From: Candidatus Contendibacter sp.
Lineage (GTDB): Bacteria > Pseudomonadota > Gammaproteobacteria > Competibacterales > Competibacteraceae
Direction: 5' to 3'
NCBI GenBank assembly: GCA_008933795.1
Contig: WBUJ01000002.1
Location: 1-64,000 of the forward strand
Length of the DNA stretch: 64,000 nucleotides
Part shown: one piece after another, positions 1 to 64,000 of the stretch
Numbering within the stretch: the first letter of the stretch is position 1
How the letters are laid out: every line of letters starts with the position of its first letter
Translations under genes and position numbers: made by a program
Notes under the pieces: generated by a model
What the model was told of the DNA's origin: nothing
What the model saw: the letters and a program-made list of their open reading frames with translations, nothing else
Databases searched by the model: none

Positions 1-20
1 GGTTCATTGGCGTTTGACAT
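1..20 (-). CDS. Start of an unidentified gene cut by the left edge
   Basis: On the minus strand an ATG at 20-18 is preceded by a strong GGAGG (34-30) about nine bases upstream, and the first codons read MSNANE before the window ends. It lies about 40 bases downstream of the paaK stop and is probably the next gene of that operon. Too little is visible to name it. Confidence 0.4.
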
Positions 21-58
21 GACTACGTACCTCCAAAGGCTCAAAACTCAAGACGGTT

Positions 59-1369
59 TCATCTTTCCTTATGCTTGCGATGGTCGATCACGCGCACCGC
101 CTTACCCTCGGAACGGGGCAGATCGCCGGTGCGTTTGACCACGACGCGGGCGGTGACGCCGATGAAGTCCTTGATGTCCTTCTGCGCCTTGTGCGCGACT
201 CGATCCATGGCTTCCTGTCCCTGGGCGACCAGCGGAGGACTCCCCTCGACATTGACCGTCAGCAGATCGAGATTGCCTTCGCGGGCGATCTCCAGTTGAT
301 AGAACGGCGACAGAGTCTCGGTCTGCATCAGGATGGCTTCGACCTGCGATGGAAACACGTTGACGCCGCGAATGATCAGCATGTCGTCGGTGCGACCGGT
401 GACGCGCTTCATGCGCACGTGCGTGCGGCCACAACGGCAGGGGGCGGGATCGAGCACCGACACATCGCGGGTGCGGTAGCGGATGACCGGGAAGGCTTCC
501 TTGGTCAGGGAGGTGATGACGATCTCGCCGGCCTCGCCGTAGGGAATCGGCTGGCCGGTATTCACATCCACTGCCTCGATCAGGAAATGATCCTCGAACA
601 CGTGCAGGCCATTTTTGGCCTCGATGCACTCGATGGCGACGCCGGGGCCGATGACTTCCGACAATCCGTAGATATCCACCGCGGCGATGCCCAGGCGCGA
701 TTCCAGTTCGTAGCGCATCTCCTCGGTCCACGGTTCGGCGCCGAAAATGCCGACCTTGAGCGGCAGCTTGCGCAGATCCACGTTCATGGTCTCGGCGGCC
801 TCGGCCAGATTGAGCGCGTAGGAAGGGGTACAGGACAAACCGGTCGGCTCGAAGTCCTGAATCAGCATGATTTGTCGCTGGGTCTGGCCGCCGGAGATCG
901 GGGTTACCATCACGCCCAGTTCCTCGGCGCCGTAATGCAGGCCCAGCCCGCCAGTGAACAGACCGTAACCGTAGGCGTTGTGCAGGCGGTCGCCGGGGCG
1001 CATCCCGGCGGCGGCCAGGCTACGGGCCATCACCCGGGCCCAGGTACGGATATCGCGCCGAGTGTAACCCACCACGGTCGGCTTGCCGGTGGTGCCGGAC
1101 GAGGCGTGAATGCGCACCACCTGATCGGTGGGCACGGCGAACATGCCGAAGGGGTAGTTCTCGCGCAGGTTTTCCTTCTTGGTGAAGGGCAACAGGCGCA
1201 CGTCGGCCACCGACCGAATGTGGCGCGGCTTGACGCCAAGTTCGTCCATGGCGTCGCGGTAATACTTGACGGTCTGATAGCAACGCTCGACGGTGGCGTG
1301 CAGCCGGTTGAGTTGCAGCGCCTGCAATTCCTCGCGGGGCAGGGTTTCCTGTTCGATGTCCAGAATCAT
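59..1369 (-). CDS. paaK: Phenylacetate-CoA ligase (aryl-acid CoA ligase)
   Basis: An AMP-forming ligase that activates phenylacetate or a related aryl acid to its CoA thioester in the cytoplasm. The 436-residue length is normal for PaaK. Visible motifs are the adenylate P-loop [13 protein letters not shown] near residue 90, [10 protein letters not shown] near 235, YRTRD near 298, and the C-terminal swivel region [20 protein letters not shown] near 328. It is the last complete gene of a minus-strand series with a CBS-ACT protein, livFG and, further upstream, iorAB. The iorAB product makes aryl-acetyl-CoA from aryl pyruvates, so the two enzymes fit one aromatic amino-acid route. The true substrate (phenylacetate, hydroxyphenylacetate or indoleacetate) cannot be read from the sequence. 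Confidence 0.93.
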
Positions 1370-1398
1370 AAAACCGTTCTCGGTGTTGGGAATGACAG

Positions 1399-2067
1399 TT
1401 AGAGGTTGGAAGCTGGGGGCGGCAGAGTTTCAGTCAGCAAATCATAGCCGAGGTCGCGCAGCCGTTGGTTCAGGGCGCGTGGATCATCGGCCCGATAGCG
1501 TACCACGGCGATTCGCAGGCCGGTTTGGTCGGGATGCAGCGGCGACACCACGGTGGCGATGTAGCCGCCGGCATCGTTGATGGCGGCCAGCAATCGACCC
1601 AGTTGCCCGGTGGTGTCGGGCAAATGCACCGCGATGCGGGTGGTGTCCTCCATCAGGCAGCCGGTAATGTCGAGAAAGAAATCCAGCAGATCCTCGTGGG
1701 TCAAAATGCCAACCAGTTTGCCCCCCTTTTCGACGACGGGCAGGCACCCGATTTTTTCCTGCCGCAGCAGGCGGGCGGCTTCCTCGACCAGGGTATCGGG
1801 GGCGCAAGCGACGACTCGGGTTTGCATGATCCTGGCGGCGGTGAGCTTGCCGAGCAAGTAGTTCGCCTCGCCGACCGACAGGGTCGTGATCGGCGAGGGC
1901 GAGACTCGCTCGAGGTCGTGGGACGTCACCAACCCCACCAAATGGCCGTCGCGCGCCACGGGTAAATGGCGGATGTGATGATCCCGCATCAGCGCCGCCA
2001 ACTGGGTCACGCGGGTATCCTCGGCGACCTGCAATACCGCGCGCGTCATGATCCGGTCCACGTACAT
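1399..2067 (-). CDS. CBS-CBS-ACT domain protein (AcuB-like)
   Basis: A 222-residue cytoplasmic protein with two CBS motifs (residues about 1-60 and 75-135) followed by an ACT-like ligand-binding segment (about 140-215). It begins MYVDRIMTR, typical of stand-alone CBS pairs, and the second CBS carries the [17 protein letters not shown] strand-turn. The CBS-CBS-ACT order matches AcuB-type proteins. CBS pairs bind adenine nucleotides and ACT domains bind amino acids. Lying 14 bases downstream of livF and just upstream of paaK, it may sense energy or amino-acid state for this uptake and catabolism operon; that role is inference. No catalytic motif is present. Confidence 0.85.
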
Positions 2068-2081
2068 GATTCACCTCCCTA

Positions 2082-2849
2082 TCAATACCCTAGATAAGCC
2101 CGGCGCACGTCGTCGTCGGCCAGCAGTTCCGCCGCCGGGGCGGTCTTGGCGATGCGGCCGGTTTCCAGAATATAGCCGCGCCGGGCGATGGCCAGGGCGG
2201 CGTGGGCGTTCTGTTCCACCAGCAGGATGGTCACGCCCCGGCCGCTGAGTTCGACGATCACCCGGAAGATTTCCTCGACCAGCAGCGGCGCCAGCCCCAT
2301 CGAGGGTTCGTCCAACAGCAACAGGCGCGGCCGACCGAGCAGGGCGCGGCCGATGGCCAGCATTTGCTGTTGGCCGCCAGACAGGGTGCCGGCCAGTTGC
2401 TGGCGGCGTTCGGCGAGAATCGGAAACAGGGCATAGACATGCTCCGTTTCCTCTCGCACCCACTGGGGATCGCGCTGTTGGCGGTAGGCGCCCAGCCGCA
2501 GGTTGTCCTCGACGCTCAGGGGCGCAAAAACCTGCCGGCCCTCGGGCACCTGGCAAACGCCGGCGGCGACGATGCGATGCGGCGGCCAGCGGGTGATGTC
2601 CCGACCCGCGAAACGGACGCAGCCGCCGCTGGCGGGGTGCAAACCGGACAGGGTATGCAGCAGGGTGGTTTTACCCGCGCCGTTGCCGCCCACCAGCGCG
2701 ACCAGTTCGCCGGAATGGACGGTTAAGTCCACCGCATGAATGGCGCGAACCGGGCCGTAGTCGCTGCTCAGGCCAGCCACCCGCAACAGGGGCTCCTCAC
2801 GCTCGCCGGCCACGGAATTTCGATGGCCGACCACCGATTCAGACGGCAT
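2082..2849 (-). CDS. livF: Branched-chain-type amino acid ABC transporter ATP-binding protein LivF
   Basis: One of the two cytoplasmic ATPases of a HAAT-family importer. The 255-residue chain has Walker A GGNGAGKTT near residue 54, the LivF-typical VCQVPEGRQVF, signature LSGGQQQML, Walker B RLLLLDEPSMGLAP, and H-loop region ILLVEQNAH. The first 18 or so residues are a non-conserved extension, so an internal start is possible. It overlaps livG by 11 bases, consistent with coupled translation. Family members carry branched-chain amino acids, but linkage to paaK and iorAB suggests an aromatic or aryl substrate. Confidence 0.93.
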   Translation of the reverse strand: MPSESVVGHRNSVAGEREEPLLRVAGLSSDYGPVRAIHAVDLTVHSGELVALVGGNGAGKTTLLHTLSGLHPASGGCVRFAGRDITRWPPHRIVAAGVCQVPEGRQVFAPLSVEDNLRLGAYRQQRDPQWVREETEHVYALFPILAERRQQLAGTLSGGQQQMLAIGRALLGRPRLLLLDEPSMGLAPLLVEEIFRVIVELSGRGVTILLVEQNAHAALAIARRGYILETGRIAKTAPAAELLADDDVRRAYLGY

Positions 2850-3618
2850 ATTGCACCGCTCCTCCCAGATAGGCGGCGATCACCCGGGGATCGGCCTGAA
2901 TTTCCGCTGGCGGACCCTCGGCCAGCACGCTGCCGTAATCCAGCACCAGCAGCCGGTCGGAAACGCTCATCACCAGCGGCATGTGATGCTCAACCAGCAA
3001 CACGGTCACGCCACTGGCGCGGATGCGGGCGATCAGTTCGCGCAAGGCCAGGGTTTCGGTGTCGTTGAGACCGGCGGCGGGTTCGTCGAGCAGCAGGAGA
3101 CGCGGTTTCGCGGCCAGGGCACGGGCGATTTCGACCCGTTTCATCAGGCCGTAGGGCAGGGCGCCGGCCGATTGCCCGGCCCGGTCGGCTAGATCGCACA
3201 GTTCCAATGCCTCGTTGGCCCATTCCCGCAAGCGCCGCTCCTCGCGCCGCACCTGGGGTAGACGCAACGCGGCGGCCAGTAAACCGGTCCGGGCACGCAG
3301 GTGACAGCCGACCATGACGTTCTCGACCACGGTCATGTTGAAGAATAGTTGCAGGTTCTGGAAGGTTCGCGCCATCCCCAGGGCGGCGATACGGTGCGGC
3401 GGCAGGCCACGCAGCTCGTGCCCATCGAAGCGGATCGAGCCAGAGGAGGGTTTGTAAAATCCGCACAGGTCGTTGAACAGGGTGGTCTTGCCGGCGCCGT
3501 TCGGGCCGATGATGGCGTAGATCAAGCCGGCTGGCGTCTGGAAGCTGACCCCGGCCAGGGCCATGACGCCGCCGAAACTCTGTTCCAGTCCTTCGACTGC
3601 GAGCAAATTCCTGGTCAT
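2839..3618 (-). CDS. livG: Branched-chain-type amino acid ABC transporter ATP-binding protein LivG
   Basis: The second ATPase of the same importer, 259 residues, with Walker A GPNGAGKTT near residue 39, ARTFQNLQLF, a PYGLMKRVEIARALA signature region (LivG proteins deviate from LSGGQ), Walker B RLLLLDEPAAGLN, and LLVEHHM. Its ATG overlaps the stop of the upstream coiled-coil gene as ATGA (3618-3615), and no Shine-Dalgarno is evident, so translation appears coupled to an unrelated gene. In ordinary liv operons livG follows livM; here livM lies 9.2 kb upstream beyond inserted genes. Transcription of livGF therefore probably depends on the inserted genes or on a new promoter within them. Confidence 0.93.
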   Translation of the reverse strand: MTRNLLAVEGLEQSFGGVMALAGVSFQTPAGLIYAIIGPNGAGKTTLFNDLCGFYKPSSGSIRFDGHELRGLPPHRIAALGMARTFQNLQLFFNMTVVENVMVGCHLRARTGLLAAALRLPQVRREERRLREWANEALELCDLADRAGQSAGALPYGLMKRVEIARALAAKPRLLLLDEPAAGLNDTETLALRELIARIRASGVTVLLVEHHMPLVMSVSDRLLVLDYGSVLAEGPPAEIQADPRVIAAYLGGAVQYAV

Positions 3619-4466
3619 TTAGCTACCATGATGTTAAAGCGTTCACTTTTAAACTGACCAAGACTCATCGGCGTGAAATAAGTAAAATAACTGTTGGCGT
3701 TATCCTCTCTTTGGCCCAAGAGAATCTCCAAATCAGCGACATTTCCGTTTTTCGGGTATATTATGAAACGTAAACTGGCTCCCACACGACTGTAAACCTG
3801 ATAAGCGCCCTTCAACAAGTCATCTTGGTTAATCTGGATTCCGCTACTAAAATTATTAAAAATTTCATTACGCTCATCATCGTTAAAGTGATTGCTGATC
3901 TTGATATTTTCCATACGCCAACTCCTCTTGGGTTCGATATCGGTAATGACCGGGGTAATGACTGGCTTGATGGAAGATTTCGCCGTCGCCGTCGACCCAG
4001 TTTGGTTAGATTTTTTTTCCTGAACTGGAGTCGTTTGAGCTTTAATCCCCGGTTTTGCTATCGCCCGCTCCTCGCTTAAAATTGTTTGTAAATTCCTAGC
4101 GAGCCGTAAATTTTCCTCTAAATCATTTTTTTCCTTGGTAATCGCCTCGATCTTGGTACGTATATTTTTGATGTCCGCGCGAATCTCTATGGCTTGTACT
4201 CTATACTTTTCTGAATCAGGTAAACTGGAAAGCTTTTGTTCCTGCTCCTCCAATTTCATCTGGACATCGTAAGCTTTCTCCTGTCGCGCCTTGGCGTCAG
4301 CCAGTTTATTTTCCAGCTCCGCCACTCGGTTATTTAGCTCCTGCAAATTGGTTTGAGCGTGCCCAAGCTGAATCACACCCGACATGACAAACAAGGTTAT
4401 CAATAGCCCCGCCAGCAGGATGATATAGGGTTTTTTACCAGCAACATCATTCATGGCCGTATCCAT
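3615..4466 (-). CDS. Membrane-anchored coiled-coil protein of unknown function
   Basis: I do not recognise a family. The 283-residue product has one N-terminal hydrophobic segment (about 13-36, signal anchor or signal peptide ending GHAQ), a long heptad-rich coiled coil (about 38-125), a Ser/Thr/Pro/Lys-rich linker (about 130-180) and a C-terminal globular region (about 185-283). The base composition is clearly lower in GC than in the liv genes. It starts 22 bases after the kinase gene ends, and both are transcribed together, so it may be a partner or substrate of that kinase, with the coiled coil outside the cytoplasmic membrane. That pairing is inferred from position only. Confidence 0.8.
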   Translation of the reverse strand: MDTAMNDVAGKKPYIILLAGLLITLFVMSGVIQLGHAQTNLQELNNRVAELENKLADAKARQEKAYDVQMKLEEQEQKLSSLPDSEKYRVQAIEIRADIKNIRTKIEAITKEKNDLEENLRLARNLQTILSEERAIAKPGIKAQTTPVQEKKSNQTGSTATAKSSIKPVITPVITDIEPKRSWRMENIKISNHFNDDERNEIFNNFSSGIQINQDDLLKGAYQVYSRVGASLRFIIYPKNGNVADLEILLGQREDNANSYFTYFTPMSLGQFKSERFNIMVAK

Positions 4467-4488
4467 TCTGGATGAATTTAGAAAATAG

Positions 4489-6591
4489 CTACCTACTCAA
4501 GGATTTATCAAGCGCATCGACGGCACTTTTAATCTCTTGAAGTTTTTTCAGCGTTGCATCGCTTTCCTGTTGAGTCGAACCCGCTACTGGCTTGACCTGA
4601 CTCGAAGTTGTCTTAGCGGTTTGGCGCCGCGTACTCTGTCGCTGTCGTTCCGCCGACCATTCAGCGCGTACTTGCTCGCGCAGACGCAACAGACCATCGT
4701 GATTTGGAGCCAGCGCCAGCCCTTTTTCGATTTGCCGCAAACTGTCCTGGTATTTGCCATTCCGCCGATAATCCGACGCCCGAGCCAGATACTGACCAGC
4801 ATCCGCTTGCCGCCGCGCCGTTTCTTTCTGCTGGCGCGCTCGTTCAAGTTTTTGACGTTCCACGATTTCGGCTTGTTGCCGTGCCTCTTCCTCCCCCTGG
4901 CGTGCTTGCTCAACCTTCCGACGTTCCGTCTCCTCTTGCCGTTGCACCTCTCCCTTCTGGCGCTGTTGTTCGACTGCCCGGGCCTGCACCTGTTGGCGTA
5001 ACGCTAACAAACCTGGATGATCGGGTGCCGCCAACAAACCTTGCTGAATACGAATCAGACTGATTTCCAATAGACCTTCCTGGAAGTTGGTCTGCGCTTG
5101 CGCGAGAAATTGCTCGGCTTGTAGTCGAGATTGTTGTTGCTCCTCCTCTCGGACTTTCCGGGCGCTCGCTTCGACAAGTTGACGCTCGATTTCCTGGCGT
5201 AACCGTAATAACTCTGCATTTTCCGGGGCTACCGTTAAACCCATTTTTATTTGATCCAAGCTTTCCAGAAAGGCTCCTCCATCAAGTTGCTGTTGGGCCT
5301 TTTTTGCAAATTCTTTTGCGATAGTTTCCAGGCCAGCCCGTGCATTAGAATTACCTGGATCAAGGGTTAGAATACGTTTATAAGTCGCCTCCGCGTTTTC
5401 TTGACCAGACTCTTCTACTAAAAGCCCTGCTTTCAGTTGCATCTCCGCCTGCTTTAGCAATGTTTCTACTGCCTGTTCGCCTTTTTTTCTTGGTTCAGAA
5501 ACATCAGCCCGCTCCATCGGGTTCCATAATCCGAAGAGATAAAACGTCGCGACAGATATAGCTATAAAACCGGCTATCAAAATAGAAACAGGCCATCGCA
5601 ATCTTTTCCCAAGGAGACTCTGAATTTTTCCGGTTGTGAATTCCATCACACTGATGTGGCTGACATCTTTATTTAACCCAGACTGGGTTCTTATATCGTC
5701 ACCTATCACCGAGTCGAGCGATGTCAAAAACTCATTGATATTTTTATAGCGATCCGTGCTTTTCTTCGTGAGCAATTTGTTCAAAACAGGTTGTAAATAA
5801 GCGTACTGCTTCGGTAACTCCGGAATCGGGTCATGCAAGTGTTTCAGTGTAATGGCAATAGGATTCCCCGCTTCGTAAAGCCGGCGCCCAACGAGCATCT
5901 CGTAAAAAACAACGCCAAGGCTGTACAAGTCGGACCGTATCGTGGTGCTTTCGCCCATGGCCTGTTCCGGGCTCATGTAGCCCGGACTGCCAACCGCTAG
6001 TCCAGACAGGGTATGAATGGTTTTCGATTCGATGATCCGTGCGACCCCAAAGTCGGTCAACACAGGAGTGCCGTCCTGTCGAAACATGATATTGGAAGGC
6101 TTGACATCCCGGTGAATGATGCCTCTCTCATGCGCGTACCCTAGCGCCTTTGCGATTGCCCTCGCAATCTGGATGGCGGAATCAAAGGATAAACCACCCT
6201 GCTTGATTCGGTCGCTGAGCGTGCCGCCGGGGAGATATTCGACGGACAGAAAAAGCTGATTATTTTCGGAAATCCCAACGTCGTGAATCGTGATGATATT
6301 CGGATGCAACAACCGGGCAAGAATAAGGCCTTCCTTTTTGAAGCGTTGCTTGAACTCATCGTCCTCCTCGGGGCTATGCGCCAGAATTTTTATCGCTACC
6401 TGACGTCCGAGGGATTGTTGCATGGCGCGATAGACGGTGGCCATTCCACCGCGTCCGATCTGGCACTCTATTTGATAGCCAGCGATTTGCACAGATCCCC
6501 ACTGGCGCGGGTTTTCGTTCCCTTGGCCCGCTTCAGGGAATGAGTCCAAGTGTGAGCCTTTGAAACTCAAAGTCTGGCTCCTCGTCCCCAT
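4489..6591 (-). CDS. Transmembrane Ser/Thr protein kinase (PknB-like) with TPR-like C-terminus
   Basis: A eukaryotic-type kinase of 700 residues. The kinase domain (about 36-290) shows the glycine loop GRGGMATVYRA, catalytic Lys68 in AIKIL, catalytic loop HRDVKPSN (160-167), DFG (180-182), activation segment and SPGYMSPEQ. One transmembrane helix follows (about 333-356). The C-terminal half holds four repeats of about 65 residues of the pattern AG/NFQEG..SL..I..GL..AP, each followed by a Glu/Arg/Gln-rich coiled coil, resembling TPR units. I place the start at ATG 6591; a TTG at 6606 would add five residues. GC content is lower than in the liv genes, consistent with acquisition. With the adjacent coiled-coil and lectin genes it could form an envelope sensing unit. 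Confidence 0.9.
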   Translation of the reverse strand: MGTRSQTLSFKGSHLDSFPEAGQGNENPRQWGSVQIAGYQIECQIGRGGMATVYRAMQQSLGRQVAIKILAHSPEEDDEFKQRFKKEGLILARLLHPNIITIHDVGISENNQLFLSVEYLPGGTLSDRIKQGGLSFDSAIQIARAIAKALGYAHERGIIHRDVKPSNIMFRQDGTPVLTDFGVARIIESKTIHTLSGLAVGSPGYMSPEQAMGESTTIRSDLYSLGVVFYEMLVGRRLYEAGNPIAITLKHLHDPIPELPKQYAYLQPVLNKLLTKKSTDRYKNINEFLTSLDSVIGDDIRTQSGLNKDVSHISVMEFTTGKIQSLLGKRLRWPVSILIAGFIAISVATFYLFGLWNPMERADVSEPRKKGEQAVETLLKQAEMQLKAGLLVEESGQENAEATYKRILTLDPGNSNARAGLETIAKEFAKKAQQQLDGGAFLESLDQIKMGLTVAPENAELLRLRQEIERQLVEASARKVREEEQQQSRLQAEQFLAQAQTNFQEGLLEISLIRIQQGLLAAPDHPGLLALRQQVQARAVEQQRQKGEVQRQEETERRKVEQARQGEEEARQQAEIVERQKLERARQQKETARRQADAGQYLARASDYRRNGKYQDSLRQIEKGLALAPNHDGLLRLREQVRAEWSAERQRQSTRRQTAKTTSSQVKPVAGSTQQESDATLKKLQEIKSAVDALDKSLSR

Positions 6592-6646
6592 CCCTCCCAC
6601 GCCCAAGCAAGTGGGATTGTGGACTGATTGATGAACGAAAGGGTGG

Positions 6647-8551
6647 TCATTTCCCGCCGCCGCCGCCCTCGTCGCTTTTGGGGGTTTGGGAGACGGTGTG
6701 GGTTTGCCCGGCGACGGTCAGGGTTCCGGTTCGTCGGGCCCCGGAGGCATTGACCGCCACCGTGTAGGTCACCGTGCCGGGGCCGGACCCGCTGGCCCCG
6801 GTGGTGATGGTGATCCACTCGTCATGGCTTTGGGCGGTCCAGGCGCAGCCGGCCGGGGTGGACACGGCCACCGTGCCCGCGCCGCCGAGGTAATCGAACG
6901 CTTGGCTGGTCGGGGTGATGGCTTGATTACACTCGCCGCCGCCGCCACCCGCCGGGGCGATTTGGGTGAGGGCGAAACCCTGGGTGGCGGGTCGCCAAGC
7001 CAGTTGCGCGGTGTAGGGCTGGCCGGCGGCGAGGAGGTTCTGGATGGCAATGGTGTTGCCGGAGCGGGCGAGGGTGGCCTGATCCAGGTTGACGGCTGCT
7101 GGATCGGCCAGGAACGAACTGGCGAAGCGGGCCACGGCGAAGGCGGCGCTGGCGTCGCGCGCTCCGCCCGCGTTGTCGTAGGCCCGCACCGCGAGGGTGT
7201 GCGACCCGGCCGCCAAGTTGGAGTAGTTGTAGGCCATGGCGAAGCCGGAGTCTGCTGATCCGGGGTAACTGGGGTAGGCGGCGCCCACGTCGGCGCGCTT
7301 GCCGCCCAGCGGGATGTTGCCGAGGAGCTGGCTGTCCAGGTACAGCTCGATTTTCTGCATCCCCGCCGGGGCCACGGCCCAGCCGCGCACGTTGGAAATA
7401 CCGGAGTAGACGCTACCCGGCGCCGGTTCCTCCAGGGCCAGCACGATGCTTTCCACGGGCGACAACCGGGGCGTGATGGTTGCGCCGGGGTCGGCGATTG
7501 ACCCTTGGCCGGAAGTTGTCCCGGTCAGGTCGGTGGGTTCCCCCGGGCCGGCGGCGACGGCGGGAGCGCCGCCCGCCGGGGCGATCTGGGTGAGGGCGAA
7601 GCCTTGCGTGGCGGGCCGCCAAGTCAGTTGCGCGGTGTAGGGTTGACCGGCGGCCAGGAGGTTCTGGATGGCGATGGTGTTGCCGGAGCGGGCAAGGGTG
7701 GCCTGATCCAGGTTGACGGCTGCTGGATCGGCCAGGAACGAACTGGCGAAGCGGGCCACGGCGAAGGCGGCGCTGGCGTCGCGCGCTCCGCCCGCGTTGT
7801 CGTAGGCCCGCACCGCGAGGGTGTGCGACCCGGCCGCCAAGTTGGAGTAGTTGTAGGCCATGGCGAAGCCGGAGTCTGCCGATCCGGGGTAACTGGGATA
7901 GGCGGCGCCGACATCCGCCCGCCGCCCGCCGAGCGGGATGTTGCCTTGGAGGGCGCCGTCCACGTACAGCTCGATTTTGGTCAAGCCCTGCGGGGCTACC
8001 GCCCAGCCGCGCACGTTGGACACGCCCGAGTAGACGCTGCCCGGCGCTGGTTCTTCTAAAGCCAGCACGATTTGGCTAGATCCCCATTCGCAAAGATAGC
8101 CAGTAACAGAAGTGCCACCAGGAGGTGCAATTCCTTCTAACGCTGCGTCGTCCCACGATCCAGGTGGATGTTGCCAGATTCTTAGATAACCCTGAATGCC
8201 TGTGTAATCATCTGGCTGCCCTGGTGCCCAGTTTGAATAATTCCACGCCTCTCCGGTGATCCAAGTCCAAACACCCTCTTGAGCCGCATCTGTACCTCCC
8301 AACCATATGCTTAATCCATTCGTTAAATTAGCTTCAATCCAATCGTTTTCCTGTTGATTGGTAATCGTCGCTAGATATGCACCTAGGTTAGCGCAGGCGT
8401 TTTTTGCCGCACTCCAATTTAGAGGAGCTATATCGAAACGCTGGTAACTGTGGCCGTTATTTGGATTGTTTAGCTTGGTGGAATCAGCTTGGATTGTGCT
8501 AGTGAAGATCAGCATCAATACTGTGGCCAAAAGTTGCATTTTTCGTATCAT
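6647..8551 (-). CDS. Secreted C-type-lectin / Ig-like repeat / BACON surface protein
   Basis: A 634-residue exported protein. Residues 1-22 form a signal peptide. Residues about 30-156 match a C-type-lectin-like domain (YQRFDIAPLNWSAAKNAC, WLGGTDAAQEGVWTW, WAPGQPDD, a WDDA-type strand, YLCEWG). Two nearly identical modules of about 170 residues (161-330 and about 367-535) each begin with LALEEPAPGSVYSG, resembling Ig-like big-domain repeats. A BACON-like domain (about 541-625) follows, with SGSGPGTVTYTVAVN and GTLTVAGQT, and the tail is glycine-rich. The lectin part is AT-rich while the repeats are very GC-rich, so it looks like a domain fusion. Likely role: binding carbohydrate or another surface. 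Function is inferred from domains only. Confidence 0.82.
   Translation of the reverse strand: MIRKMQLLATVLMLIFTSTIQADSTKLNNPNNGHSYQRFDIAPLNWSAAKNACANLGAYLATITNQQENDWIEANLTNGLSIWLGGTDAAQEGVWTWITGEAWNYSNWAPGQPDDYTGIQGYLRIWQHPPGSWDDAALEGIAPPGGTSVTGYLCEWGSSQIVLALEEPAPGSVYSGVSNVRGWAVAPQGLTKIELYVDGALQGNIPLGGRRADVGAAYPSYPGSADSGFAMAYNYSNLAAGSHTLAVRAYDNAGGARDASAAFAVARFASSFLADPAAVNLDQATLARSGNTIAIQNLLAAGQPYTAQLTWRPATQGFALTQIAPAGGAPAVAAGPGEPTDLTGTTSGQGSIADPGATITPRLSPVESIVLALEEPAPGSVYSGISNVRGWAVAPAGMQKIELYLDSQLLGNIPLGGKRADVGAAYPSYPGSADSGFAMAYNYSNLAAGSHTLAVRAYDNAGGARDASAAFAVARFASSFLADPAAVNLDQATLARSGNTIAIQNLLAAGQPYTAQLAWRPATQGFALTQIAPAGGGGGECNQAITPTSQAFDYLGGAGTVAVSTPAGCAWTAQSHDEWITITTGASGSGPGTVTYTVAVNASGARRTGTLTVAGQTHTVSQTPKSDEGGGGGK
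6950..7450 (-). repeat. Intragenic tandem module, copy 2
   Basis: About 500 bases nearly identical to 7570-8070, encoding the second Ig-like module of the lectin/BACON gene. The copies are separated by about 120 bases encoding a Gly/Pro/Thr-rich linker. High nucleotide identity by eye indicates recent duplication or ongoing gene conversion. Confidence 0.85.
7570..8070 (-). repeat. Intragenic tandem module, copy 1
   Basis: About 500 bases nearly identical to 6950-7450. The upstream boundary (about 8070) coincides with the change from AT-rich lectin-domain sequence to GC-rich repeat sequence. Confidence 0.85.
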
Positions 8552-8582
8552 GTTTTGTACTCAGGTATAATTAAACTTCTTC

Positions 8583-8898
8583 TCAGAAGGGTTTTTGGCG
8601 AACCGTGGCCCACAACCGCCGCGCGCCCTGACTCAAACCCACGAACAACCCCTGCGGCAGAAAAATCATCACGGCCATCAACAGGATGCCGTGAACCAGC
8701 CTTTCGTAATCCTTGAACACCACCAGTTCCTGATGCAGCAGGGTCAGGGCGATGGCGCCACAGGCCGCGCCGAAGGTCGAGGCCATGCCGCCCAGCACCA
8801 CGACCCAGTTCCAACCGCAAGGCGCGACCCACCTGGGAATCCATCAAGTTGAGCGACAGCCAAACGGCCAAAACTTGGCAGCCACGATCACGCGCCAT
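8583..8898 (-). pseudogene. Decayed second copy of the livM 3' end
   Basis: The minus strand encodes a close copy of the last 70 residues of the intact LivM at 12800-13750 (LGGMASTFGAACGAI through GLSQGARRLWATVRQ). It then jumps, after a junction near 8805-8815, to sequence matching a more N-terminal LivM stretch (AVWLSLNLMDSQ, versus LVDSQ in the intact gene). About 180 bases present in intact livM (roughly 13018-13198) are missing and the frame is broken. It has no start or promoter of its own and is a relic. Confidence 0.85.
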
Positions 8899-9004
8899 AA
8901 TGCTAAGGATAAGATGAACACAGTAGGGAGAGGATGGTAGGTCATAGGATACTCTTTCAAAAATCATGGGCTATTTTGATTTTAATACAACATTCTCCTC
9001 TTCG

Positions 9005-9022
9005 AGTCCGAAATTTCGGACT
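9005..9022. repeat. Perfect 18-bp palindrome
   Basis: AGTCCGAAATTTCGGACT is a perfect palindrome 22 bases before the ATG of the decayed AAA-ATPase gene. It could be an operator or part of a small hairpin element. No second copy was noticed in the window. Confidence 0.6.
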
Positions 9023-9044
9023 TTCGCCACCACGAGCGGATACC

Positions 9045-10113
9045 ATGACCAAACTGCCGATTGGCATTCAGACCTTCCGCAAGCTCCGGGAAGGCGGCTA
9101 TTGCTACGCCGACAAGACGCCGTTGATCGAGCGGCTGGCGCGGGAAGGGCAAATGTATTTTCTCGCCCGCCCGCGCCGCTTCGGCAAGAGCCTGCTGGTC
9201 ACCACCCTGGCGGATGCTTTTGCCGGACACCGGGAACTGTTCGCCGGGCTGTACCTGGAAACCCACTGGGATTGGGAGCGGCGCCACCCCGTGCTGCGTC
9301 TGGACTTCGGCGAGGGCATCCTGAGCACAACCGCCCTGCTCGACGCCACCGTGGCCCTGCAACTGACCGAATGCGCCAAGCTTACGGCGTGACCCTGACC
9401 CAGGAGCCCATTCACCTGCGCCTGCACAAACTCATCCATGCCCTGCACGCCCGCACCGGCGAACGGGTGGTGGTGCTGGTAGACAAATACGACAAACCGA
9501 TTCTGGATCATCTGGAACGACCCAACGTGGCGCTGGCGCTGCGCGAGGGGCTGCGAAACTGTACTCGGTGTTGAAAAGCCAGGACGCCCATCTGCACTTT
9601 GTATTGCTCACCGGCGTCTGTAAGTTTTCCAAGGTATCGCTGTTCTCGGGGTTGAACAACCTGGAAGATATCACCCTGGATTCGAGGTACGCCACGGTTA
9701 TACCCAGAGCGAACTGGAAAGCGCCTTCGCCGATCATCTGGTTGGCGTGGACCTAGCCGAGGTGAAGCAATGGTACAACGGCTACAACTTTCTCGGCGAA
9801 CCCGTCTACAACCCCTTCGATATGCTGCTCTATCTACGCAACCGCGAATTGCTACTTTGCCGCCCTGGGCTTGGCGGTCACTTCAGAGGATGCGACCAAT
9901 CGCGGATGTATCAACCTGTCCATCCGCTTCGCGGGACGGGTCTATCTGTTGGAATTTAAGGTGGTGGAATCGGGTGAAGCTGGCCGGGCACTGGTGCAAC
10001 TGCAGGCGCGCGGCTACGCGGAGAAATTCGCCGGAATGCCTGTGACGCTGATCGGGATGGAGTTCAGCCGCGGGCAACGTCATCTTGTCGGCTTTGAATG
10101 GGCGCGTGGTTGA
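9045..10113 (+). pseudogene. Decayed AAA-ATPase-like / PD-(D/E)XK family gene
   Basis: The reading frame starts MTKLPIGIQTFRKLREGG and contains YFLARPRRFGKSLLV, the modified P-loop typical of the AAA-ATPase-like proteins that carry a C-terminal DUF1703 nuclease-like domain. The coding sequence is spread over all three frames: about 9045-9375 in the first, 9370-9560 in a second (VVVLVDKYDKPILDHL), 9568-9690 in a third (SKVSLFSGLNNLEDI), about 9690-9860 back in the first (WYNGYNFLGEPVYNPFD), then 9871-10113 in the third (INLSIRFAGRVYLLEFKVVE). A middle segment between NRE and YFAALGL is deleted relative to the usual order. The C-terminal LEFK suits the nuclease motif. At least four disruptions make it non-functional. 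Confidence 0.85.
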
Positions 10114-10150
10114 GAGGCGATCCCAGCCCCTTTCCTTCTTGGGAGAAGTT

Positions 10151-10191
10151 GTCATTTCCCGCTGCTGCCCCCTCGTCGCTTTTAGGAGTTT
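10151..10191 (-). repeat. Remnant of the lectin/BACON gene 3' end
   Basis: About 36 of 41 bases match 6646-6687, the 3' end of the lectin/BACON gene, including the codons for TPKSDEG, the glycine-type tail and the stop region, in the same orientation. Nothing else of that gene is recognisable here. It marks a duplication or recombination boundary just downstream of the RCC1 gene. Confidence 0.7.
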
Positions 10192-10242
10192 AAGCGAGAA
10201 AATGCCACGATATCTTCCATTAAGTATTTGTTTTAAACAGAT

Positions 10243-12126
10243 TTATTTTTCGTATAAGCTCTTAGTAACCTGACGGCCGGGCATGCTTCCGAACACGAAG
10301 GTTTGCAGGTTGAGGGTTCCATCCGCTTCGGTCGGCAGGTCGGTCAGATCGAATTGGCCGAGGGGTAGACTGTCGGTACCGCCCTCGCAACGCAGCGAAC
10401 CCGGCCCGCAACTGAACATGCACCGGCCGCTGACCAGCGCCAGCCCACACGCCGGCTGGCCGTTGGCGTCCACCAGGGTACCGGTCAGCCGGTAACGGCC
10501 CGAACTGACTTCACTGATGCTGGAGTTGATCGCTTGGGAACTGGCGCGGGTGGCGGCGCCGCCGACCACTTGGGCGCTACCGTCCGACCGAACCACCTGG
10601 CGGCCGGGCATGCTTCCGAACATGAAGGTTTGCAGGGTGAGGGCGCCATCCGTTTCGGTGGGCAGGTCGGTCAGATCGAATTGGCCGAGGGGCAAACTGT
10701 CGGTGCCGCCCTCGCAGCGCAGCGAACCCGGCCCACAACTGAACACGCACCGGCCGCTGACCAGCGCCAGCCCACACGCCGGCTGGCCGTTGGCATCCAC
10801 CAGAGTACCGAGCAACCGGTAGCGGCTGGGACTCACTTGGCTGATGGTGATATTGGTTGCTCGAGAACTACGGGCTGGCGTGGTTTGCAGCAGGTTCAAA
10901 GTGCCACTGCCGCCGGATCCAAGTACTTGGACCGGAGCAGTGCGGTCGGTAGTGGTGCCGTCGCCCAATTGGCCCTCTCTATTCCGCCCCCAACTCCAGA
11001 CCGTGCCGTCACCCTTCAACGCCACGTTGTGGCCGCTTAATCGGGCGACGGCGTTATGAAACTCGCCACCCGCCGTAGTGGCGACGGCGTCGGTCAGGCC
11101 GCTTACCTGGACCGGAGTGGTATTATTATTGGGATAATTGATAAGCCCCCAAGCCCAGATAGTGCCATCGCTCTTCAACGCAATGCTATGGTCCGCGCCC
11201 GCCGCGATCGCGTTGACGCCGTTCAGCCCGACGACTTGGACCGGAGTAGTGTGGTCGGTAGTGGTGCCGTCGCCCAACTGGCCCTCTTTATTCCGTCCCC
11301 AAGTCCAGACCGTGCCGTCACTCTTCAGCGCCACAGTGTGGAACGCGCCCGCCGCAGTGGCGACGGCATCGGTCAGACCGCGCACCTGAACTGGAGTAGT
11401 GCGGTCATGGTTAGTGGTGCCGTCGCCTAACTGGCCTTCGCTGTTGTACCCCCAAGTCCAAACTGTGCCGTCACCCTTCAGCGCCACGTTGTGGAAAAAG
11501 CCAACCGTACCAATCACAGTGTTCCCATTAACTATGGAGACTAATGTTCCACCCGCCGCGATCGCGTTGATGCCGCTCAGCCCGACGACCTGAGCTGGAG
11601 TGGTGCGGTCGGTAGTGGTGCCGTCGCCTAACCAGCCTGATTTGCCGTACCCCCACGCCCAGACCGTACCGTCACCCTTCAGCGCCACGGTACGCCACAC
11701 GCCCGCCGCGATCGCGTTGACGCCGTTCAGCCCGACGACCTGGACCGGAGTAGTGCGGTCGGCAGTGGTGCCGTCACCCAACTGGCCCTCTCTATTCCGC
11801 CCCCAACTCCAGACCGTGCCGTCACCCTTCAACGCCACTGTCTGGCTATTTCCCGTGATGGCAACGATATTGTTCAGTCCCTTCACTGGGATCGGGGTGA
11901 GATGAGGATTAGTGGTGCCGTCGCCCAACTGGCCCCATTGGTTGTCTCCCCAGGCCCAGACGGTGCCATCGCTCTTCAGCGCAACAGTATGCGAACGACC
12001 GCCTGCGATAGCCGCCCCTCCATAACTCCCCGGGGGATTCACCGCACCTGCCGATAAGCTGAACAGGGTGAGCACGACCCACAGTAGGGATGAGATAAGC
12101 GAAGCTGGGGAGGGAGAGTGGGACAT
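10243..12126 (-). CDS. Secreted RCC1-repeat protein with twin C-terminal modules
   Basis: A 627-residue exported protein. I choose ATG 12126 because it opens directly with a signal peptide (about 1-28, ending LSAGA); a start at 12171 would overlap the upstream gene. Residues about 30-420 contain seven RCC1-type repeats of about 50 residues (HTVALKSDGTVWAWG, QLGDGTT, TPVQV), expected to form a beta-propeller. The C-terminus holds two nearly identical modules of about 100 residues (YRL.GTLVDANGQPACGLALV, CMFSCGPGSLRCEGG, FGSMPGRQV), each Cys-rich. Such proteins are usually cell-surface or extracellular; the ligand is unknown. It lies in the same inserted block as the lectin protein. Confidence 0.85.
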   Translation of the reverse strand: MSHSPSPASLISSLLWVVLTLFSLSAGAVNPPGSYGGAAIAGGRSHTVALKSDGTVWAWGDNQWGQLGDGTTNPHLTPIPVKGLNNIVAITGNSQTVALKGDGTVWSWGRNREGQLGDGTTADRTTPVQVVGLNGVNAIAAGVWRTVALKGDGTVWAWGYGKSGWLGDGTTTDRTTPAQVVGLSGINAIAAGGTLVSIVNGNTVIGTVGFFHNVALKGDGTVWTWGYNSEGQLGDGTTNHDRTTPVQVRGLTDAVATAAGAFHTVALKSDGTVWTWGRNKEGQLGDGTTTDHTTPVQVVGLNGVNAIAAGADHSIALKSDGTIWAWGLINYPNNNTTPVQVSGLTDAVATTAGGEFHNAVARLSGHNVALKGDGTVWSWGRNREGQLGDGTTTDRTAPVQVLGSGGSGTLNLLQTTPARSSRATNITISQVSPSRYRLLGTLVDANGQPACGLALVSGRCVFSCGPGSLRCEGGTDSLPLGQFDLTDLPTETDGALTLQTFMFGSMPGRQVVRSDGSAQVVGGAATRASSQAINSSISEVSSGRYRLTGTLVDANGQPACGLALVSGRCMFSCGPGSLRCEGGTDSLPLGQFDLTDLPTEADGTLNLQTFVFGSMPGRQVTKSLYEK

Positions 12127-12149
12127 GGATATATCTTTTTGGTAACGAG

Positions 12150-12713
12150 CTATTTTCGGTTTGCAACACACGCCTTGGGTTGAAAGTGGGCGTCGTTGAG
12201 AATCACCACGCTTTCGCCGGACTGCGCCAGGACAAACAAACCTTGTCGGTAGGCATACGTTGCGACGTGATCGGGGATCACCATGCCCGTGACCGCGCCA
12301 AGAACCCGCTTATCCGCATAACTGGGCAATAGTTCCTTGAGTTTGCCCAAGCGCACGAGGTGCTCGTTTACATCGTCCACGCTTAACGTGCTTTTGCATT
12401 CAATGGCCACGACATCCTCATCGTTTACGACCAGCAAATCCACTTCAATAGCGACTCCCTGCCGGTTGGCGACGACTTGGCGATGGACTTCGTGAACGGC
12501 AATTCCCCGTTCCTGAAAAAGCCGTACCGCCGCCGGACGCACCATCTCTTCCACAAAATCCCCCAACTTGTTACCCAATCGCCCGATACTTATAGTCATT
12601 TCCTTGATTTTGCGGTCGGTTTCCTGGAACTTGCGGTCGGTTTCCTGGAACTGAAGATTCGTCTCCTGAAACAATCGCCAAATATCGTCGAAGGTAGGTT
12701 GTATGGTAGCCAT
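12150..12713 (-). CDS. PD-(D/E)XK nuclease-fold protein with coiled-coil N-terminus (DUF3782-like)
   Basis: A 187-residue protein. The N-terminus has near-identical heptad-like units (QETNLQFQETDRKFQETDRK), and the C-terminal half has the restriction-endonuclease-like core: EVDLLVVNDEDVVAIECKS, giving the D...ExK signature. The start at 12713 (MATIQPT) is preferred because an AAGGA lies seven bases upstream; an ATG at 12728 would put that site inside the gene. Similar small proteins are common in filamentous and environmental bacteria and their function is not established. It ends 24 bases before the RCC1 gene start. About 70 bases separate its start from the livM stop. Confidence 0.8.
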   Translation of the reverse strand: MATIQPTFDDIWRLFQETNLQFQETDRKFQETDRKIKEMTISIGRLGNKLGDFVEEMVRPAAVRLFQERGIAVHEVHRQVVANRQGVAIEVDLLVVNDEDVVAIECKSTLSVDDVNEHLVRLGKLKELLPSYADKRVLGAVTGMVIPDHVATYAYRQGLFVLAQSGESVVILNDAHFQPKACVANRK

Positions 12714-12799
12714 CGTGTAGTCCTTCAAAACGTGAAATGGAATTCAACCGCGCGCAATACAATCTCAGCGGTTTTGAGCGGGTCTGGGTCCGAGGAGTT

Positions 12800-13750
12800 T
12801 CAAAACTCTTGGCGAACCGTGGCCCATAGCCGCCGCGCGCCCTGACTCAGACCCACGAACAACCCCTGCGGCAGAAAAATCATCACGGCCATCAACAGGA
12901 TGCCGTGAACCAGCATTTCGTAATCCTCGAACACCACCAGACCCTGATGCAGCAGGGTCAGGGCGATGGCGCCACAGGCCGCGCCGAAGGTCGAGGCCAT
13001 ACCACCCAAAACCACCATGGTGACCAATTCCACCGAAACAATCAGATTAAAGGAATCGGGGCTGACGAAGGCCTGCTGGTGAGCGAACAGACCGCCGGCG
13101 AAAGCGGCGAACAGCGCGGAGACCACGAACACCTGGGTCTTGGCGCGGACGATGTCGATGCCCATCATCTGGGCGGCGAACTCGGAGCCATGCACCGCCC
13201 GCAAGGCGCGGCCAAACTGGGAATCAACGAGGTTGAGCGACAGCCAGACAGCCAGCAGCATGGCAGCCATGATCACGCCGTACCACTGAAAGTCGCCCTC
13301 GACCGACCAGCCAAGCAAGTTCAGCGGAGGGATGCCCGCCAAGCCGTCCGGCCCCCCGGTCCATTGCGTCGCCTGCACCAGGATAACGTGAATGATGATG
13401 CCGAAGCCAAGGGTCGCCATCGCCAAGTAATGGCCGCGCAGGCGCAAGATGGGCCGGGCCAGCAACCAGGCGATGACGCCCGCGACCAGCAGGCCAGCGG
13501 CCAGTGCCAGCAACGAGGGCCAGCCGAAGCGGGTCGTCAGGATGGCGGACGCATAGGCGCCCATACCGAAGAAGGCGGCGTGGCCCAGGGAAATCTGGCC
13601 CGCATAGCCCATCAGCAGGTTGAGGCCGACCGCCAGGATGACGTGCAAGCCAGCGGATGCGCCGACCACGATGACGAAATAGTTGGTCGGAAACAGGACG
13701 GGCAGCAGCGCAACCAGGGCCGCGAACAGATAGAAACCGGCCAATCGCAT
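12800..13750 (-). CDS. livM: Branched-chain-type amino acid ABC transporter permease LivM
   Basis: An integral membrane permease of the HAAT importer, 316 residues with eight or nine hydrophobic segments. Family sequences include GLNLLMGYAGQISLGHAAFFGMGAY near residue 40-64, GHYLAMATLGFG, the cytoplasmic loop GRALRAVHGSEFAAQMMGID contacting the ATPase, and LGGMASTFGAACGA. It ends three bases after (downstream of) livH in the operon. The expected next gene, livG, is displaced 9.2 kb away by the inserted block, and a broken duplicate of this gene's 3' end lies inside that block. Confidence 0.94.
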   Translation of the reverse strand: MRLAGFYLFAALVALLPVLFPTNYFVIVVGASAGLHVILAVGLNLLMGYAGQISLGHAAFFGMGAYASAILTTRFGWPSLLALAAGLLVAGVIAWLLARPILRLRGHYLAMATLGFGIIIHVILVQATQWTGGPDGLAGIPPLNLLGWSVEGDFQWYGVIMAAMLLAVWLSLNLVDSQFGRALRAVHGSEFAAQMMGIDIVRAKTQVFVVSALFAAFAGGLFAHQQAFVSPDSFNLIVSVELVTMVVLGGMASTFGAACGAIALTLLHQGLVVFEDYEMLVHGILLMAVMIFLPQGLFVGLSQGARRLWATVRQEF

Positions 13751-13753
13751 GAT

Positions 13754-14629
13754 TCAGACCCGCTCCACGAGCTGATGGCCAAACAATCCAGTCGGCTTGA
13801 AGAACAACACCATCAGCACGAACAGGAAAGCGATGGCATCCTTGTAACCGGACGAGATCAGCCCCGCGCCCAGCGCTTCCAGCACCCCCAACAACAGACC
13901 GCCGGCGACCGCGCCCATCGGGTTGCCGATGCCACCGATGATAGCGGCGGAAAAACCCTTGAGGCCAAGCATGACGCCAGCTTCGTAGGAACTGAAGGTA
14001 ATGGGAGCGATCAGGATGCCGGCGATCGCCCCCAGCCCAGCGGACAGGCCGTAGGCTAGCCGCAGCATGACCCGGACGTTGATGCCGACCAGTTGCGCGG
14101 CGGCGCGGTTGAACGAGCAGGCCAGCAGCGCCTTACCCAGCAGGGTGCGGTCGAGAAAGGCGCGGACCAACCCCACCAGCAGCATCGTCACGCCGAGCAC
14201 CCACAGGCTTTGCGGCAGCACGGTGGCCCCGCCGAGGTGGATGGGCGCATCGCCGGAGAAGGAGGGGAGGGAGTGGAAGTCCTTGCCCCACAGCAGGAGC
14301 GCGACGCCGCGCAGGAAGATAGCGGCACCGATGGTGATGATGATGGTGGTCACCACCGACGCGCCCTGGGCCGGCTCGATGGCGAATCGCTCCAGCAGCA
14401 GGCCGACCAGGATCGCGGCCAGCGTGGCGGCGATGGCGGCCACGGGCAACGGCAGACCGACGCCCAGCAGGGCGATAGCCGTCATGGCGCCCAGCATCAC
14501 GAACTCGCCTTGGGCGAAGTTCACCACGTCGGAGGCGTTGTAGATCAGGGCAAAACCCAGACCCACCAAGGCGTACAGGGAACCGACGGTGACGCCGGTG
14601 ACCAAGAACTGGAAGAACTGTTCGAGCAT
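13754..14629 (-). CDS. livH: Branched-chain-type amino acid ABC transporter permease LivH
   Basis: The second membrane permease, 291 residues, almost entirely hydrophobic helices. Typical stretches are GVTVGSLYALVGLGFALIYN at the N-terminus, FAQGEFVMLGA, the coupling loop ACSFNRAAAQLVGINV, and GIGNPMGAVAGGLLLG. It lies between livK (83-base gap with a repeat-rich hairpin region) and livM (3-base gap), the standard livK-H-M order. Confidence 0.94.
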   Translation of the reverse strand: MLEQFFQFLVTGVTVGSLYALVGLGFALIYNASDVVNFAQGEFVMLGAMTAIALLGVGLPLPVAAIAATLAAILVGLLLERFAIEPAQGASVVTTIIITIGAAIFLRGVALLLWGKDFHSLPSFSGDAPIHLGGATVLPQSLWVLGVTMLLVGLVRAFLDRTLLGKALLACSFNRAAAQLVGINVRVMLRLAYGLSAGLGAIAGILIAPITFSSYEAGVMLGLKGFSAAIIGGIGNPMGAVAGGLLLGVLEALGAGLISSGYKDAIAFLFVLMVLFFKPTGLFGHQLVERV

Positions 14630-14637
14630 GGGCGATG

Positions 14638-14706
14638 ATGTGACTAGTGGCTAGTGGTTAGTGATGGGTGGCGAGTGCCGTCCACTGATCACTGTCTACT
14701 GATCAC
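14638..14706. repeat. Direct/inverted repeat hairpin between livK and livH
   Basis: This stretch contains GACTAGTGGCTAGTGGTTAG followed by the near-complementary CACTGATCACTGTCTACTG and ATCACTAGC, able to fold into a long imperfect hairpin. A related motif (AGTCAGTGATCAGTGG) occurs near 34989-35004. Its position between the binding-protein and permease genes suits a structure that keeps livK message higher than livHM; that is inference. Confidence 0.5.
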
Positions 14707-14712
14707 TAGCTC

Positions 14713-15852
14713 CTACTCAACGATTTTCCAGGAACCGTTACGGATTTCCACCAGCTTGAAGGCGTCCAGATTCAGGCCCATGTGGTCCTGGGGGGTCATG
14801 TTGAACACGCCGGCGGTGCCGATGAAGCCCTGGGTTTTCTCAATCTCGTCGCGCACCTTGGCCTTGTCGGCGCCGCCGGCCCGCTGAAGGGCCGCCACGG
14901 CGATCATCAGGCCATCGTAGGCGTGGCCGCCAAACGTGGACACCGGACCGTATTTGGCTTCGTACTTGTTCTTGTAGGCCAGCAGCACCGGTTTCTGGGG
15001 ATCGGCGTCGGGCAGTTGCTCGGCGACCACCAGGGCCGCCGCCGGCAGGCGCGCGCCTTCCGCCGCGTCGCCGGCCAGATCGATGAAGGTTTTTGAGGCC
15101 ACGCCGTGGGACTGGTAGAGCGGCAGGGCGATGCCGAGTTGCTTGATGTTCTTGGTGACAATGGCTGGGGCCTGACCCAGGCCAAAGTTGATGATCGCTT
15201 GCGCGCCCGCAGCCCGGATCTTGGTCAACTGGGCGGTCATATCGGTGTCCTTGTTGCCGTAGGACTCGTCAGCGACGATGGTGATGCCGTATTGGGGCGC
15301 CAGCTTGAGAAGCTGCTCGCGGCCGGACTTGTCGAAGCCGCCGTCGCCTGTGATCAGCGCCACCTGGGTCAGGCCGCGCTTGCGCAGGTCCCCGTAGATT
15401 TTGGCGGCGGCCATGCGGTCGGTGTGGGGAGTCTTGAACACCCATTTCTTGACCGGCTCGATAATTTCCACCGCACCCGCCAGCGAGATGAACGGGACGC
15501 CTTCCTTTTCCACGTCCGGGATGACCGCCAGGGTGTCGCCGGTGGTGGTGCCGCCGATGATCAAATCCACATTGTCATTTTTAATCAGACGTTTGGCAAA
15601 GTTGACTGCATCCTTGGCGTTACCGCCGGTGTCGTAGTGAACCAATTCGAGTTTTCGGCCTTTCACGCCGCCCTTGGCGTTGATGTCCTCGACGACCATC
15701 TGCAGGGTTTTGAGTTCGGGATCGCCCAGGAACGAGGCCGGGCCGGTCACGGTTAAAAAAGAACCGATCTTGATGGGTTCGGCGGCGCCGGCCGGGTTGA
15801 CGCTGGCGCACAGCAGCATTGTCGCCAGGGTGATTTTCCACAAATTTTTCAT
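14713..15852 (-). CDS. livK: Amino-acid/aryl ABC transporter substrate-binding protein (LivK-type), paralogue 1
   Basis: Periplasmic binding protein of the HAAT importer, 379 residues with a signal peptide (about 1-24) and mature start AEPIKIG. The type I periplasmic fold is recognisable: GPASFLGDPELKTLQMVVEDINAKGG, ELVHYDTGGNAKDAVN, LIGGTTTGDTLAVIPDVEKE, ALITGDGGFDKSGREQ, GGHAYDGLMIAVAAL. A GGGAGA ribosome site lies about nine bases before the ATG. It is about 80 percent similar by eye to the paralogue at 18531-19673 on the other side of iorAB. Co-location with iorAB and paaK suggests an aromatic ligand rather than leucine, but this is not shown by the sequence. Confidence 0.92.
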   Translation of the reverse strand: MKNLWKITLATMLLCASVNPAGAAEPIKIGSFLTVTGPASFLGDPELKTLQMVVEDINAKGGVKGRKLELVHYDTGGNAKDAVNFAKRLIKNDNVDLIIGGTTTGDTLAVIPDVEKEGVPFISLAGAVEIIEPVKKWVFKTPHTDRMAAAKIYGDLRKRGLTQVALITGDGGFDKSGREQLLKLAPQYGITIVADESYGNKDTDMTAQLTKIRAAGAQAIINFGLGQAPAIVTKNIKQLGIALPLYQSHGVASKTFIDLAGDAAEGARLPAAALVVAEQLPDADPQKPVLLAYKNKYEAKYGPVSTFGGHAYDGLMIAVAALQRAGGADKAKVRDEIEKTQGFIGTAGVFNMTPQDHMGLNLDAFKLVEIRNGSWKIVE

Positions 15853-15896
15853 GCCGATCTTCTCCCTTGGGGTGATGTTTTATGTTGCGTAGGGAC

Positions 15897-15923
15897 GAAC
15901 GCGGGGCTTGCTCCCGCGCGTTC
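15897..15923. other. Hairpin between iorB and livK
   Basis: GAACGCGGG and CCCGCGCGTTC pair around a GCTTGCT loop with one bulge. No T-run follows on either strand, so it is more likely an RNA-stability or processing structure than a classical terminator. Confidence 0.45.
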
Positions 15924-15944
15924 ATTCGCGTTCATTATGGATGA

Positions 15945-16568
15945 TCAAGCCGCTGACCGACGGGAAACCGTCTTGGCGTGACCGGCTTCCCGGCCGGCGT
16001 CGAAAGCCTGGGCGTTGATATCCGCCAGCTTGGGTTTGTAGGCGCGGAAGCCCTCCACGATGGAAGCCTTGAGCACCTCGGCGGGGAAGGGCAGATGGTC
16101 GCTGATCGCTCCCAGCATGATGGTGTTCACCAGTTTGGGATTGCCCAGTTCCTCGGCGATGGCGCCGGCGTCGAAGGCATGGACTTCGATCCCCGCCGCC
16201 GCCAGTTCGCCGATGGGGTCAGGGGGGTAATCGTACAGGCCGACCGACACCACCGGCGGAGCGATGCGCAGGGTGTTGACCATGGCTACGCCGGTCGCCC
16301 GTAAATGTGGCAGCCAGCGCAAGGCTTCGGCGGCCTCGAAACCGATCAGCAGATCCGCCTCGCCAGGATCGATCTGCGGCGAGTAGACCTTGGGGCCGAA
16401 ACGGACGTGCGAGGAGACCACGCCGCCGCGCTGGGCCATGCCGGCGACCTCGGTTTTCTTGACATCGTAGCCCTGGGTCATGGCGGTGCGGGCCAGCATT
16501 TCGGCGGCGGTCATCACGCCCTGACCACCGATGCCGACGACGAGAATGTTGGTGATGCCTTCAACCAT
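15945..16568 (-). CDS. iorB: Indolepyruvate ferredoxin oxidoreductase, beta subunit
   Basis: The small (gamma-domain-type) subunit of the thiamine-diphosphate aryl-pyruvate:ferredoxin oxidoreductase, 207 residues. It starts NILVVGIGGQGVMTAAEML, the family hallmark, followed by KKTEVAGMAQRGGVVSSHVR. It overlaps iorA by eight bases, so the subunits are co-translated. The complex oxidatively decarboxylates indolepyruvate, phenylpyruvate or hydroxyphenylpyruvate to the aryl-acetyl-CoA, reducing ferredoxin. Confidence 0.93.
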   Translation of the reverse strand: MVEGITNILVVGIGGQGVMTAAEMLARTAMTQGYDVKKTEVAGMAQRGGVVSSHVRFGPKVYSPQIDPGEADLLIGFEAAEALRWLPHLRATGVAMVNTLRIAPPVVSVGLYDYPPDPIGELAAAGIEVHAFDAGAIAEELGNPKLVNTIMLGAISDHLPFPAEVLKASIVEGFRAYKPKLADINAQAFDAGREAGHAKTVSRRSAA

Positions 16569-18429
16569 GGGGCTGAATCCGAATGACGCGGTTTTGCGGT
16601 TGCGGCTGGACGATGGCCTCGGGGGCGCAGGTCTCGACGCACATGTGGCAGCCGGTGCAGGCGTTGGCGTCGATACGAGCGAACACCAGTTCCTTGCTCT
16701 TGCCGCTCTTGGCGGTCACGGTTTCGCGGCGAGCGACGAAAATCGCCGGGCAGCCGAGGTCGATGCAGTTACCGCAGCCGGTGCATTTATCGTCGATGAC
16801 CGCGTAGGAGCGGAATCGCTCGAAGCGGTCGGTGAGTGAGCAGGGGCGGTTGGTGATGATGACCGAGGGTTCTTCCATCTTGGTCTCTTCCCGCACCAGT
16901 TTGACCATGGTCGGCAGTTCGTAGGGATCGACCATGCGGATGCGTTCGGGGCGAACGCCCAGCGCCTCGACCAGCTTAGCGAAATCCACGCGCGGGGCGG
17001 GGAGACCATGCAGATCCTCGCCGGTGCCGGGGTTCTCCTGACCACCGGTCATGCCGACCGAGCGGTTGTCCAGCAGCAGCACGGTGACGTTGCCCCGGTT
17101 GTAGATCATGTTCAACAGACCCTGCATCCCCATGTGCAGGAAGGTGGAGTCGCCGATGACCGCGACGATACTTTTCTTCTCGTCAGACTCACCGCGCCCT
17201 TTGTCCATGCCGTGGGCCATGCTCAGCGAGGCGCCCATGCAGGTGCAGGTGTCCAGGGCGTTCCACGGATGGCCGGCGCCGAGGGTGTAGCAGCCGATGT
17301 CGCCGATGATGTTGAGGTTGCGGATGTGGGAGAGGGCGAAGTAGGGGCCGAGATGCGGGCAGGAGGCGCACATGGTCGGCGGGCGCGGGAAAACGCTGGC
17401 CTGGGAGCGTTTCGGGACCTCGTAGGGTTCGCCCAGCAGGGGCTTGATGGCCGGACGGAGTACGTTGGGCGCCAATTCGCCGAAGCGCGGCAGAATGTCC
17501 TTGCCGCGCACGTCCAACCCGGCGGCGCGAATTTCAGTTTCCAGCAGCGGTTCGGTTTCCTCGACCACCACCAGCGTATCTACCTGACCGGCGAAGGCGC
17601 GGATTTGGTCCAGCGGCGGCGGACAACTGAAGCCGAGCTTGAGCACGGGCGCGTTCGGGAAGGTCTCGCGGACGTGCATGAACGCGGGGCCGGAGGTGAC
17701 GAAACCGATGCGGTGGTCGCTGCCGGCGAACGCGACGTTGAGGTCGATGGTTTCGCTCAGCTCGCGGAATTTGCGGTCGCGCTCGTGCATCAGTGGCAGA
17801 CGCGGCTTGGCGTTGGCGGGAGTCATTACCCAACGCTGGGGATTTTTCTGAAAGCCGGCGGCAGGGTGCTCGATCCGCTCGCCTTCGACCGTGACCATGG
17901 CTTTGACATGGCAGACGCGGGTCGTCATGCGGACGATGACCGGGACTTCGTATTCCTCGGAGAGGTCAAAGGCCCGCTTGACCATTTCGTAGGCTTCCTG
18001 GGAATCCGCCGGCTCCAGGATCGGCAGGTGGCCGAATCGGCCCCAGTAGCGGGAATCCTGCTCGTTCTGCGAGGAGGACAGCCCCACGTCGTCGGCCACC
18101 ACGATCACCAGCCCGCCGACCACTCCGGCCAGCGACTGGGTCATGAACGCATCGGAAGCGACGTTCATGCCGACGTGCTTCATGGCCGCCAAGGAACGCG
18201 ATCCCGCCAGCGAAGCGCCGATGGCCACTTCCACCGCCACCTTTTCGTTGACCGACCATTCGGAGTAGATGTCGGGATAAAGCGCGATGTTTTCCAGGAT
18301 TTCGGTGGCGGGGGTGCCAGGATAGGCGGCAGCGACCCGGACGCCGGCTTCCCAGGCGGCGCGGGCGACCGCTTCGTTGCCGGAGAGGAGATGACGGCTT
18401 TCAGCCTTGGCTTGAACCACGGCATTCAT
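16561..18429 (-). CDS. iorA: Indolepyruvate ferredoxin oxidoreductase, alpha subunit
   Basis: The large subunit, 622 residues. The N-terminal pyrimidine-binding domain has LLSGNEAVARAAWEAGV and AAYPGTPATEI. The central part has CASCPHLGPYFAL. The thiamine-diphosphate site is GDIGCYTLGAGHPWNALD plus VIGDSTFLHMGMQGLLNMIYN near residue 440. The C-terminus carries two ferredoxin-type clusters, CTGCGNCIDLGCPAIF and CTGCHMCVETCAPEAI, for 2 x [4Fe-4S]. Flanking livK paralogues and paaK place it in aromatic amino-acid catabolism. A full-length, apparently intact enzyme. Confidence 0.95.
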   Translation of the reverse strand: MNAVVQAKAESRHLLSGNEAVARAAWEAGVRVAAAYPGTPATEILENIALYPDIYSEWSVNEKVAVEVAIGASLAGSRSLAAMKHVGMNVASDAFMTQSLAGVVGGLVIVVADDVGLSSSQNEQDSRYWGRFGHLPILEPADSQEAYEMVKRAFDLSEEYEVPVIVRMTTRVCHVKAMVTVEGERIEHPAAGFQKNPQRWVMTPANAKPRLPLMHERDRKFRELSETIDLNVAFAGSDHRIGFVTSGPAFMHVRETFPNAPVLKLGFSCPPPLDQIRAFAGQVDTLVVVEETEPLLETEIRAAGLDVRGKDILPRFGELAPNVLRPAIKPLLGEPYEVPKRSQASVFPRPPTMCASCPHLGPYFALSHIRNLNIIGDIGCYTLGAGHPWNALDTCTCMGASLSMAHGMDKGRGESDEKKSIVAVIGDSTFLHMGMQGLLNMIYNRGNVTVLLLDNRSVGMTGGQENPGTGEDLHGLPAPRVDFAKLVEALGVRPERIRMVDPYELPTMVKLVREETKMEEPSVIITNRPCSLTDRFERFRSYAVIDDKCTGCGNCIDLGCPAIFVARRETVTAKSGKSKELVFARIDANACTGCHMCVETCAPEAIVQPQPQNRVIRIQPHG

Positions 18430-18530
18430 GGATGGTGCGGACCTCGTTGGTGCTGATCAGCGGTTGGCGGGGTGGCTGAGGCTGGACCCGCCGCCGGATG
18501 GGTGGGCGGTAAAGTGTAGCGGAATGTGGG

Positions 18531-19673
18531 TTATTCGATGATTTTCCAGGCGCCATTGCGGATTTCCACCAGCTTGAAGGCATCCGAACCCAGGCCCATG
18601 TGATCCTGGGCGCTCAGGTTGAATATGCCGGCGGTGCCGATAAAGCCCTGGGTTTTCTCGATCTCGTCGCGCACCTTGGCCTTGTCCGGGCCACCGGCCC
18701 GTTCGAGCGCGGCCCTGGCGATCATCAGGCTGTCGTAACCGTGACCGCCGAAGGTGGATACCGGGCCGTGCTTGGCTTCGTACTGTTTTTTGTAAGCGAG
18801 CAGCACCGGTTTATGAGGGTCGCTGTCCGGCAGTTGCTCGGCGACGACCAGCGCCGCTGCCGGCAGACGGGCGCCTTCCGCCGCTTCGCCAGCCAACTCG
18901 ATGAAGGTCCTGGAGGCGACGCCGTGTGAGTGGTAGAGGGGGAGGGTGATGCCCAGTTGCTTGATGTTTTTGGTGACAATGGCCGGGGCCTGACCGAAGC
19001 CGAAGTTGAAGATCGCTTGCGCGTTGGTGCCGCGTATCTTGGTCAACTGGGCAGTCATGTCGGTGTCCTTGTTGCCATAGGACTCGTCGGCGACCAGGGT
19101 AATGCCGTGTTGAGGAGCCAGCTTGAGGACCTGTTCGCGACCGGATTTGTCAAAACCGCCATCGCCGGTGATCAGGGCGACTTTGGTCAAGCTGCGCTTG
19201 CGCAGGTCTTCCAGAACCCTGGCGACGGCCATGCGGTCGGTGGGCGCGACTTTGAAGACCCATTTTTTCGTCGGTTCGGTGATTTCGACGGCGGCAGCCA
19301 GTGAAATGAACGGGATGCCTTCCTTTTCCACGTCGGGGATGACGGCCAAGGTGTCGCCGGAGCTGGTGCCGCCGATGAGCAGGTCTACATTATCCTTTTT
19401 AATCAGGCGTTTGACGAAGCTGACCGCGTCCTTGGCGTTACCACCGGTGTCGTAGTGGATCAGTTCAAGCTTGCGGCCATTGACGCCACCCTTGGCGTTC
19501 AGGTCCTCGACAACCATTTGCAGGGTTTTCAGTTCGGGGTCGCCCAGAAATGAGGCGGGACCGGTCACGATCAAAAAAGAGCCAATTTTGATGGGATCGG
19601 CGGCCTGGGCAATGCCGATGCCTGTCAGCAGCAGCGTTGTCGCCAGCAAGCTCTTCCAGAATCTGGTCTTCAT
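18531..19673 (-). CDS. Amino-acid/aryl ABC transporter substrate-binding protein (LivK-type), paralogue 2
   Basis: A 380-residue periplasmic binding protein closely related to the one at 14713-15852. The start is set at ATG 19673, which opens directly into a signal peptide (MKTRFWKSLLATTLLLTG, cleavage after AQA). The upstream extension available at 19733 has no signal features. Conserved segments are the same as in paralogue 1 (ASFLGDPELKTLQMVVEDLN, GGTSSGDTLAVIPDVEKEG, LITGDGGFDKSGREQ). It is upstream of iorAB on the minus strand and likely heads that transcript. Two binding proteins probably feed the same LivHMGF complex with different ligands or affinities; that is inference. Confidence 0.9.
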   Translation of the reverse strand: MKTRFWKSLLATTLLLTGIGIAQAADPIKIGSFLIVTGPASFLGDPELKTLQMVVEDLNAKGGVNGRKLELIHYDTGGNAKDAVSFVKRLIKKDNVDLLIGGTSSGDTLAVIPDVEKEGIPFISLAAAVEITEPTKKWVFKVAPTDRMAVARVLEDLRKRSLTKVALITGDGGFDKSGREQVLKLAPQHGITLVADESYGNKDTDMTAQLTKIRGTNAQAIFNFGFGQAPAIVTKNIKQLGITLPLYHSHGVASRTFIELAGEAAEGARLPAAALVVAEQLPDSDPHKPVLLAYKKQYEAKHGPVSTFGGHGYDSLMIARAALERAGGPDKAKVRDEIEKTQGFIGTAGIFNLSAQDHMGLGSDAFKLVEIRNGAWKIIE

Positions 19674-19746
19674 TGTTGGTTGTTCCAGTCGCGGGGAAAG
19701 TTGCGAAATGTTAGCAGCTATCCCCGCTGGCAAACAGAAGAGGCCA

Positions 19747-20781
19747 TCACGGTGAATCCGGCGCCTGGGTTTGAACCGGGTTGGAGGGGAGAGGAGGCCA
19801 AGCTTCCAACTGGCGTTGCAAGTGTTGCCGATCCGCCAACGCCGCTTTCAATTCGCCGCGCAGGGCTTCCGCATCGCGGATGGCATCGAGATAGCGCGTT
19901 TCCGCGAGTTGAAGCAGCGAGCGTAACTGCTCGATTTCATTAACTAAAGTGCGCTGGCGTTCCTCGGCTACAGCCAGGGTGGCCCGCAGTTCGGTAGTTT
20001 CACGGTGCTGGATTTCCCGTTGCTCCCGCCAGGCGATTTCCTGATTTTTCCAGTCCTGGCGCTCGGTTGCGAAGGTCTGACGTTCCGCTGTCTGTTCGGC
20101 GCGCAGTTGATCGAGCATGGCCAGCCATCGCGCCTCGCTGGCTTCGCCACGCTGGCGTTCGGTTTCAAACCGCTGCCTGGCTTCAGCCAGTTGTTGATCC
20201 ATGTCTGTCCGGGTTTGGTGTAGCGTAGCTTCAATCTGGGCAATACGGGCGGTGGTTTCGGCGCGGATTTGGGCGACGGTGTCCGTGGCGGCTTGAACGC
20301 GCTGTTCGGCGGCCTGAATAGCGGATTCGGCGGCGGCGCGGCGTTCCTGTTCTACCAACAGCCGGTCGGTAAGTTCGCGGTTGACCGTTTGGGCGGCTTC
20401 GAGGCGACGGCGTTGATCGTCGGCTTCGTTCCGCAACTGCTGCTGTTCGGCGATGGCGGCGTCGCGAGCCTGTTCGGCGGCAGCAATGGCTTGTGCGCCG
20501 ATCACGCGCTGTTCCTCGAAGGCCGCTTCAGCGTGCTGTACGGCGAGTTTCCAGAAGGCGTCCAGTGCGGCGGCGACGGCTTCGGGAATGGCCGGTGGCA
20601 GGATGACTTTAGGCGCTTCGGCGAGTTGTTGTTGCCAGCTTTTCAGATGCTCGCTGATGGTGGTGTTGCTGCCGGTACCGAGCAGTTCGCGCACGCGCTG
20701 GATGGTGGGATTGAGGCCGCGCCCAAGCAGGGTTTCAGCGGCATCCTGGACTTCTTCGTAACGAATTCCGGAACGAGCCAT
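19747..20781 (-). CDS. KfrA-like DNA-binding coiled-coil protein
   Basis: A 344-residue protein. The N-terminal 60 residues (YEEVQDAAETLLGRG, PTIQRVRELLGTGSNTTISEHL) match the KfrA N-terminal DNA-binding domain, and the rest (about 75-325) is one long Ala/Glu/Gln/Arg-rich coiled coil. KfrA of IncP plasmids is an autorepressor with a filamentous tail implicated in plasmid maintenance; chromosomal relatives are often found near mobile islands. Here it stands alone upstream of hipBA and the helicase-methylase operon, with AT-rich palindromes before it that could be its own operator. Whether it regulates the island is not known. Confidence 0.85.
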   Translation of the reverse strand: MARSGIRYEEVQDAAETLLGRGLNPTIQRVRELLGTGSNTTISEHLKSWQQQLAEAPKVILPPAIPEAVAAALDAFWKLAVQHAEAAFEEQRVIGAQAIAAAEQARDAAIAEQQQLRNEADDQRRRLEAAQTVNRELTDRLLVEQERRAAAESAIQAAEQRVQAATDTVAQIRAETTARIAQIEATLHQTRTDMDQQLAEARQRFETERQRGEASEARWLAMLDQLRAEQTAERQTFATERQDWKNQEIAWREQREIQHRETTELRATLAVAEERQRTLVNEIEQLRSLLQLAETRYLDAIRDAEALRGELKAALADRQHLQRQLEAWPPLPSNPVQTQAPDSP

Positions 20782-20845
20782 GGGATCGGTGAAGCTCCGT
20801 GATTATGGGTGATGAAGCGATGATAACAGATAAAATGATTACATA

Positions 20846-20877
20846 ATACGTATATTACATGGATTTACCGAGGTAAA
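20846..20877. promoter_or_regulatory. Candidate KfrA operator/promoter region
   Basis: An AT-rich stretch 65-100 bases upstream of the kfrA-like ATG contains two perfect palindromes: ATACGTAT (20846-20853) and TTTACC-GA-GGTAAA (20864-20877). KfrA proteins repress their own promoters by binding inverted repeats, so these are the natural candidates. Confidence 0.35.
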
Positions 20878-20946
20878 ATTCAAGATTATTCTCATAATCA
20901 TGAATAATGGAATCGCCCTCTAAACTGCTCCTGGCCAGGTTTTCCA

Positions 20947-22200
20947 TCATCGTTTGATGACGCGCTCGCACTGTTTGATCACGATCCGTTCGATGCGCTG
21001 CAACGCCGGATAGGCGCCAAATCGCTCTTCAAAGGTTGTTCGCGCCGAAACCGCCACTTGTGGTAGCCGAGTTGCCATCTCTTCAACCAGCTTGATCAGA
21101 AATCGCGGTCTGATGTCGCACTGTCTGGCGAACGCCTCCCAGTGCGGCCTGGCGATCAGGCTGGGATTGCGCTCGCCGCCGACATCGAACGCAAGATGGG
21201 AGTCGATGCGTTGGATCGCCCGGGTACAGACCAGATCATAGAAAGGCGCCAGGCGGATCGCTCCATTGGGCAGATGCAGCAAAGAAAGATTCTTGGCGTG
21301 CCCATCCGAATTGCCTGCCAGCACATTGAAAATCTGCCAGCGCAACAAATGTTGCGTATCAATCGCCGGTTCGCTGGAAGCGTTCCGCACCAGCAGGTAG
21401 CACTGCCCAAAGGATAGCCCGCCGTCGTTTTGATATTTCTTCTCATGCCCGTATCCCATGGCTTGGCAGAAATCTTCCTGATGCCATCGTTGCACTTCGC
21501 CCCGGTCATCCCGCACGCGGTCGTAACGGGCAATCCGCGCATAGCGGATCCGCTTGATCGACCGCAACTCGATATCGACTACCGGTAAGCCAACTGTTCG
21601 GGCGAGTTGCGTGGTAAAGGTTTCATAAGCAGGCAGATGACGATAGTCCGCCAGCTCGAATTTCAAGATGTGGCTGGAAGGAGCCTCGCTCTGGGGCAGG
21701 AAATAACCTTCGTTCTGGAACAGGACCGGACATTTATCCTGAGCGCCAGCCAGGGATAACCGGGGACGCTCGTCGGCAGGCCATGCGGTATAGATTCGGC
21801 CACGTCGAGCCGCCAGATTGGCCAGATCCTCATCCGTCAGTGGACGGTAATGGCGTTCCCCTGAAGGCTGGCGCTCGACGGGTAAAATGGACAGTGCCCC
21901 AGCGCACTCACCCCCGATGGCGCGTAGCAAATCAAAATCCGTGTTCGGAATCCTGAGATCGCGGACGATGCGCTCCCGGACGCCGCCCTCGGGCAACAAG
22001 TTGGCGAAAAAACGATGGGCGACGCCCTCCTCCGCTGCCGCATCGCCGGCGTCCAGGGGCAAAGTGCGCGAGATGGCAAAACCACCGGTGGCAATCCACT
22101 CGGCGTCATAGCGAAACCCGATCTGACCCAATGAATTGCGCCATAGATAGCCGACCAGTCGTTGCTCGCTCCAAACGTTGAGAGCATCGGGATCGATCAT
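20947..22200 (-). CDS. hipA: HipA-family Ser/Thr kinase toxin
   Basis: A 417-residue HipA-fold kinase, near the usual 420-440. Visible are the N-terminal subdomain (FFANLLPEGGVRERI), the loop SLAGAQDKCPVLF with Ser149 at the position of the E. coli autophosphorylated Ser150, HILKFE, catalytic NSDGHAKN with Asp299, and the Mg-binding FYDLVCT. HipA inactivates glutamyl-tRNA synthetase in E. coli, causing growth arrest and persistence; relatives differ in target. Its ATG overlaps the hipB stop (ATGA), the standard antitoxin-first arrangement. Key residues are intact. Confidence 0.92.
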   Translation of the reverse strand: MIDPDALNVWSEQRLVGYLWRNSLGQIGFRYDAEWIATGGFAISRTLPLDAGDAAAEEGVAHRFFANLLPEGGVRERIVRDLRIPNTDFDLLRAIGGECAGALSILPVERQPSGERHYRPLTDEDLANLAARRGRIYTAWPADERPRLSLAGAQDKCPVLFQNEGYFLPQSEAPSSHILKFELADYRHLPAYETFTTQLARTVGLPVVDIELRSIKRIRYARIARYDRVRDDRGEVQRWHQEDFCQAMGYGHEKKYQNDGGLSFGQCYLLVRNASSEPAIDTQHLLRWQIFNVLAGNSDGHAKNLSLLHLPNGAIRLAPFYDLVCTRAIQRIDSHLAFDVGGERNPSLIARPHWEAFARQCDIRPRFLIKLVEEMATRLPQVAVSARTTFEERFGAYPALQRIERIVIKQCERVIKR

Positions 22201-22490
22201 GACGCCTCAACATCGGTTTTCGTGGGGCGGGAACCCTGCGCGGCAGAAACGGCGCTGCCCCGGGGTTTTACGATGATATCCAGGCCAAGAATTTCAAGCG
22301 CCTTCAATACCTTGCCGATCTCGGCGGTCTCTTTGCCGCGCTCAAACTCGGATAAAAAGCGCGTGCTTAGAGTGCTGAGTCCAGAGACCGTTTCGAGGGT
22401 CAGGCGTCGGCTCTTGCGATGAACGCGCGCCAACCGGCCCAGTTCTGCAACCGTCCGGATCGCCCCGTAAGTGACTTCATCCTTCGCCAT
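22197..22490 (-). CDS. hipB: HipB-like XRE antitoxin
   Basis: A 97-residue helix-turn-helix protein with residues about 12-75 forming the XRE/Cro domain (GRLARVHRKSRRLTLETVSG, STRFLSEFERGKETAEIGKV). I place the start at ATG 22490; 20 extra upstream codons are open but not conserved-looking. It is the antitoxin and repressor partner of HipA and is followed directly by hipA. The short tail after the HTH ends in a Ser/Ala/Pro-rich segment. Confidence 0.88.
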   Translation of the reverse strand: MAKDEVTYGAIRTVAELGRLARVHRKSRRLTLETVSGLSTLSTRFLSEFERGKETAEIGKVLKALEILGLDIIVKPRGSAVSAAQGSRPTKTDVEAS

Positions 22491-22512
22491 GGCGATGCCT
22501 GTGAAAAGTACT

Positions 22513-22564
22513 GTACGGTAAAAAATAGCCTCGCGAAGAGGCAAACTCAAGAAAAATATACCGT
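22513..22564. promoter_or_regulatory. Candidate HipB operators between hipB and the helicase gene
   Basis: Upstream of hipB lie a palindrome GCCTC-GCGAA-GAGGC (22528-22542) nested inside a wider inverted pair, TACGGTA (22514-22520) and TACCGTG (22559-22565). HipB proteins bind such inverted repeats to repress hipBA. The region also lies 160-210 bases before the divergent helicase operon, so binding here could influence both. Confidence 0.35.
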
Positions 22565-22723
22565 GCGTGAAAATTAAACAGACTTCCCGGACTATGGCGA
22601 CCCGAATGTACTTTTATCATCGCATCCGCCGCGACTTGGCAGCACAATATCGTTGCATCCTCGCTGATGTCCCTGGCAACGCTAATCTCGGCTATCGCGG
22701 CAAGGCCCCTTTGGAGAGACTCA

Positions 22724-25700
22724 ATGCCCACGTCAAATAACCACTCCGGCCTGCGCGACAACCACACTAGAGGAACGGTCGCCGACTTCCTGCGGGCGAA
22801 AATCCAGAGCGGCTCCCAGCTCTCTATCGTATCGGCCTACTTCACCATCTACGCTTACGACGCGCTCAAGGAGGCGCTCGAGCGGATTGAACATCTCGAT
22901 TTTCTCTTCGGCGAGCCAGCCTTCGTCAATCGTCTCGACCCCGGCAAGACCGAGAAAAAAGCGTTCATTATCAACGCCGATGGTTTGGCACTCGCCAACC
23001 AGCTTCAGCAGAAACGCATCGCCCGGGAGTGCGCCGACTGGATCGAGCGCAAGGTGGACATCAAGACCATCAGGCAAGCCAACCTCCTGCACGGCAAGAT
23101 GTATTACATCGCCACCGCTGGCGTAGAGGAGGCCATTCTCGGCAGTTCCAACTTCACGGTGCGCGGTCTCGGCCTCAGCCATGCCGGCAACAACATCGAA
23201 CTGAACCTCATCGTGGACGGCAACCGCGACCGTCGGGAACTCAAGCAATGGTTCGACGAGCTTTGGGGCAACGACGCTCTCGTGAAGGACGTGAAGCAGG
23301 ACGTCCTCAACGACCTCAAGCAGCTCTACGAGAACCACACCCCGGAGTTCATCTACTACAAGACGCTGTTCCACCTCTTCGAGAAATTCCTCGGCGACGC
23401 TGGCAAGACCGACGCGGACCTGGGCAAGACCAGCCTGTTCGAGACCGAAATCTGGAAGGCGCTGTTCGAGTTCCAGAAGGACGGCGCCAAAGGCGCCATC
23501 AACAAAATCCTCCGCCACAACGGCTGCATCATCGCGGACAGCGTCGGCTTGGGGAAAACCTACGAGGCGCTCGCCGTCATGAAATACTTCGAGTTGAAGA
23601 ACGAGCGCGCTCTCGTTCTCTGCCCGAAGAAGCTCCGCGACAACTGGACGGTTTATAAAGCCAACAGCCTCCTCAATCCGTTCGTCTCAGACCGCTTCCG
23701 CTACGATGTCGTTTCCCACACCGACCTCAGCCGCGAGACCGGCACCTCCGGCGATCTCAATCTCGCGGCCCTGAACTGGGGCAACTACGACCTCATCGTC
23801 ATTGACGAGTCGCACAACTTCCGCAACAACACGCCCGGCAAGCGCGACGAGGACGGCAACATCATCCGCAAGAGCCGCTACCAGCGGCTCATGGATGACC
23901 TCATCAAATCCGGCGTCCGCACCAAGGTCCTTCTGCTCTCCGCCACCCCGGTCAACAACGACCTCAAAGACCTCCGCAACCAACTCTACTTCCTCACCGA
24001 AAATCGCGACGATGCCTTCGCGGAATCCATCGGCGTCGGCAGCCTCAAGGAAACCCTCGCCACCGCGCAAAAGGTCTTCTCCATCTGGGCGAAAAAGCAA
24101 AGCGCCGAGCGCAAGACCGGCGAACTGCTGGAGAAGCTCAATGCGGCCTTCTTCAAGCTCCTCGACGAACTGACCATCGCCCGCTCGCGCAAGCACATTC
24201 AGAAATACTACCAGGCCGCCATCGCCGATCTCGGCGGTTTTCCGAAACGCGAAAAGCCGGTCTCCATTTATCCCGAGATCGACCTGCGCGAGCGCTTCCT
24301 CTCCTACGACAAGCTCAACGACGAAATCGCCGCCTACAAACTGGCCCTGTTCAACCCGTCCCGATACGTGCTGGAGTCGCACAAGGCCGAGTATGAGAAG
24401 AAGGGTGCCTTCCCGTTCACGCAGGGCCAGCGCGAAACTTTCCTCATCGGCATGATGAAGGTGAACTTCCTCAAGCGCCTCGAAAGCTCCGTCAAATCGT
24501 TTGAGATCACGATGGAGCGCACCATCGCCAAGATCGAGAGCCTCGAACAGAAAATCAAAAACTTCCAGGCGTTGCCCAGCCCGCATCCCGAATCCGGGGA
24601 GTTGGAACTGGAACTCGACGACCCCGGGCGCGACGAAGAGCTGGAGGACGCCGTGCAGGTCGGCGGCAAACTGAAATTTCGGTTGAATCACCTCCGGCTC
24701 GACGGCGACGACGGCTGGCTCAAGGCGCTCAAGCGCGACAAAGACCAGCTCCGCATCCTCTACAATGCCGCGCGGGATGTCACGCCCGAGACCGACGCCA
24801 AGCTGGCCGAACTCAAGAAGCTCATCGCCGCCAAGGTCGCCAAACCCACGACCAACAACCTGGGCGAGCCGAACCGGAAAGTCCTCGTTTTCACCGCGTT
24901 CGCCGACACCGCCGCCTACCTCTATGAATCACTGCTCGACTGGGCGCAGAAGGAACTCGGCATTCACCTGGCCCTGGTCTGCGGTGGCGGCGACACCCGC
25001 ACCACCTTTGGCGCGAGCGCCTACGACCAAATCCTCTTCAACTTCTCACCGCGCTCCAAACACCGCGCCAAAATTCCCACCATGCCGCAGCAGGGTGAGA
25101 TCGATCTCCTCATCGCCACCGACTGCATCAGCGAGGGGCAAAACCTTCAGGACTGCGACTATCTCATCAACTACGACATCCACTGGAATCCTGTCCGCAT
25201 CATCCAGCGTTTTGGGCGTATCGACCGGATCGGCAGCGCCAGCCGCAGCGTGCAGCTCGTCAATTTCTGGCCCACCGAAGACCTCAACAAATACATCAAC
25301 CTCAAAAACCGGGTCGAGGCCCGCATGGCCCTGGTGGACCTCTCCGCCACCTTCGAGGACAACGTGCTCAGGAACGAGGAGATCGAAGAACTCATCTCCG
25401 ACGACCTCCGCTACCGCGACAAGCAACTTCTCCGGCTCAAAGACGAAGTCCTCGACCTCGAAGACCTCGGCGACAGCGTCTCCCTCACCGAATTCACCCT
25501 CGACGATTTTCGCCTTGAGCTGCTGAAATACCTCGAAGCTAACCGCGCCACCCTCGAAGCTGCCCCCTTCGGCCTGTACACCTGTGTTCCGCCGCATCCC
25601 GATTACCCGGTCATCGGCCCCGGCGTCATCTTCTGCTTCCGGCTGGAGGGCCAACGCGGCGGCGCCACCGATGCGAAGCCCGCGCCGAGCGAGTCCATCA

Positions 25701-26059
25701 ACCCGCTCCATCCCTGCTTCCTCGTTTACGTCCTGGACGACGGCAACGTCCGCTTTGGTTTCGCCCACCCGAAGCAGATACTCGACATCTACCGAATCCT
25801 CTGTTCGGGCAAGGCGGAGGTTTACGCCCCGCTTTGCCATCTGTTCGACCAACAAACTCAGCACGGTAGCGACATGAAGGCTTACGACACGCTCTTGCAA
25901 AAAGCCGTGGACTCCCTCGCCGCCACCTTCCGCAAACGCGCCGCCGCCGGCCTCCAGTCCGGGCGCGGCTTCGTTCTGCCAAATGCCCAGGAACAGGTCC
26001 ATGAAAAGACCGACCTCGAACTCGTCACCTGGCTCGTCATTAAGGAGGACAAGGCATGA
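22724..26059 (+). CDS. SNF2-type helicase with N-terminal phospholipase-D-like domain
   Basis: A 1111-residue protein. The start at 22724 has GGAGAG six bases upstream, whereas an earlier ATG at 22667 has none. Residues about 25-190 form a PLD-like domain with one H-x-K (His123, Lys125) and GSSNFT (140-145); the HKD aspartate is not evident, so it may bind rather than cleave DNA. The SNF2/DEAD core has Walker A GLGKT (Lys278), DESH (361-364), LLLSATPVNN, and C-terminal helicase motifs ATDCISEGQNLQ, NPVRIIQRFGRIDRIG near residue 834. It resembles helicases of DISARM- and type I-like defence loci. It overlaps the next gene by ATGA. Leu codons are mostly CTC, unlike flanking chromosomal genes, which favour CTG, suggesting transfer. 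Confidence 0.9.
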   Translation: MPTSNNHSGLRDNHTRGTVADFLRAKIQSGSQLSIVSAYFTIYAYDALKEALERIEHLDFLFGEPAFVNRLDPGKTEKKAFIINADGLALANQLQQKRIARECADWIERKVDIKTIRQANLLHGKMYYIATAGVEEAILGSSNFTVRGLGLSHAGNNIELNLIVDGNRDRRELKQWFDELWGNDALVKDVKQDVLNDLKQLYENHTPEFIYYKTLFHLFEKFLGDAGKTDADLGKTSLFETEIWKALFEFQKDGAKGAINKILRHNGCIIADSVGLGKTYEALAVMKYFELKNERALVLCPKKLRDNWTVYKANSLLNPFVSDRFRYDVVSHTDLSRETGTSGDLNLAALNWGNYDLIVIDESHNFRNNTPGKRDEDGNIIRKSRYQRLMDDLIKSGVRTKVLLLSATPVNNDLKDLRNQLYFLTENRDDAFAESIGVGSLKETLATAQKVFSIWAKKQSAERKTGELLEKLNAAFFKLLDELTIARSRKHIQKYYQAAIADLGGFPKREKPVSIYPEIDLRERFLSYDKLNDEIAAYKLALFNPSRYVLESHKAEYEKKGAFPFTQGQRETFLIGMMKVNFLKRLESSVKSFEITMERTIAKIESLEQKIKNFQALPSPHPESGELELELDDPGRDEELEDAVQVGGKLKFRLNHLRLDGDDGWLKALKRDKDQLRILYNAARDVTPETDAKLAELKKLIAAKVAKPTTNNLGEPNRKVLVFTAFADTAAYLYESLLDWAQKELGIHLALVCGGGDTRTTFGASAYDQILFNFSPRSKHRAKIPTMPQQGEIDLLIATDCISEGQNLQDCDYLINYDIHWNPVRIIQRFGRIDRIGSASRSVQLVNFWPTEDLNKYINLKNRVEARMALVDLSATFEDNVLRNEEIEELISDDLRYRDKQLLRLKDEVLDLEDLGDSVSLTEFTLDDFRLELLKYLEANRATLEAAPFGLYTCVPPHPDYPVIGPGVIFCFRLEGQRGGATDAKPAPSESINPLHPCFLVYVLDDGNVRFGFAHPKQILDIYRILCSGKAEVYAPLCHLFDQQTQHGSDMKAYDTLLQKAVDSLAATFRKRAAAGLQSGRGFVLPNAQEQVHEKTDLELVTWLVIKEDKA

Positions 26060-27099
26060 ACGGCAGCGAGCTCACTACCGATACCGGCTACCAGAGCCTG
26101 CTGAGAAAAATCTCCGAGGTTTACGCCACCGGTCAGGCCCGGGCGGCGCAGGCCGTCAATGTCCACATCACCGAGACCTACTGGCGGATTGGCCGGGACA
26201 TCGTCGAGTTTGAACAGGGCGGCAACATCAGGGCAGATTACGGCAAAGCCTTGCTGGCCAAGCTCAGCCGCGATCTCACTCTGCGCCACGGCAAAGGATT
26301 TAGCAGGAGCAACATGATCTACATGCGCCTCCTCTACCTCCATTACCCAAAAGGTCAGAAGCCTTCTGACTTATTGAGTTGGTCGCACCATGTGGAGTTG
26401 CTCCGCATTGATGACCCCATGGAGCGCAGCTTTTACGAAAAGCAGGCCATCAGGGAAAAATGGTCCGTTCCCGAGCTGAAACGCCAGAAGAAATCCTCTT
26501 TGTTCCTCCGCCTCGCCGCCGGAAAGGACAAGGACGCGATCCTTCAGCTTGCCACCCAAGGTCAGATCATCGCTCAGCCCGCCGACCTGCTCCGTGACCC
26601 CTACGTCTTCGAGTTCCTGAAAATCCCCGAGCCGCACCAGGTTTCGGAGACGGATCTGGAAAGCCGCCTTTGCGATCACCTCCAGCCCTTCCTCCTCGAA
26701 CTTGGCAAAGGCTTCACCTTCGTTGGCCGGCAATACCGCATCACCCTCAGCAACACCCATTACCGGGTCGATCTTGTTTTCTACCACCGCATCCTGCGCT
26801 GTTTTGTCCTTATCGATCTGAAAATCAACGATGTCGAACACTACGACATCGGCCAGATGAACATGTATCTCGGCTATTTCGCCACCGAGGAGAACACTGA
26901 GGGCGACAACCCGCCCATCGGCATCATCCTCACCCGGAACAAGGACGAACTGCTCGTCGAATACGCTACTTACCAGATGAACAGCCAGCTTTTCGTCCAA
27001 AAATACCAGCTTTACCTGCCCGACCGCGAAGAGCTTCGCCGCGAACTGGAGCTTACCCTGCAACTCGCCGACGACAGCGCCCGCCAAGAACAGCCATGA
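26056..27099 (+). CDS. DUF1016 (YhcG-type) PD-(D/E)XK nuclease-fold protein
   Basis: A 347-residue member of the YhcG/DUF1016 family. The N-terminal domain (about 10-160) includes TYWRIGRDIVEFEQGG, YGKALLAKLSRDLTLRHGKG, FSRSNMIYMRLLY and WSHHVELL. The C-terminal PDDEXK domain has VDLVFYHRILRCFVLIDLK with Asp239 and Asp254-Leu-Lys256 (IDLK instead of the commoner IELK). These proteins are often embedded in restriction-modification operons, but their activity is poorly defined. It is sandwiched between helicase and methylase genes with ATGA overlaps at both ends, so it is very likely a subunit of that system. Confidence 0.9.
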   Translation: MNGSELTTDTGYQSLLRKISEVYATGQARAAQAVNVHITETYWRIGRDIVEFEQGGNIRADYGKALLAKLSRDLTLRHGKGFSRSNMIYMRLLYLHYPKGQKPSDLLSWSHHVELLRIDDPMERSFYEKQAIREKWSVPELKRQKKSSLFLRLAAGKDKDAILQLATQGQIIAQPADLLRDPYVFEFLKIPEPHQVSETDLESRLCDHLQPFLLELGKGFTFVGRQYRITLSNTHYRVDLVFYHRILRCFVLIDLKINDVEHYDIGQMNMYLGYFATEENTEGDNPPIGIILTRNKDELLVEYATYQMNSQLFVQKYQLYLPDREELRRELELTLQLADDSARQEQP

Positions 27100-30000
27100 A
27101 ATCCGCCCTCGCCCATTTCCAGACCCTCCCACTCAAGGACGCCGCCCGCCAGCTTCTCGCCCGGCTGGGCTACCAGAGCGACAAGTTCATCGCCGGCGCC
27201 GGCTCCTCGCCGCAGGCTTTTCTCGATCTCTTCGGCTCCGGCCCTGCCTTTGATCCGGCCAAGGCCCTCGTCTCCGAGTGGAAAACCGCCGATCTCCTCT
27301 TCCAACTCACCGATCAGGAACTCAGCCGCGAATCCACCCTCTTCACCGACACCTCGGTTCAAGCCGGTCTGCTGAAATCCTACGTGTTCATCGCTATCGA
27401 GCTGAAGGGCAGCGACTACGCCCGTGGCAAATTCTCGGCCATCGCCCGCCAGATGAACCGGCTTTTCCCCATGCCCGTCATGGTGTTCTTCAAGCACCAG
27501 GACCGCCTCACCATCGCCGTCATCAACCGGCGCGTGAACAAGCTCGACGAAAGCAAGGATGTGCTCGGCAAAGTCACCCTGATCAGCGGGATCGCCCTGG
27601 CCCAGCCCCACCGTGGCCACCTCGACATCCTCGCCGCGCTGGCGCTGCCCAAGCTCGTCCATCCGCAAAAGAAGCCCATCACCGACTTCGACACGCTCCA
27701 CGCCGCGTGGGAGCAGATCTTCAACGTTGAGTTGCTCAACGAACGCTTCTACCGCGAGCTGGCCAACTGGTATTTCTGGGCGCTCCCGCAGGTCGAGTTC
27801 CCGGCCGATCTCGAAGCCGACGCCGAGAAACGCCGCGCCACCGGCCTGATCCGGCTGCTCACGCGCCTGATCTTCTGCTGGTTCCTCAAGGAAAAGGGCC
27901 TCATCCCGGAGCAACTGTTCCACCCTACCGACCTTGAGACCACCATCCTCACCGATTTCGATGACGCCAGTTCCACCTACTATCAGGCCATCCTGCAAAA
28001 CCTCTTCTTCGCCACACTGAATCAGCGCATGGGCAAGGACGCCAAAGGCCAGCCCTACCGCTGCTTCGCCAAGGACGAAGGCTTCCAGAAAAACCGCGCC
28101 ACCTACGATGTCAACAACCTCTACCGCTACGAATCCCTCTTCCGCGCAGCGCCGGACGCCGCCCTCGCCCACTTCGCCGATATCCCGTTCCTCAACGGCG
28201 GCCTTTTCGAGTGCCTCGACCGCACCGAGGACGACACCGGCAAGAAGCGCTACCTCGACGGCTTCTCCCGCAATCCCAAAAAGCGCCCCACCGTTCCCAA
28301 CCGCCTCTTCTTCGGCGGCGAACAGGAATCCGACCTCTCCGCGGCCTATGGCGACACCAAGCGCAAAAAGGAAAAGGTCGCCGGCCTCATCCGCATCCTG
28401 AACCGCTACAAGTTCACCATCGTCGAGAACACCCCCATCGATCAGGAAATCGCCCTCGACCCCGAACTCCTCGGCAAGGTCTTCGAGAACCTCCTCGCCT
28501 CCTACAACGAGGAAACCAGGACCACCGCCCGCAAGCAGACCGGCTCGTTCTACACCCCGCGCCCCATCGTGGACTACATGGTGGACGAGTCGCTCAAGGC
28601 CCACCTCACCCGCGTCCTTGTGGAAAAGGCCGGCATGAAGGAACCCGATGCCCGCGCCGGGCTGGACCTTCTCTTCGCCTACACCGAGAAAGCGCACGCC
28701 TTCACCGCGCCCGAAGTCGCCTGCCTCATCGCCGCCATCGACGCCCTGAAAATCCTCGATCCCGCCTGTGGTTCCGGCGCTTTCCCCATGGGCGTCCTCC
28801 ACAAGCTCGTTTATATCCTCGGCAAGCTCGATCCCGACAACGACCGCTGGAAGCAGACCCAGCTCGCCAAGCTCGACTCCGCCCCCATGCGCGAGGAACT
28901 GGAGCGCGCCTTCGCCGACAACAACGATGACTACGGCCGCAAGCTCTATCTGATCGAAAACTGCCTCTACGGCGTGGACATCCAGCCCATCGCCATCCAG
29001 ATCACCAAGCTCCGCTTCTTCATCTCCCTCGTCTGCGACCAAAAGATCAACCGCGACAAAGCGAAAAACCACGGCATCCGTCCGCTGCCCAATCTGGAAA
29101 CCAAGTTCGTCGCGGCAAATACGCTGATTGGCCTGCCGGAGATGAATCAGATGGAGCTGGTCGATCCTCGGGTTTACCAAATAGAGGCGGAGATCGAAGC
29201 CCTCTATCACAGCCACTTTTCCGAGCAGAGACGCGACAGGAAGCTGGCCAATCAACGCAAGGTCAAAAGCCTCCGCCAGGAACTCGGGAAGCTACTCGCT
29301 GAAAGCCTCATGGCCCCGAAAAAGGCGCAACACGTTGCCGAATGGGATGCCTTTGATCCGCAATCCTCTGCCGATTTTTTTGATCCACACTGGATGTTTG
29401 GACGCTCGCTGACGGAAGGATTTGATATCGTCATCGGAAATCCGCCTTACATCCAGATTCAGAAGTTCCCCGCTGCTCAAAAAACGAATTGGGAAGCGCA
29501 GAAGTTCACCACTTACGCGGCCATGGCTGACATCTACTGCCTCTTCTACGAGCGGGGCGCAAAGTTACTTCGCGCTGACGGCCATCTTTGCTACATCACC
29601 TCCAACAAATGGATGCGCGCGGGCTATGGCAAGAAACTGCGATTATTTCTCGCAGTGAATACAACACTCCTTCAGGTCATCGACTTTGCCGAGTTGCCTG
29701 TGTTTGTAGCAGCAACGGACACCGCAATTATACTCGTTAGTAAAGACCGACCTCGCCCCAAGCATAAAATCAAGTCAGTTGTGGTAAAAGAGGCCACAGA
29801 TATCAAGGATTTAACAGCAATAGTTCACGGACGTTTTGCAGTCCGAGAACAATGCACACTTCAAAAAGACGGATGGGTTTTGGAAGCGTCATCAGTTCTC
29901 ACGCTTCTCGCGAAGCTCCGCAGTGTAGGCAAGCCCCTTGGCGAAGTCGTGAATCGACGATTCTACTACGGTATAAAAACAGGCTTGAATGAAGCGTTCG

Positions 30001-30767
30001 TCGTTAATCGCGCAACCCGGGATGAACTGATTGCAGAACATCCATCATCGACGCAGATATTGAAACCATTCATTCACGGTGCAGACGCGAAAAAGTGGAC
30101 GGTTGATTTGAGGGATGAATGGCTCATCTATGTTCCGTGGCATTTTCCATTGCATTTGGATACCTCCGTCAGCGGCCCAAGTAAGGAAGCTGAAGTGCTT
30201 TTCCAAAAAGCTTATCCGGCAGTTTACAGGTATCTACTCAATCACAGGTCGAAGTTGCTCGCCCGCAACGCTGCCGAAACCGGCATACGCTACGAATGGT
30301 ATGCGCTACAGCGGTGGGGAGCAGAATATTGGAGAGAATTTGAGAATCCTAAGATTATCTTTAATGAGACATCGAAGGAACTTCATGCGTTTCTCGATGA
30401 AACTGGACTTTATACTAATAAGACTCTATTCATGCTCATTGCGCCACATCCGAAGCCCTTGCTTGCAGTCCTATTGAGCCGCATGATGGATTGGCTTTTT
30501 CGTCATGAGTTTCCGAGTTGGGGCGATCCTTGGAAAGGTGGAAGGATTCAGTTTAGGGGAGATCGGATGGCTACCGTCCCTATTGCTGATTTTTCCGAGA
30601 AAGTTGCTATCGAGTTCACCAGGATTGTCGATCTCATCCTTGCCGCCAAGAAAGTTGATCCCGCTGCCGACACAAGTCCTTTGGAGCGCGAGATAGACCA
30701 ACAGGTTTACGCCCTCTACGGTCTGACGCCGGATGAAATCGCCATCGTGGAAGGCACCACAAAATGA
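27096..30767 (+). CDS. Eco57I-type adenine-N6 DNA methylase, probably a type IIG-like restriction-modification enzyme
   Basis: A 1223-residue class I SAM methyltransferase. Motif I is LDPACGSGAFPMG (Asp555) and motif IV is NPPY (782-785), giving N6-adenine specificity. The N-terminal region has YVFIAIELKGSDYARG near residue 110, an ExK that could be a PD-(D/E)XK nuclease centre, as in type IIG enzymes. Residues 240-500 contain LIRLLTRLIFCWFLKEKGLIPE and GSFYTPRPIVDYMVDE, common in Eco57I/PglX-like methylases. The last 370 residues should contain the target-recognition domain, and here the DNA becomes markedly more AT-rich (from about 29650). It overlaps the DUF1016 gene by ATGA and its own stop overlaps a further ATG. 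Confidence 0.9.
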   Translation: MKSALAHFQTLPLKDAARQLLARLGYQSDKFIAGAGSSPQAFLDLFGSGPAFDPAKALVSEWKTADLLFQLTDQELSRESTLFTDTSVQAGLLKSYVFIAIELKGSDYARGKFSAIARQMNRLFPMPVMVFFKHQDRLTIAVINRRVNKLDESKDVLGKVTLISGIALAQPHRGHLDILAALALPKLVHPQKKPITDFDTLHAAWEQIFNVELLNERFYRELANWYFWALPQVEFPADLEADAEKRRATGLIRLLTRLIFCWFLKEKGLIPEQLFHPTDLETTILTDFDDASSTYYQAILQNLFFATLNQRMGKDAKGQPYRCFAKDEGFQKNRATYDVNNLYRYESLFRAAPDAALAHFADIPFLNGGLFECLDRTEDDTGKKRYLDGFSRNPKKRPTVPNRLFFGGEQESDLSAAYGDTKRKKEKVAGLIRILNRYKFTIVENTPIDQEIALDPELLGKVFENLLASYNEETRTTARKQTGSFYTPRPIVDYMVDESLKAHLTRVLVEKAGMKEPDARAGLDLLFAYTEKAHAFTAPEVACLIAAIDALKILDPACGSGAFPMGVLHKLVYILGKLDPDNDRWKQTQLAKLDSAPMREELERAFADNNDDYGRKLYLIENCLYGVDIQPIAIQITKLRFFISLVCDQKINRDKAKNHGIRPLPNLETKFVAANTLIGLPEMNQMELVDPRVYQIEAEIEALYHSHFSEQRRDRKLANQRKVKSLRQELGKLLAESLMAPKKAQHVAEWDAFDPQSSADFFDPHWMFGRSLTEGFDIVIGNPPYIQIQKFPAAQKTNWEAQKFTTYAAMADIYCLFYERGAKLLRADGHLCYITSNKWMRAGYGKKLRLFLAVNTTLLQVIDFAELPVFVAATDTAIILVSKDRPRPKHKIKSVVVKEATDIKDLTAIVHGRFAVREQCTLQKDGWVLEASSVLTLLAKLRSVGKPLGEVVNRRFYYGIKTGLNEAFVVNRATRDELIAEHPSSTQILKPFIHGADAKKWTVDLRDEWLIYVPWHFPLHLDTSVSGPSKEAEVLFQKAYPAVYRYLLNHRSKLLARNAAETGIRYEWYALQRWGAEYWREFENPKIIFNETSKELHAFLDETGLYTNKTLFMLIAPHPKPLLAVLLSRMMDWLFRHEFPSWGDPWKGGRIQFRGDRMATVPIADFSEKVAIEFTRIVDLILAAKKVDPAADTSPLEREIDQQVYALYGLTPDEIAIVEGTTK

Positions 30768-30829
30768 ACCTGAAGAGCAAGCGCAGGTTCCTCCTCATCC
30801 CGTTTGCCAATGCACCGCCTCGTCGCTGA
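30764..30829 (+). pseudogene. Truncated fourth coupled reading frame of the methylase operon
   Basis: An ATG overlapping the methylase stop (ATGA, 30764-30767) opens a 21-codon frame beginning MNLKSKRRFLLIPF. The same coupling is used at the two upstream junctions, so this is probably the start of a lost fourth gene, cut after about 15 codons where the hsdM-like tail begins near 30805. Confidence 0.4.
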
Positions 30830-30911
30830 ACTGCGCGCCCAGTTCGCCGAGTCCGCGAAACTGGAATCTACGATACGCGCCCACCTGGAAAAACTCGGCT
30901 ATGGCCTCTGA
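30810..30911 (+). pseudogene. Probable 3' remnant of a type I methylase gene (hsdM tail)
   Basis: The 33-residue frame MHRLVAELRAQFAESAKLE...LEKLGYGL closely resembles the extreme C-terminus of HsdM proteins, which typically end with an ELxxQFxESxxLExxIRxNLxxLGYG helix. Its stop overlaps the ATG of the following DUF1016 gene, as would be natural if hsdM once preceded that gene. The rest of hsdM is absent. Assignment is by memory of the family pattern and should be confirmed by alignment. Confidence 0.5.
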
Positions 30912-31953
30912 TCTCATCTCCGACGACTACACCGCTTGGCTTGCGGACCTCAAGGCCCGCATCCATCAGGCGCAACAACGCGCCACACTCTCCGTCAATC
31001 GCGAGTTGATCTCCCTCTACTGGCAACTCGGGAAGGACATCCTTGCCCGCCAGGCCGATCAGGGATGGGGCGCGAAAGTCATCGAGCGACTGTCCCGCGA
31101 TCTGCGCGCCGCCTTTCCCGAAATGAAAGGCTTCTCCCGCGCCAACCTCCTCTACATGCGGGCCTTTGCCGAAGCATGGCCCGATCCCGCAATTGTCCAA
31201 CAAGCTGTTGGACAATTGCCCTGGGGGCACAACATTGTGCTGCTCACCCGCCTCAAGTCTCCCGAGTGGCGACTCGCCTACGCCCAGCAAGCCATCCAGT
31301 ATGGTTGGTCGCGCAACGTGCTGGACATCCACATCGAAACCCGGCGCCTGGAGCGGCAAGGTCAGGCCATCACCAACTTCGACCTCCGCCTGCCCCAAGC
31401 CCAATCCGACCTCGCCCGGGAGTCCCTCAAAGACCCCTATCGTCTCGACTTTCTCGGACTCAGCAAAGAGGCGGAAGAACGCGCCATCGAGTCCGCCCTC
31501 GTCCAGCACATTACCCACTTCCTCATCGAATTGGGGGCTGGATTCGCCTTCGTAGGCCGACAGGTGCCGTTGGAAGTCGGTGGCGACGATTTTTTCATCG
31601 ACCTCCTCTTCTACCACCTGAAACTGCGTTGCTACGTGGTGATCGAACTCAAGGCCGGCCCCTTCAAGCCCGAACACACCGGCAAACTGGGTTTTTACCT
31701 CAGTGCGGTGGATGCCCAGATCAAGCACCCCGACGACCAACCCACCATCGGCCTCCTGCTCTGCAAAAGCAAAAATAGTGTCGTCGCCGAGTATGCCCTA
31801 CGGGACATCAACAAACCCATCGGCGTAGCCGAATACCAACTCGTTCAGTCCCTCCCCGAACGTCTGCAAACGAATCTGCCGAGCATCGAGGAAATCGAAG
31901 CCGAACTGGCGAACGACATTCCGCCCACGCCGGCAAAGACCAGGAAATCATGA
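30901..31953 (+). CDS. Second DUF1016 (YhcG-type) PD-(D/E)XK nuclease-fold protein
   Basis: A 350-residue paralogue of the protein at 26056-27099, but diverged. The start is ATG 30901 (MASDLISDDYTAWLADLK), overlapping the hsdM-like remnant by 11 bases; a longer open frame from 30733 would run through the methylase gene end and is not credible. N-terminal DUF1016 signatures are SLYWQLGKDILARQ, GWGAKVIERLSRDLRAAFP and FSRANLLYMRAFAE. The nuclease core is FFIDLLFYHLKLRCYVVIELK with Asp234 and Glu249-Leu-Lys251, the canonical ExK. Context suggests it came from a type I restriction-modification locus (hsdM-DUF1016 order) fused next to the Eco57I operon. Confidence 0.9.
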   Translation: MASDLISDDYTAWLADLKARIHQAQQRATLSVNRELISLYWQLGKDILARQADQGWGAKVIERLSRDLRAAFPEMKGFSRANLLYMRAFAEAWPDPAIVQQAVGQLPWGHNIVLLTRLKSPEWRLAYAQQAIQYGWSRNVLDIHIETRRLERQGQAITNFDLRLPQAQSDLARESLKDPYRLDFLGLSKEAEERAIESALVQHITHFLIELGAGFAFVGRQVPLEVGGDDFFIDLLFYHLKLRCYVVIELKAGPFKPEHTGKLGFYLSAVDAQIKHPDDQPTIGLLLCKSKNSVVAEYALRDINKPIGVAEYQLVQSLPERLQTNLPSIEEIEAELANDIPPTPAKTRKS

Positions 31954-32144
31954 ATCCGCCTACCGTAACCCAGGCTGTCATGCCGCGCCTCGTCGCTGAA
32001 GCCCGCAATCGCCCGCCGCTTCGCCGAACTCAGTGCGCCGCTGATGGCAAACATCAAAGCCAGGTAGTCACCGCCGGGATCAAACCACCCCGGCGCTACG
32101 CGCCACCCCTCCTTATCCAAGGAGGGGAAAAAATACCCGATTAA
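31950..32144 (+). pseudogene. Truncated coupled frame after the second DUF1016 gene
   Basis: An ATG overlapping the DUF1016 stop (ATGA) opens a 64-codon frame, MNPPTVTQAVMPRLVAE, that soon runs into the dispersed palindromic repeat at 32085-32130 and ends. It looks like the 5' stub of a lost downstream gene of the restriction-modification operon. The other frame of the same stretch (about 32002-32067) reads RRFAELSAPLMANIKAR, faintly like the C-terminal helix of HsdS. The remaining sequence to 32334 shows no convincing gene. Confidence 0.35.
32085..32130 (-). repeat. Dispersed palindromic repeat, copy 1
   Basis: Contains CCCCTCCTT-ATCC-AAGGAGGGG, a perfect nine-base stem, preceded by ACCACCCCGGCGCTACGCGCC. 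Nearly the same sequence is at 47667-47712 in the same orientation, and an inverted, diverged copy is at 44789-44833. It resembles REP/MITE-like intergenic elements. Confidence 0.7.
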
Positions 32145-32334
32145 TTCCTCAAACCTGGGAAGCACACCGACTTTCAGATTGCAGCGTCCAAACACACACC
32201 CGATATTCGTTGGCTTGACAATGGGTGCTTGCGACTCCGGCCCCAAGCCGGCATCCGCAAGAGCCGCGTCAACGCGCGGAGTGCTGACGAGTACTCTCAC
32301 CCTGGGCGATTGGGGTTTCTTTCCATCCACCCTT

Positions 32335-34968
32335 TTACCCTTCCCCCGCCTCCGGCGCTTCCAGATAACAGAACACGTCCTGCTTAAGCGTGTTGGCGTT
32401 CAGGCGCAGCACCGCCCGGCACTGATCGTTCGGCAGATCAATCACCCGCACGCAATTCGCCCATTCCGCCGCGTTCGGCAGCAACTCGGCCAGCCGGTTG
32501 GGCTGCTGGTCGAAAAAGGCTTCGTTCAGGCGGTTGTCCTCCCGCTGCGGAAACAGCGCCAGATACAGAATATCGGTCTCGACCAGATCGCTGAAGAAAT
32601 GCGTACCCAGCGACACGTCCGGCACCAGCCCGCCGTGCATGGTCACCATCTCGCACAGCACCGTAGCGTTATTGATTTCCGCGAACCGCACCGGCACCCC
32701 CAGTTCCGGCGAGGTCGTGCCCCAGCGGCCCGGCCCCATCAGCAAACTGGTCTTGGCGGCGTCCGGCCCCCGCAGCCGGGTAATCTGGCCGATCAACCGG
32801 GCGATCTTGTGCCGGTCGTTCAACGGCAATCGCCCGTAAACGCTGGGGACAACATACACCAGCCGCTCGATGGTCCCGATTCGGCTGTGCCCGATCACCG
32901 CGCCATGCGCTTCCAGCACCAAATGTTCGGGATCGATCCGCGCCGGCGGGTTGGGAATAGTGCCCGCTTCCCGCACCTGGAACGGCCGGCATTGCAGCAA
33001 ATCGATCTTGTAGTGTTTTTGATCGATGAAATTGGCCGTGAATTCGACATCCACCGGATAGTCGTAGGCCTCCTGCAAAGTCTTCAGCATATCGCGCATA
33101 TCGGCCACGAACGGCGTGGCGCGCAGCAGTTGCTCGAAGGTCAGCACCCACGGGAACACGTCCCGCATCCCGCGTTCGCGCGCCCGCTGTTCCAGTTCGT
33201 CGTCCACCGTGGCCACCATCTGCAACGGCAGGTCCATGCTTTGCTGGACGACTTCGGCGAACTGCCGGGTGGTGAGCTGACCATCCTCCAGATCCAGAAC
33301 ATCAATCCGCCGCTGGGCGTACTGACGCATGCTGTCGAAATTGCTCTCTGGCCGCCGTTCTGGATCGCTCAACGACACCACCCGGGTGTAATCGTCGTCG
33401 GACCGGTCCACCGCCCGGGTGCCGAGTCCCAGCACCAACCGCACCATCCCCGCGGACGGATCGATCTGCTCGCTCCAGACGTAGGGATTGAACGACAACC
33501 CCACCCCGGCGACGTGCGGAAAAAACAACCGGCCTTGCCGGAAGCCGGACACCCGCTGCACCAGCAGGCCCATTTGCTCGTCGCGGTCCAGAATGCCGCG
33601 CCGGGCCCGGTATTGCAGCGCCCGCTCGCTCATGGTGCTGGCGTAGATGGTCCGCACCGCCGTCAGCAAATCCTCCAACCGCTTCTCGCGCGGTCCCTGA
33701 TTGACGCAGAACACGCTGTCGTACTTGCCGGCGAAGGCGTTGCCGAAATTGTCCTCCAGCAAGCTGCTGGAACGCACGATGATCGGCGACTGGCCAAAAT
33801 AATCCAGCATGTCAGAGAATTGTTGAAGGATGTAATCCGAGAAATCGCCGCGCAGGATGCGCCGCCGCGCTGTCTCCGCCCCATCCAGGAAGGTCGCGGG
33901 ATCCTTCTGCTTCTCCCGCACCCACCAGCAGCCATTGCGGACCAGATAGGTGTAAAACACGTCCGAGCCGATGAAGAACGAATCGTGGATTTCCAGCAGA
34001 CTTTTCCAGCGCGGATCACTGCGCTTGAGGATAGCCCGCGCCAGCAACACGCCCACCGCCTTGCCCCCGATCAGGCCAGTGCCGATCATCCGCTGCTTGA
34101 TGGCCAGGATGTCGCTCAGGGTCAGCACCTTTTCCGCCAGCCGGATCACCCGATCATCGCGCGACACGGTCATCCGCAGCGTATGTTGCAACAGATCGCG
34201 CACCAACTCGGTCACATGCACGTTATCGTGTTCGGCCTCGACCACCTGCTCCGCTTCCAGGAACGTCCGATTCCAGATATCCAGCCGGGGATCATTGGCC
34301 TTCAACCCCGACCACGGGAACCGCGTCAGGATTTCGGAAATGGTGATGCTGTCGGCCACCGGCGTGAAATCCTCCCCCCGCCAGACGTGCAGCATGTACA
34401 TGGTCGGCGAATAGCGCTGCTGCACTTTCAACGGCCGGACGTACAGCTCGCCCTGATGGCGGTAGACATCGTTGAACAACTGGGTGGTGTCGATGATCGG
34501 TGCGGTGGCGTGGAACGAATGGTGGCCGCGCAGCAGCGCAAAATAGGCCACTGTTTCCAGATCGTACAAATACGGGCAGGTCAGCATGAAAAAATTGCCC
34601 AGCATCTGATCGCTGTACCAGTCGGCGACCAGATCCGACAGGCAATCGAACACGTAGTAGGCCCCGCGTCCGGTCTGTTCGATGGTTTTATGAATGACAG
34701 TCAGAAACGGCTCGAAGCCATCGCCGGGGTCCAGCACCTGCACCTCCACCCCCGGCCCTTCTGCCACCAGCGCCGGATGGCGGGCGAAATGGAAATACAC
34801 TAGCTTGCGGCCTCGGGAGCGGGCGTACTGGCAGAACGGTTCGACCAGCGGCATGTAATCGTCGATGCCATCCACCTGCCAGACGATGTTGTCGCCTGCC
34901 ATGACCCCCCGGAACACCCGGTCCAGACCCGCCAGCCCCGTGCTCACCTGTGCGTCAATCGCCGCCAT
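32335..34968 (-). CDS. PEP/pyruvate-binding (PPDK N-terminal-like) domain protein of unknown reaction
   Basis: An 877-residue cytoplasmic protein. Residues about 1-230 look like a RecA/KaiC-type fold (STGLAGLDRVFRGVMAGDNIVW, YYVFDCLSDLV), but the P-loop lysine motif is missing (GDNIVWQVDG). Residues about 330-720 match the ATP-grasp PEP/pyruvate-binding domain of PEP synthase and PPDK (LIGGKAVGVLLAR, SPIIVRSSSLLEDNFGN, FAGKYDSVF). The swivelling phosphohistidine domain and PEP-binding barrel of true PEP synthases are not visible, so it is not a complete pyruvate-water dikinase. A C-terminal segment (GPGRWGTTSPELGVPVRFAEI) is well ordered but unassigned. It is transcribed toward the defence operon and probably single. 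Confidence 0.8.
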   Translation of the reverse strand: MAAIDAQVSTGLAGLDRVFRGVMAGDNIVWQVDGIDDYMPLVEPFCQYARSRGRKLVYFHFARHPALVAEGPGVEVQVLDPGDGFEPFLTVIHKTIEQTGRGAYYVFDCLSDLVADWYSDQMLGNFFMLTCPYLYDLETVAYFALLRGHHSFHATAPIIDTTQLFNDVYRHQGELYVRPLKVQQRYSPTMYMLHVWRGEDFTPVADSITISEILTRFPWSGLKANDPRLDIWNRTFLEAEQVVEAEHDNVHVTELVRDLLQHTLRMTVSRDDRVIRLAEKVLTLSDILAIKQRMIGTGLIGGKAVGVLLARAILKRSDPRWKSLLEIHDSFFIGSDVFYTYLVRNGCWWVREKQKDPATFLDGAETARRRILRGDFSDYILQQFSDMLDYFGQSPIIVRSSSLLEDNFGNAFAGKYDSVFCVNQGPREKRLEDLLTAVRTIYASTMSERALQYRARRGILDRDEQMGLLVQRVSGFRQGRLFFPHVAGVGLSFNPYVWSEQIDPSAGMVRLVLGLGTRAVDRSDDDYTRVVSLSDPERRPESNFDSMRQYAQRRIDVLDLEDGQLTTRQFAEVVQQSMDLPLQMVATVDDELEQRARERGMRDVFPWVLTFEQLLRATPFVADMRDMLKTLQEAYDYPVDVEFTANFIDQKHYKIDLLQCRPFQVREAGTIPNPPARIDPEHLVLEAHGAVIGHSRIGTIERLVYVVPSVYGRLPLNDRHKIARLIGQITRLRGPDAAKTSLLMGPGRWGTTSPELGVPVRFAEINNATVLCEMVTMHGGLVPDVSLGTHFFSDLVETDILYLALFPQREDNRLNEAFFDQQPNRLAELLPNAAEWANCVRVIDLPNDQCRAVLRLNANTLKQDVFCYLEAPEAGEG

Positions 34969-35120
34969 TACATTCTCCCCTTCGCCTCAGTAGTCAGTGA
35001 TCAGTGGCCGCTGTTCTTTGAATTGCGCCGTTGTGGGTCGCCCCCACGCGGGCGCAATCATAACCCATACGAAGGATGGTCATCGCGCCCGCCTGCTTCC
35101 TTCTACAACCCTGCCGATGT

Positions 35121-35209
35121 TCCTCTGCTAACTGGCTGGCCGCCGGCAACGACCTGGAAGCCGTCCAAGCCTGGCTGGCCGAATTCCATGACTCGCCGCA
35201 AACCCTGCG
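35121..35209 (+). pseudogene. Duplicated 5' fragment of the integrase gene
   Basis: The stretch closely matches 35971-36055 inside the tyrosine recombinase gene, encoding LAAGNDLEAVQAWLAEFHD and SPQTLR with only synonymous-looking changes. It has no start and the match stops just before the mazEF promoter. The mazEF pair therefore sits between a partial and a complete copy of the same integrase segment. Confidence 0.85.
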
Positions 35210-35218
35210 TATTTGGTT

Positions 35219-35244
35219 GTACAATAAACCTATCAAGTTATAGG
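35219..35244 (+). promoter_or_regulatory. Candidate mazEF promoter/operator
   Basis: A -10-like TACAAT (35220-35225) is followed by the inverted repeat CCTAT-CAAGTT-ATAGG (35229-35244), eight bases before the antitoxin ATG. The repeat is a plausible binding site for the autoregulating antitoxin. The -35 box is poor. Confidence 0.35.
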
Positions 35245-35251
35245 CGTTGCT

Positions 35252-35479
35252 ATGGCTACCACGCGCGATGCGTTGCTCAAAAACGTCCGGCGCTACCGGG
35301 AACGGATGAAGGCCCAGGGCTTTCGGCAACTGAACCTCTGGGTGCCGGACACCCGCTCGCCTGAGTTCGCCAAGGAATGCCAGCGCCAGTCGCGGTTGGC
35401 CGCGCAGCATGATAGCGAAAGCGACATCATGGATTTCCTCGATGCGGCGGCCGGCGACGTTGAGGGATGGAAACCGTGA
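35252..35479 (+). CDS. mazE: MazE-like antitoxin (DUF3018 family)
   Basis: A 75-residue protein, RYRERMKAQGFRQLNLWVPD and TRSPEFAKECQRQSRL, matching the DUF3018 antitoxins that pair with MazF. The N-terminus would carry the DNA-binding part and the acidic C-terminus (DSESDIMDFLDAAAGD) the toxin-binding part. The stop overlaps the toxin GTG start as GTGA. The gene lies within an integrase-derived duplication. Confidence 0.88.
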   Translation: MATTRDALLKNVRRYRERMKAQGFRQLNLWVPDTRSPEFAKECQRQSRLAAQHDSESDIMDFLDAAAGDVEGWKP

Positions 35480-35802
35480 GGCGGGGAGAATTGGTGACCG
35501 TCGCGCTACAAGGAGATTTTGGCAAACCGCGCCCCGCCCTGATTGTCCAGTCCGATTTGTTCAACGCGGAACATGCGACCCTCTCGGTTTTGCCGATCAC
35601 CAGCGAAATCGTTGATGCGCCGATTTTCAGAATTACCCTCGAACCCTCCGCCACCAACGGCTTGCAAAAGGTTTCCCAAATCATGGTGGATAAAATCGTC
35701 TCTGTGAAACGCGAGAAGGTGAGTGAGCCGTTTGGCCGACTGGAAGAAGAAGCCATGTTGCGCGTCAATCGCGCCTTGGCGGTCTGGTTGGGAATAGCTT
35801 GA
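35476..35802 (+). CDS. mazF: MazF/PemK-type endoribonuclease toxin
   Basis: A 108-residue toxin: RRGELVTVALQGDFGKPRPALIVQ carries the SH3-like barrel core and the conserved GKPRPALIVQS loop, followed by LPITSE and QIMVDKIVSVKRE, the catalytic-region strand. MazF proteins cleave RNA at short sequences. The GTG at 35476 is preferred over the ATG at 35467 because GAGGG (35462-35466) lies nine bases before the GTG but directly abuts the ATG, and because GTGA then couples it to mazE. Confidence 0.9.
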   Translation: MRRGELVTVALQGDFGKPRPALIVQSDLFNAEHATLSVLPITSEIVDAPIFRITLEPSATNGLQKVSQIMVDKIVSVKREKVSEPFGRLEEEAMLRVNRALAVWLGIA

Positions 35803-35855
35803 GGTTCTCCAGGGACAGGCATAACCGTAACGCCCCTTCACTGCCTCCACCGACC

Positions 35856-37022
35856 ATGAAAACCCTTCCGATTCCCACCGCCCCCGCCGCCCCACCGTTG
35901 CCCCTGGAACGCCTCCGCCTGCCCGACGAACTCGACGGCCGCGCCGGCGGCAACCGCGCTGGCCCGGACGTCGTCTGTCAACTGGCTGCTGGCAACGATC
36001 TGGAAGCTGTCCAAGCCTGGCTGGCCGAATTCCACGACTCGCCGCAGACCCTGCGCAACTACCGCAAGGAAGCCGAGCGCCTGCTGCTGTGGGCGCTGCT
36101 GGAACGCGGCAAACCGCTATCCAGCCTCACCCGCGAGGACTGCCTGCTCTACGAAGCCTTCCTCGCCGATCCCCAGCCCCGCGAACGCTGGTGCGGGCAA
36201 AAGGCGACCCGCTTCAGTCCCCACTGGCGACCCTTCCTGGGCCCGCTCAGTCCCGCCAGCCGCAAACTCGCCATGCTGATCATCAACTCCCTGTTCAGCT
36301 ATCTGGTCAAGGCGGGTTATCTGGCCGGCAATCCCCTGGCGCTGGCCCGCCGCCGGGCGCGCGGTCATCAACCCATGCGGCAGGTGGAACGCTTTCTCGA
36401 ACACGATCAATGGCAAGTCCTGCTCGCCACCGTGGACGAACTGCCCCGCGACAGCGAGCGGGACTGCCAGCACCAGGCCCGCGCGAAATACCTGGTCGCC
36501 CTCCTCTACCTGCTTGGCCCCCGGGTCAGCGAAGTCGCCGGCCACGCCATGAGCAGCTTCATCCAGATTCGCGGACGCTGGTGGTGGCGCGTGATCGGCA
36601 AGGGCCGCAAGGAAGCCCAGGTCCCGGTCAATCAGGACATGCTGCAAGCTCTCCGCAACTACCGGCGGTTTTACGGCCTGCCGCCCCTGCCCGCGCCAGA
36701 TGAAACCACCCCACTCGTGCTCAATCTCAAGGGCACCGACGGCATCGGCGACAACATGATTTACCGCATCGTCAAGGATCTGGTCGCGAAAGCGGCGGCG
36801 CGGCTGGAAGCGGAAGATCCCCATCAGGCCGACAAGTTGCGCCGCGCTTCCACCCACTGGTTCCGCCACACCAGCATCACCCATCAGGCCGACGCCGGCA
36901 TCGAGATTCAATTCCTGCAACGCAACGCCCGCCACGCCCGCATCGACACCACCGGCCTGTACCTGCACGCCGAGGAAAGGGAATGGCACGAAACCATGGA
37001 ACGCCATCGCCTCAAAGATTAA
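35856..37022 (+). CDS. Tyrosine recombinase / integrase
   Basis: A 388-residue phage-integrase-family protein. The N-terminal SAM-like core-binding domain (about 55-185) contains AGNDLEAVQAWLAEF and LSPASRKLAMLIINSLFSYLVKAG. Catalytic residues are all present: Arg223 (GPRVSE), Lys249 (IGKGRK), His334 and Arg337 (HWFR), His360 (RHARIDTT) and nucleophile Tyr369 (GLYLH). The start at 35856 (MKTLPIP) is chosen; the upstream extension overlaps mazF. Part of its N-terminal coding region is duplicated upstream of mazEF. It may have mobilised the adjacent island, but no attachment-site repeats were recognised. Confidence 0.92.
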   Translation: MKTLPIPTAPAAPPLPLERLRLPDELDGRAGGNRAGPDVVCQLAAGNDLEAVQAWLAEFHDSPQTLRNYRKEAERLLLWALLERGKPLSSLTREDCLLYEAFLADPQPRERWCGQKATRFSPHWRPFLGPLSPASRKLAMLIINSLFSYLVKAGYLAGNPLALARRRARGHQPMRQVERFLEHDQWQVLLATVDELPRDSERDCQHQARAKYLVALLYLLGPRVSEVAGHAMSSFIQIRGRWWWRVIGKGRKEAQVPVNQDMLQALRNYRRFYGLPPLPAPDETTPLVLNLKGTDGIGDNMIYRIVKDLVAKAAARLEAEDPHQADKLRRASTHWFRHTSITHQADAGIEIQFLQRNARHARIDTTGLYLHAEEREWHETMERHRLKD

Positions 37023-37110
37023 ACTTCCGCCGCTCCGAACCGGCGGGCTTGTCCGGCGAAGCGAAAACTCGCGAAGAAAATCCAAGTTAAATCAAGGAAA
37101 AACCCCCGTT

Positions 37111-38466
37111 ATGTCTTCCTATATCCACGACACGATCAACTACCTCAAGCAGACCAGCCCGGCGCAGGACGAGTTTTACCAGGCGGCCGAGGAGGTCCTG
37201 TCCTCGCTCAAACCCCTGCTCGACCGCAATCCCAAGTACCAGAAGCACAACATCATCCAGCGCATCGTCGAACCGGAACGCCAGATTCTGTTCCGGGTCG
37301 CCTGGATCGACGACCGCGGCAACGTGCAGGTCAACAAGGGTTACCGCATCGAATTCAACTCCGCCATCGGCCCCTACAAGGGCGGCCTGCGCTTCCACCC
37401 CAATGTCACCGCCGGCACCATCAAGTTCCTGGGCTTCGAGCAGATTTTCAAGAACTCCCTCACCGGCCTGCCCATCGGCGGCGCCAAGGGCGGCTCCAAC
37501 TTCGACCCCAAGGGCAAATCCGACAACGAGATCATGCGGTTCTGCCAGTCGTTCATGACCGAACTGTTCCGCCACATCGGCGCCACTATCGACGTGCCGG
37601 CGGGCGACATCGGCGTGGGTGGCCGCGAAATCGGCTATCTCTACGGCCAGTACAAGCGTCTGACTGGTCGCTACGAAGGCGTGCTCACCGGCAAGGGCCT
37701 GAACTGGGGCGGCTCCCTGGTGCGCACCGAGGCCACCGGCTACGGCGCGGTCTACTTCGCCCAGAACCTGCTGGCCGAGCGCGGCGACTCCCTGGAAGGC
37801 AAGGTCTGCACCGTCTCCGGCTCCGGCAACGTCTCCATCTACACCGTCGAGAAACTCTATCAAGTCGGCGCCAAACCGGTGACGGTCAGCGACTCCAACG
37901 GCATGATCCATGACAAGAACGGCATCGACCTGAACCTGCTCAAGCGCGTCAAGGAAGTCGAGCGCGCCCGGCTGACCCGCTACGCCGAGCAACGGCCGAG
38001 CGCGGTCTACACCCCGATCGAGGATTACCCCGCCGGTCGCAACGGCGTCTGGAGCGTGCCCTGCCAAGCCGCCTTCCCCAGCGCCACCCAGAACGAAGTG
38101 AGCGAGGAGGACGCCAAGACCCTGTTGAAGAACGGCTGCGTCTGCGTCTCCGAGGGCGCCAACATGCCGTCCACCCAGAGTGCGATTGATGCGTTCCTGG
38201 CTTCCGGCATCGCCTATGGCCCGGCCAAGGCCGCCAACGCCGGCGGCGTCGCCACCAGCCAGTTGGAGATGAGCCAGAACGCCAGCATGTTGCAGTGGAC
38301 CTTCGAGGAAGTGGACGCCAAGCTCAAGCGGATCATGGAAAACATCTACCGCACCGCCAGCCAGACTGCCAACGAATTCGGCGCTCCCGGCAACCTGGTG
38401 CTCGGCGCCAATATCGCCGGTTTCCGCAAGGTCGCCGACGCCATGATCGACCAAGGCGTTGTCTGA
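37111..38466 (+). CDS. gdhA: NADP-specific glutamate dehydrogenase
   Basis: Reversible reductive amination of 2-oxoglutarate with ammonium and NADPH, cytoplasmic hexamer. The 451-residue length matches the E. coli type (447). Key segments are YKGGLRFHPNVTAGTIKFLG, the catalytic-lysine region GLPIGGAKGGSNFDPKGK near residue 125, DVPAGDIGVGGREIGYLYG, and the nucleotide site VSGSGNVSIYT. It stands 190 bases upstream of gltB in the same orientation, so both ammonia-assimilation routes are adjacent. Confidence 0.96.
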   Translation: MSSYIHDTINYLKQTSPAQDEFYQAAEEVLSSLKPLLDRNPKYQKHNIIQRIVEPERQILFRVAWIDDRGNVQVNKGYRIEFNSAIGPYKGGLRFHPNVTAGTIKFLGFEQIFKNSLTGLPIGGAKGGSNFDPKGKSDNEIMRFCQSFMTELFRHIGATIDVPAGDIGVGGREIGYLYGQYKRLTGRYEGVLTGKGLNWGGSLVRTEATGYGAVYFAQNLLAERGDSLEGKVCTVSGSGNVSIYTVEKLYQVGAKPVTVSDSNGMIHDKNGIDLNLLKRVKEVERARLTRYAEQRPSAVYTPIEDYPAGRNGVWSVPCQAAFPSATQNEVSEEDAKTLLKNGCVCVSEGANMPSTQSAIDAFLASGIAYGPAKAANAGGVATSQLEMSQNASMLQWTFEEVDAKLKRIMENIYRTASQTANEFGAPGNLVLGANIAGFRKVADAMIDQGVV

Positions 38467-38527
38467 TTGACCCTTTCGTCGCCGGTCCGGTCGAACGTCC
38501 AGGCCGGCGACGGCGCTCTCGGGGTGG

Positions 38528-38557
38528 TTGCGCGAACGGTCGTGGGGTCGGTAGTAT
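38528..38557 (+). promoter_or_regulatory. Candidate gltB promoter
   Basis: TTGCGC (38528-38533) and TAGTAT (38552-38557), 18 bases apart, lie about 105 bases before gltB in an otherwise gene-free 190-base gap; TATATATTTTT follows immediately. An upstream inverted repeat (GTCGCCGG ... CCGGCGAC, about 38477-38509) could end the gdhA transcript, though no T-run follows. Confidence 0.35.
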
Positions 38558-38663
38558 ATATTTTTGCTATTTTTCAGGATGGTTACGGTCTTCGGCCCAG
38601 CCAGTGGCTCGGGGAACCGTCCGGGCAGGGAGGCCGTCAGCCGCCGTTATTTGAGGAATGACC

Positions 38664-43319
<4,656 letters not shown>

Positions 43320-43322
43320 GTC

Positions 43323-44759
43323 ATGGGTAAACCGACTGGTTTTTTGGAAATCGCCCGCCACGAACATGGCTACGCCCCGGTTGCGGAACGGGTCGCGCAC
43401 TTTCGCGATTTCGTGGTTCCCCTGCCCGAATCGGGCGTGCGCGAGCAAGCCGCCCGCTGCATGGATTGCGGCATCCCCTATTGCCATCGCGGCTGCCCCG
43501 TTCACAACATCATTCCCGACTGGAACGATCTGGTCTATCGCGACAACTGGCGCGAGGCGCTGGAGGTGCTCCACTCCACCAACAACTTCCCGGAGTTCAC
43601 CGGTCGCATCTGTCCGGCCCCGTGCGAGGCCTCCTGCACCCTCAACTTCAACAACCAGCCGGTCGCCATCAAAGACATCGAGTGCGCCATCATCGACAAG
43701 GGCTGGGCCGAAGGTTGGGTCACGCCGCAAATCGCCGCCCACCGTACCGGCAAGCGGGTGGCGGTGATCGGTTCCGGTCCCTCTGGGCTGGCTTGCGCCC
43801 AGCAACTGGCGCGGGCGGGGCACGACGTGGTGGTGTTCGAGAAAAACGACCGCATCGGCGGTCTTCTGCGCTACGGCATCCCCGACTTCAAGCTGGAGGT
43901 GGGGCTGATCGACCGCCGCTTGGCCCAGATGCGGGCCGAGGGTGTGGAATTCCGTCCCAACAGCCACGTCGGCGTCGACATCCCGGCCCGCGCGCTGCTG
44001 GCCGAGTTCGACGCCGTGGTGCTGGCCGGCGGCTCCGAGCAGCCGCGCGACCTGAACGTACCGGGCCGCGAACTGCATGGCATTCATTTCGCCATGGATT
44101 TCCTGACCCAGCAAAACCGCCGGGTGGCGGGTGCGAAAATCGGCGGCGGGGAGATTCTGGCAACCGACAAGGACGTGGTGGTTATCGGCGGTGGCGATAC
44201 TGGATCCGACTGCGTCGGCACATCGATCCGTCAGGGCGCGCGTTCGGTGACCCAGTTGGAAATCATGCCCAAGCCGCCGCTGCACGAGAACAAGCTGCTG
44301 ACTTGGCCAAACTGGCCGCTGAAGCTGCGCACCTCCACCTCCCACGAGGAAGGCTGCGACCGGGACTGGGCGGTAACCACCCAGCAGTTCGTCGGCCAGG
44401 ACGGGCGGGTGACCGCGATGCAAATCGCGCGGCTGGAATGGCGCGAGAGCAACAGCCGGCAGATCATGGTGGAAGTCCCAGACAGCACGCTCGAAGTCAA
44501 GGCCGATCTGGTGCTGCTGGCGATGGGCTTTATCCATCCGGTCCACGCCGGGATGCTGGAAGAACTGGGCGTGGCGCTGGACCCGCGCGGTAACATCCGC
44601 GCCGGCGAGGACGACTACCAAACCTCGGTCAACAAGATCTTCTCCGCCGGGGACATGCGGCGCGGGCAATCGTTGGTGGTCTGGGCCATTCGCGAAGGGC
44701 GGCAGTGCGCCCGCGCGGTCGATGAGTACCTGATGGGCAGCTCGGAATTGCCGGTCTAA
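43323..44759 (+). CDS. gltD: Glutamate synthase (NADPH) small subunit
   Basis: The electron-input subunit of glutamate synthase, 478 residues. The N-terminal double [4Fe-4S] region has [20 protein letters not shown] and [10 protein letters not shown]; then the FAD motif [17 protein letters not shown] near residue 148 and the NADPH motif [11 protein letters not shown] near residue 288. It is directly downstream of gltB with a three-base gap and is expected to be co-translated. A perfect 26-base palindrome 30 bases after the stop may terminate the transcript. Confidence 0.96.
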
Positions 44760-44788
44760 GGTTGTAGAGTTTTTTTGCGTTATGGAAT

Positions 44789-44833
44789 TTCCCCTCCCTG
44801 GCCAGGGAGGGGAAGCGCGCGGCGCAAGGGTGG
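44789..44833 (+). repeat. Dispersed palindromic repeat, copy 2 (possible gltD terminator)
   Basis: A perfect 26-base palindrome (44789-44814, centre CTGGCCAG) followed by AGCGCGCGGCGCAAGGGTGGG, which is the inverted, diverged form of the repeats at 32085 and 47667. The stem is very stable; a T-run lies before rather than after it on the plus strand. The rest of the gap to 45063 (about 230 bases) is AT-richer and shows no gene. Confidence 0.6.
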
Positions 44834-45063
44834 GTAATTTACTTAGTTCTTTTCAAGTTATTCTACAAATTGTATCATTAGCTTGTCGCTGAAAACGCGA
44901 GCCACATCTCCTACCCCACCCTCCCAGGGAACCTTGCCGAACAACAAATCGCTTGGCTTTTCCTCCCTATGTCAGAAGGGTATTGTGGCAGGGAATGAAA
45001 TAGTTGCGTTTTTTGACGACCTATGAAAAACAGCTTTCAAACTTCAGCGAAGAGGGTTTAGCA

Positions 45064-45996
45064 ATGAGCAGATACCCGTATAGATTCGTGATGGGGTTGC
45101 TGTGCGCCATGTTGATCACCGATGTCTGCTTGGCGCAGTGGGCTGGCGTTGGGCCACGTTGGACTTACAACGGCCGGGAAACCATGTATGTTGGAATTCT
45201 TCAAACAACCGGCCAGGAGGGGTTCTCGTTTGCTTATGCATGGGGGCCCTACGGTTCCAATGGAGCCATAGAAATGTGGCCGGATACGTATTTTAAATCT
45301 GGATATGTCGCTGTAAAAAATCCATCCAATGCTTCGGGGACAGTTGCGATTTTAGATGTTGCAACCAGCGATGCTGGCTACGCGGGGTTTTATGATAGGT
45401 ACCTCGAGCCAACTGTCACAATAAGCACTGTGTCTTCTGATCACCTTTCAGGTGGTATATGGGTTTCGGACAACCACGCGACACCCGTGTACTCAGCAGG
45501 CATCAATGGTCGAACAGGCGACGTATGGGGAAGGACGAAAAGCTTTATTGTACCTCACCCCAAAAATGAGAATTTAATGATTAGATACACAGCGCTTGAA
45601 GGTCCAGAAGCGGCAATTTATGCGCGCGGCACGATCAACTTGGTTTCTGGAAATGCTTACGTAAGCCTACCGGAACACTTCGCGGCGATGGCCAATCCTT
45701 CCTCGATCACGGTCAGCCTGACTCCCCGCGCCGCAGAATCCAAGGGGGTTGCTGCAATCGAAGTTACCGGACAGGGATTTAGAGTTGTCGAGCTTTTCCA
45801 GGGAACCGGTAGCTATTCGGTCGATTATCTCGTCCATGGGCTTCGCAGTGGTTACGAGAATCAAGAGGTCTATCTCTCCCGGACCAGGGAAAATCAGGCT
45901 TTATCCTTTACCTCTGAAGGCAGAACTCCCAGCGAAAGCTTTGAGGATTATTTGCCATCAAGCGGACCTCATCAGCCAAAAACTGGTCAGAAATGA
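45064..45996 (+). CDS. Secreted protein of unknown function
   Basis: A 310-residue exported protein. ATG 45064 is chosen because AGAGGG lies seven bases upstream and a signal peptide follows at once (about 1-25, ending CLAQ). The middle (60-160) is Gly/Tyr/Ser-rich and beta-like. The C-terminal half has KSFIVPHPKNENLMIRYTAL then EGPEAAIYARGTINL, and ITVSLTPRAAESKGV, a pattern I have seen in trimeric or tail-fibre-like C-terminal regions of surface proteins, but I cannot name the family. DNA is AT-rich compared with gltBD. It is followed 56 bases later by a glycosyltransferase-like membrane gene. Confidence 0.8.
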   Translation: MSRYPYRFVMGLLCAMLITDVCLAQWAGVGPRWTYNGRETMYVGILQTTGQEGFSFAYAWGPYGSNGAIEMWPDTYFKSGYVAVKNPSNASGTVAILDVATSDAGYAGFYDRYLEPTVTISTVSSDHLSGGIWVSDNHATPVYSAGINGRTGDVWGRTKSFIVPHPKNENLMIRYTALEGPEAAIYARGTINLVSGNAYVSLPEHFAAMANPSSITVSLTPRAAESKGVAAIEVTGQGFRVVELFQGTGSYSVDYLVHGLRSGYENQEVYLSRTRENQALSFTSEGRTPSESFEDYLPSSGPHQPKTGQK

Positions 45997-46016
45997 CCTG
46001 ATAATGAGTTAAGGGG

Positions 46017-46043
46017 AGCAACCCGGGGATAACTCGGGTTGCT
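46017..46043. other. Stem-loop before the glycosyltransferase gene
   Basis: AGCAACCCG and CGGGTTGCT form a perfect nine-base stem with a nine-base loop, nine bases before the GTG start at 46053. No T-run follows, so attenuation or message stabilisation is as likely as termination. Confidence 0.55.
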
Positions 46044-46052
46044 AAATTAAAA

Positions 46053-47612
46053 GTGAGTAGCTTGCCAGATGCGGAAATAAGAACAACTATAATTGGCGCT
46101 ATCCTAACCTTGGCGCTTATGATACTAATTCGAACAGCCTGGATTAGCGATGATGCGGCTATCACTGTACGAACCGTCCTTAATTTTATTCATGGCTATG
46201 GTCCTGTATTCAATATCGACGAGCGTGTTCAAGCTTATACCCATCCCTTATGGTTTCTGCTGATCTCAGCACTATCAGTAATCTTTGGGAATCCTTTTTA
46301 TACCATATTCGTATTGTCTATTACCATCTCCTTTTTTGTGTTCTGGTTATTAATTTCACAGGCCACCAATTTCTATGCTGGATTACTTGCAACAAGCGTT
46401 TTAATTCTTTCCAAAGCCTACATGGATTTTTCAACGTCAGGTCTTGAGAATCCCTTATCGCATCTGCTTGTTATTGCAGGGATAATTTTTAGTTATCGAT
46501 CTGTTGAAAATGACCGCATTTACGACCAGATTATCTGTTTCCTCTCGTGTTCACTTCTTTACCTTAGCAGACCCGATCTTCTAGTTTTGATAGGCCCTTT
46601 TTTCCTGGTTGTATTGTTCAAAACTTACCGTTCTCTAAAAAAAACCATCCAAATCCTCGCTATCATTAGCTTTCCGGTTTTAATTTGGACCGCATTCTCC
46701 CTAATTTATTATGGATTCCCTTTTCCTAATACTGCCTATGCCAAGCTGGGCACTGGTATAAGCTTGTTGGAGAGTGCAAACCAAGGTTGGTTTTACTTTC
46801 TTGATTCGGTTTCCCGTGATCCAATAACGCTCCCGACAATCGCGCTGGGATTGATAATTGGGTTTAAATCATCAGTTATCGGCTTCTCTCTTGCTTTGGG
46901 ATGTGTTTTTTACTTAGCATATATAGTTACTATTGGGGGCGACTTTATGTCAGGGCGCTTTTTCACACCACCACTCTTGGTAGCCGCCATTATCTGCTCC
47001 CGCTCCAGCCTTTCAATATTTCAGGTAAAAATCCTTGCGATAGCAACCGGGTTGCTAGGTCTAGCAAATATCAATGCTAATCTATTAAGTGGGTCATTCT
47101 ACCCTCATAATAATAACCAAATAATTTCTTTAAGTGGAATTGCAGACGAACGCGGTGGCTATTTCCAGCAACGTGGGCTATTATTATCAGCTAGAAGTTC
47201 TTTTTACTACCCGGAATGGGGTGACAATGAGATTAAGACAGTCATAATAGCCTGTGGAGGCATAGGTTATGCCTCTATAAATAGTGGACCATCGACCCAT
47301 TTTATTGACGAGTGCGCCCTTGCGGATCCGCTACTTGCCCGACTTCCCGCTCAGTATAACCCTAAATGGCGCATAGGTCATTTTATACGCCAGATACCTA
47401 CCAATTATATGGAAAGTGTTAAAAAAGGAGTTAATTTACTTGCGGATTCTACGACTAAAAAATATTATGATTCAATTCGAGTTATAACGCGAGGTCCCTT
47501 GTTTGAGCGTGAAAGACTTTATGAAATTCTACGCATCAATCTAGGCTTAGTGAAAAAACCTGATTGGGATTTATATAAATACCGGTTAATCCCACCATCC
47601 TCGTCAGGCTAA
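46053..47612 (+). CDS. Polytopic GT-C-like glycosyltransferase (AftB/LphB-like)
   Basis: A 519-residue membrane protein with roughly 9-10 hydrophobic segments between residues 10 and 350 and a soluble C-terminal region. The first loop has WISDDAAITVR and ERVQAYTHPLWF, the paired aspartates expected of GT-C enzymes using polyprenyl-phosphate sugars, and a later loop has GGDFMSGRFFTPP. These motifs recall AftB of mycobacteria and Legionella LphB. It would add a sugar to an envelope glycan on the outer face of the membrane; acceptor unknown. It begins with GTG and has no clear ribosome site. AT-rich, so probably acquired. Confidence 0.75.
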   Translation: MSSLPDAEIRTTIIGAILTLALMILIRTAWISDDAAITVRTVLNFIHGYGPVFNIDERVQAYTHPLWFLLISALSVIFGNPFYTIFVLSITISFFVFWLLISQATNFYAGLLATSVLILSKAYMDFSTSGLENPLSHLLVIAGIIFSYRSVENDRIYDQIICFLSCSLLYLSRPDLLVLIGPFFLVVLFKTYRSLKKTIQILAIISFPVLIWTAFSLIYYGFPFPNTAYAKLGTGISLLESANQGWFYFLDSVSRDPITLPTIALGLIIGFKSSVIGFSLALGCVFYLAYIVTIGGDFMSGRFFTPPLLVAAIICSRSSLSIFQVKILAIATGLLGLANINANLLSGSFYPHNNNQIISLSGIADERGGYFQQRGLLLSARSSFYYPEWGDNEIKTVIIACGGIGYASINSGPSTHFIDECALADPLLARLPAQYNPKWRIGHFIRQIPTNYMESVKKGVNLLADSTTKKYYDSIRVITRGPLFERERLYEILRINLGLVKKPDWDLYKYRLIPPSSSG

Positions 47613-47666
47613 TAATTATTAGTTAATATGACACTCCTATCTAATTTGTAGAATCATCGCTTTTGA

Positions 47667-47742
47667 ACAACCCCGGCGCTACGCGCTACTCCTCCTTATC
47701 CAAGGATGGGAAATGCCACAACCTGTATAGGATCGCTATAGT
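47667..47742 (-). repeat. Dispersed palindromic repeat, copy 3
   Basis: 47667-47712 closely matches 32085-32130 (CCCCGGCGCTACGCGC followed by CCTCCTTATCCAAGGA). The adjoining ATAGGATCGCTATAGT (47727-47742) matches the right arm of the inverted repeat at 61748-61764. The element may thus be a composite of both motifs. Confidence 0.65.
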
Positions 47743-47759
47743 AAAAATCCCCTGGCAAA

Positions 47760-47800
47760 AAAACAGGCTCGCGGTCTTGACCAGACCGCGAGCCTGTTTT
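47760..47800. terminator. Strong bidirectional intrinsic terminator
   Basis: AAAACAGGCTCGCGGTC and its exact complement GACCGCGAGCCTGTTTT form a 17-18-base perfect stem with a 5-7-base loop, flanked by A-runs on the left and T-runs on the right. It serves both the plus-strand glycosyltransferase gene and the minus-strand thiM, 24 bases after the thiM stop. Confidence 0.92.
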
Positions 47801-47823
47801 GCTTTTATGGGAATCTTCGAAAG

Positions 47824-48627
47824 CTAACCTTTTTCCAGCTTCAGCCGTTGCGCCAAATCACTTTGCGTCATCGCATACAACGCATCCAGCAACGCCACTT
47901 GCAAACTTCCTGGTCCCGCCGCCCGCCCTGCCGCGATTTCCCCCGCCACGCCGAACACAGCCAGCCCCGCTACCGTTGCGACCAGCGGATCGCGCTCCAC
48001 CGCCAGAAACGCCCCGATGATCGCCGTCGCCGAGCAACCCAGCCCGGTGACGCGCGTCATCAGCGGATGGCCGTTGGCAATCGCCGCCACTTGCGTTCCG
48101 TCGGTCACGTAATCCACCGCGCCGGTGACAGCGACCACCGCACCAGTTTCCGCCGCCAGCGTTCGTGCCGCATCCACCGCGGTCTCCGAACCTTGCAAGC
48201 TGTCCACTCCCCTACCCTCGCTCGCCTGGCGAGCCAGCGTCAGGATTTCCGAACCGTTGCCCCGAATCACGTTCGGCCGCAACCGCGCTAGCGCGCCCGC
48301 CGCCGCGCGCCGGTAGGGCGTTGCTCCCGCTCCCACCGGATCGAGAATCCAGGGTACGCCCGCCGCTCGCGCCCGCATGGCCGCCAGCCTGCACGCCGCA
48401 ATTTGCTCCGAGTACAGCGTGCCGATATTGACGACCAGCGCTTGGCTGAGAGAAACGAAATCCTCCACCTCATCGCAGGAATGCACCATCGCCGGCGACG
48501 CGCCCAGCGCCAGCAGCGCATTCGCGGTGTTGTTCATCACCACGAAATTGGTGATGTTATGCACCAGCGGCTGCCGCTCGCGCACCGCGATCAACAAGCT
48601 CCAGATGGCATCGGCACTCGTTGTCAT
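47824..48627 (-). CDS. thiM: Hydroxyethylthiazole kinase
   Basis: Phosphorylates 4-methyl-5-(2-hydroxyethyl)thiazole for thiamine salvage. The 267-residue length is standard, with the hallmark PLVHNITNFVVMNNTANALLA near residue 18, LGASPAMVHS, WILDPVGAGATPYR near 95 and catalytic-loop VTGLGCSATAIIGAF near 190. It starts two bases after the malQ stop, so it is the last gene of a glgC-malQ-thiM transcript ending at a strong terminator. No other thiamine genes and no TPP riboswitch are seen near it. Confidence 0.95.
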   Translation of the reverse strand: MTTSADAIWSLLIAVRERQPLVHNITNFVVMNNTANALLALGASPAMVHSCDEVEDFVSLSQALVVNIGTLYSEQIAACRLAAMRARAAGVPWILDPVGAGATPYRRAAAGALARLRPNVIRGNGSEILTLARQASEGRGVDSLQGSETAVDAARTLAAETGAVVAVTGAVDYVTDGTQVAAIANGHPLMTRVTGLGCSATAIIGAFLAVERDPLVATVAGLAVFGVAGEIAAGRAAGPGSLQVALLDALYAMTQSDLAQRLKLEKG

Positions 48628-48629
48628 CG

Positions 48630-50105
48630 CTACACTCGCCCGTACAGCGCCAACAAATGCCGATAATGCTCGGCGACGCTTGGCTTGACTTGCTCCCAGC
48701 GGAACCGCCAGCGCCAGTTGCCCTCCGCGATACCTGGCCGGTTCATCCGGTCCTCGCCGCCGAGTTCCAGCAGGTCCTGCATGGGCACGACCGCCAGCCG
48801 CGCTATCGAGGCAAACGCCGCCCGCGCCAACAATTCCGGCATCCGCTCCGCTCCGCCGCCCAGATAATCGAACAGATGCGCCCGGGTCCGCTCGTCGAGT
48901 TCCGCGAACCAGCCCAGCGTCGTGTTGTTGTCGTGCGTGCCGGTGTAAACCACGGAATTGACAATATGGTTGTGTGGCAGATAGGGGTTGTCGGCCCCGC
49001 CGCCGAAGGCGAAATGCAGCACCTTCATGCCCGGGAGGCCATGGGTATCGCGCAGCGCCTCAACCTCGGGCGTGATGATGCCCAAATCCTCGGCCACCAG
49101 CGGTAAGCCGCCGAACTCCGCCCGCAACGCCCGGAACAATTCATCGCCCGGCGCTTGCCGCCATTGTCCCACTACCGCCGTTTCCGCGCTGGCGGGAATT
49201 TCCCAATACGCTTCCAGCCCCCGGAAATGATCGATGCGCAAGAGGTCGAATTGAGTAAGTTGCGTGCGGATGCGCTCCTTCCACCACTGGAATCCATCGG
49301 TCCGCATCCGCTCCCAGGCGTAATGTGGATTGCCCCACAACTGACCGGTGGCGGAGAAGTAATCCGGCGGCACCCCGGCCACCACGGTTCTCCGCCCCTC
49401 GCCATCGAGCAAAAACGCCTCGCGCCGCGCCCACACGTCCGCGCTGTCGTAGCCGACGAACAGTGGAATATCGCCGAACATCAGAATGCCCCGCTCGTTG
49501 GCGCGACGCTTAAGTGTTGTCCACTGCTGGTAAAACAAAAACTGTTCGAACTGGGCTTGGACAATAGCATCGGCGGATTGCCGCCGCGCGGTGGCTAGCG
49601 CATGAGGCTGGCGATCGCGCAACTCGCGCGGCCAGTCGAACCAAGCCCGCTGCCCCTGCTCCGCTCGGATTGCCTGATACAGGGCATAATCGTCCAACCA
49701 ATGTCGATGCTGGCTCAGAAAAGCTTCGTGGGCGCCGCGTTCCACCTCGCCCCGCTTCCGAAAGCCGTGTCTCGCCTCGTTCAAGCGCCGCTGGCGGTAC
49801 GCCCAACCGTCCTCGCCAGAACGCGGCCCACCGTCGGGGCTCAGCCAGCCTGCCTCGATCAGCGGCTCCAGGGCAATCAATCGGGGGTTGCCCGCATGAA
49901 CCGACTGCGCCGAATACGGTGACAGGTCGTCGTGGGTCGGTCCTAGCGGCAACGTCTGCCAGACCGTGAATCCGCAATCCGCCATGAAGTCCACCAGCCG
50001 ATGGGCGTCCGGCCCCAGATCGCCGTTGCCATGGCCGCCCGGTAGCGAGGTTGGATGCAATAGCAATCCCGCGCGCCGGCGGTTGAAGGGCGAATCTGTG
50101 CTCAT
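48630..50105 (-). CDS. malQ: 4-alpha-glucanotransferase (amylomaltase)
   Basis: A GH77 enzyme that moves maltooligosaccharide segments, recycling short glucans from glycogen breakdown; cytoplasmic. The 491 residues match the short (Thermus/plant D-enzyme) form. Motifs are LHPTSLPGGHGNGDLG, FGDIPLFVGYDSADVWARRE, nucleophile region LLRIDHFRGLEAYWEIPA, acid/base VAEDLGIITPEV, and YTGTHDNNTTLGWF. It lies 93 bases downstream of glgC. The pairing fits cyclic glycogen storage and use. Confidence 0.96.
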   Translation of the reverse strand: MSTDSPFNRRRAGLLLHPTSLPGGHGNGDLGPDAHRLVDFMADCGFTVWQTLPLGPTHDDLSPYSAQSVHAGNPRLIALEPLIEAGWLSPDGGPRSGEDGWAYRQRRLNEARHGFRKRGEVERGAHEAFLSQHRHWLDDYALYQAIRAEQGQRAWFDWPRELRDRQPHALATARRQSADAIVQAQFEQFLFYQQWTTLKRRANERGILMFGDIPLFVGYDSADVWARREAFLLDGEGRRTVVAGVPPDYFSATGQLWGNPHYAWERMRTDGFQWWKERIRTQLTQFDLLRIDHFRGLEAYWEIPASAETAVVGQWRQAPGDELFRALRAEFGGLPLVAEDLGIITPEVEALRDTHGLPGMKVLHFAFGGGADNPYLPHNHIVNSVVYTGTHDNNTTLGWFAELDERTRAHLFDYLGGGAERMPELLARAAFASIARLAVVPMQDLLELGGEDRMNRPGIAEGNWRWRFRWEQVKPSVAEHYRHLLALYGRV

Positions 50106-50198
50106 CGTAATTGACTCCTTGAATTAACGAATTTTATTGGTTGAACGAACTGAAGAAAGGTCAAAGACGCCATTTGTTGGTTTTCGGCCTCCCTGGCC

Positions 50199-51470
50199 TC
50201 AACGAATCCGATGCAACTCCTGCCCCAGCATCTCGCGCGTGATCAGCACCACACCCTTCTCGGTGCGATAAAACTGCCGCGCGTCCTCCTCGGCATTCTC
50301 GCCGACCACCGTGCCCGGTGGAATGACGCAGCCTCGGTCGATGATCACCTTGCTCAAGTGACAATAGCGGCCGATATCCACCTGTGGCAACACCACGGCA
50401 TCTCGTAACTGCACGAAGGAATGCACCTGCACCTGCGGGAACAACAGCGAGTGATTCACGTAGCCACCCGAAATGATGCAACCATCCGCCACCATGGAAT
50501 CCACCGCCATGCCTCGCCGTCCGTCGTCGTCGAACACGAACTTGGCGGGCGGCAATTGTTCCTGATAGGTCCAGATCGGCCAGTGCTCGTCGTACAGATT
50601 CAACTCCGGATCCACGCCGACCAGTTCCATGTTCGACTCCCAAAACGCATCCACGGTGCCCACATCGCGCCAGTAGCTCTGCGCCTTGGTCTGCACGTCG
50701 CGAAACGGGTAGATCATCACTCGATGCCGGTCCAGCAGGCGCGGCAGCAAATCCTTGCCAAAATCGTGGCTGGAATCCGGGTCTTCGGCATCCTCAATCA
50801 ACTGTTCGTACAGGAATTGAGTGTTGAATATGTAGATTCCCATCGATGCGAGCGCCACGTCATCTCGGCCCAATAAGGTTTCCGGCGTTTGTGGTTTTTC
50901 CACGAACCGGACCACTTCGTCGCGGTCATTTGTCGTCAGCACCCCGAATTCGTGCGCCCGCTCGCGCGGCACCTCGATGCCGCCGATCGTGATGTCCGCC
51001 TTGCTTTCCACGTGAAGCGCCAGCATCGGGCCATAATCCATCTTGTAGATGTGATCTCCGGCCAAAATCAACACGAATTCGGGCGCGTGGTTGCGGATAA
51101 TATCCAAATTCTGGTAGACCGCATCGGCCGTGCCCTTGTACCACGAAGCTTCGTCGATCCGCTGCTGGGCCGGTAATAATTCCACGAATTCGCCGAACTC
51201 GCCACGGAGGAAACCCCAGCCGCGCTGGATGTGCTGGATCAGCGAATGCGCTTTGTACTGGGTCAGCACGCAGACTCGCCTAATTCCAGAGTTGATACAA
51301 TTGGATAGCGGAAAATCGATGATCCGATACTTGCCGCCAAAGTGCGTGGCTGGCTTGGCGCGCCACAAGGTAAGCTGCTTGAGTCGACTGCCTCGCCCGC
51401 CCGCTAGAATCAGCGCAAGCGTCTCCCGAGTCAGGCGGCTGACAAAACGTGAGGTGATGGCGGTGCTCAT
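50199..51470 (-). CDS. glgC: Glucose-1-phosphate adenylyltransferase (ADP-glucose pyrophosphorylase)
   Basis: The committed step of glycogen synthesis: glucose-1-phosphate and ATP to ADP-glucose. The 423-residue protein has the nucleotide loop LILAGGRGSRLKQLTLWRAKPA near residue 18, FGGKYRIIDFPLSNC, the substrate site GTADAVYQNLD and KMDYGPML, FVEKPQTP, and a C-terminal left-handed beta-helix with hexapeptide-like repeats. It is the first gene of the glgC-malQ-thiM operon and diverges from glgB across 226 bases, so both directions may share control. Confidence 0.96.
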   Translation of the reverse strand: MSTAITSRFVSRLTRETLALILAGGRGSRLKQLTLWRAKPATHFGGKYRIIDFPLSNCINSGIRRVCVLTQYKAHSLIQHIQRGWGFLRGEFGEFVELLPAQQRIDEASWYKGTADAVYQNLDIIRNHAPEFVLILAGDHIYKMDYGPMLALHVESKADITIGGIEVPRERAHEFGVLTTNDRDEVVRFVEKPQTPETLLGRDDVALASMGIYIFNTQFLYEQLIEDAEDPDSSHDFGKDLLPRLLDRHRVMIYPFRDVQTKAQSYWRDVGTVDAFWESNMELVGVDPELNLYDEHWPIWTYQEQLPPAKFVFDDDGRRGMAVDSMVADGCIISGGYVNHSLLFPQVQVHSFVQLRDAVVLPQVDIGRYCHLSKVIIDRGCVIPPGTVVGENAEEDARQFYRTEKGVVLITREMLGQELHRIR

Positions 51471-51633
51471 GCGTTTAACGTTCCTCTCTGCTATGCTGAT
51501 CCAATTTTCGAGCCTGGCGGTTCGAACGGCGCGCTCGCCCCGCCGAGGACAAGGCGACCACGGGTAGCGAAGGGATGCTCGAAGCGTTGATCGACCTTAA
51601 GCATAGTCGGTTTCAATCTATGGTTTTGGCCAC

Positions 51634-51653
51634 TCCCGGTGTTTTGACCGGGA
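51634..51653. promoter_or_regulatory. Stem-loop in the glgC/glgB divergent region
   Basis: TCCCGGT-GTTTTG-ACCGGGA is a perfect seven-base stem 44 bases before the glgB ATG. It could be an operator for a shared regulator or a leader hairpin of glgB. No clear promoter boxes were recognised in this 226-base gap. Confidence 0.4.
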
Positions 51654-51696
51654 TGATCGAAGTACGAACGAACGAATGTGATACCCCACGATTTTG

Positions 51697-53931
51697 ATGA
51701 CGCCCCCTGAACATAGCGATACTCCTCAAAACTTGGACGCATCCGCCGTCGATCGGATCATGACCGATGCCGCGTTGCTGCACGCGGGTCTTCACCCCGA
51801 CCCATTCGCGGTGCTCGGTCGCCGCAATCGCGGCGACCGAGCGATCATACGGGCGTTCCTGCCCGGCGCCCAACAGGCGCGCTTGCCCGATATTGATCAG
51901 CCACTGTGGCGATTGGCGGATACCGATCTGTTCGAGTGGCGCGGCGCTGCTGACGTGCTGCCGCTGCATTACCGGCTGGCTTGGATCGATGTCGCTGACC
52001 GCGAGCAGGTCACTCATGATCCCTATAGCTTTTCTCCGCAGCTTAGCCTGTACGATCTCCACCTGTTTAACGAGGGGCGCCATCTGCATATCCATCGAGT
52101 GTTGGGCGCGCATCTGCGGGTGGTGGATCACATCGCCGGGGTGCTGTTCGCGGTTTGGGCGCCGAACGCCGCTCGGGTCAGCGTGGTGGGCGACTTCAAC
52201 CAGTGGAACGGTCTACGCCATCCCTTGCGTCGCCGAGGTGGCGTCTGGGAACTGTTTGTTCCCGACGTGGACGCGGGCTCGCGCTACCAGTTTGAGCTTC
52301 AGGTTCGGGAGACGGGCGAGCGGTTGCGCAAAAGCGATCCCTATGGTCGCGGGTTCGAGCAGCGTCCGGCCAACTTTGCCCTGGTGGTGGAGGATACACC
52401 CTATCCATGGCGTGATGAGATTTGGATGACCCGGAGGCGGCGATGGAATTGGACACGCGCTCCGCTGGCAGTCTACGAAGTCCATCTGGGTTCCTGGCAG
52501 CGGGACGAACGCGGTGACTATCTGGATTATAAGGAACTGGCGCGACGCTTGGTCGCTTATGTCGGTTCGCTGGGCTTCACCCATATCGAATTGATGCCCC
52601 TCACCGAACATCCTTTGGATGCCTCTTGGGGCTATCAGCCGACTGGGTACTTCGCCCCAACCAGTCGTCATGGTGGTCCGCATGATTTCCGCTGGCTCGT
52701 GGATTACTGTCATCAAGCGGGTATCGGCGTCATTCTGGACTGGGTGCCCGGTCACTTTCCCAAGGACGCGCATGGTTTGGCCCAGTTTGACGGTACCTAT
52801 CTTTACGAGCACGAGGATCCGGACCGCCGCGAGCAGCGGGGTTGGGGTACGCTGGCGTTCGACTATGGTCGAAATCAGGTGAAGAATTTCCTGCTGGCCA
52901 GCGCCTGTTTCTGGTTGGAGGAATGTCATTTGGATGGCCTGCGGGTGGATGCCGTCGCATCCATGCTATACCTGGATTATGCCCGTGAGTCGGGCGAGTG
53001 GGCGCCGAATCTATTCGGCGGCAACGAAAATCTGGAGGCGGTTGCCTTCCTGCGAGAACTTAATGATGTCATTCATCGTCGTTATCCGGGGGTTCTGATG
53101 ATCGCCGAGGAATCCACGGCTTGGCCATTGGTGACTCGGCCTTCCTGGATGGGGGGTTTGGGATTTGGCATGAAGTGGAATATGGGATGGATGCACGATA
53201 TCTTGGAGTATTTATCGTGTGATCCGGCTTTGCGTCGTCATCATCACGAACTATTGACTTTCGGCCTGCTGTACGCTTTCACTGAAAACTTTATGCTACC
53301 TTTGTCTCATGATGAAGTTGTGCATGGTAAAGGTTCTTTGCTATCCAGGATGCCGGGGAATCGCTACCAGCGATTTGCTAATCTGCGTTTGCTTTACCTT
53401 TATATGTGGACTTATCCAGGTAAAAAATTTTTATTCATGGGCAATGAACTGGCGCAGGAACAGGAATGGGATTTTTCTTCGATTCTCGACTGGGAGTCGC
53501 TAAGTCAGCCGGAGTATCGAGGGATACAGATGCTGGTTCGCGATCTTAATCATCTTTATCGGTCGATAGCAAGTCTGCACGATTCTGAATTTTCTCAGGA
53601 GGGCTTTGAGTGGCTGGATTGCCATGATGCCGCCCGGTCGGTGGTAGTCTATTTGCGCCGTGGTGGTGGAGATGATCCTGTCTTGGTGGTTCTGAATTTT
53701 TCGGCGGTAGTGCGTTTGGATTATCGTGTGGGGGTGCCACTCTCAGGATTTTATCAGGAGGTTCTTAATTCAGATGCTGGAATTTATGGTGGCGGTGGCG
53801 GTAGCGTGGAAAATGGTATGGTGCATGCTGAGTTAATACCGTATTTTGGGTATCCTTGCTCGCTGGTGCTGGACTTGCCGCCATTGAGTGGTCTGGTGCT
53901 AGTTTCTCGTAGGGAATATTTTGATGGTTGA
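51697..53931 (+). CDS. glgB: 1,4-alpha-glucan branching enzyme
   Basis: Introduces alpha-1,6 branches into glycogen. The 744 residues include the N-terminal CBM48-type domains (about 25-220; FAVWAPNAARVSVVGDFNQW) and a GH13 barrel with EVHLGSWQR, DWVPGHFPKD, nucleophile region DGLRVDAVASMLYLDY, acid/base MIAEEST, and LPLSHDEVVHGKGSLL. ATG 51697 is taken as the start; a TTG directly before it is an alternative. No clear ribosome site is visible. From about 53150 the gene becomes less GC-rich, a trend that continues through cysB and the tus-like gene. Confidence 0.95.
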   Translation: MTPPEHSDTPQNLDASAVDRIMTDAALLHAGLHPDPFAVLGRRNRGDRAIIRAFLPGAQQARLPDIDQPLWRLADTDLFEWRGAADVLPLHYRLAWIDVADREQVTHDPYSFSPQLSLYDLHLFNEGRHLHIHRVLGAHLRVVDHIAGVLFAVWAPNAARVSVVGDFNQWNGLRHPLRRRGGVWELFVPDVDAGSRYQFELQVRETGERLRKSDPYGRGFEQRPANFALVVEDTPYPWRDEIWMTRRRRWNWTRAPLAVYEVHLGSWQRDERGDYLDYKELARRLVAYVGSLGFTHIELMPLTEHPLDASWGYQPTGYFAPTSRHGGPHDFRWLVDYCHQAGIGVILDWVPGHFPKDAHGLAQFDGTYLYEHEDPDRREQRGWGTLAFDYGRNQVKNFLLASACFWLEECHLDGLRVDAVASMLYLDYARESGEWAPNLFGGNENLEAVAFLRELNDVIHRRYPGVLMIAEESTAWPLVTRPSWMGGLGFGMKWNMGWMHDILEYLSCDPALRRHHHELLTFGLLYAFTENFMLPLSHDEVVHGKGSLLSRMPGNRYQRFANLRLLYLYMWTYPGKKFLFMGNELAQEQEWDFSSILDWESLSQPEYRGIQMLVRDLNHLYRSIASLHDSEFSQEGFEWLDCHDAARSVVVYLRRGGGDDPVLVVLNFSAVVRLDYRVGVPLSGFYQEVLNSDAGIYGGGGGSVENGMVHAELIPYFGYPCSLVLDLPPLSGLVLVSRREYFDG

Positions 53932-54001
53932 AGATCGGCTATGGATTGAATTTAAAAGTTGCTGCTGATTGATTGATGGCCAAATCTTTATGGAGTCTGC
54001 C

Positions 54002-54976
54002 GTGAAGTTGCAACAGCTACGCTATCTAGTTGCTATTGTTCGTAATAATATGAATATCTCCGCTGCGGCGGAGAGTCTGTATACTTCTCAACCAGGTATT
54101 AGTAAACAGTTGCGGTTGCTGGAGGAAGAACTGGGTGTTGAATTGTTCAATCGCAATGGTAAGCATCTGACCGAGATGACCCCGATCGGGCGGCAGATTA
54201 TTATTAAGGTGGAGATTATTCTGCGTGAGATCAATAATATCCAGATCTTGGCTGAGGAGTACCGCGATGATCGGCGTGGTAGTTTATCCATTGCCACGAC
54301 ACATACTCAAGCTCGCTATGCTTTGCCGCCGGTTGTCAAACTTTTTCGGGAGCGTTATCCGGCAGTAACTTTGCAGATTCATCAAGGTTCTCCGACACAG
54401 ATTGCTGAGATGGTGCAGTCTGGCGAGGTGGATTTTGCGATTGCTACCGAGTCCTTGGAACTGTTCGAGGATTTGGTGATGATGCCTTGTTATGTTTGGC
54501 AACGCTGTGTGTTGGTGCCGTGCGAACATCCGTTGGCTGAACTGGGTCAACTGACTTTGCAGGATGTTGCTCGGTATCCGCTGGTGACTTATGTATTTGG
54601 TTTTACTGGCCGATCTCAGTTGGATGAGGCATTCCGGAATGCGCAGTTGAGGCCTGTGGTGGCTTTTACCGCAACTGATGCGGATGTGATTAAAACTTAT
54701 GTCCGTCTGGGGATGGGAGTTGGTATTGTTGCGCGGATGGCTTATGACCCGAGACAGGATCAGGATTTGGTGCGACTGGATGCGGGCCATTTGTTTGCGG
54801 CTAACGTAACTAGGATCGGGTTTCGGCGCGGTATGTTTTTGCGGTGTTATATGTATGACTTTATTGAGTTATTTGCTCCTCACTTGACTAAGGAGCGGGT
54901 GCGGATGATAGAGCGGTTTCAGACTTCGGAGGAGATTGATGCATTGTTTGAGGGGGTTGAGTTGCCGGTTTTCTAG
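54002..54976 (+). CDS. cysB: LysR-type regulator CysB
   Basis: Master activator of sulfate assimilation, responding to N-acetylserine. With the GTG at 54002 (GGAG six bases upstream) the protein is 324 residues, the same as E. coli CysB, and begins KLQQLRYLVAIVRNNMNIS, the conserved N-terminus; earlier ATGs at 53969 and 53990 add non-conserved residues. The HTH (AAAESLYTSQPGISKQLRLL) is followed by the effector domain (SLSIATTHTQARYALPPV). The cysTWA genes it would control lie 3.4 kb downstream. The region is AT-richer than its neighbours. Confidence 0.95.
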   Translation: MKLQQLRYLVAIVRNNMNISAAAESLYTSQPGISKQLRLLEEELGVELFNRNGKHLTEMTPIGRQIIIKVEIILREINNIQILAEEYRDDRRGSLSIATTHTQARYALPPVVKLFRERYPAVTLQIHQGSPTQIAEMVQSGEVDFAIATESLELFEDLVMMPCYVWQRCVLVPCEHPLAELGQLTLQDVARYPLVTYVFGFTGRSQLDEAFRNAQLRPVVAFTATDADVIKTYVRLGMGVGIVARMAYDPRQDQDLVRLDAGHLFAANVTRIGFRRGMFLRCYMYDFIELFAPHLTKERVRMIERFQTSEEIDALFEGVELPVF

Positions 54977-55038
54977 TGGTTGTTTTTGGTGTGTTGGTGT
55001 TGAGAACTCTCATGATGATGATATAGAAAGGAATATGG

Positions 55039-55944
55039 GTGAAACCCTCGCCAGTCACTGTACGAATGGACTTGCTGGCCAGTTTCGAGGCAATGCTGGC
55101 TCAGTTGGATACCTTCTGCATGGCAGTTCGTCAGGATGGCGCCTTGCCAGCTTGGGTATCGCGCACCGAGATGGAATTGGTGGAAAATCTGGATATGCGC
55201 CTTAAGGCGATCCAACTTTATCGGGCTCTTTGGTACGAGGATAGTCAGGATGGTCGGGAGACACTAACCTGTCCTGGCATTGTCGGTGTTACTTTGGAAA
55301 CCTTGACTGCTGCTCATGTTTGTAATGCTGCCAAGGATGAATTCAAGGCGACCGTGCTGGCGCTGAAAGGTCTTAACCGAGCTGAAATGAATGATGCGAT
55401 GGCCGATTTGCATCGGCGGTGGGAAACCGTGGCAGTGGCCATGCGGCGCATGGGCGCGGCTCGTTTGAATTTGAAACAAGCTTACCGGCATATTCCTCTG
55501 CTGGAGCGGCGCCCGCTCAAGATTGGCTTTACTTGGTCCAAGCAGGGTCGCGTGATTCAGCGCACCAGTGTGGCTGAAGCTCGCCGCTTGTTGGAACAGC
55601 GGGTCGAAACACCACAGGTTCGATTGGAATTGCGACGTCTGGCGGAAATTGGTGGGGATGAACCATTGGCGCGCGTTCGTGGAGTTTGTCCGCATTTACG
55701 CGCTAATATTGTTTTTGCCGAGTTGGAACGTGGTTGTGTATCGCGTCGGTTGATGCAAACTCCCCTACCGATTTTGGTGCCTTTACGGCGTGATGAGCGG
55801 TTGCCTGAATTCGTGGCGGTGGCGCTGGAACCCCCACTCAATCCTCGTCTACGGCGGGCGGATGTGCGGATCGAGGACGAACCTTTTTTACCTTCGATTC
55901 GAATTTATCGCTATCGTGAGCCTTACCGTGTTGAATCAAGATGA
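55039..55944 (+). CDS. tus: Tus-like DNA replication terminus site-binding protein
   Basis: A 301-residue protein close in length to E. coli Tus (309) and alignable by eye along several strands. RLNLKQAYRHIPLLERRPLK.IGFTW..QGRVI corresponds to Tus LNAYRTLTVL...LRFGWANKHII; the CPHLRANIVFAELERG region and PLPILVPLRRDERLPEF correspond to the central beta-strands and TPLIALI of Tus; LPSIRIYRYRE matches the final strand. Tus traps replication forks at Ter sites in a polar way. The GTG at 55039 has AAGGA six bases upstream; an ATG at 55035 is out of frame. No clear Ter site was recognised nearby. Outside enterobacteria such genes are uncommon or plasmid-borne. Confidence 0.78.
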   Translation: MKPSPVTVRMDLLASFEAMLAQLDTFCMAVRQDGALPAWVSRTEMELVENLDMRLKAIQLYRALWYEDSQDGRETLTCPGIVGVTLETLTAAHVCNAAKDEFKATVLALKGLNRAEMNDAMADLHRRWETVAVAMRRMGAARLNLKQAYRHIPLLERRPLKIGFTWSKQGRVIQRTSVAEARRLLEQRVETPQVRLELRRLAEIGGDEPLARVRGVCPHLRANIVFAELERGCVSRRLMQTPLPILVPLRRDERLPEFVAVALEPPLNPRLRRADVRIEDEPFLPSIRIYRYREPYRVESR

Positions 55945-56055
55945 TGGTATAAATTCACTTTGAATGCCAAAACCCACCACTTGCCGCAAAATCGCCTAAA
56001 ATTGTCTGAAACGATTCCTCCAAAAATATTTTAAACCCCTCAGGAGACTCCCCCC

Positions 56056-58194
56056 ATGTCCGCCCGCGCTCGCGTATGGCCCGGCAATCCGTATCCCCTC
56101 GGCGCCACTTGGGATGGCAAGGGCGTCAATTTCGCGCTATTTTCCGCCCATGCCGAGAGAGTCGAACTATGCCTGTTCGATTCTTCGGGCCAGCGCGAGA
56201 TCGAGCGCTTGGCCCTGGCCGAGAATACCGACCAAGTCTGGCACGGCTATGTACCGGGGCTGTGGCCGGGCGCCTTGTATGGCTACCGCGTCTCCGGGCC
56301 CTACGAACCGCAGATCGGCCATCGCTTCAACCACCACAAACTGCTGCTCGATCCCTACGCCAAGCAGTTCTACGGCGCGCTGCACCTGCGCGACGAACAC
56401 TGCGGTTACCAAGTGGGCCACCGCGACGCCGACCTGTCCTTCGATATCCGCGACAACGCCCGCGACATGCTCAAATGCGTGGTAGTGGACACCCGCTTCA
56501 ATTGGGATAGCGATCGCTCGCCCGAAATTCCCTGGTCGCGGACCCTGATCTACGAAACCCACGTCCGCGGCTTCACCATCCGTCACGAAGGCGTGCCCCA
56601 CCATCTCCGCGGCACCTTCGCCGGCCTTGCCCATCCTGAAATCATCAAATATCTCCAGTCGCTCGGCATCACCGCCGTGGAGTTGATGCCCGTCCATGCC
56701 TTCGTGGACGACCGCTTTTTGACCGATCGTGGGCTGCGGAATTACTGGGGTTACAACACCCTGTGCTTTTTCGCCCCGGAACCGCGCTACCTGAGCGGCG
56801 GCGATCTGGTCGAGTTCAAAACCATGGTCAAGCGGTTGCACGACGCCGGCATCGAGGTGCTGCTGGACGTGGTCTATAACCACACCGCCGAGGGGGACCA
56901 GATGGGTCCGACTCTCAGCTTCAAGGGTATCGACAACGCCTCCTACTACCGGCTCCTCCCTGGCGACCGCCGCCACTACATCAACGACACCGGCTGCGGC
57001 AATACCCTGAACCTGATGCATCCACGGGTGTTGCAGATGGTGATGGACAGTCTGCGCTACTGGGTCAACGAAATGCACGTGGATGGCTTCCGTTTTGACC
57101 TGGCGGTGACGCTGGGCCGGGAGGAATACGGCTACGACCGCGCCGGCGGCTTCTTCGACGCCATCCGTCAGGATCCCGCCATGTCGCGGGTCAAGATCAT
57201 CGCCGAGCCGTGGGACATCGGTCCCGGTGGTTACCAGCTCGGCGGTTTTCCCGCCGGCACCGCCGAATGGAACGACCGCTTCCGCGATACCGTGCGCCGG
57301 TTCTGGCGCGGCGATGACGACATGCTATCCAAACTGGCGCCCAACCTGCTCGCCTCCAGCGACTTGTTCGAGCATGATAGTCGGCGACCGTGGGCGACGA
57401 TCAACTACATCGCTAGCCACGACGGTTTTACCCTGGCCGACCTGGTCAGCTACAACGAGCGCCATAACGAGGCCAACGGTGAAAATAACCGCGACGGCCA
57501 CCCGTCCAACTTCAGCAACAACCACGGCGTCGAGGGGCCGACCGCCGATCCCGCCATCAGGGAAATGCGCTTGCGCCAGCGGCGCAACATGCTGGCCACC
57601 CTGCTGCTGGCCCAGGGCACGCCGATGCTGCTGGCCGGCGACGAGTTTGGTCGCAGCCAGCGCGGCAACAACAACGCCTATTGTCAGGACAACGACATCA
57701 ACTGGCTGGACTGGGATATCCCGCCCGAAGAAGGGGAGTTTTTCGGTTTCGTCCGCCGTCTGATCAACCTGCGCCAGGAACATCCGGTGCTGCGCCGGTC
57801 CCGTTTCATGCACGGCTTGCAGATTTCCAAGACCCATGGATTGCACGATATCGACTGGATCAGCCCCGGCGGCGGCGCCATGAGCGACTACCACTGGCAG
57901 GAACCCAAGGCCCGCTGTTTCGGCATGCTGCTGACCGGCAACGCCGGCGAGTACTTTACTGCCGATGGCTATCCCGAAACCGACGATGCCATGCTGGTTA
58001 TTTTTAACGCCAGCCCAACCGCGGTCCCGTTCCGTCTTCCCACAGTGCGCGACGCCAGTCACTGGCGCTGCCTGCTGGACACCACTCGACCGCAGTTGAC
58101 GCCGGGTGAATTGCTGCTGGAGGTTGGCGACGATTTTCAGATGGAATCCTGGGCTGTCACCGTGTTCGCGCTGGTCCTGGCCAACCCGGATTGA
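56056..58194 (+). CDS. glgX: Glycogen debranching enzyme
   Basis: A GH13 isoamylase-type enzyme hydrolysing alpha-1,6 branches left after glycogen phosphorylase action. The 712 residues contain an N-terminal CBM48 (GVNFALFSAHAERVELCLFD), VRGFTIRHEG, DVVYNHTAEGD near residue 275, nucleophile region VDGFRFDLAVTLGREEYG, acid IIAEPWDIGPGGYQ, and NYIASHDGFTLADLVSYN. A good CAGGAGAC ribosome site lies 11 bases upstream. With glgC, malQ and glgB it completes most of a glycogen cycle; synthase and phosphorylase are outside the window. Confidence 0.96.
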   Translation: MSARARVWPGNPYPLGATWDGKGVNFALFSAHAERVELCLFDSSGQREIERLALAENTDQVWHGYVPGLWPGALYGYRVSGPYEPQIGHRFNHHKLLLDPYAKQFYGALHLRDEHCGYQVGHRDADLSFDIRDNARDMLKCVVVDTRFNWDSDRSPEIPWSRTLIYETHVRGFTIRHEGVPHHLRGTFAGLAHPEIIKYLQSLGITAVELMPVHAFVDDRFLTDRGLRNYWGYNTLCFFAPEPRYLSGGDLVEFKTMVKRLHDAGIEVLLDVVYNHTAEGDQMGPTLSFKGIDNASYYRLLPGDRRHYINDTGCGNTLNLMHPRVLQMVMDSLRYWVNEMHVDGFRFDLAVTLGREEYGYDRAGGFFDAIRQDPAMSRVKIIAEPWDIGPGGYQLGGFPAGTAEWNDRFRDTVRRFWRGDDDMLSKLAPNLLASSDLFEHDSRRPWATINYIASHDGFTLADLVSYNERHNEANGENNRDGHPSNFSNNHGVEGPTADPAIREMRLRQRRNMLATLLLAQGTPMLLAGDEFGRSQRGNNNAYCQDNDINWLDWDIPPEEGEFFGFVRRLINLRQEHPVLRRSRFMHGLQISKTHGLHDIDWISPGGGAMSDYHWQEPKARCFGMLLTGNAGEYFTADGYPETDDAMLVIFNASPTAVPFRLPTVRDASHWRCLLDTTRPQLTPGELLLEVGDDFQMESWAVTVFALVLANPD

Positions 58195-58278
58195 GTTTTC
58201 TTTTAATAACTATTTGCTATTTTAATAGCATTAAATATTCTTTTTTATTATTTATCATGCCGTCTATAGTCGCCGACT

Positions 58279-58315
58279 GTCCGGCCCGGTTTATCCGGCG
58301 CCGGACATTGTTTTT
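58279..58315 (+). terminator. Probable glgX intrinsic terminator
   Basis: GTCCGGC (58279-58285) and GCCGGAC (58300-58306) form a stem with a 14-base GC-rich loop, followed by ATTGTTTTT. The preceding 80 bases (58195-58275) are strongly AT-rich and without a convincing gene. Confidence 0.6.
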
Positions 58316-58337
58316 CATCACTGTCCATGGAGTTCCG

Positions 58338-58421
58338 ATGGCGCGCGCAATCCCGCCCTACGTCATGGCGGCTCCGACGGCGGCACTTCCGCGTGTGGAC
58401 CGCATGGGTCGTCTCGCATGA
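58338..58421 (+). CDS. Possible leader peptide coupled to cysT
   Basis: A 27-codon frame (MARAIPPYVMAAPTAALPRV...) starts five bases after a GGAG and ends with a TGA that overlaps the cysT ATG (ATGA, 58418-58421). cysT itself has no visible ribosome site, so translation of this short frame could deliver ribosomes to cysT. No conserved peptide family is recognised, and it may be fortuitous. Confidence 0.4.
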   Translation: MARAIPPYVMAAPTAALPRVDRMGRLA

Positions 58422-59263
58422 CGCCGCGGCTTCGCCAACCCAGCGTGTTGCCCGGTTTCGGCCTGACGCTGGGTTTCACCATCGGCTATCTGAGCTTGAT
58501 CGTGCTCGTCCCTCTGGCGATGGCTTTCCTGCGCGCGCTCGACCTGAGTTGGGACCAGTTCTGGCAGGCGGTCACCGCGCCCCGGGTGGTTGCCTCGTAC
58601 CGATTAACCTTCGGCGCCGCCTTCCTGGCCGCCGCCTTCAACACCGCTTTCGGCCTGATCGTGGCCTGGGTGCTGGTGCGCTACCGGTTCCCCGGTCAGC
58701 GCCTGGTGGACGCTTTGGTGGATTTACCGTTCGCCCTGCCCACTGCGGTGGCCGGCATCACCCTGGCTACGCTCTATTCCAGCAATGGCTGGATCGGCCA
58801 GTACCTCAAACCGCTCGGGCTCAAGGTTGCCTTCACTCCGCTGGGCGTGATCGTGGCCCTGGTCTTCATCAGCCTGCCGTTCGTGGTGCGCACCGTGCAG
58901 CCGGTGCTTGAAGATCTGGAGGCCGAGGTTGAGGAAGCCGCCGCCAGCCTGGGGGCGGGGCGCTGGCAAATTTTTCGGCGCATCATTTTTCCAGCGGTTC
59001 GTCCGGCGTTGCTGACCGGCTTCACCCTGGCCTTCGCCCGCGCCATCGGCGAGTACGGCTCGGTCATCTTCATCGCCGGCAACCTGCCGATGGTGTCGGA
59101 GATCACCCCGCTGCTGATCGTCGGCAAGCTGGAGCAATACGATTACGGCGGCGCGGCGGCAGTGTCGGTGGTCCTGCTGATCATTTCCTTCATCCTGCTG
59201 TTGCTGATCAATCTGCTTCAACGCTGGAGCCGGATGCGGATCAGTGGGGAGACGGCGTCGTGA
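58418..59263 (+). CDS. cysT: Sulfate/thiosulfate ABC transporter permease CysT (CysU)
   Basis: One of two inner-membrane permeases of the sulfate importer, 281 residues and about six helices. [24 protein letters not shown] is the family N-terminus; the coupling loop [21 protein letters not shown] contacts Cys[20 protein letters not shown] follows. The stop overlaps the cysW GTG (GTGA). No sulfate-binding protein gene (sbp or cysP) is next to it, so the binding protein must be encoded elsewhere. Confidence 0.95.
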
Positions 59264-60135
59264 GCGACCCCGCTCCCCGCGCCCCGGTTTCCGCCGCCAC
59301 TACCGAACCCCGATTCGTCCGCGTGGTGCTGGTGACCGTGGCGCTGAGCTTCCTGACGCTGTTTCTGTTCGTGCCGCTGGCGGCGGTGTTTTACGAGGCG
59401 CTCCGCAAGGGAATCGGCGTCTACTTGGCCGCCATCGCCGATCCCTACGCGCTGGCCGCGATCCGTCTGACCCTGCTTAGCACCGCGATTGCCGTGCCGT
59501 TGAACATAGCGTTCGGCGTCGCCGCCGCCTGGGCCATCGCCAAGTTCGAGTTTCGCGGCAAGAGCGTGCTGATTACCCTGATCGATCTGCCGTTCGCGGT
59601 CTCGCCCGTCATCGCCGGCATGATCTATGTGCTTCTGTTCGGCGCTCAAGGCTGGTTGGGGCCGTGGCTAGGCGAGCACGGCATCAGGATCATCTTCGCC
59701 GTCCCCGGCATCGTGCTGGCCACCGTGTTCGTCACCGTGCCGTTCGTCGCCCGCGAACTGATTCCGCTGATGCAGGCTCAGGGCATCGACGAGGAGGAAG
59801 CCGCCATGGTGTTGGGCGCCAGCGGCTGGCTGACCTTCTGGCGGATCACCCTGCCCAACATCCAGTGGGGCCTGCTCTATGGCGTGGTGCTCTGCACCGC
59901 CCGCGCCATGGGCGAGTTCGGCGCGGTGTCGGTGGTGTCTGGCCACATCCGCGGCCTGACCAACACCCTGCCGCTGCACGTAGAAATTCTTTACAACGAA
60001 TACCAGTTCGCCGCCGCCTTCGCCTGCGCCTCGCTGCTCACCCTGCTGGCGCTGGTCATGCTGGCGCTCAAGACTCTGATCGAGCGCCGCGCCCTCCGAC
60101 AACAGCGCTCCGCGGGGGCCATGGAAACCTTATGA
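59260..60135 (+). CDS. cysW: Sulfate/thiosulfate ABC transporter permease CysW
   Basis: The second permease, 291 residues and about six helices, starting at GTG 59260 inside the cysT stop. The EAA-type loop is [22 protein letters not shown], followed by [21 protein letters not shown] and [14 protein letters not shown], all typical of CysW. The stop overlaps the cysA ATG (ATGA). Confidence 0.95.
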
Positions 60136-61247
60136 GCATCGAAATTCAAAAATTGCACAAACGCTTCGGTGCGTTCGTCGCCCTCGACCACATCGACCTG
60201 AGTATTCCACCCGGCCAACTGGTCGCCCTGCTCGGCCCTTCCGGCTGTGGCAAAACCACCCTGCTGCGCATCATTGCTGGCCTGGAGATCGCCGACCGTG
60301 GCCGGGTGCTGTTCGATGGCGAGGACGCCACCCGCCGCCATGTTCGGGAGCGCGGGGTTGGCTTCGTGTTCCAGCATTACGCGCTGTTCCAGCACATGAC
60401 CGTGTTCGAGAACATCGCCTTCGGCCTGCGGGTGCGCCCGCGCGCCGTGCGCCCGCCCGAGGCGTCCATTCGCGCCAAGGTGAACGCGTTGCTGGACTTG
60501 GTGCAGATGGGCTGGCTGGCCAACCGCTACCCTAGTCAATTGTCCGGCGGCCAGCGCCAGCGCATTGCCCTGGCCCGGGCGCTGGCGGTGGAGCCCCAGG
60601 TATTGCTGCTCGACGAACCGTTCGGCGCCCTGGACACCAAGGTGCGCAAGGAACTGCGCCGCTGGCTGCGCCGCCTGCACGACGAGTTGCATATCACCAG
60701 CGTGTTCGTTACCCACGATCAGGAAGAAGCCTTGGAAGTCGCCGACCAGATCGTGGTTATGAATCGCGGTCGCATCGAACAGATCGGTTCGCCCCAGGAG
60801 GTTTACGATGCGCCGGCCACTCCTTTCGTCTATCAGTTTCTCGGCAACATCAACTTGTTCCACAGTCGGGTTCATGCGGGCTGGGCGCGAGTTGGCGGGC
60901 TACGGGTGCGGGTGCCCGAGTACGGCGATACCGAACACGCGCCGGCCATGGCCTACGTCCGGCCCCACGACATTGATCTACTGCGCGAACCTGAGGACGA
61001 CGACACCACGCTGGCGGCTACGATCAGCCGGGTGTCCCAGTTGGGTTCGCTGGTGCGGCTGGAACTGATCCAATCGCCGGACGGCGAAATCGCCGAGGTG
61101 GAAATGACCCGCGAGCGCTATGCCGCCGATCCGCTGCAAACCGGCGATCTGGTGTTCGTCAAACCGCGCCAAGTGCGGGTCTTCCTGCATGATAACCCCA
61201 GCGTTGCTCCACCGATGCACTGGAGCGGCGACGGCGACGGCATTTGA
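60132..61247 (+). CDS. cysA: Sulfate/thiosulfate ABC transporter ATP-binding protein CysA
   Basis: The ATPase of the sulfate importer, 371 residues. It starts [15 protein letters not shown] at 60132, overlapping cysW. Walker A is [19 protein letters not shown]-loop [21 protein letters not shown], signature [16 protein letters not shown], Walker [13 protein letters not shown]-loop [13 protein letters not shown]. The C-terminal part (about 240-360) is the regulatory domain usual in CysA. Confidence 0.96.
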
Positions 61248-61301
61248 GCGGGCGACCGCTTCCGCCAAGCTACCTCCGGCCCGTCCGGGTCATCCATCGA
61301 C

Positions 61302-61685
61302 ATGAACCTTTTCGACCAGATCGCCGAGGCCCGGATTCAGGAAGCCATCGAACGGGGCGAGTTGCGCGACTTGCCTGGCGAAGGCAAACCGTTGCGACTG
61401 GATGACGACTCGGCGATCCCCGAGGAATTGCGCGCCGCTTACCGGATTTTGAAAAACGCTGGCTTTCTGCCGCCGGAACTGCAATTGCGCAAGGAAGTAC
61501 GCGAGGCCGAGCAGCTTTTGCACCAGTTGCCGGAGAGCGAGCGCAGCCGCGCCCGCGCCCGCCTGGAATTGTTGCAATTGCGGTTGGCTGCTAGCCGCCG
61601 CCAACCGATCAACCTACTGCTGGAGGATCACTACCGGCAGCGTTTGCTGGAACGTCTAGATCCTACCGACCGTTATTCGTCATGA
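61302..61685 (+). CDS. DUF1992 domain protein (DnaJC28-like)
   Basis: A 127-residue soluble protein matching the DUF1992 family: FDQIAEARIQEAIERGELRDLPGEGKPL at the N-terminus, then PEELRAAYRILKNAGFLPPELQLRKEV. Related to a conserved domain in DnaJ homologue C28; the function is unknown. It begins 54 bases after cysA and may be read through from that operon. Confidence 0.88.
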   Translation: MNLFDQIAEARIQEAIERGELRDLPGEGKPLRLDDDSAIPEELRAAYRILKNAGFLPPELQLRKEVREAEQLLHQLPESERSRARARLELLQLRLAASRRQPINLLLEDHYRQRLLERLDPTDRYSS

Positions 61686-61704
61686 GTGAGATGAGCAAGG
61701 ATTA

Positions 61705-61761
61705 TATAGCGCTCCTATTCCAGTCGTGGAATTTCCCCTCCTTTCAGATAGGAGCGCTATA
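61705..61761. repeat. Perfect 14-bp inverted repeat with 29-base spacer
   Basis: TATAGCGCTCCTAT (61705-61718) and ATAGGAGCGCTATA (61748-61761) are exact complements. The spacer carries GGAATTTCCCCTCC, shared with the repeat at 44785-44797, and the right arm is shared with 47727-47742, so it belongs to the same dispersed element family. As a hairpin it could end the DUF1992 transcript. Confidence 0.7.
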
Positions 61762-61827
61762 GTGTCCTAGATGATGATATAAGAACGGGTAAAACCTCAT
61801 CGCCTGGGCGTGGAGCCGTCCCGCCCA

Positions 61828-62370
61828 TCAGGATAAATTCTCCTCTTCTCCGGCATCGGAATCCTCGCTCTCGGGATGCAGCACCATCACCCGATTCGGC
61901 GCAAATTCCGCCAATTTCATGGCAGTTTCGCGCGGCGCCAACGGAAAATCAAACTCGTCGCGGTCGCCGCGCAGGATCGCCAACCGTCCCATGGCCAGCG
62001 CCTTACGCTGCGACGGAGTCACCCGGATGGCGCGGATCCAGTGGCCATCACTATCGAGAAAGTTGTAGAAGATCTCAGCTTGGGGATCGTTCAGCCGGTG
62101 GCTGTCGATCAATTGGCGGGCGCGGGCGATCAATTCCCGCTGCTTTTTCTCGGCCTCGCGCTCCAGATTGAGTCGGCGATCCTGCTCGCGCTTGCGGGCA
62201 GCCTCCGCCTCGGCTTGGCGGCGCGTTTCCACCTGTCGCGCCGCTTCCTCCGCCGCCAAAGCCTGGTTCTTCTTGCGCTGGTGGTCTTGTTTGCGGCCAT
62301 CGGAATCCAGCTTTTTAGCCTTATCCGCCGATACCAATCCCGCTTTCAGCAATTCGTCCCGCAGCGACAT
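61828..62370 (-). CDS. DUF2058 (YaiL-like) protein
   Basis: A 180-residue protein of the DUF2058 family, starting SLRDELLKAGLVSADKAKKLD, followed by a highly charged Lys/Arg/Glu/Gln coiled-coil region (about 25-95) and a C-terminal domain, AEIFYNFLDSDGHWIRAIRVTP. Family members are called nucleoprotein or polynucleotide-associated enzyme regulators, but the role is not established. It is 38 bases downstream of serA on the same strand. Confidence 0.9.
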   Translation of the reverse strand: MSLRDELLKAGLVSADKAKKLDSDGRKQDHQRKKNQALAAEEAARQVETRRQAEAEAARKREQDRRLNLEREAEKKQRELIARARQLIDSHRLNDPQAEIFYNFLDSDGHWIRAIRVTPSQRKALAMGRLAILRGDRDEFDFPLAPRETAMKLAEFAPNRVMVLHPESEDSDAGEEENLS

Positions 62371-62408
62371 AGCCTGCTTGCTCCCCCGTCACGCTCGCTC
62401 TGTTCAGT

Positions 62409-63647
62409 TCAGTACAAAATCCGGGTTCGGATCGTGCCGGCCACTTCCTCAAGCCGTTTCTTGAGTTGCAGCGTCTCGGTGCGCTCGCCGCCATCCACGT
62501 CGATCACCACGTAACCAATCCGGGGGTTGGTTTGCAGATACTGCCCCGCGATATTGATGTGCTGTTCGGAGAAGATGGCGTTGATCTGCGACAACACGCC
62601 GGGCTGGTTGCGATGGATGTGCAGCAGCCGGTGCTTGCCGGGATGTTCGGGCAAGGCCACTTCCGGGAAATTCACCGAACTGACCGTCGATCCGTTATTG
62701 CTGTACTTGATCAGTTTGCCCGCGACCTCCAAGCCGATGTTCTGCTGCGCCTCCTCGGTGCTGCCGCCGACGTGGGGCGTCAGCAGCACATTATCGAACC
62801 GGCGCAACGGAGAGACGAATTCCTCGTCGTTCGCTTTCGGCTCCACCGGAAACACGTCGATGGCTGCCCCCGCCAGATGCTTAGCCTCCAAGGCTTGCGC
62901 CAAGGCGTCGATATCCACGACCGTGCCGCGGGCGGCGTTGATCAGTCGGGCGCCCGGCTTCATCCGCGCCATTTGCTCGGCCCCGATCATTCGCCAGGTT
63001 TGCGGGGTTTCCGGTACATGCAACGTCACCACGTCGGCGACTTCCAACAGCAGGTCGAGCGACGGCAGCGGTTGGGCATTGCCCAGCGCCAGCTTGGTTT
63101 CGATGTCGTAAAACACCACCCGCATTCCCAACGCCTCGGCCAGCACCCCAACCTGGGTGCCGATGTGACCGTAGCCGACGATGCCCAGACACTTGCCGCG
63201 CACCTCGTGCGAACCGGTCGCGGTCTTGATCCAGCCGCCGCGATGTGTCGCGGTGCTGCGCTGGGGGATGCCGCGCAGCAGCAAAATGACTTCCGCCAGC
63301 ACCAACTCCGCCACGCTGCGAGTATTGGAAAACGGGGCGTTGAACACCGGAACGCCCCGTTCCTGGGCGGCGTCGAGATCTACCTGATTGGTGCCGATGC
63401 AAAAGCAGCCGACCCCGATCAGGCGGGGCGCGTGTTCGAAGACCCGAGCGGTCAACTGGGTGGCGGAGCGAATGCCGACGAAGTAGCTATCGGCGATGGT
63501 TTCCAGCAACATTGATTCCGGCAAGGCTTTTGAGTGAGATTCGATGTTGGTGTAACCGTCCGCCTGGAAGGCTTCCACGGCGCTGGCATGAACGCCTTCC
63601 AGCAGCAGGATCTTGATCTTGCTCTTGTCGAGTGAAGTCTTGCTCAT
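62409..63647 (-). CDS. serA: D-3-phosphoglycerate dehydrogenase
   Basis: First step of serine synthesis, oxidising 3-phosphoglycerate with NAD. ATG 63647 gives 412 residues (E. coli 410) and the conserved opening KIKILLLEGVHASAVEAF; upstream frame to 63764 is not conserved. Features: NAD site GIVGYGHIGTQVGVLAEALG, catalytic NAARGTVVDIDALAQAL, His/Glu region LTPHVGGSTEEAQQNIGLEV, and a C-terminal ACT domain (about 335-412; HRNQPGVLSQINAIF) for serine feedback. It diverges from an FAD-linked dehydrogenase gene across about 98 bases. Confidence 0.96.
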   Translation of the reverse strand: MSKTSLDKSKIKILLLEGVHASAVEAFQADGYTNIESHSKALPESMLLETIADSYFVGIRSATQLTARVFEHAPRLIGVGCFCIGTNQVDLDAAQERGVPVFNAPFSNTRSVAELVLAEVILLLRGIPQRSTATHRGGWIKTATGSHEVRGKCLGIVGYGHIGTQVGVLAEALGMRVVFYDIETKLALGNAQPLPSLDLLLEVADVVTLHVPETPQTWRMIGAEQMARMKPGARLINAARGTVVDIDALAQALEAKHLAGAAIDVFPVEPKANDEEFVSPLRRFDNVLLTPHVGGSTEEAQQNIGLEVAGKLIKYSNNGSTVSSVNFPEVALPEHPGKHRLLHIHRNQPGVLSQINAIFSEQHINIAGQYLQTNPRIGYVVIDVDGGERTETLQLKKRLEEVAGTIRTRILY

Positions 63648-63745
63648 GGGTGCGCCCGCTTCGCCGGTGATAGAATGAGGCTGGATATTATCTCTCCGGT
63701 CGGGGCTGGCAACCATCCCCTTTTCTCTCGAAGCGACCTTTGCCG

Positions 63746-64000
63746 ATGACCATGCACACTTCAAGCGAAACCGCCGCCCTGCTCGACGGCATCCGCACCT
63801 TCATCGAACCGGCCCACGTTCGCGTCGATCCCGACAGTTGCCTGAATTACGGCCGCGACTGGACCCGGCTGTACGCGCCGAATCCACTGGCAGTGGTGCT
63901 GCCGGGTAATGTCGAGCAGGTGAGACAACTGGTGCGGTACGCTAACGAGCATCGATTACCGTTGGTGCCTTCGGGTGGCCGCACCGGCCTGAGCGGCGCG
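63746..64000 (+). CDS. FAD-linked 2-hydroxyacid dehydrogenase, 5' part (D-2-hydroxyglutarate dehydrogenase-like)
   Basis: The first 85 codons of a gene cut by the right edge. After a short lead the FAD-binding (PCMH/FAD_binding_4) pattern appears: NYGRDWTRLYAPNPLAVVLP, VEQVRQLVRYANEHRLPLVP and SGGRTGLSGA. It may start at ATG 63746 or 63752. Its divergent position beside serA matches Pseudomonas, where D-2-hydroxyglutarate dehydrogenase removes the D-2-hydroxyglutarate made by SerA. Other glycolate/lactate-oxidase-like roles remain possible. Confidence 0.8.
   Translation, partial: MTMHTSSETAALLDGIRTFIEPAHVRVDPDSCLNYGRDWTRLYAPNPLAVVLPGNVEQVRQLVRYANEHRLPLVPSGGRTGLSGA

Follow-up and report, generated by a model that had tools for sequence, protein, structure and literature searches.

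The type IV enzyme SauUSI (PMC7913695) carries an N-terminal HxK PLD nuclease, likely dimeric, and an ATP-driven SF2 motor in one chain, and this protein both translocates and cuts; the protein includes an SRA reader, and the DNA that it cuts is methylated. In the type ISP enzymes LlaGI and LlaBIII, a Mrr-type nuclease, an SF2 motor, an N6-methylase and a recognition domain are united in a single chain with coupling of motor and methylase (PMC4666363). A fusion of an HKD nuclease with an SNF2 motor, accompanied by an N6-methylase, occurs in BREX-Related type 2 (Hma-like) systems, whose defining components are a DUF499 ATPase and DUF3780 (PMC12839542). PbeABCD, in which the effector is an HKD + SF2 helicase and which in some cases includes a methylase and an ABC ATPase, requires a CxC ABC ATPase and DndE (PMC10853773).

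The window analysed here, a stretch of 64,000 nucleotides from a Candidatus Contendibacter sp. genome (contig WBUJ01000002.1), carries a motor-nuclease gene, HEL, a methylase gene, MTS, and two genes of the DUF1016 (YhcG) family, DUF1016-a and DUF1016-b (Table 1). HEL is similar to SauUSI in its nuclease and motor, but lacks any known reader domain and has a methylase as its partner; compared with the type ISP enzymes, the parts are divided between two proteins and the nuclease is of the HKD/PLD type. Among described architectures, that of BREX-Related type 2 comes closest to HEL, a likeness in architecture only; the window genome is without DUF499, and HEL reached 77.7 bits with the HmaA profile against 432 bits with C3a139. 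The type III restriction-modification (R-M) plasmids Enterococcus hirae pfas4-2 and Methanomethylovorans pMETHO01 carry a member of the HEL family (about 40-45% identity) beside DUF4391 and a DNA methylase. In such type III operons DUF4391 is a separate gene with Mod and Res as partners, whereas MTS joins it to a type IIG-like methylase in one chain, and Res is missing. A YhcG gene between R-M genes, as found here, is also seen in type I operons (Deinococcus pDATS03, hsdM-DUF1016-hsdS), from which the window differs in its HEL/MTS host operon and in having two dissimilar DUF1016 copies.

Comparison with defined defence systems

PglZ (PF08665) and DUF499 (PF04465; BREX-Related type 2/Hma) were absent from the whole genome, and no BrxC/PglY ATPase was found among HEL, DUF1016, MTS and the adjacent ORFs. 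DrmA, DrmB and DrmC were missing from the operon, DrmB and DrmC also from the adjacent genes, and neither a CxC ABC ATPase nor DndE was present in the operon or adjacent ORFs. We therefore do not assign the locus to BREX, BR/Hma, DISARM or Pbe, and the first-pass annotation was right to set BREX and DISARM aside for lack of PglZ and the Drm proteins. HEL scored 122.7 bits with the PADLOC profile of DrmD (C3a139: 432) and 150.9 bits with that of NCBIfam, where the cut-off is 610. A defence of the BREX, BR or DISARM kind, in which HEL senses a phage DNA intermediate, MTS marks self and replication is blocked or the host killed instead of a site being cut, would agree with the RapA/SNF2 motor class that HEL has in common with BrxHII, HmaA and DrmD and with the methylase core that MTS shares with PglX and DrmMI. 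Given that PglZ and DUF499 are missing from the genome and DrmA, DrmB and DrmC from the operon, and that the HKD motif is invariant, we consider such a defence improbable.

As to type III systems, MTS belongs to the Eco57I/N6_Mtase class and not to that of Mod (N6_N4_Mtase), and no Res gene lies beside it. The features of ATP-dependent R-M, namely an N6-methylase with swappable recognition domain and an ATP-driven motor-nuclease, are present by sequence only. Both DUF1016 proteins have the domain and the D...(D/E)xK motif of YhcG/DUF1016 (PDC-S02), which is a single-gene candidate. No single PADLOC or NCBIfam profile covers the HEL/MTS pair, in line with the earlier view of the operon as undescribed, and no paper describing the pair was found in the open-access literature. 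Judged from its genes, HEL/MTS would be an ATP-dependent R-M system that is apparently unnamed.

The HEL and MTS proteins and their pairing

HEL, DUF1016-a and MTS are intact ORFs whose neighbours overlap by 4 bp (ORF list), as first described, and a profile search recovered all of the previously named neighbours (hipBA-like genes, mazEF and a tyrosine integrase). The longest ORF of HEL in the list starts at 22667. Pfam assigned PLDc_2, SNF2-rel_dom and Helicase_C to HEL, DUF1016_N and YhcG_C to DUF1016-a, and Eco57I, N6_Mtase and TaqI_C to MTS. Directly 3' of MTS, DUF1016-b and the scar of an hsdM 3' end had been overlooked. A 74-bp direct repeat (92%; 35136-35209 and 35982-36055) copies part of the integrase gene and flanks mazEF, which looks as if it had been inserted with partial duplication of the integrase.

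Table 1. Features at the HEL/MTS locus, in window coordinates
Feature	Position	Strand	Length	Basis
HEL: HKD/PLD nuclease domain + SNF2-type (RapA-like) SF2 motor	22724..26059	+	1111 aa	Pfam, PADLOC, motifs, model
DUF1016-a: YhcG-family PD-(D/E)XK nuclease, PADLOC PDC-S02	26056..27099	+		profile matches
MTS: DUF4391-like N-terminus + Eco57I/type IIG-like N6-adenine methyltransferase + target-recognition domain	27096..30767	+	1223 aa	
MTS target-recognition region (about residues 786-1185)	29451..30650	+		block replaced in congeners; L216, L219 profiles
Putative hsdM-type methylase scar, overlaps DUF1016-b start	30810..30911	+	last 33 codons	translation, Deinococcus pDATS03 alignment
DUF1016-b: second YhcG-family gene	30901..31953	+		profile matches, alignments
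hipBA-like toxin-antitoxin pair, divergent from HEL	20947..22550	-		profile search
mazEF pair	35252..35802			profile search
Tyrosine integrase gene	35799..37022			profile search

The best PADLOC match of HEL was C3a139 'HKD+Snf2' (E 1e-129, 432 bits), and the top structural match of its predicted model (pLDDT 78) was RapA. An alignment of 65 HEL relatives, covering the HKD, Walker A, DEAH-box-like and arginine finger classes, bore out the helicase motifs reported before, with H123xK125, GSSN140-143, GLGKT275-279, DES361-363 and QRFGRIDR828-835 invariant or nearly so. The dN/dS of HEL was 0.11. HEL is proposed to be the restriction effector; it might also work as an abortive effector, or in a way that involves no cutting.

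For MTS, the best PADLOC matches were type IIG profiles, and the methylase motifs DPACGSG555 and NPPY782, already recognised in the first-pass annotation, were conserved in 51 methylases (dN/dS of the MTS body 0.12-0.16). The ExK nuclease centre suspected in its N-terminus was not conserved, with E102 in 32/51 and K104 in 15/51. Instead, this part of the protein resembles DUF4391 (hhalign probability 94.3%, E 1e-7; Pfam E 2e-5, below the cut-off), a domain for whose function no paper was found in the open-access literature, an unrelated mention only. A model of residues 1-470 (pLDDT 81) gave no PDB fold match with E <0.001. MTS may also be read as a self-contained type IIG enzyme that cuts and methylates, with HEL as an accessory that clears or degrades the cut DNA. 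Its PADLOC matches and the architecture of methylase and recognition regions would fit, but the DUF4391-like N-terminus has neither conserved nuclease residues nor a significant PDB match, and HEL is almost never absent, as would not be required of an accessory; we regard this as unlikely.

Homologues were drawn from viral contigs, GTDB genomes and a class-wide sample, giving 80 GTDB loci and others; they were collected by HEL similarity and come mostly from metagenome-assembled genomes. Loci with a HEL homologue above about 45% identity (cut 45.5%) and at least 700 bp of downstream DNA were taken as testable, and in 65/66 of these, from many phyla, MTS followed HEL; the sole unpaired HEL had 720 bp left on its contig. 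The postulated helicase-methylase operon is thus conserved. Hosts include Proteobacteria, Verrucomicrobiota, Chloroflexota, Cyanobacteria, Bacteroidota and others; among the cultured carriers of the pair are Achromobacter insolitus LMG 6003 (L092) and Comamonas badia DSM 17552 (L151), the latter with DUF1016 as well. Below 45.5% identity MTS followed HEL in 1/48, and a single branch of the HEL tree (SH-aLRT 100) split the proteins with MTS from those without. The lower-identity group, mostly from Firmicutes, showed the order HEL - DUF4391 - type III Mod - Res, an arrangement also present on annotated plasmids of Enterococcus, Aeromonas and an archaeon. In a large group of plasmid and Firmicutes operons (L143, L153, L154, L157, L159 and L191-L193), a HEL-family gene and DUF4391 are added to a complete type III Mod/Res. 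Above the identity cut, the linkage of HEL to MTS marks the two genes as an obligate pair.

Right after MTS, 16/42 scored HEL/MTS loci (among them L020, L021, L081, L092, L095, L102, L105 and L137) carry a gene for a RecF/SMC-like ABC ATPase, which the window locus is without, so the latter may be a reduced subtype. When the loci were divided by MTS tail, into classes set after inspection of the data, the ATPase was found in 0/12 with an LYGL-type tail, the window included, and in 16/30 with other tails (Fisher p 0.001). A loss of the ATPase from the window locus is not favoured, since MTS with an LYGL-type tail never carry it. In the congener locus L216 (G279), the order HEL-DUF1016-MTS-DUF1016 is followed by a gene for a 1029-aa AAA_21/SMC-like ATPase (reverse complement 14370-17459).

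The slot between HEL and MTS

The gap between HEL and MTS measured at most 250 bp in 38/67 loci and contained a DUF1016 gene in 11/67, window included. Other occupants were Schlafen/AlbA (4), KilA-N (2), Uma2 (2), PIN, Fic, BRO-N and an IS200-type transposase; one locus had a short ORF without Pfam match, and 5/67 were left unassigned. As the gap is mostly empty or filled with unrelated genes, the core consists of two genes and a cargo slot. Presence of DUF1016 changed 9 times on the HEL tree, no less often than with shuffled labels (mean 9.6), indicating repeated gain and loss. DUF1016 is missing between the genes in two of the closest HEL relatives, L081 and L084 (HEL identity about 86-90%). 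Most of the DUF1016 proteins found in the slot share no more than 28-53% identity with the window copies.

DUF1016-a itself is well preserved. The PD-(D/E)XK core described earlier was confirmed in 15 proteins (D239 and K256 invariant, position 254 D or E), and a dN/dS of 0.14-0.20, with dS near that of HEL in L216 and L082, reflects purifying selection. DUF1016-a is accordingly maintained, and we propose that it may serve as an accessory or backup nuclease. An obligate three-gene machine, in which the HEL motor feeds DNA to DUF1016 for cutting, would explain the gene overlaps, this selection together with co-inheritance with HEL between congeners, and the recurrence of the order in other phyla. 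It is opposed by the 56/67 loci without DUF1016 in the gap (L081 and L084 included), the unrelated genes taken up by the slot, the random distribution of DUF1016 on the HEL tree and the intact nuclease motif of HEL itself, which leave it quite improbable. The three-gene order proposed in the first-pass annotation does recur (e.g. L082, L105, L116 and L216), but in the 11 loci only, and its DUF1016 did not hold up as a core part. Its distribution marks DUF1016 as a passenger that is frequent and conserved yet can be dispensed with, and as the commonest slot occupant. The self-contained modification-restriction machine envisaged in that annotation would stand as far as the HEL/MTS pair is concerned, but DUF1016 is not core and the MTS N-terminus has no conserved nuclease centre.

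DUF1016-b contains DUF1016_N, YhcG_C and D...(D/E)xK, as does DUF1016-a (Pfam, alignment), to which it is 31% identical; a counterpart (64%) occupies the same position in L216. The translation of the scar just before DUF1016-b reads MHRLVAELRAQFAESAKLESTIRAHLEKLGYGL*. The alignment with hsdM-DUF1016-hsdS of Deinococcus pDATS03 begins inside the scar and runs through the DUF1016 gene, and the scar is therefore most probably what is left of an hsdM gene, namely its 3' end. From this we infer that DUF1016-b and the scar come from a type I R-M operon. A Polaromonas plasmid operon was rejected as the source, as its DUF1016 gene matches (75% nt) but its methylase end is unlike the scar. Among 46 ORFs flanking DUF1016 genes in the class sample, N6_Mtase occurred 5 times and Methylase_S 4 times, suggesting that the DUF1016 family usually travels in R-M operons. 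In the window genome (G000), five DUF1016/YhcG genes pass the Pfam cut-off and a sixth matches weakly; they lie on contigs C127 (two), C111, C40, C130 and C152, and the copy on C111 shares 76% identity with DUF1016-b.

Recognition-region exchange, mobility and proposed mechanism

MTS residues 1-785 are 89-91% identical in the congener loci L216 and L219, and beyond them identity falls to 6-38%. In 50-residue blocks, MTS of L216 (same genus, other chromosomal site; HEL 92%, DUF1016-a 90%, second DUF1016 64%) was 78-98% identical up to residue 750 and 6-28% past about 800, and that of L219 80-100% up to residue 750, 20-46% over 800-1200 and 91% in the last 20 or so residues. The nucleotide breakpoints of this replacement lie at window positions 29446/29463 and 30635, and in the congeners the swap point follows the NPPY motif while HEL is constant. 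In L081, from another phylum, the MTS body is 85-94% and HEL about 86-90% identical, but the recognition region 17%; the region is also replaced in L086 and L126 (MTS alignment). Such recognition-domain exchange is known from other R-M systems (e.g. PMC3077401). As the recognition region is swapped and HEL nearly constant, specificity would reside in MTS and HEL would be a generic effector; MTS is thus proposed as the specificity and modification subunit. In L219 (G285), HEL is broken (no start, internal deletion) with DUF1016-a and MTS intact, an apparent modification-only remnant, so MTS can persist without HEL at least briefly.

Same-genus genomes have other DNA at the window's chromosomal site, where an 11.4-kb stretch with the hipBA-like pair is missing. 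Two congeners have a HEL 92-98% identical, one clearly at another site, and in congener L215 the hipBA-like pair is linked to HEL (96% nt over 20769-26100). The nearest HEL outside the genus is from Verrucomicrobiota (HEL tree), and cross-phylum transfer of the operon is likely. The suggested mobile defence island is thus upheld for the mobility of the operon and not for a local hotspot: the kfrA-PPDK site was rejected as one, relatives having sulfatase, patatin, acyl-CoA or unknown genes there.

From the motifs, linkage and recognition-region swaps, the locus is best read as a two-gene, ATP-dependent R-M system with passenger nucleases (probability roughly 0.6). MTS would read a DNA site with its C-terminal recognition domain and methylate an adenine, as its motifs suggest, thus marking self. 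At an unmethylated site MTS would recruit or load HEL, probably via the DUF4391-like N-terminus; it is the linkage that leads us to guess at a contact between HEL and this domain. On the model of SauUSI and the type ISP enzymes, HEL would then hydrolyse ATP and travel on the duplex, which would be cut by the paired HKD domains of HEL. The HEL/MTS junction takes up various small defence or toxin genes. More tentatively, at somewhat below even odds, HEL and MTS may represent a separate, widespread type of ATP-dependent R-M, in which a DUF4391-linked HKD-SNF2 motor has come to work with either type III Mod/Res or type IIG-like MTS, methylases of two unrelated classes, and a dedicated slot between the subunits collects backup nucleases and toxins such as DUF1016.

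If the two-gene reading is right, a common pair whose members are at present annotated variously as 'helicase-related protein' or 'type IIG' would be one restriction system. The natural swaps of recognition domains beside an unchanged effector would make specificity directly testable, and the slot would offer a clean setting for the role of DUF1016, a very common unexplained nuclease family, in R-M operons.
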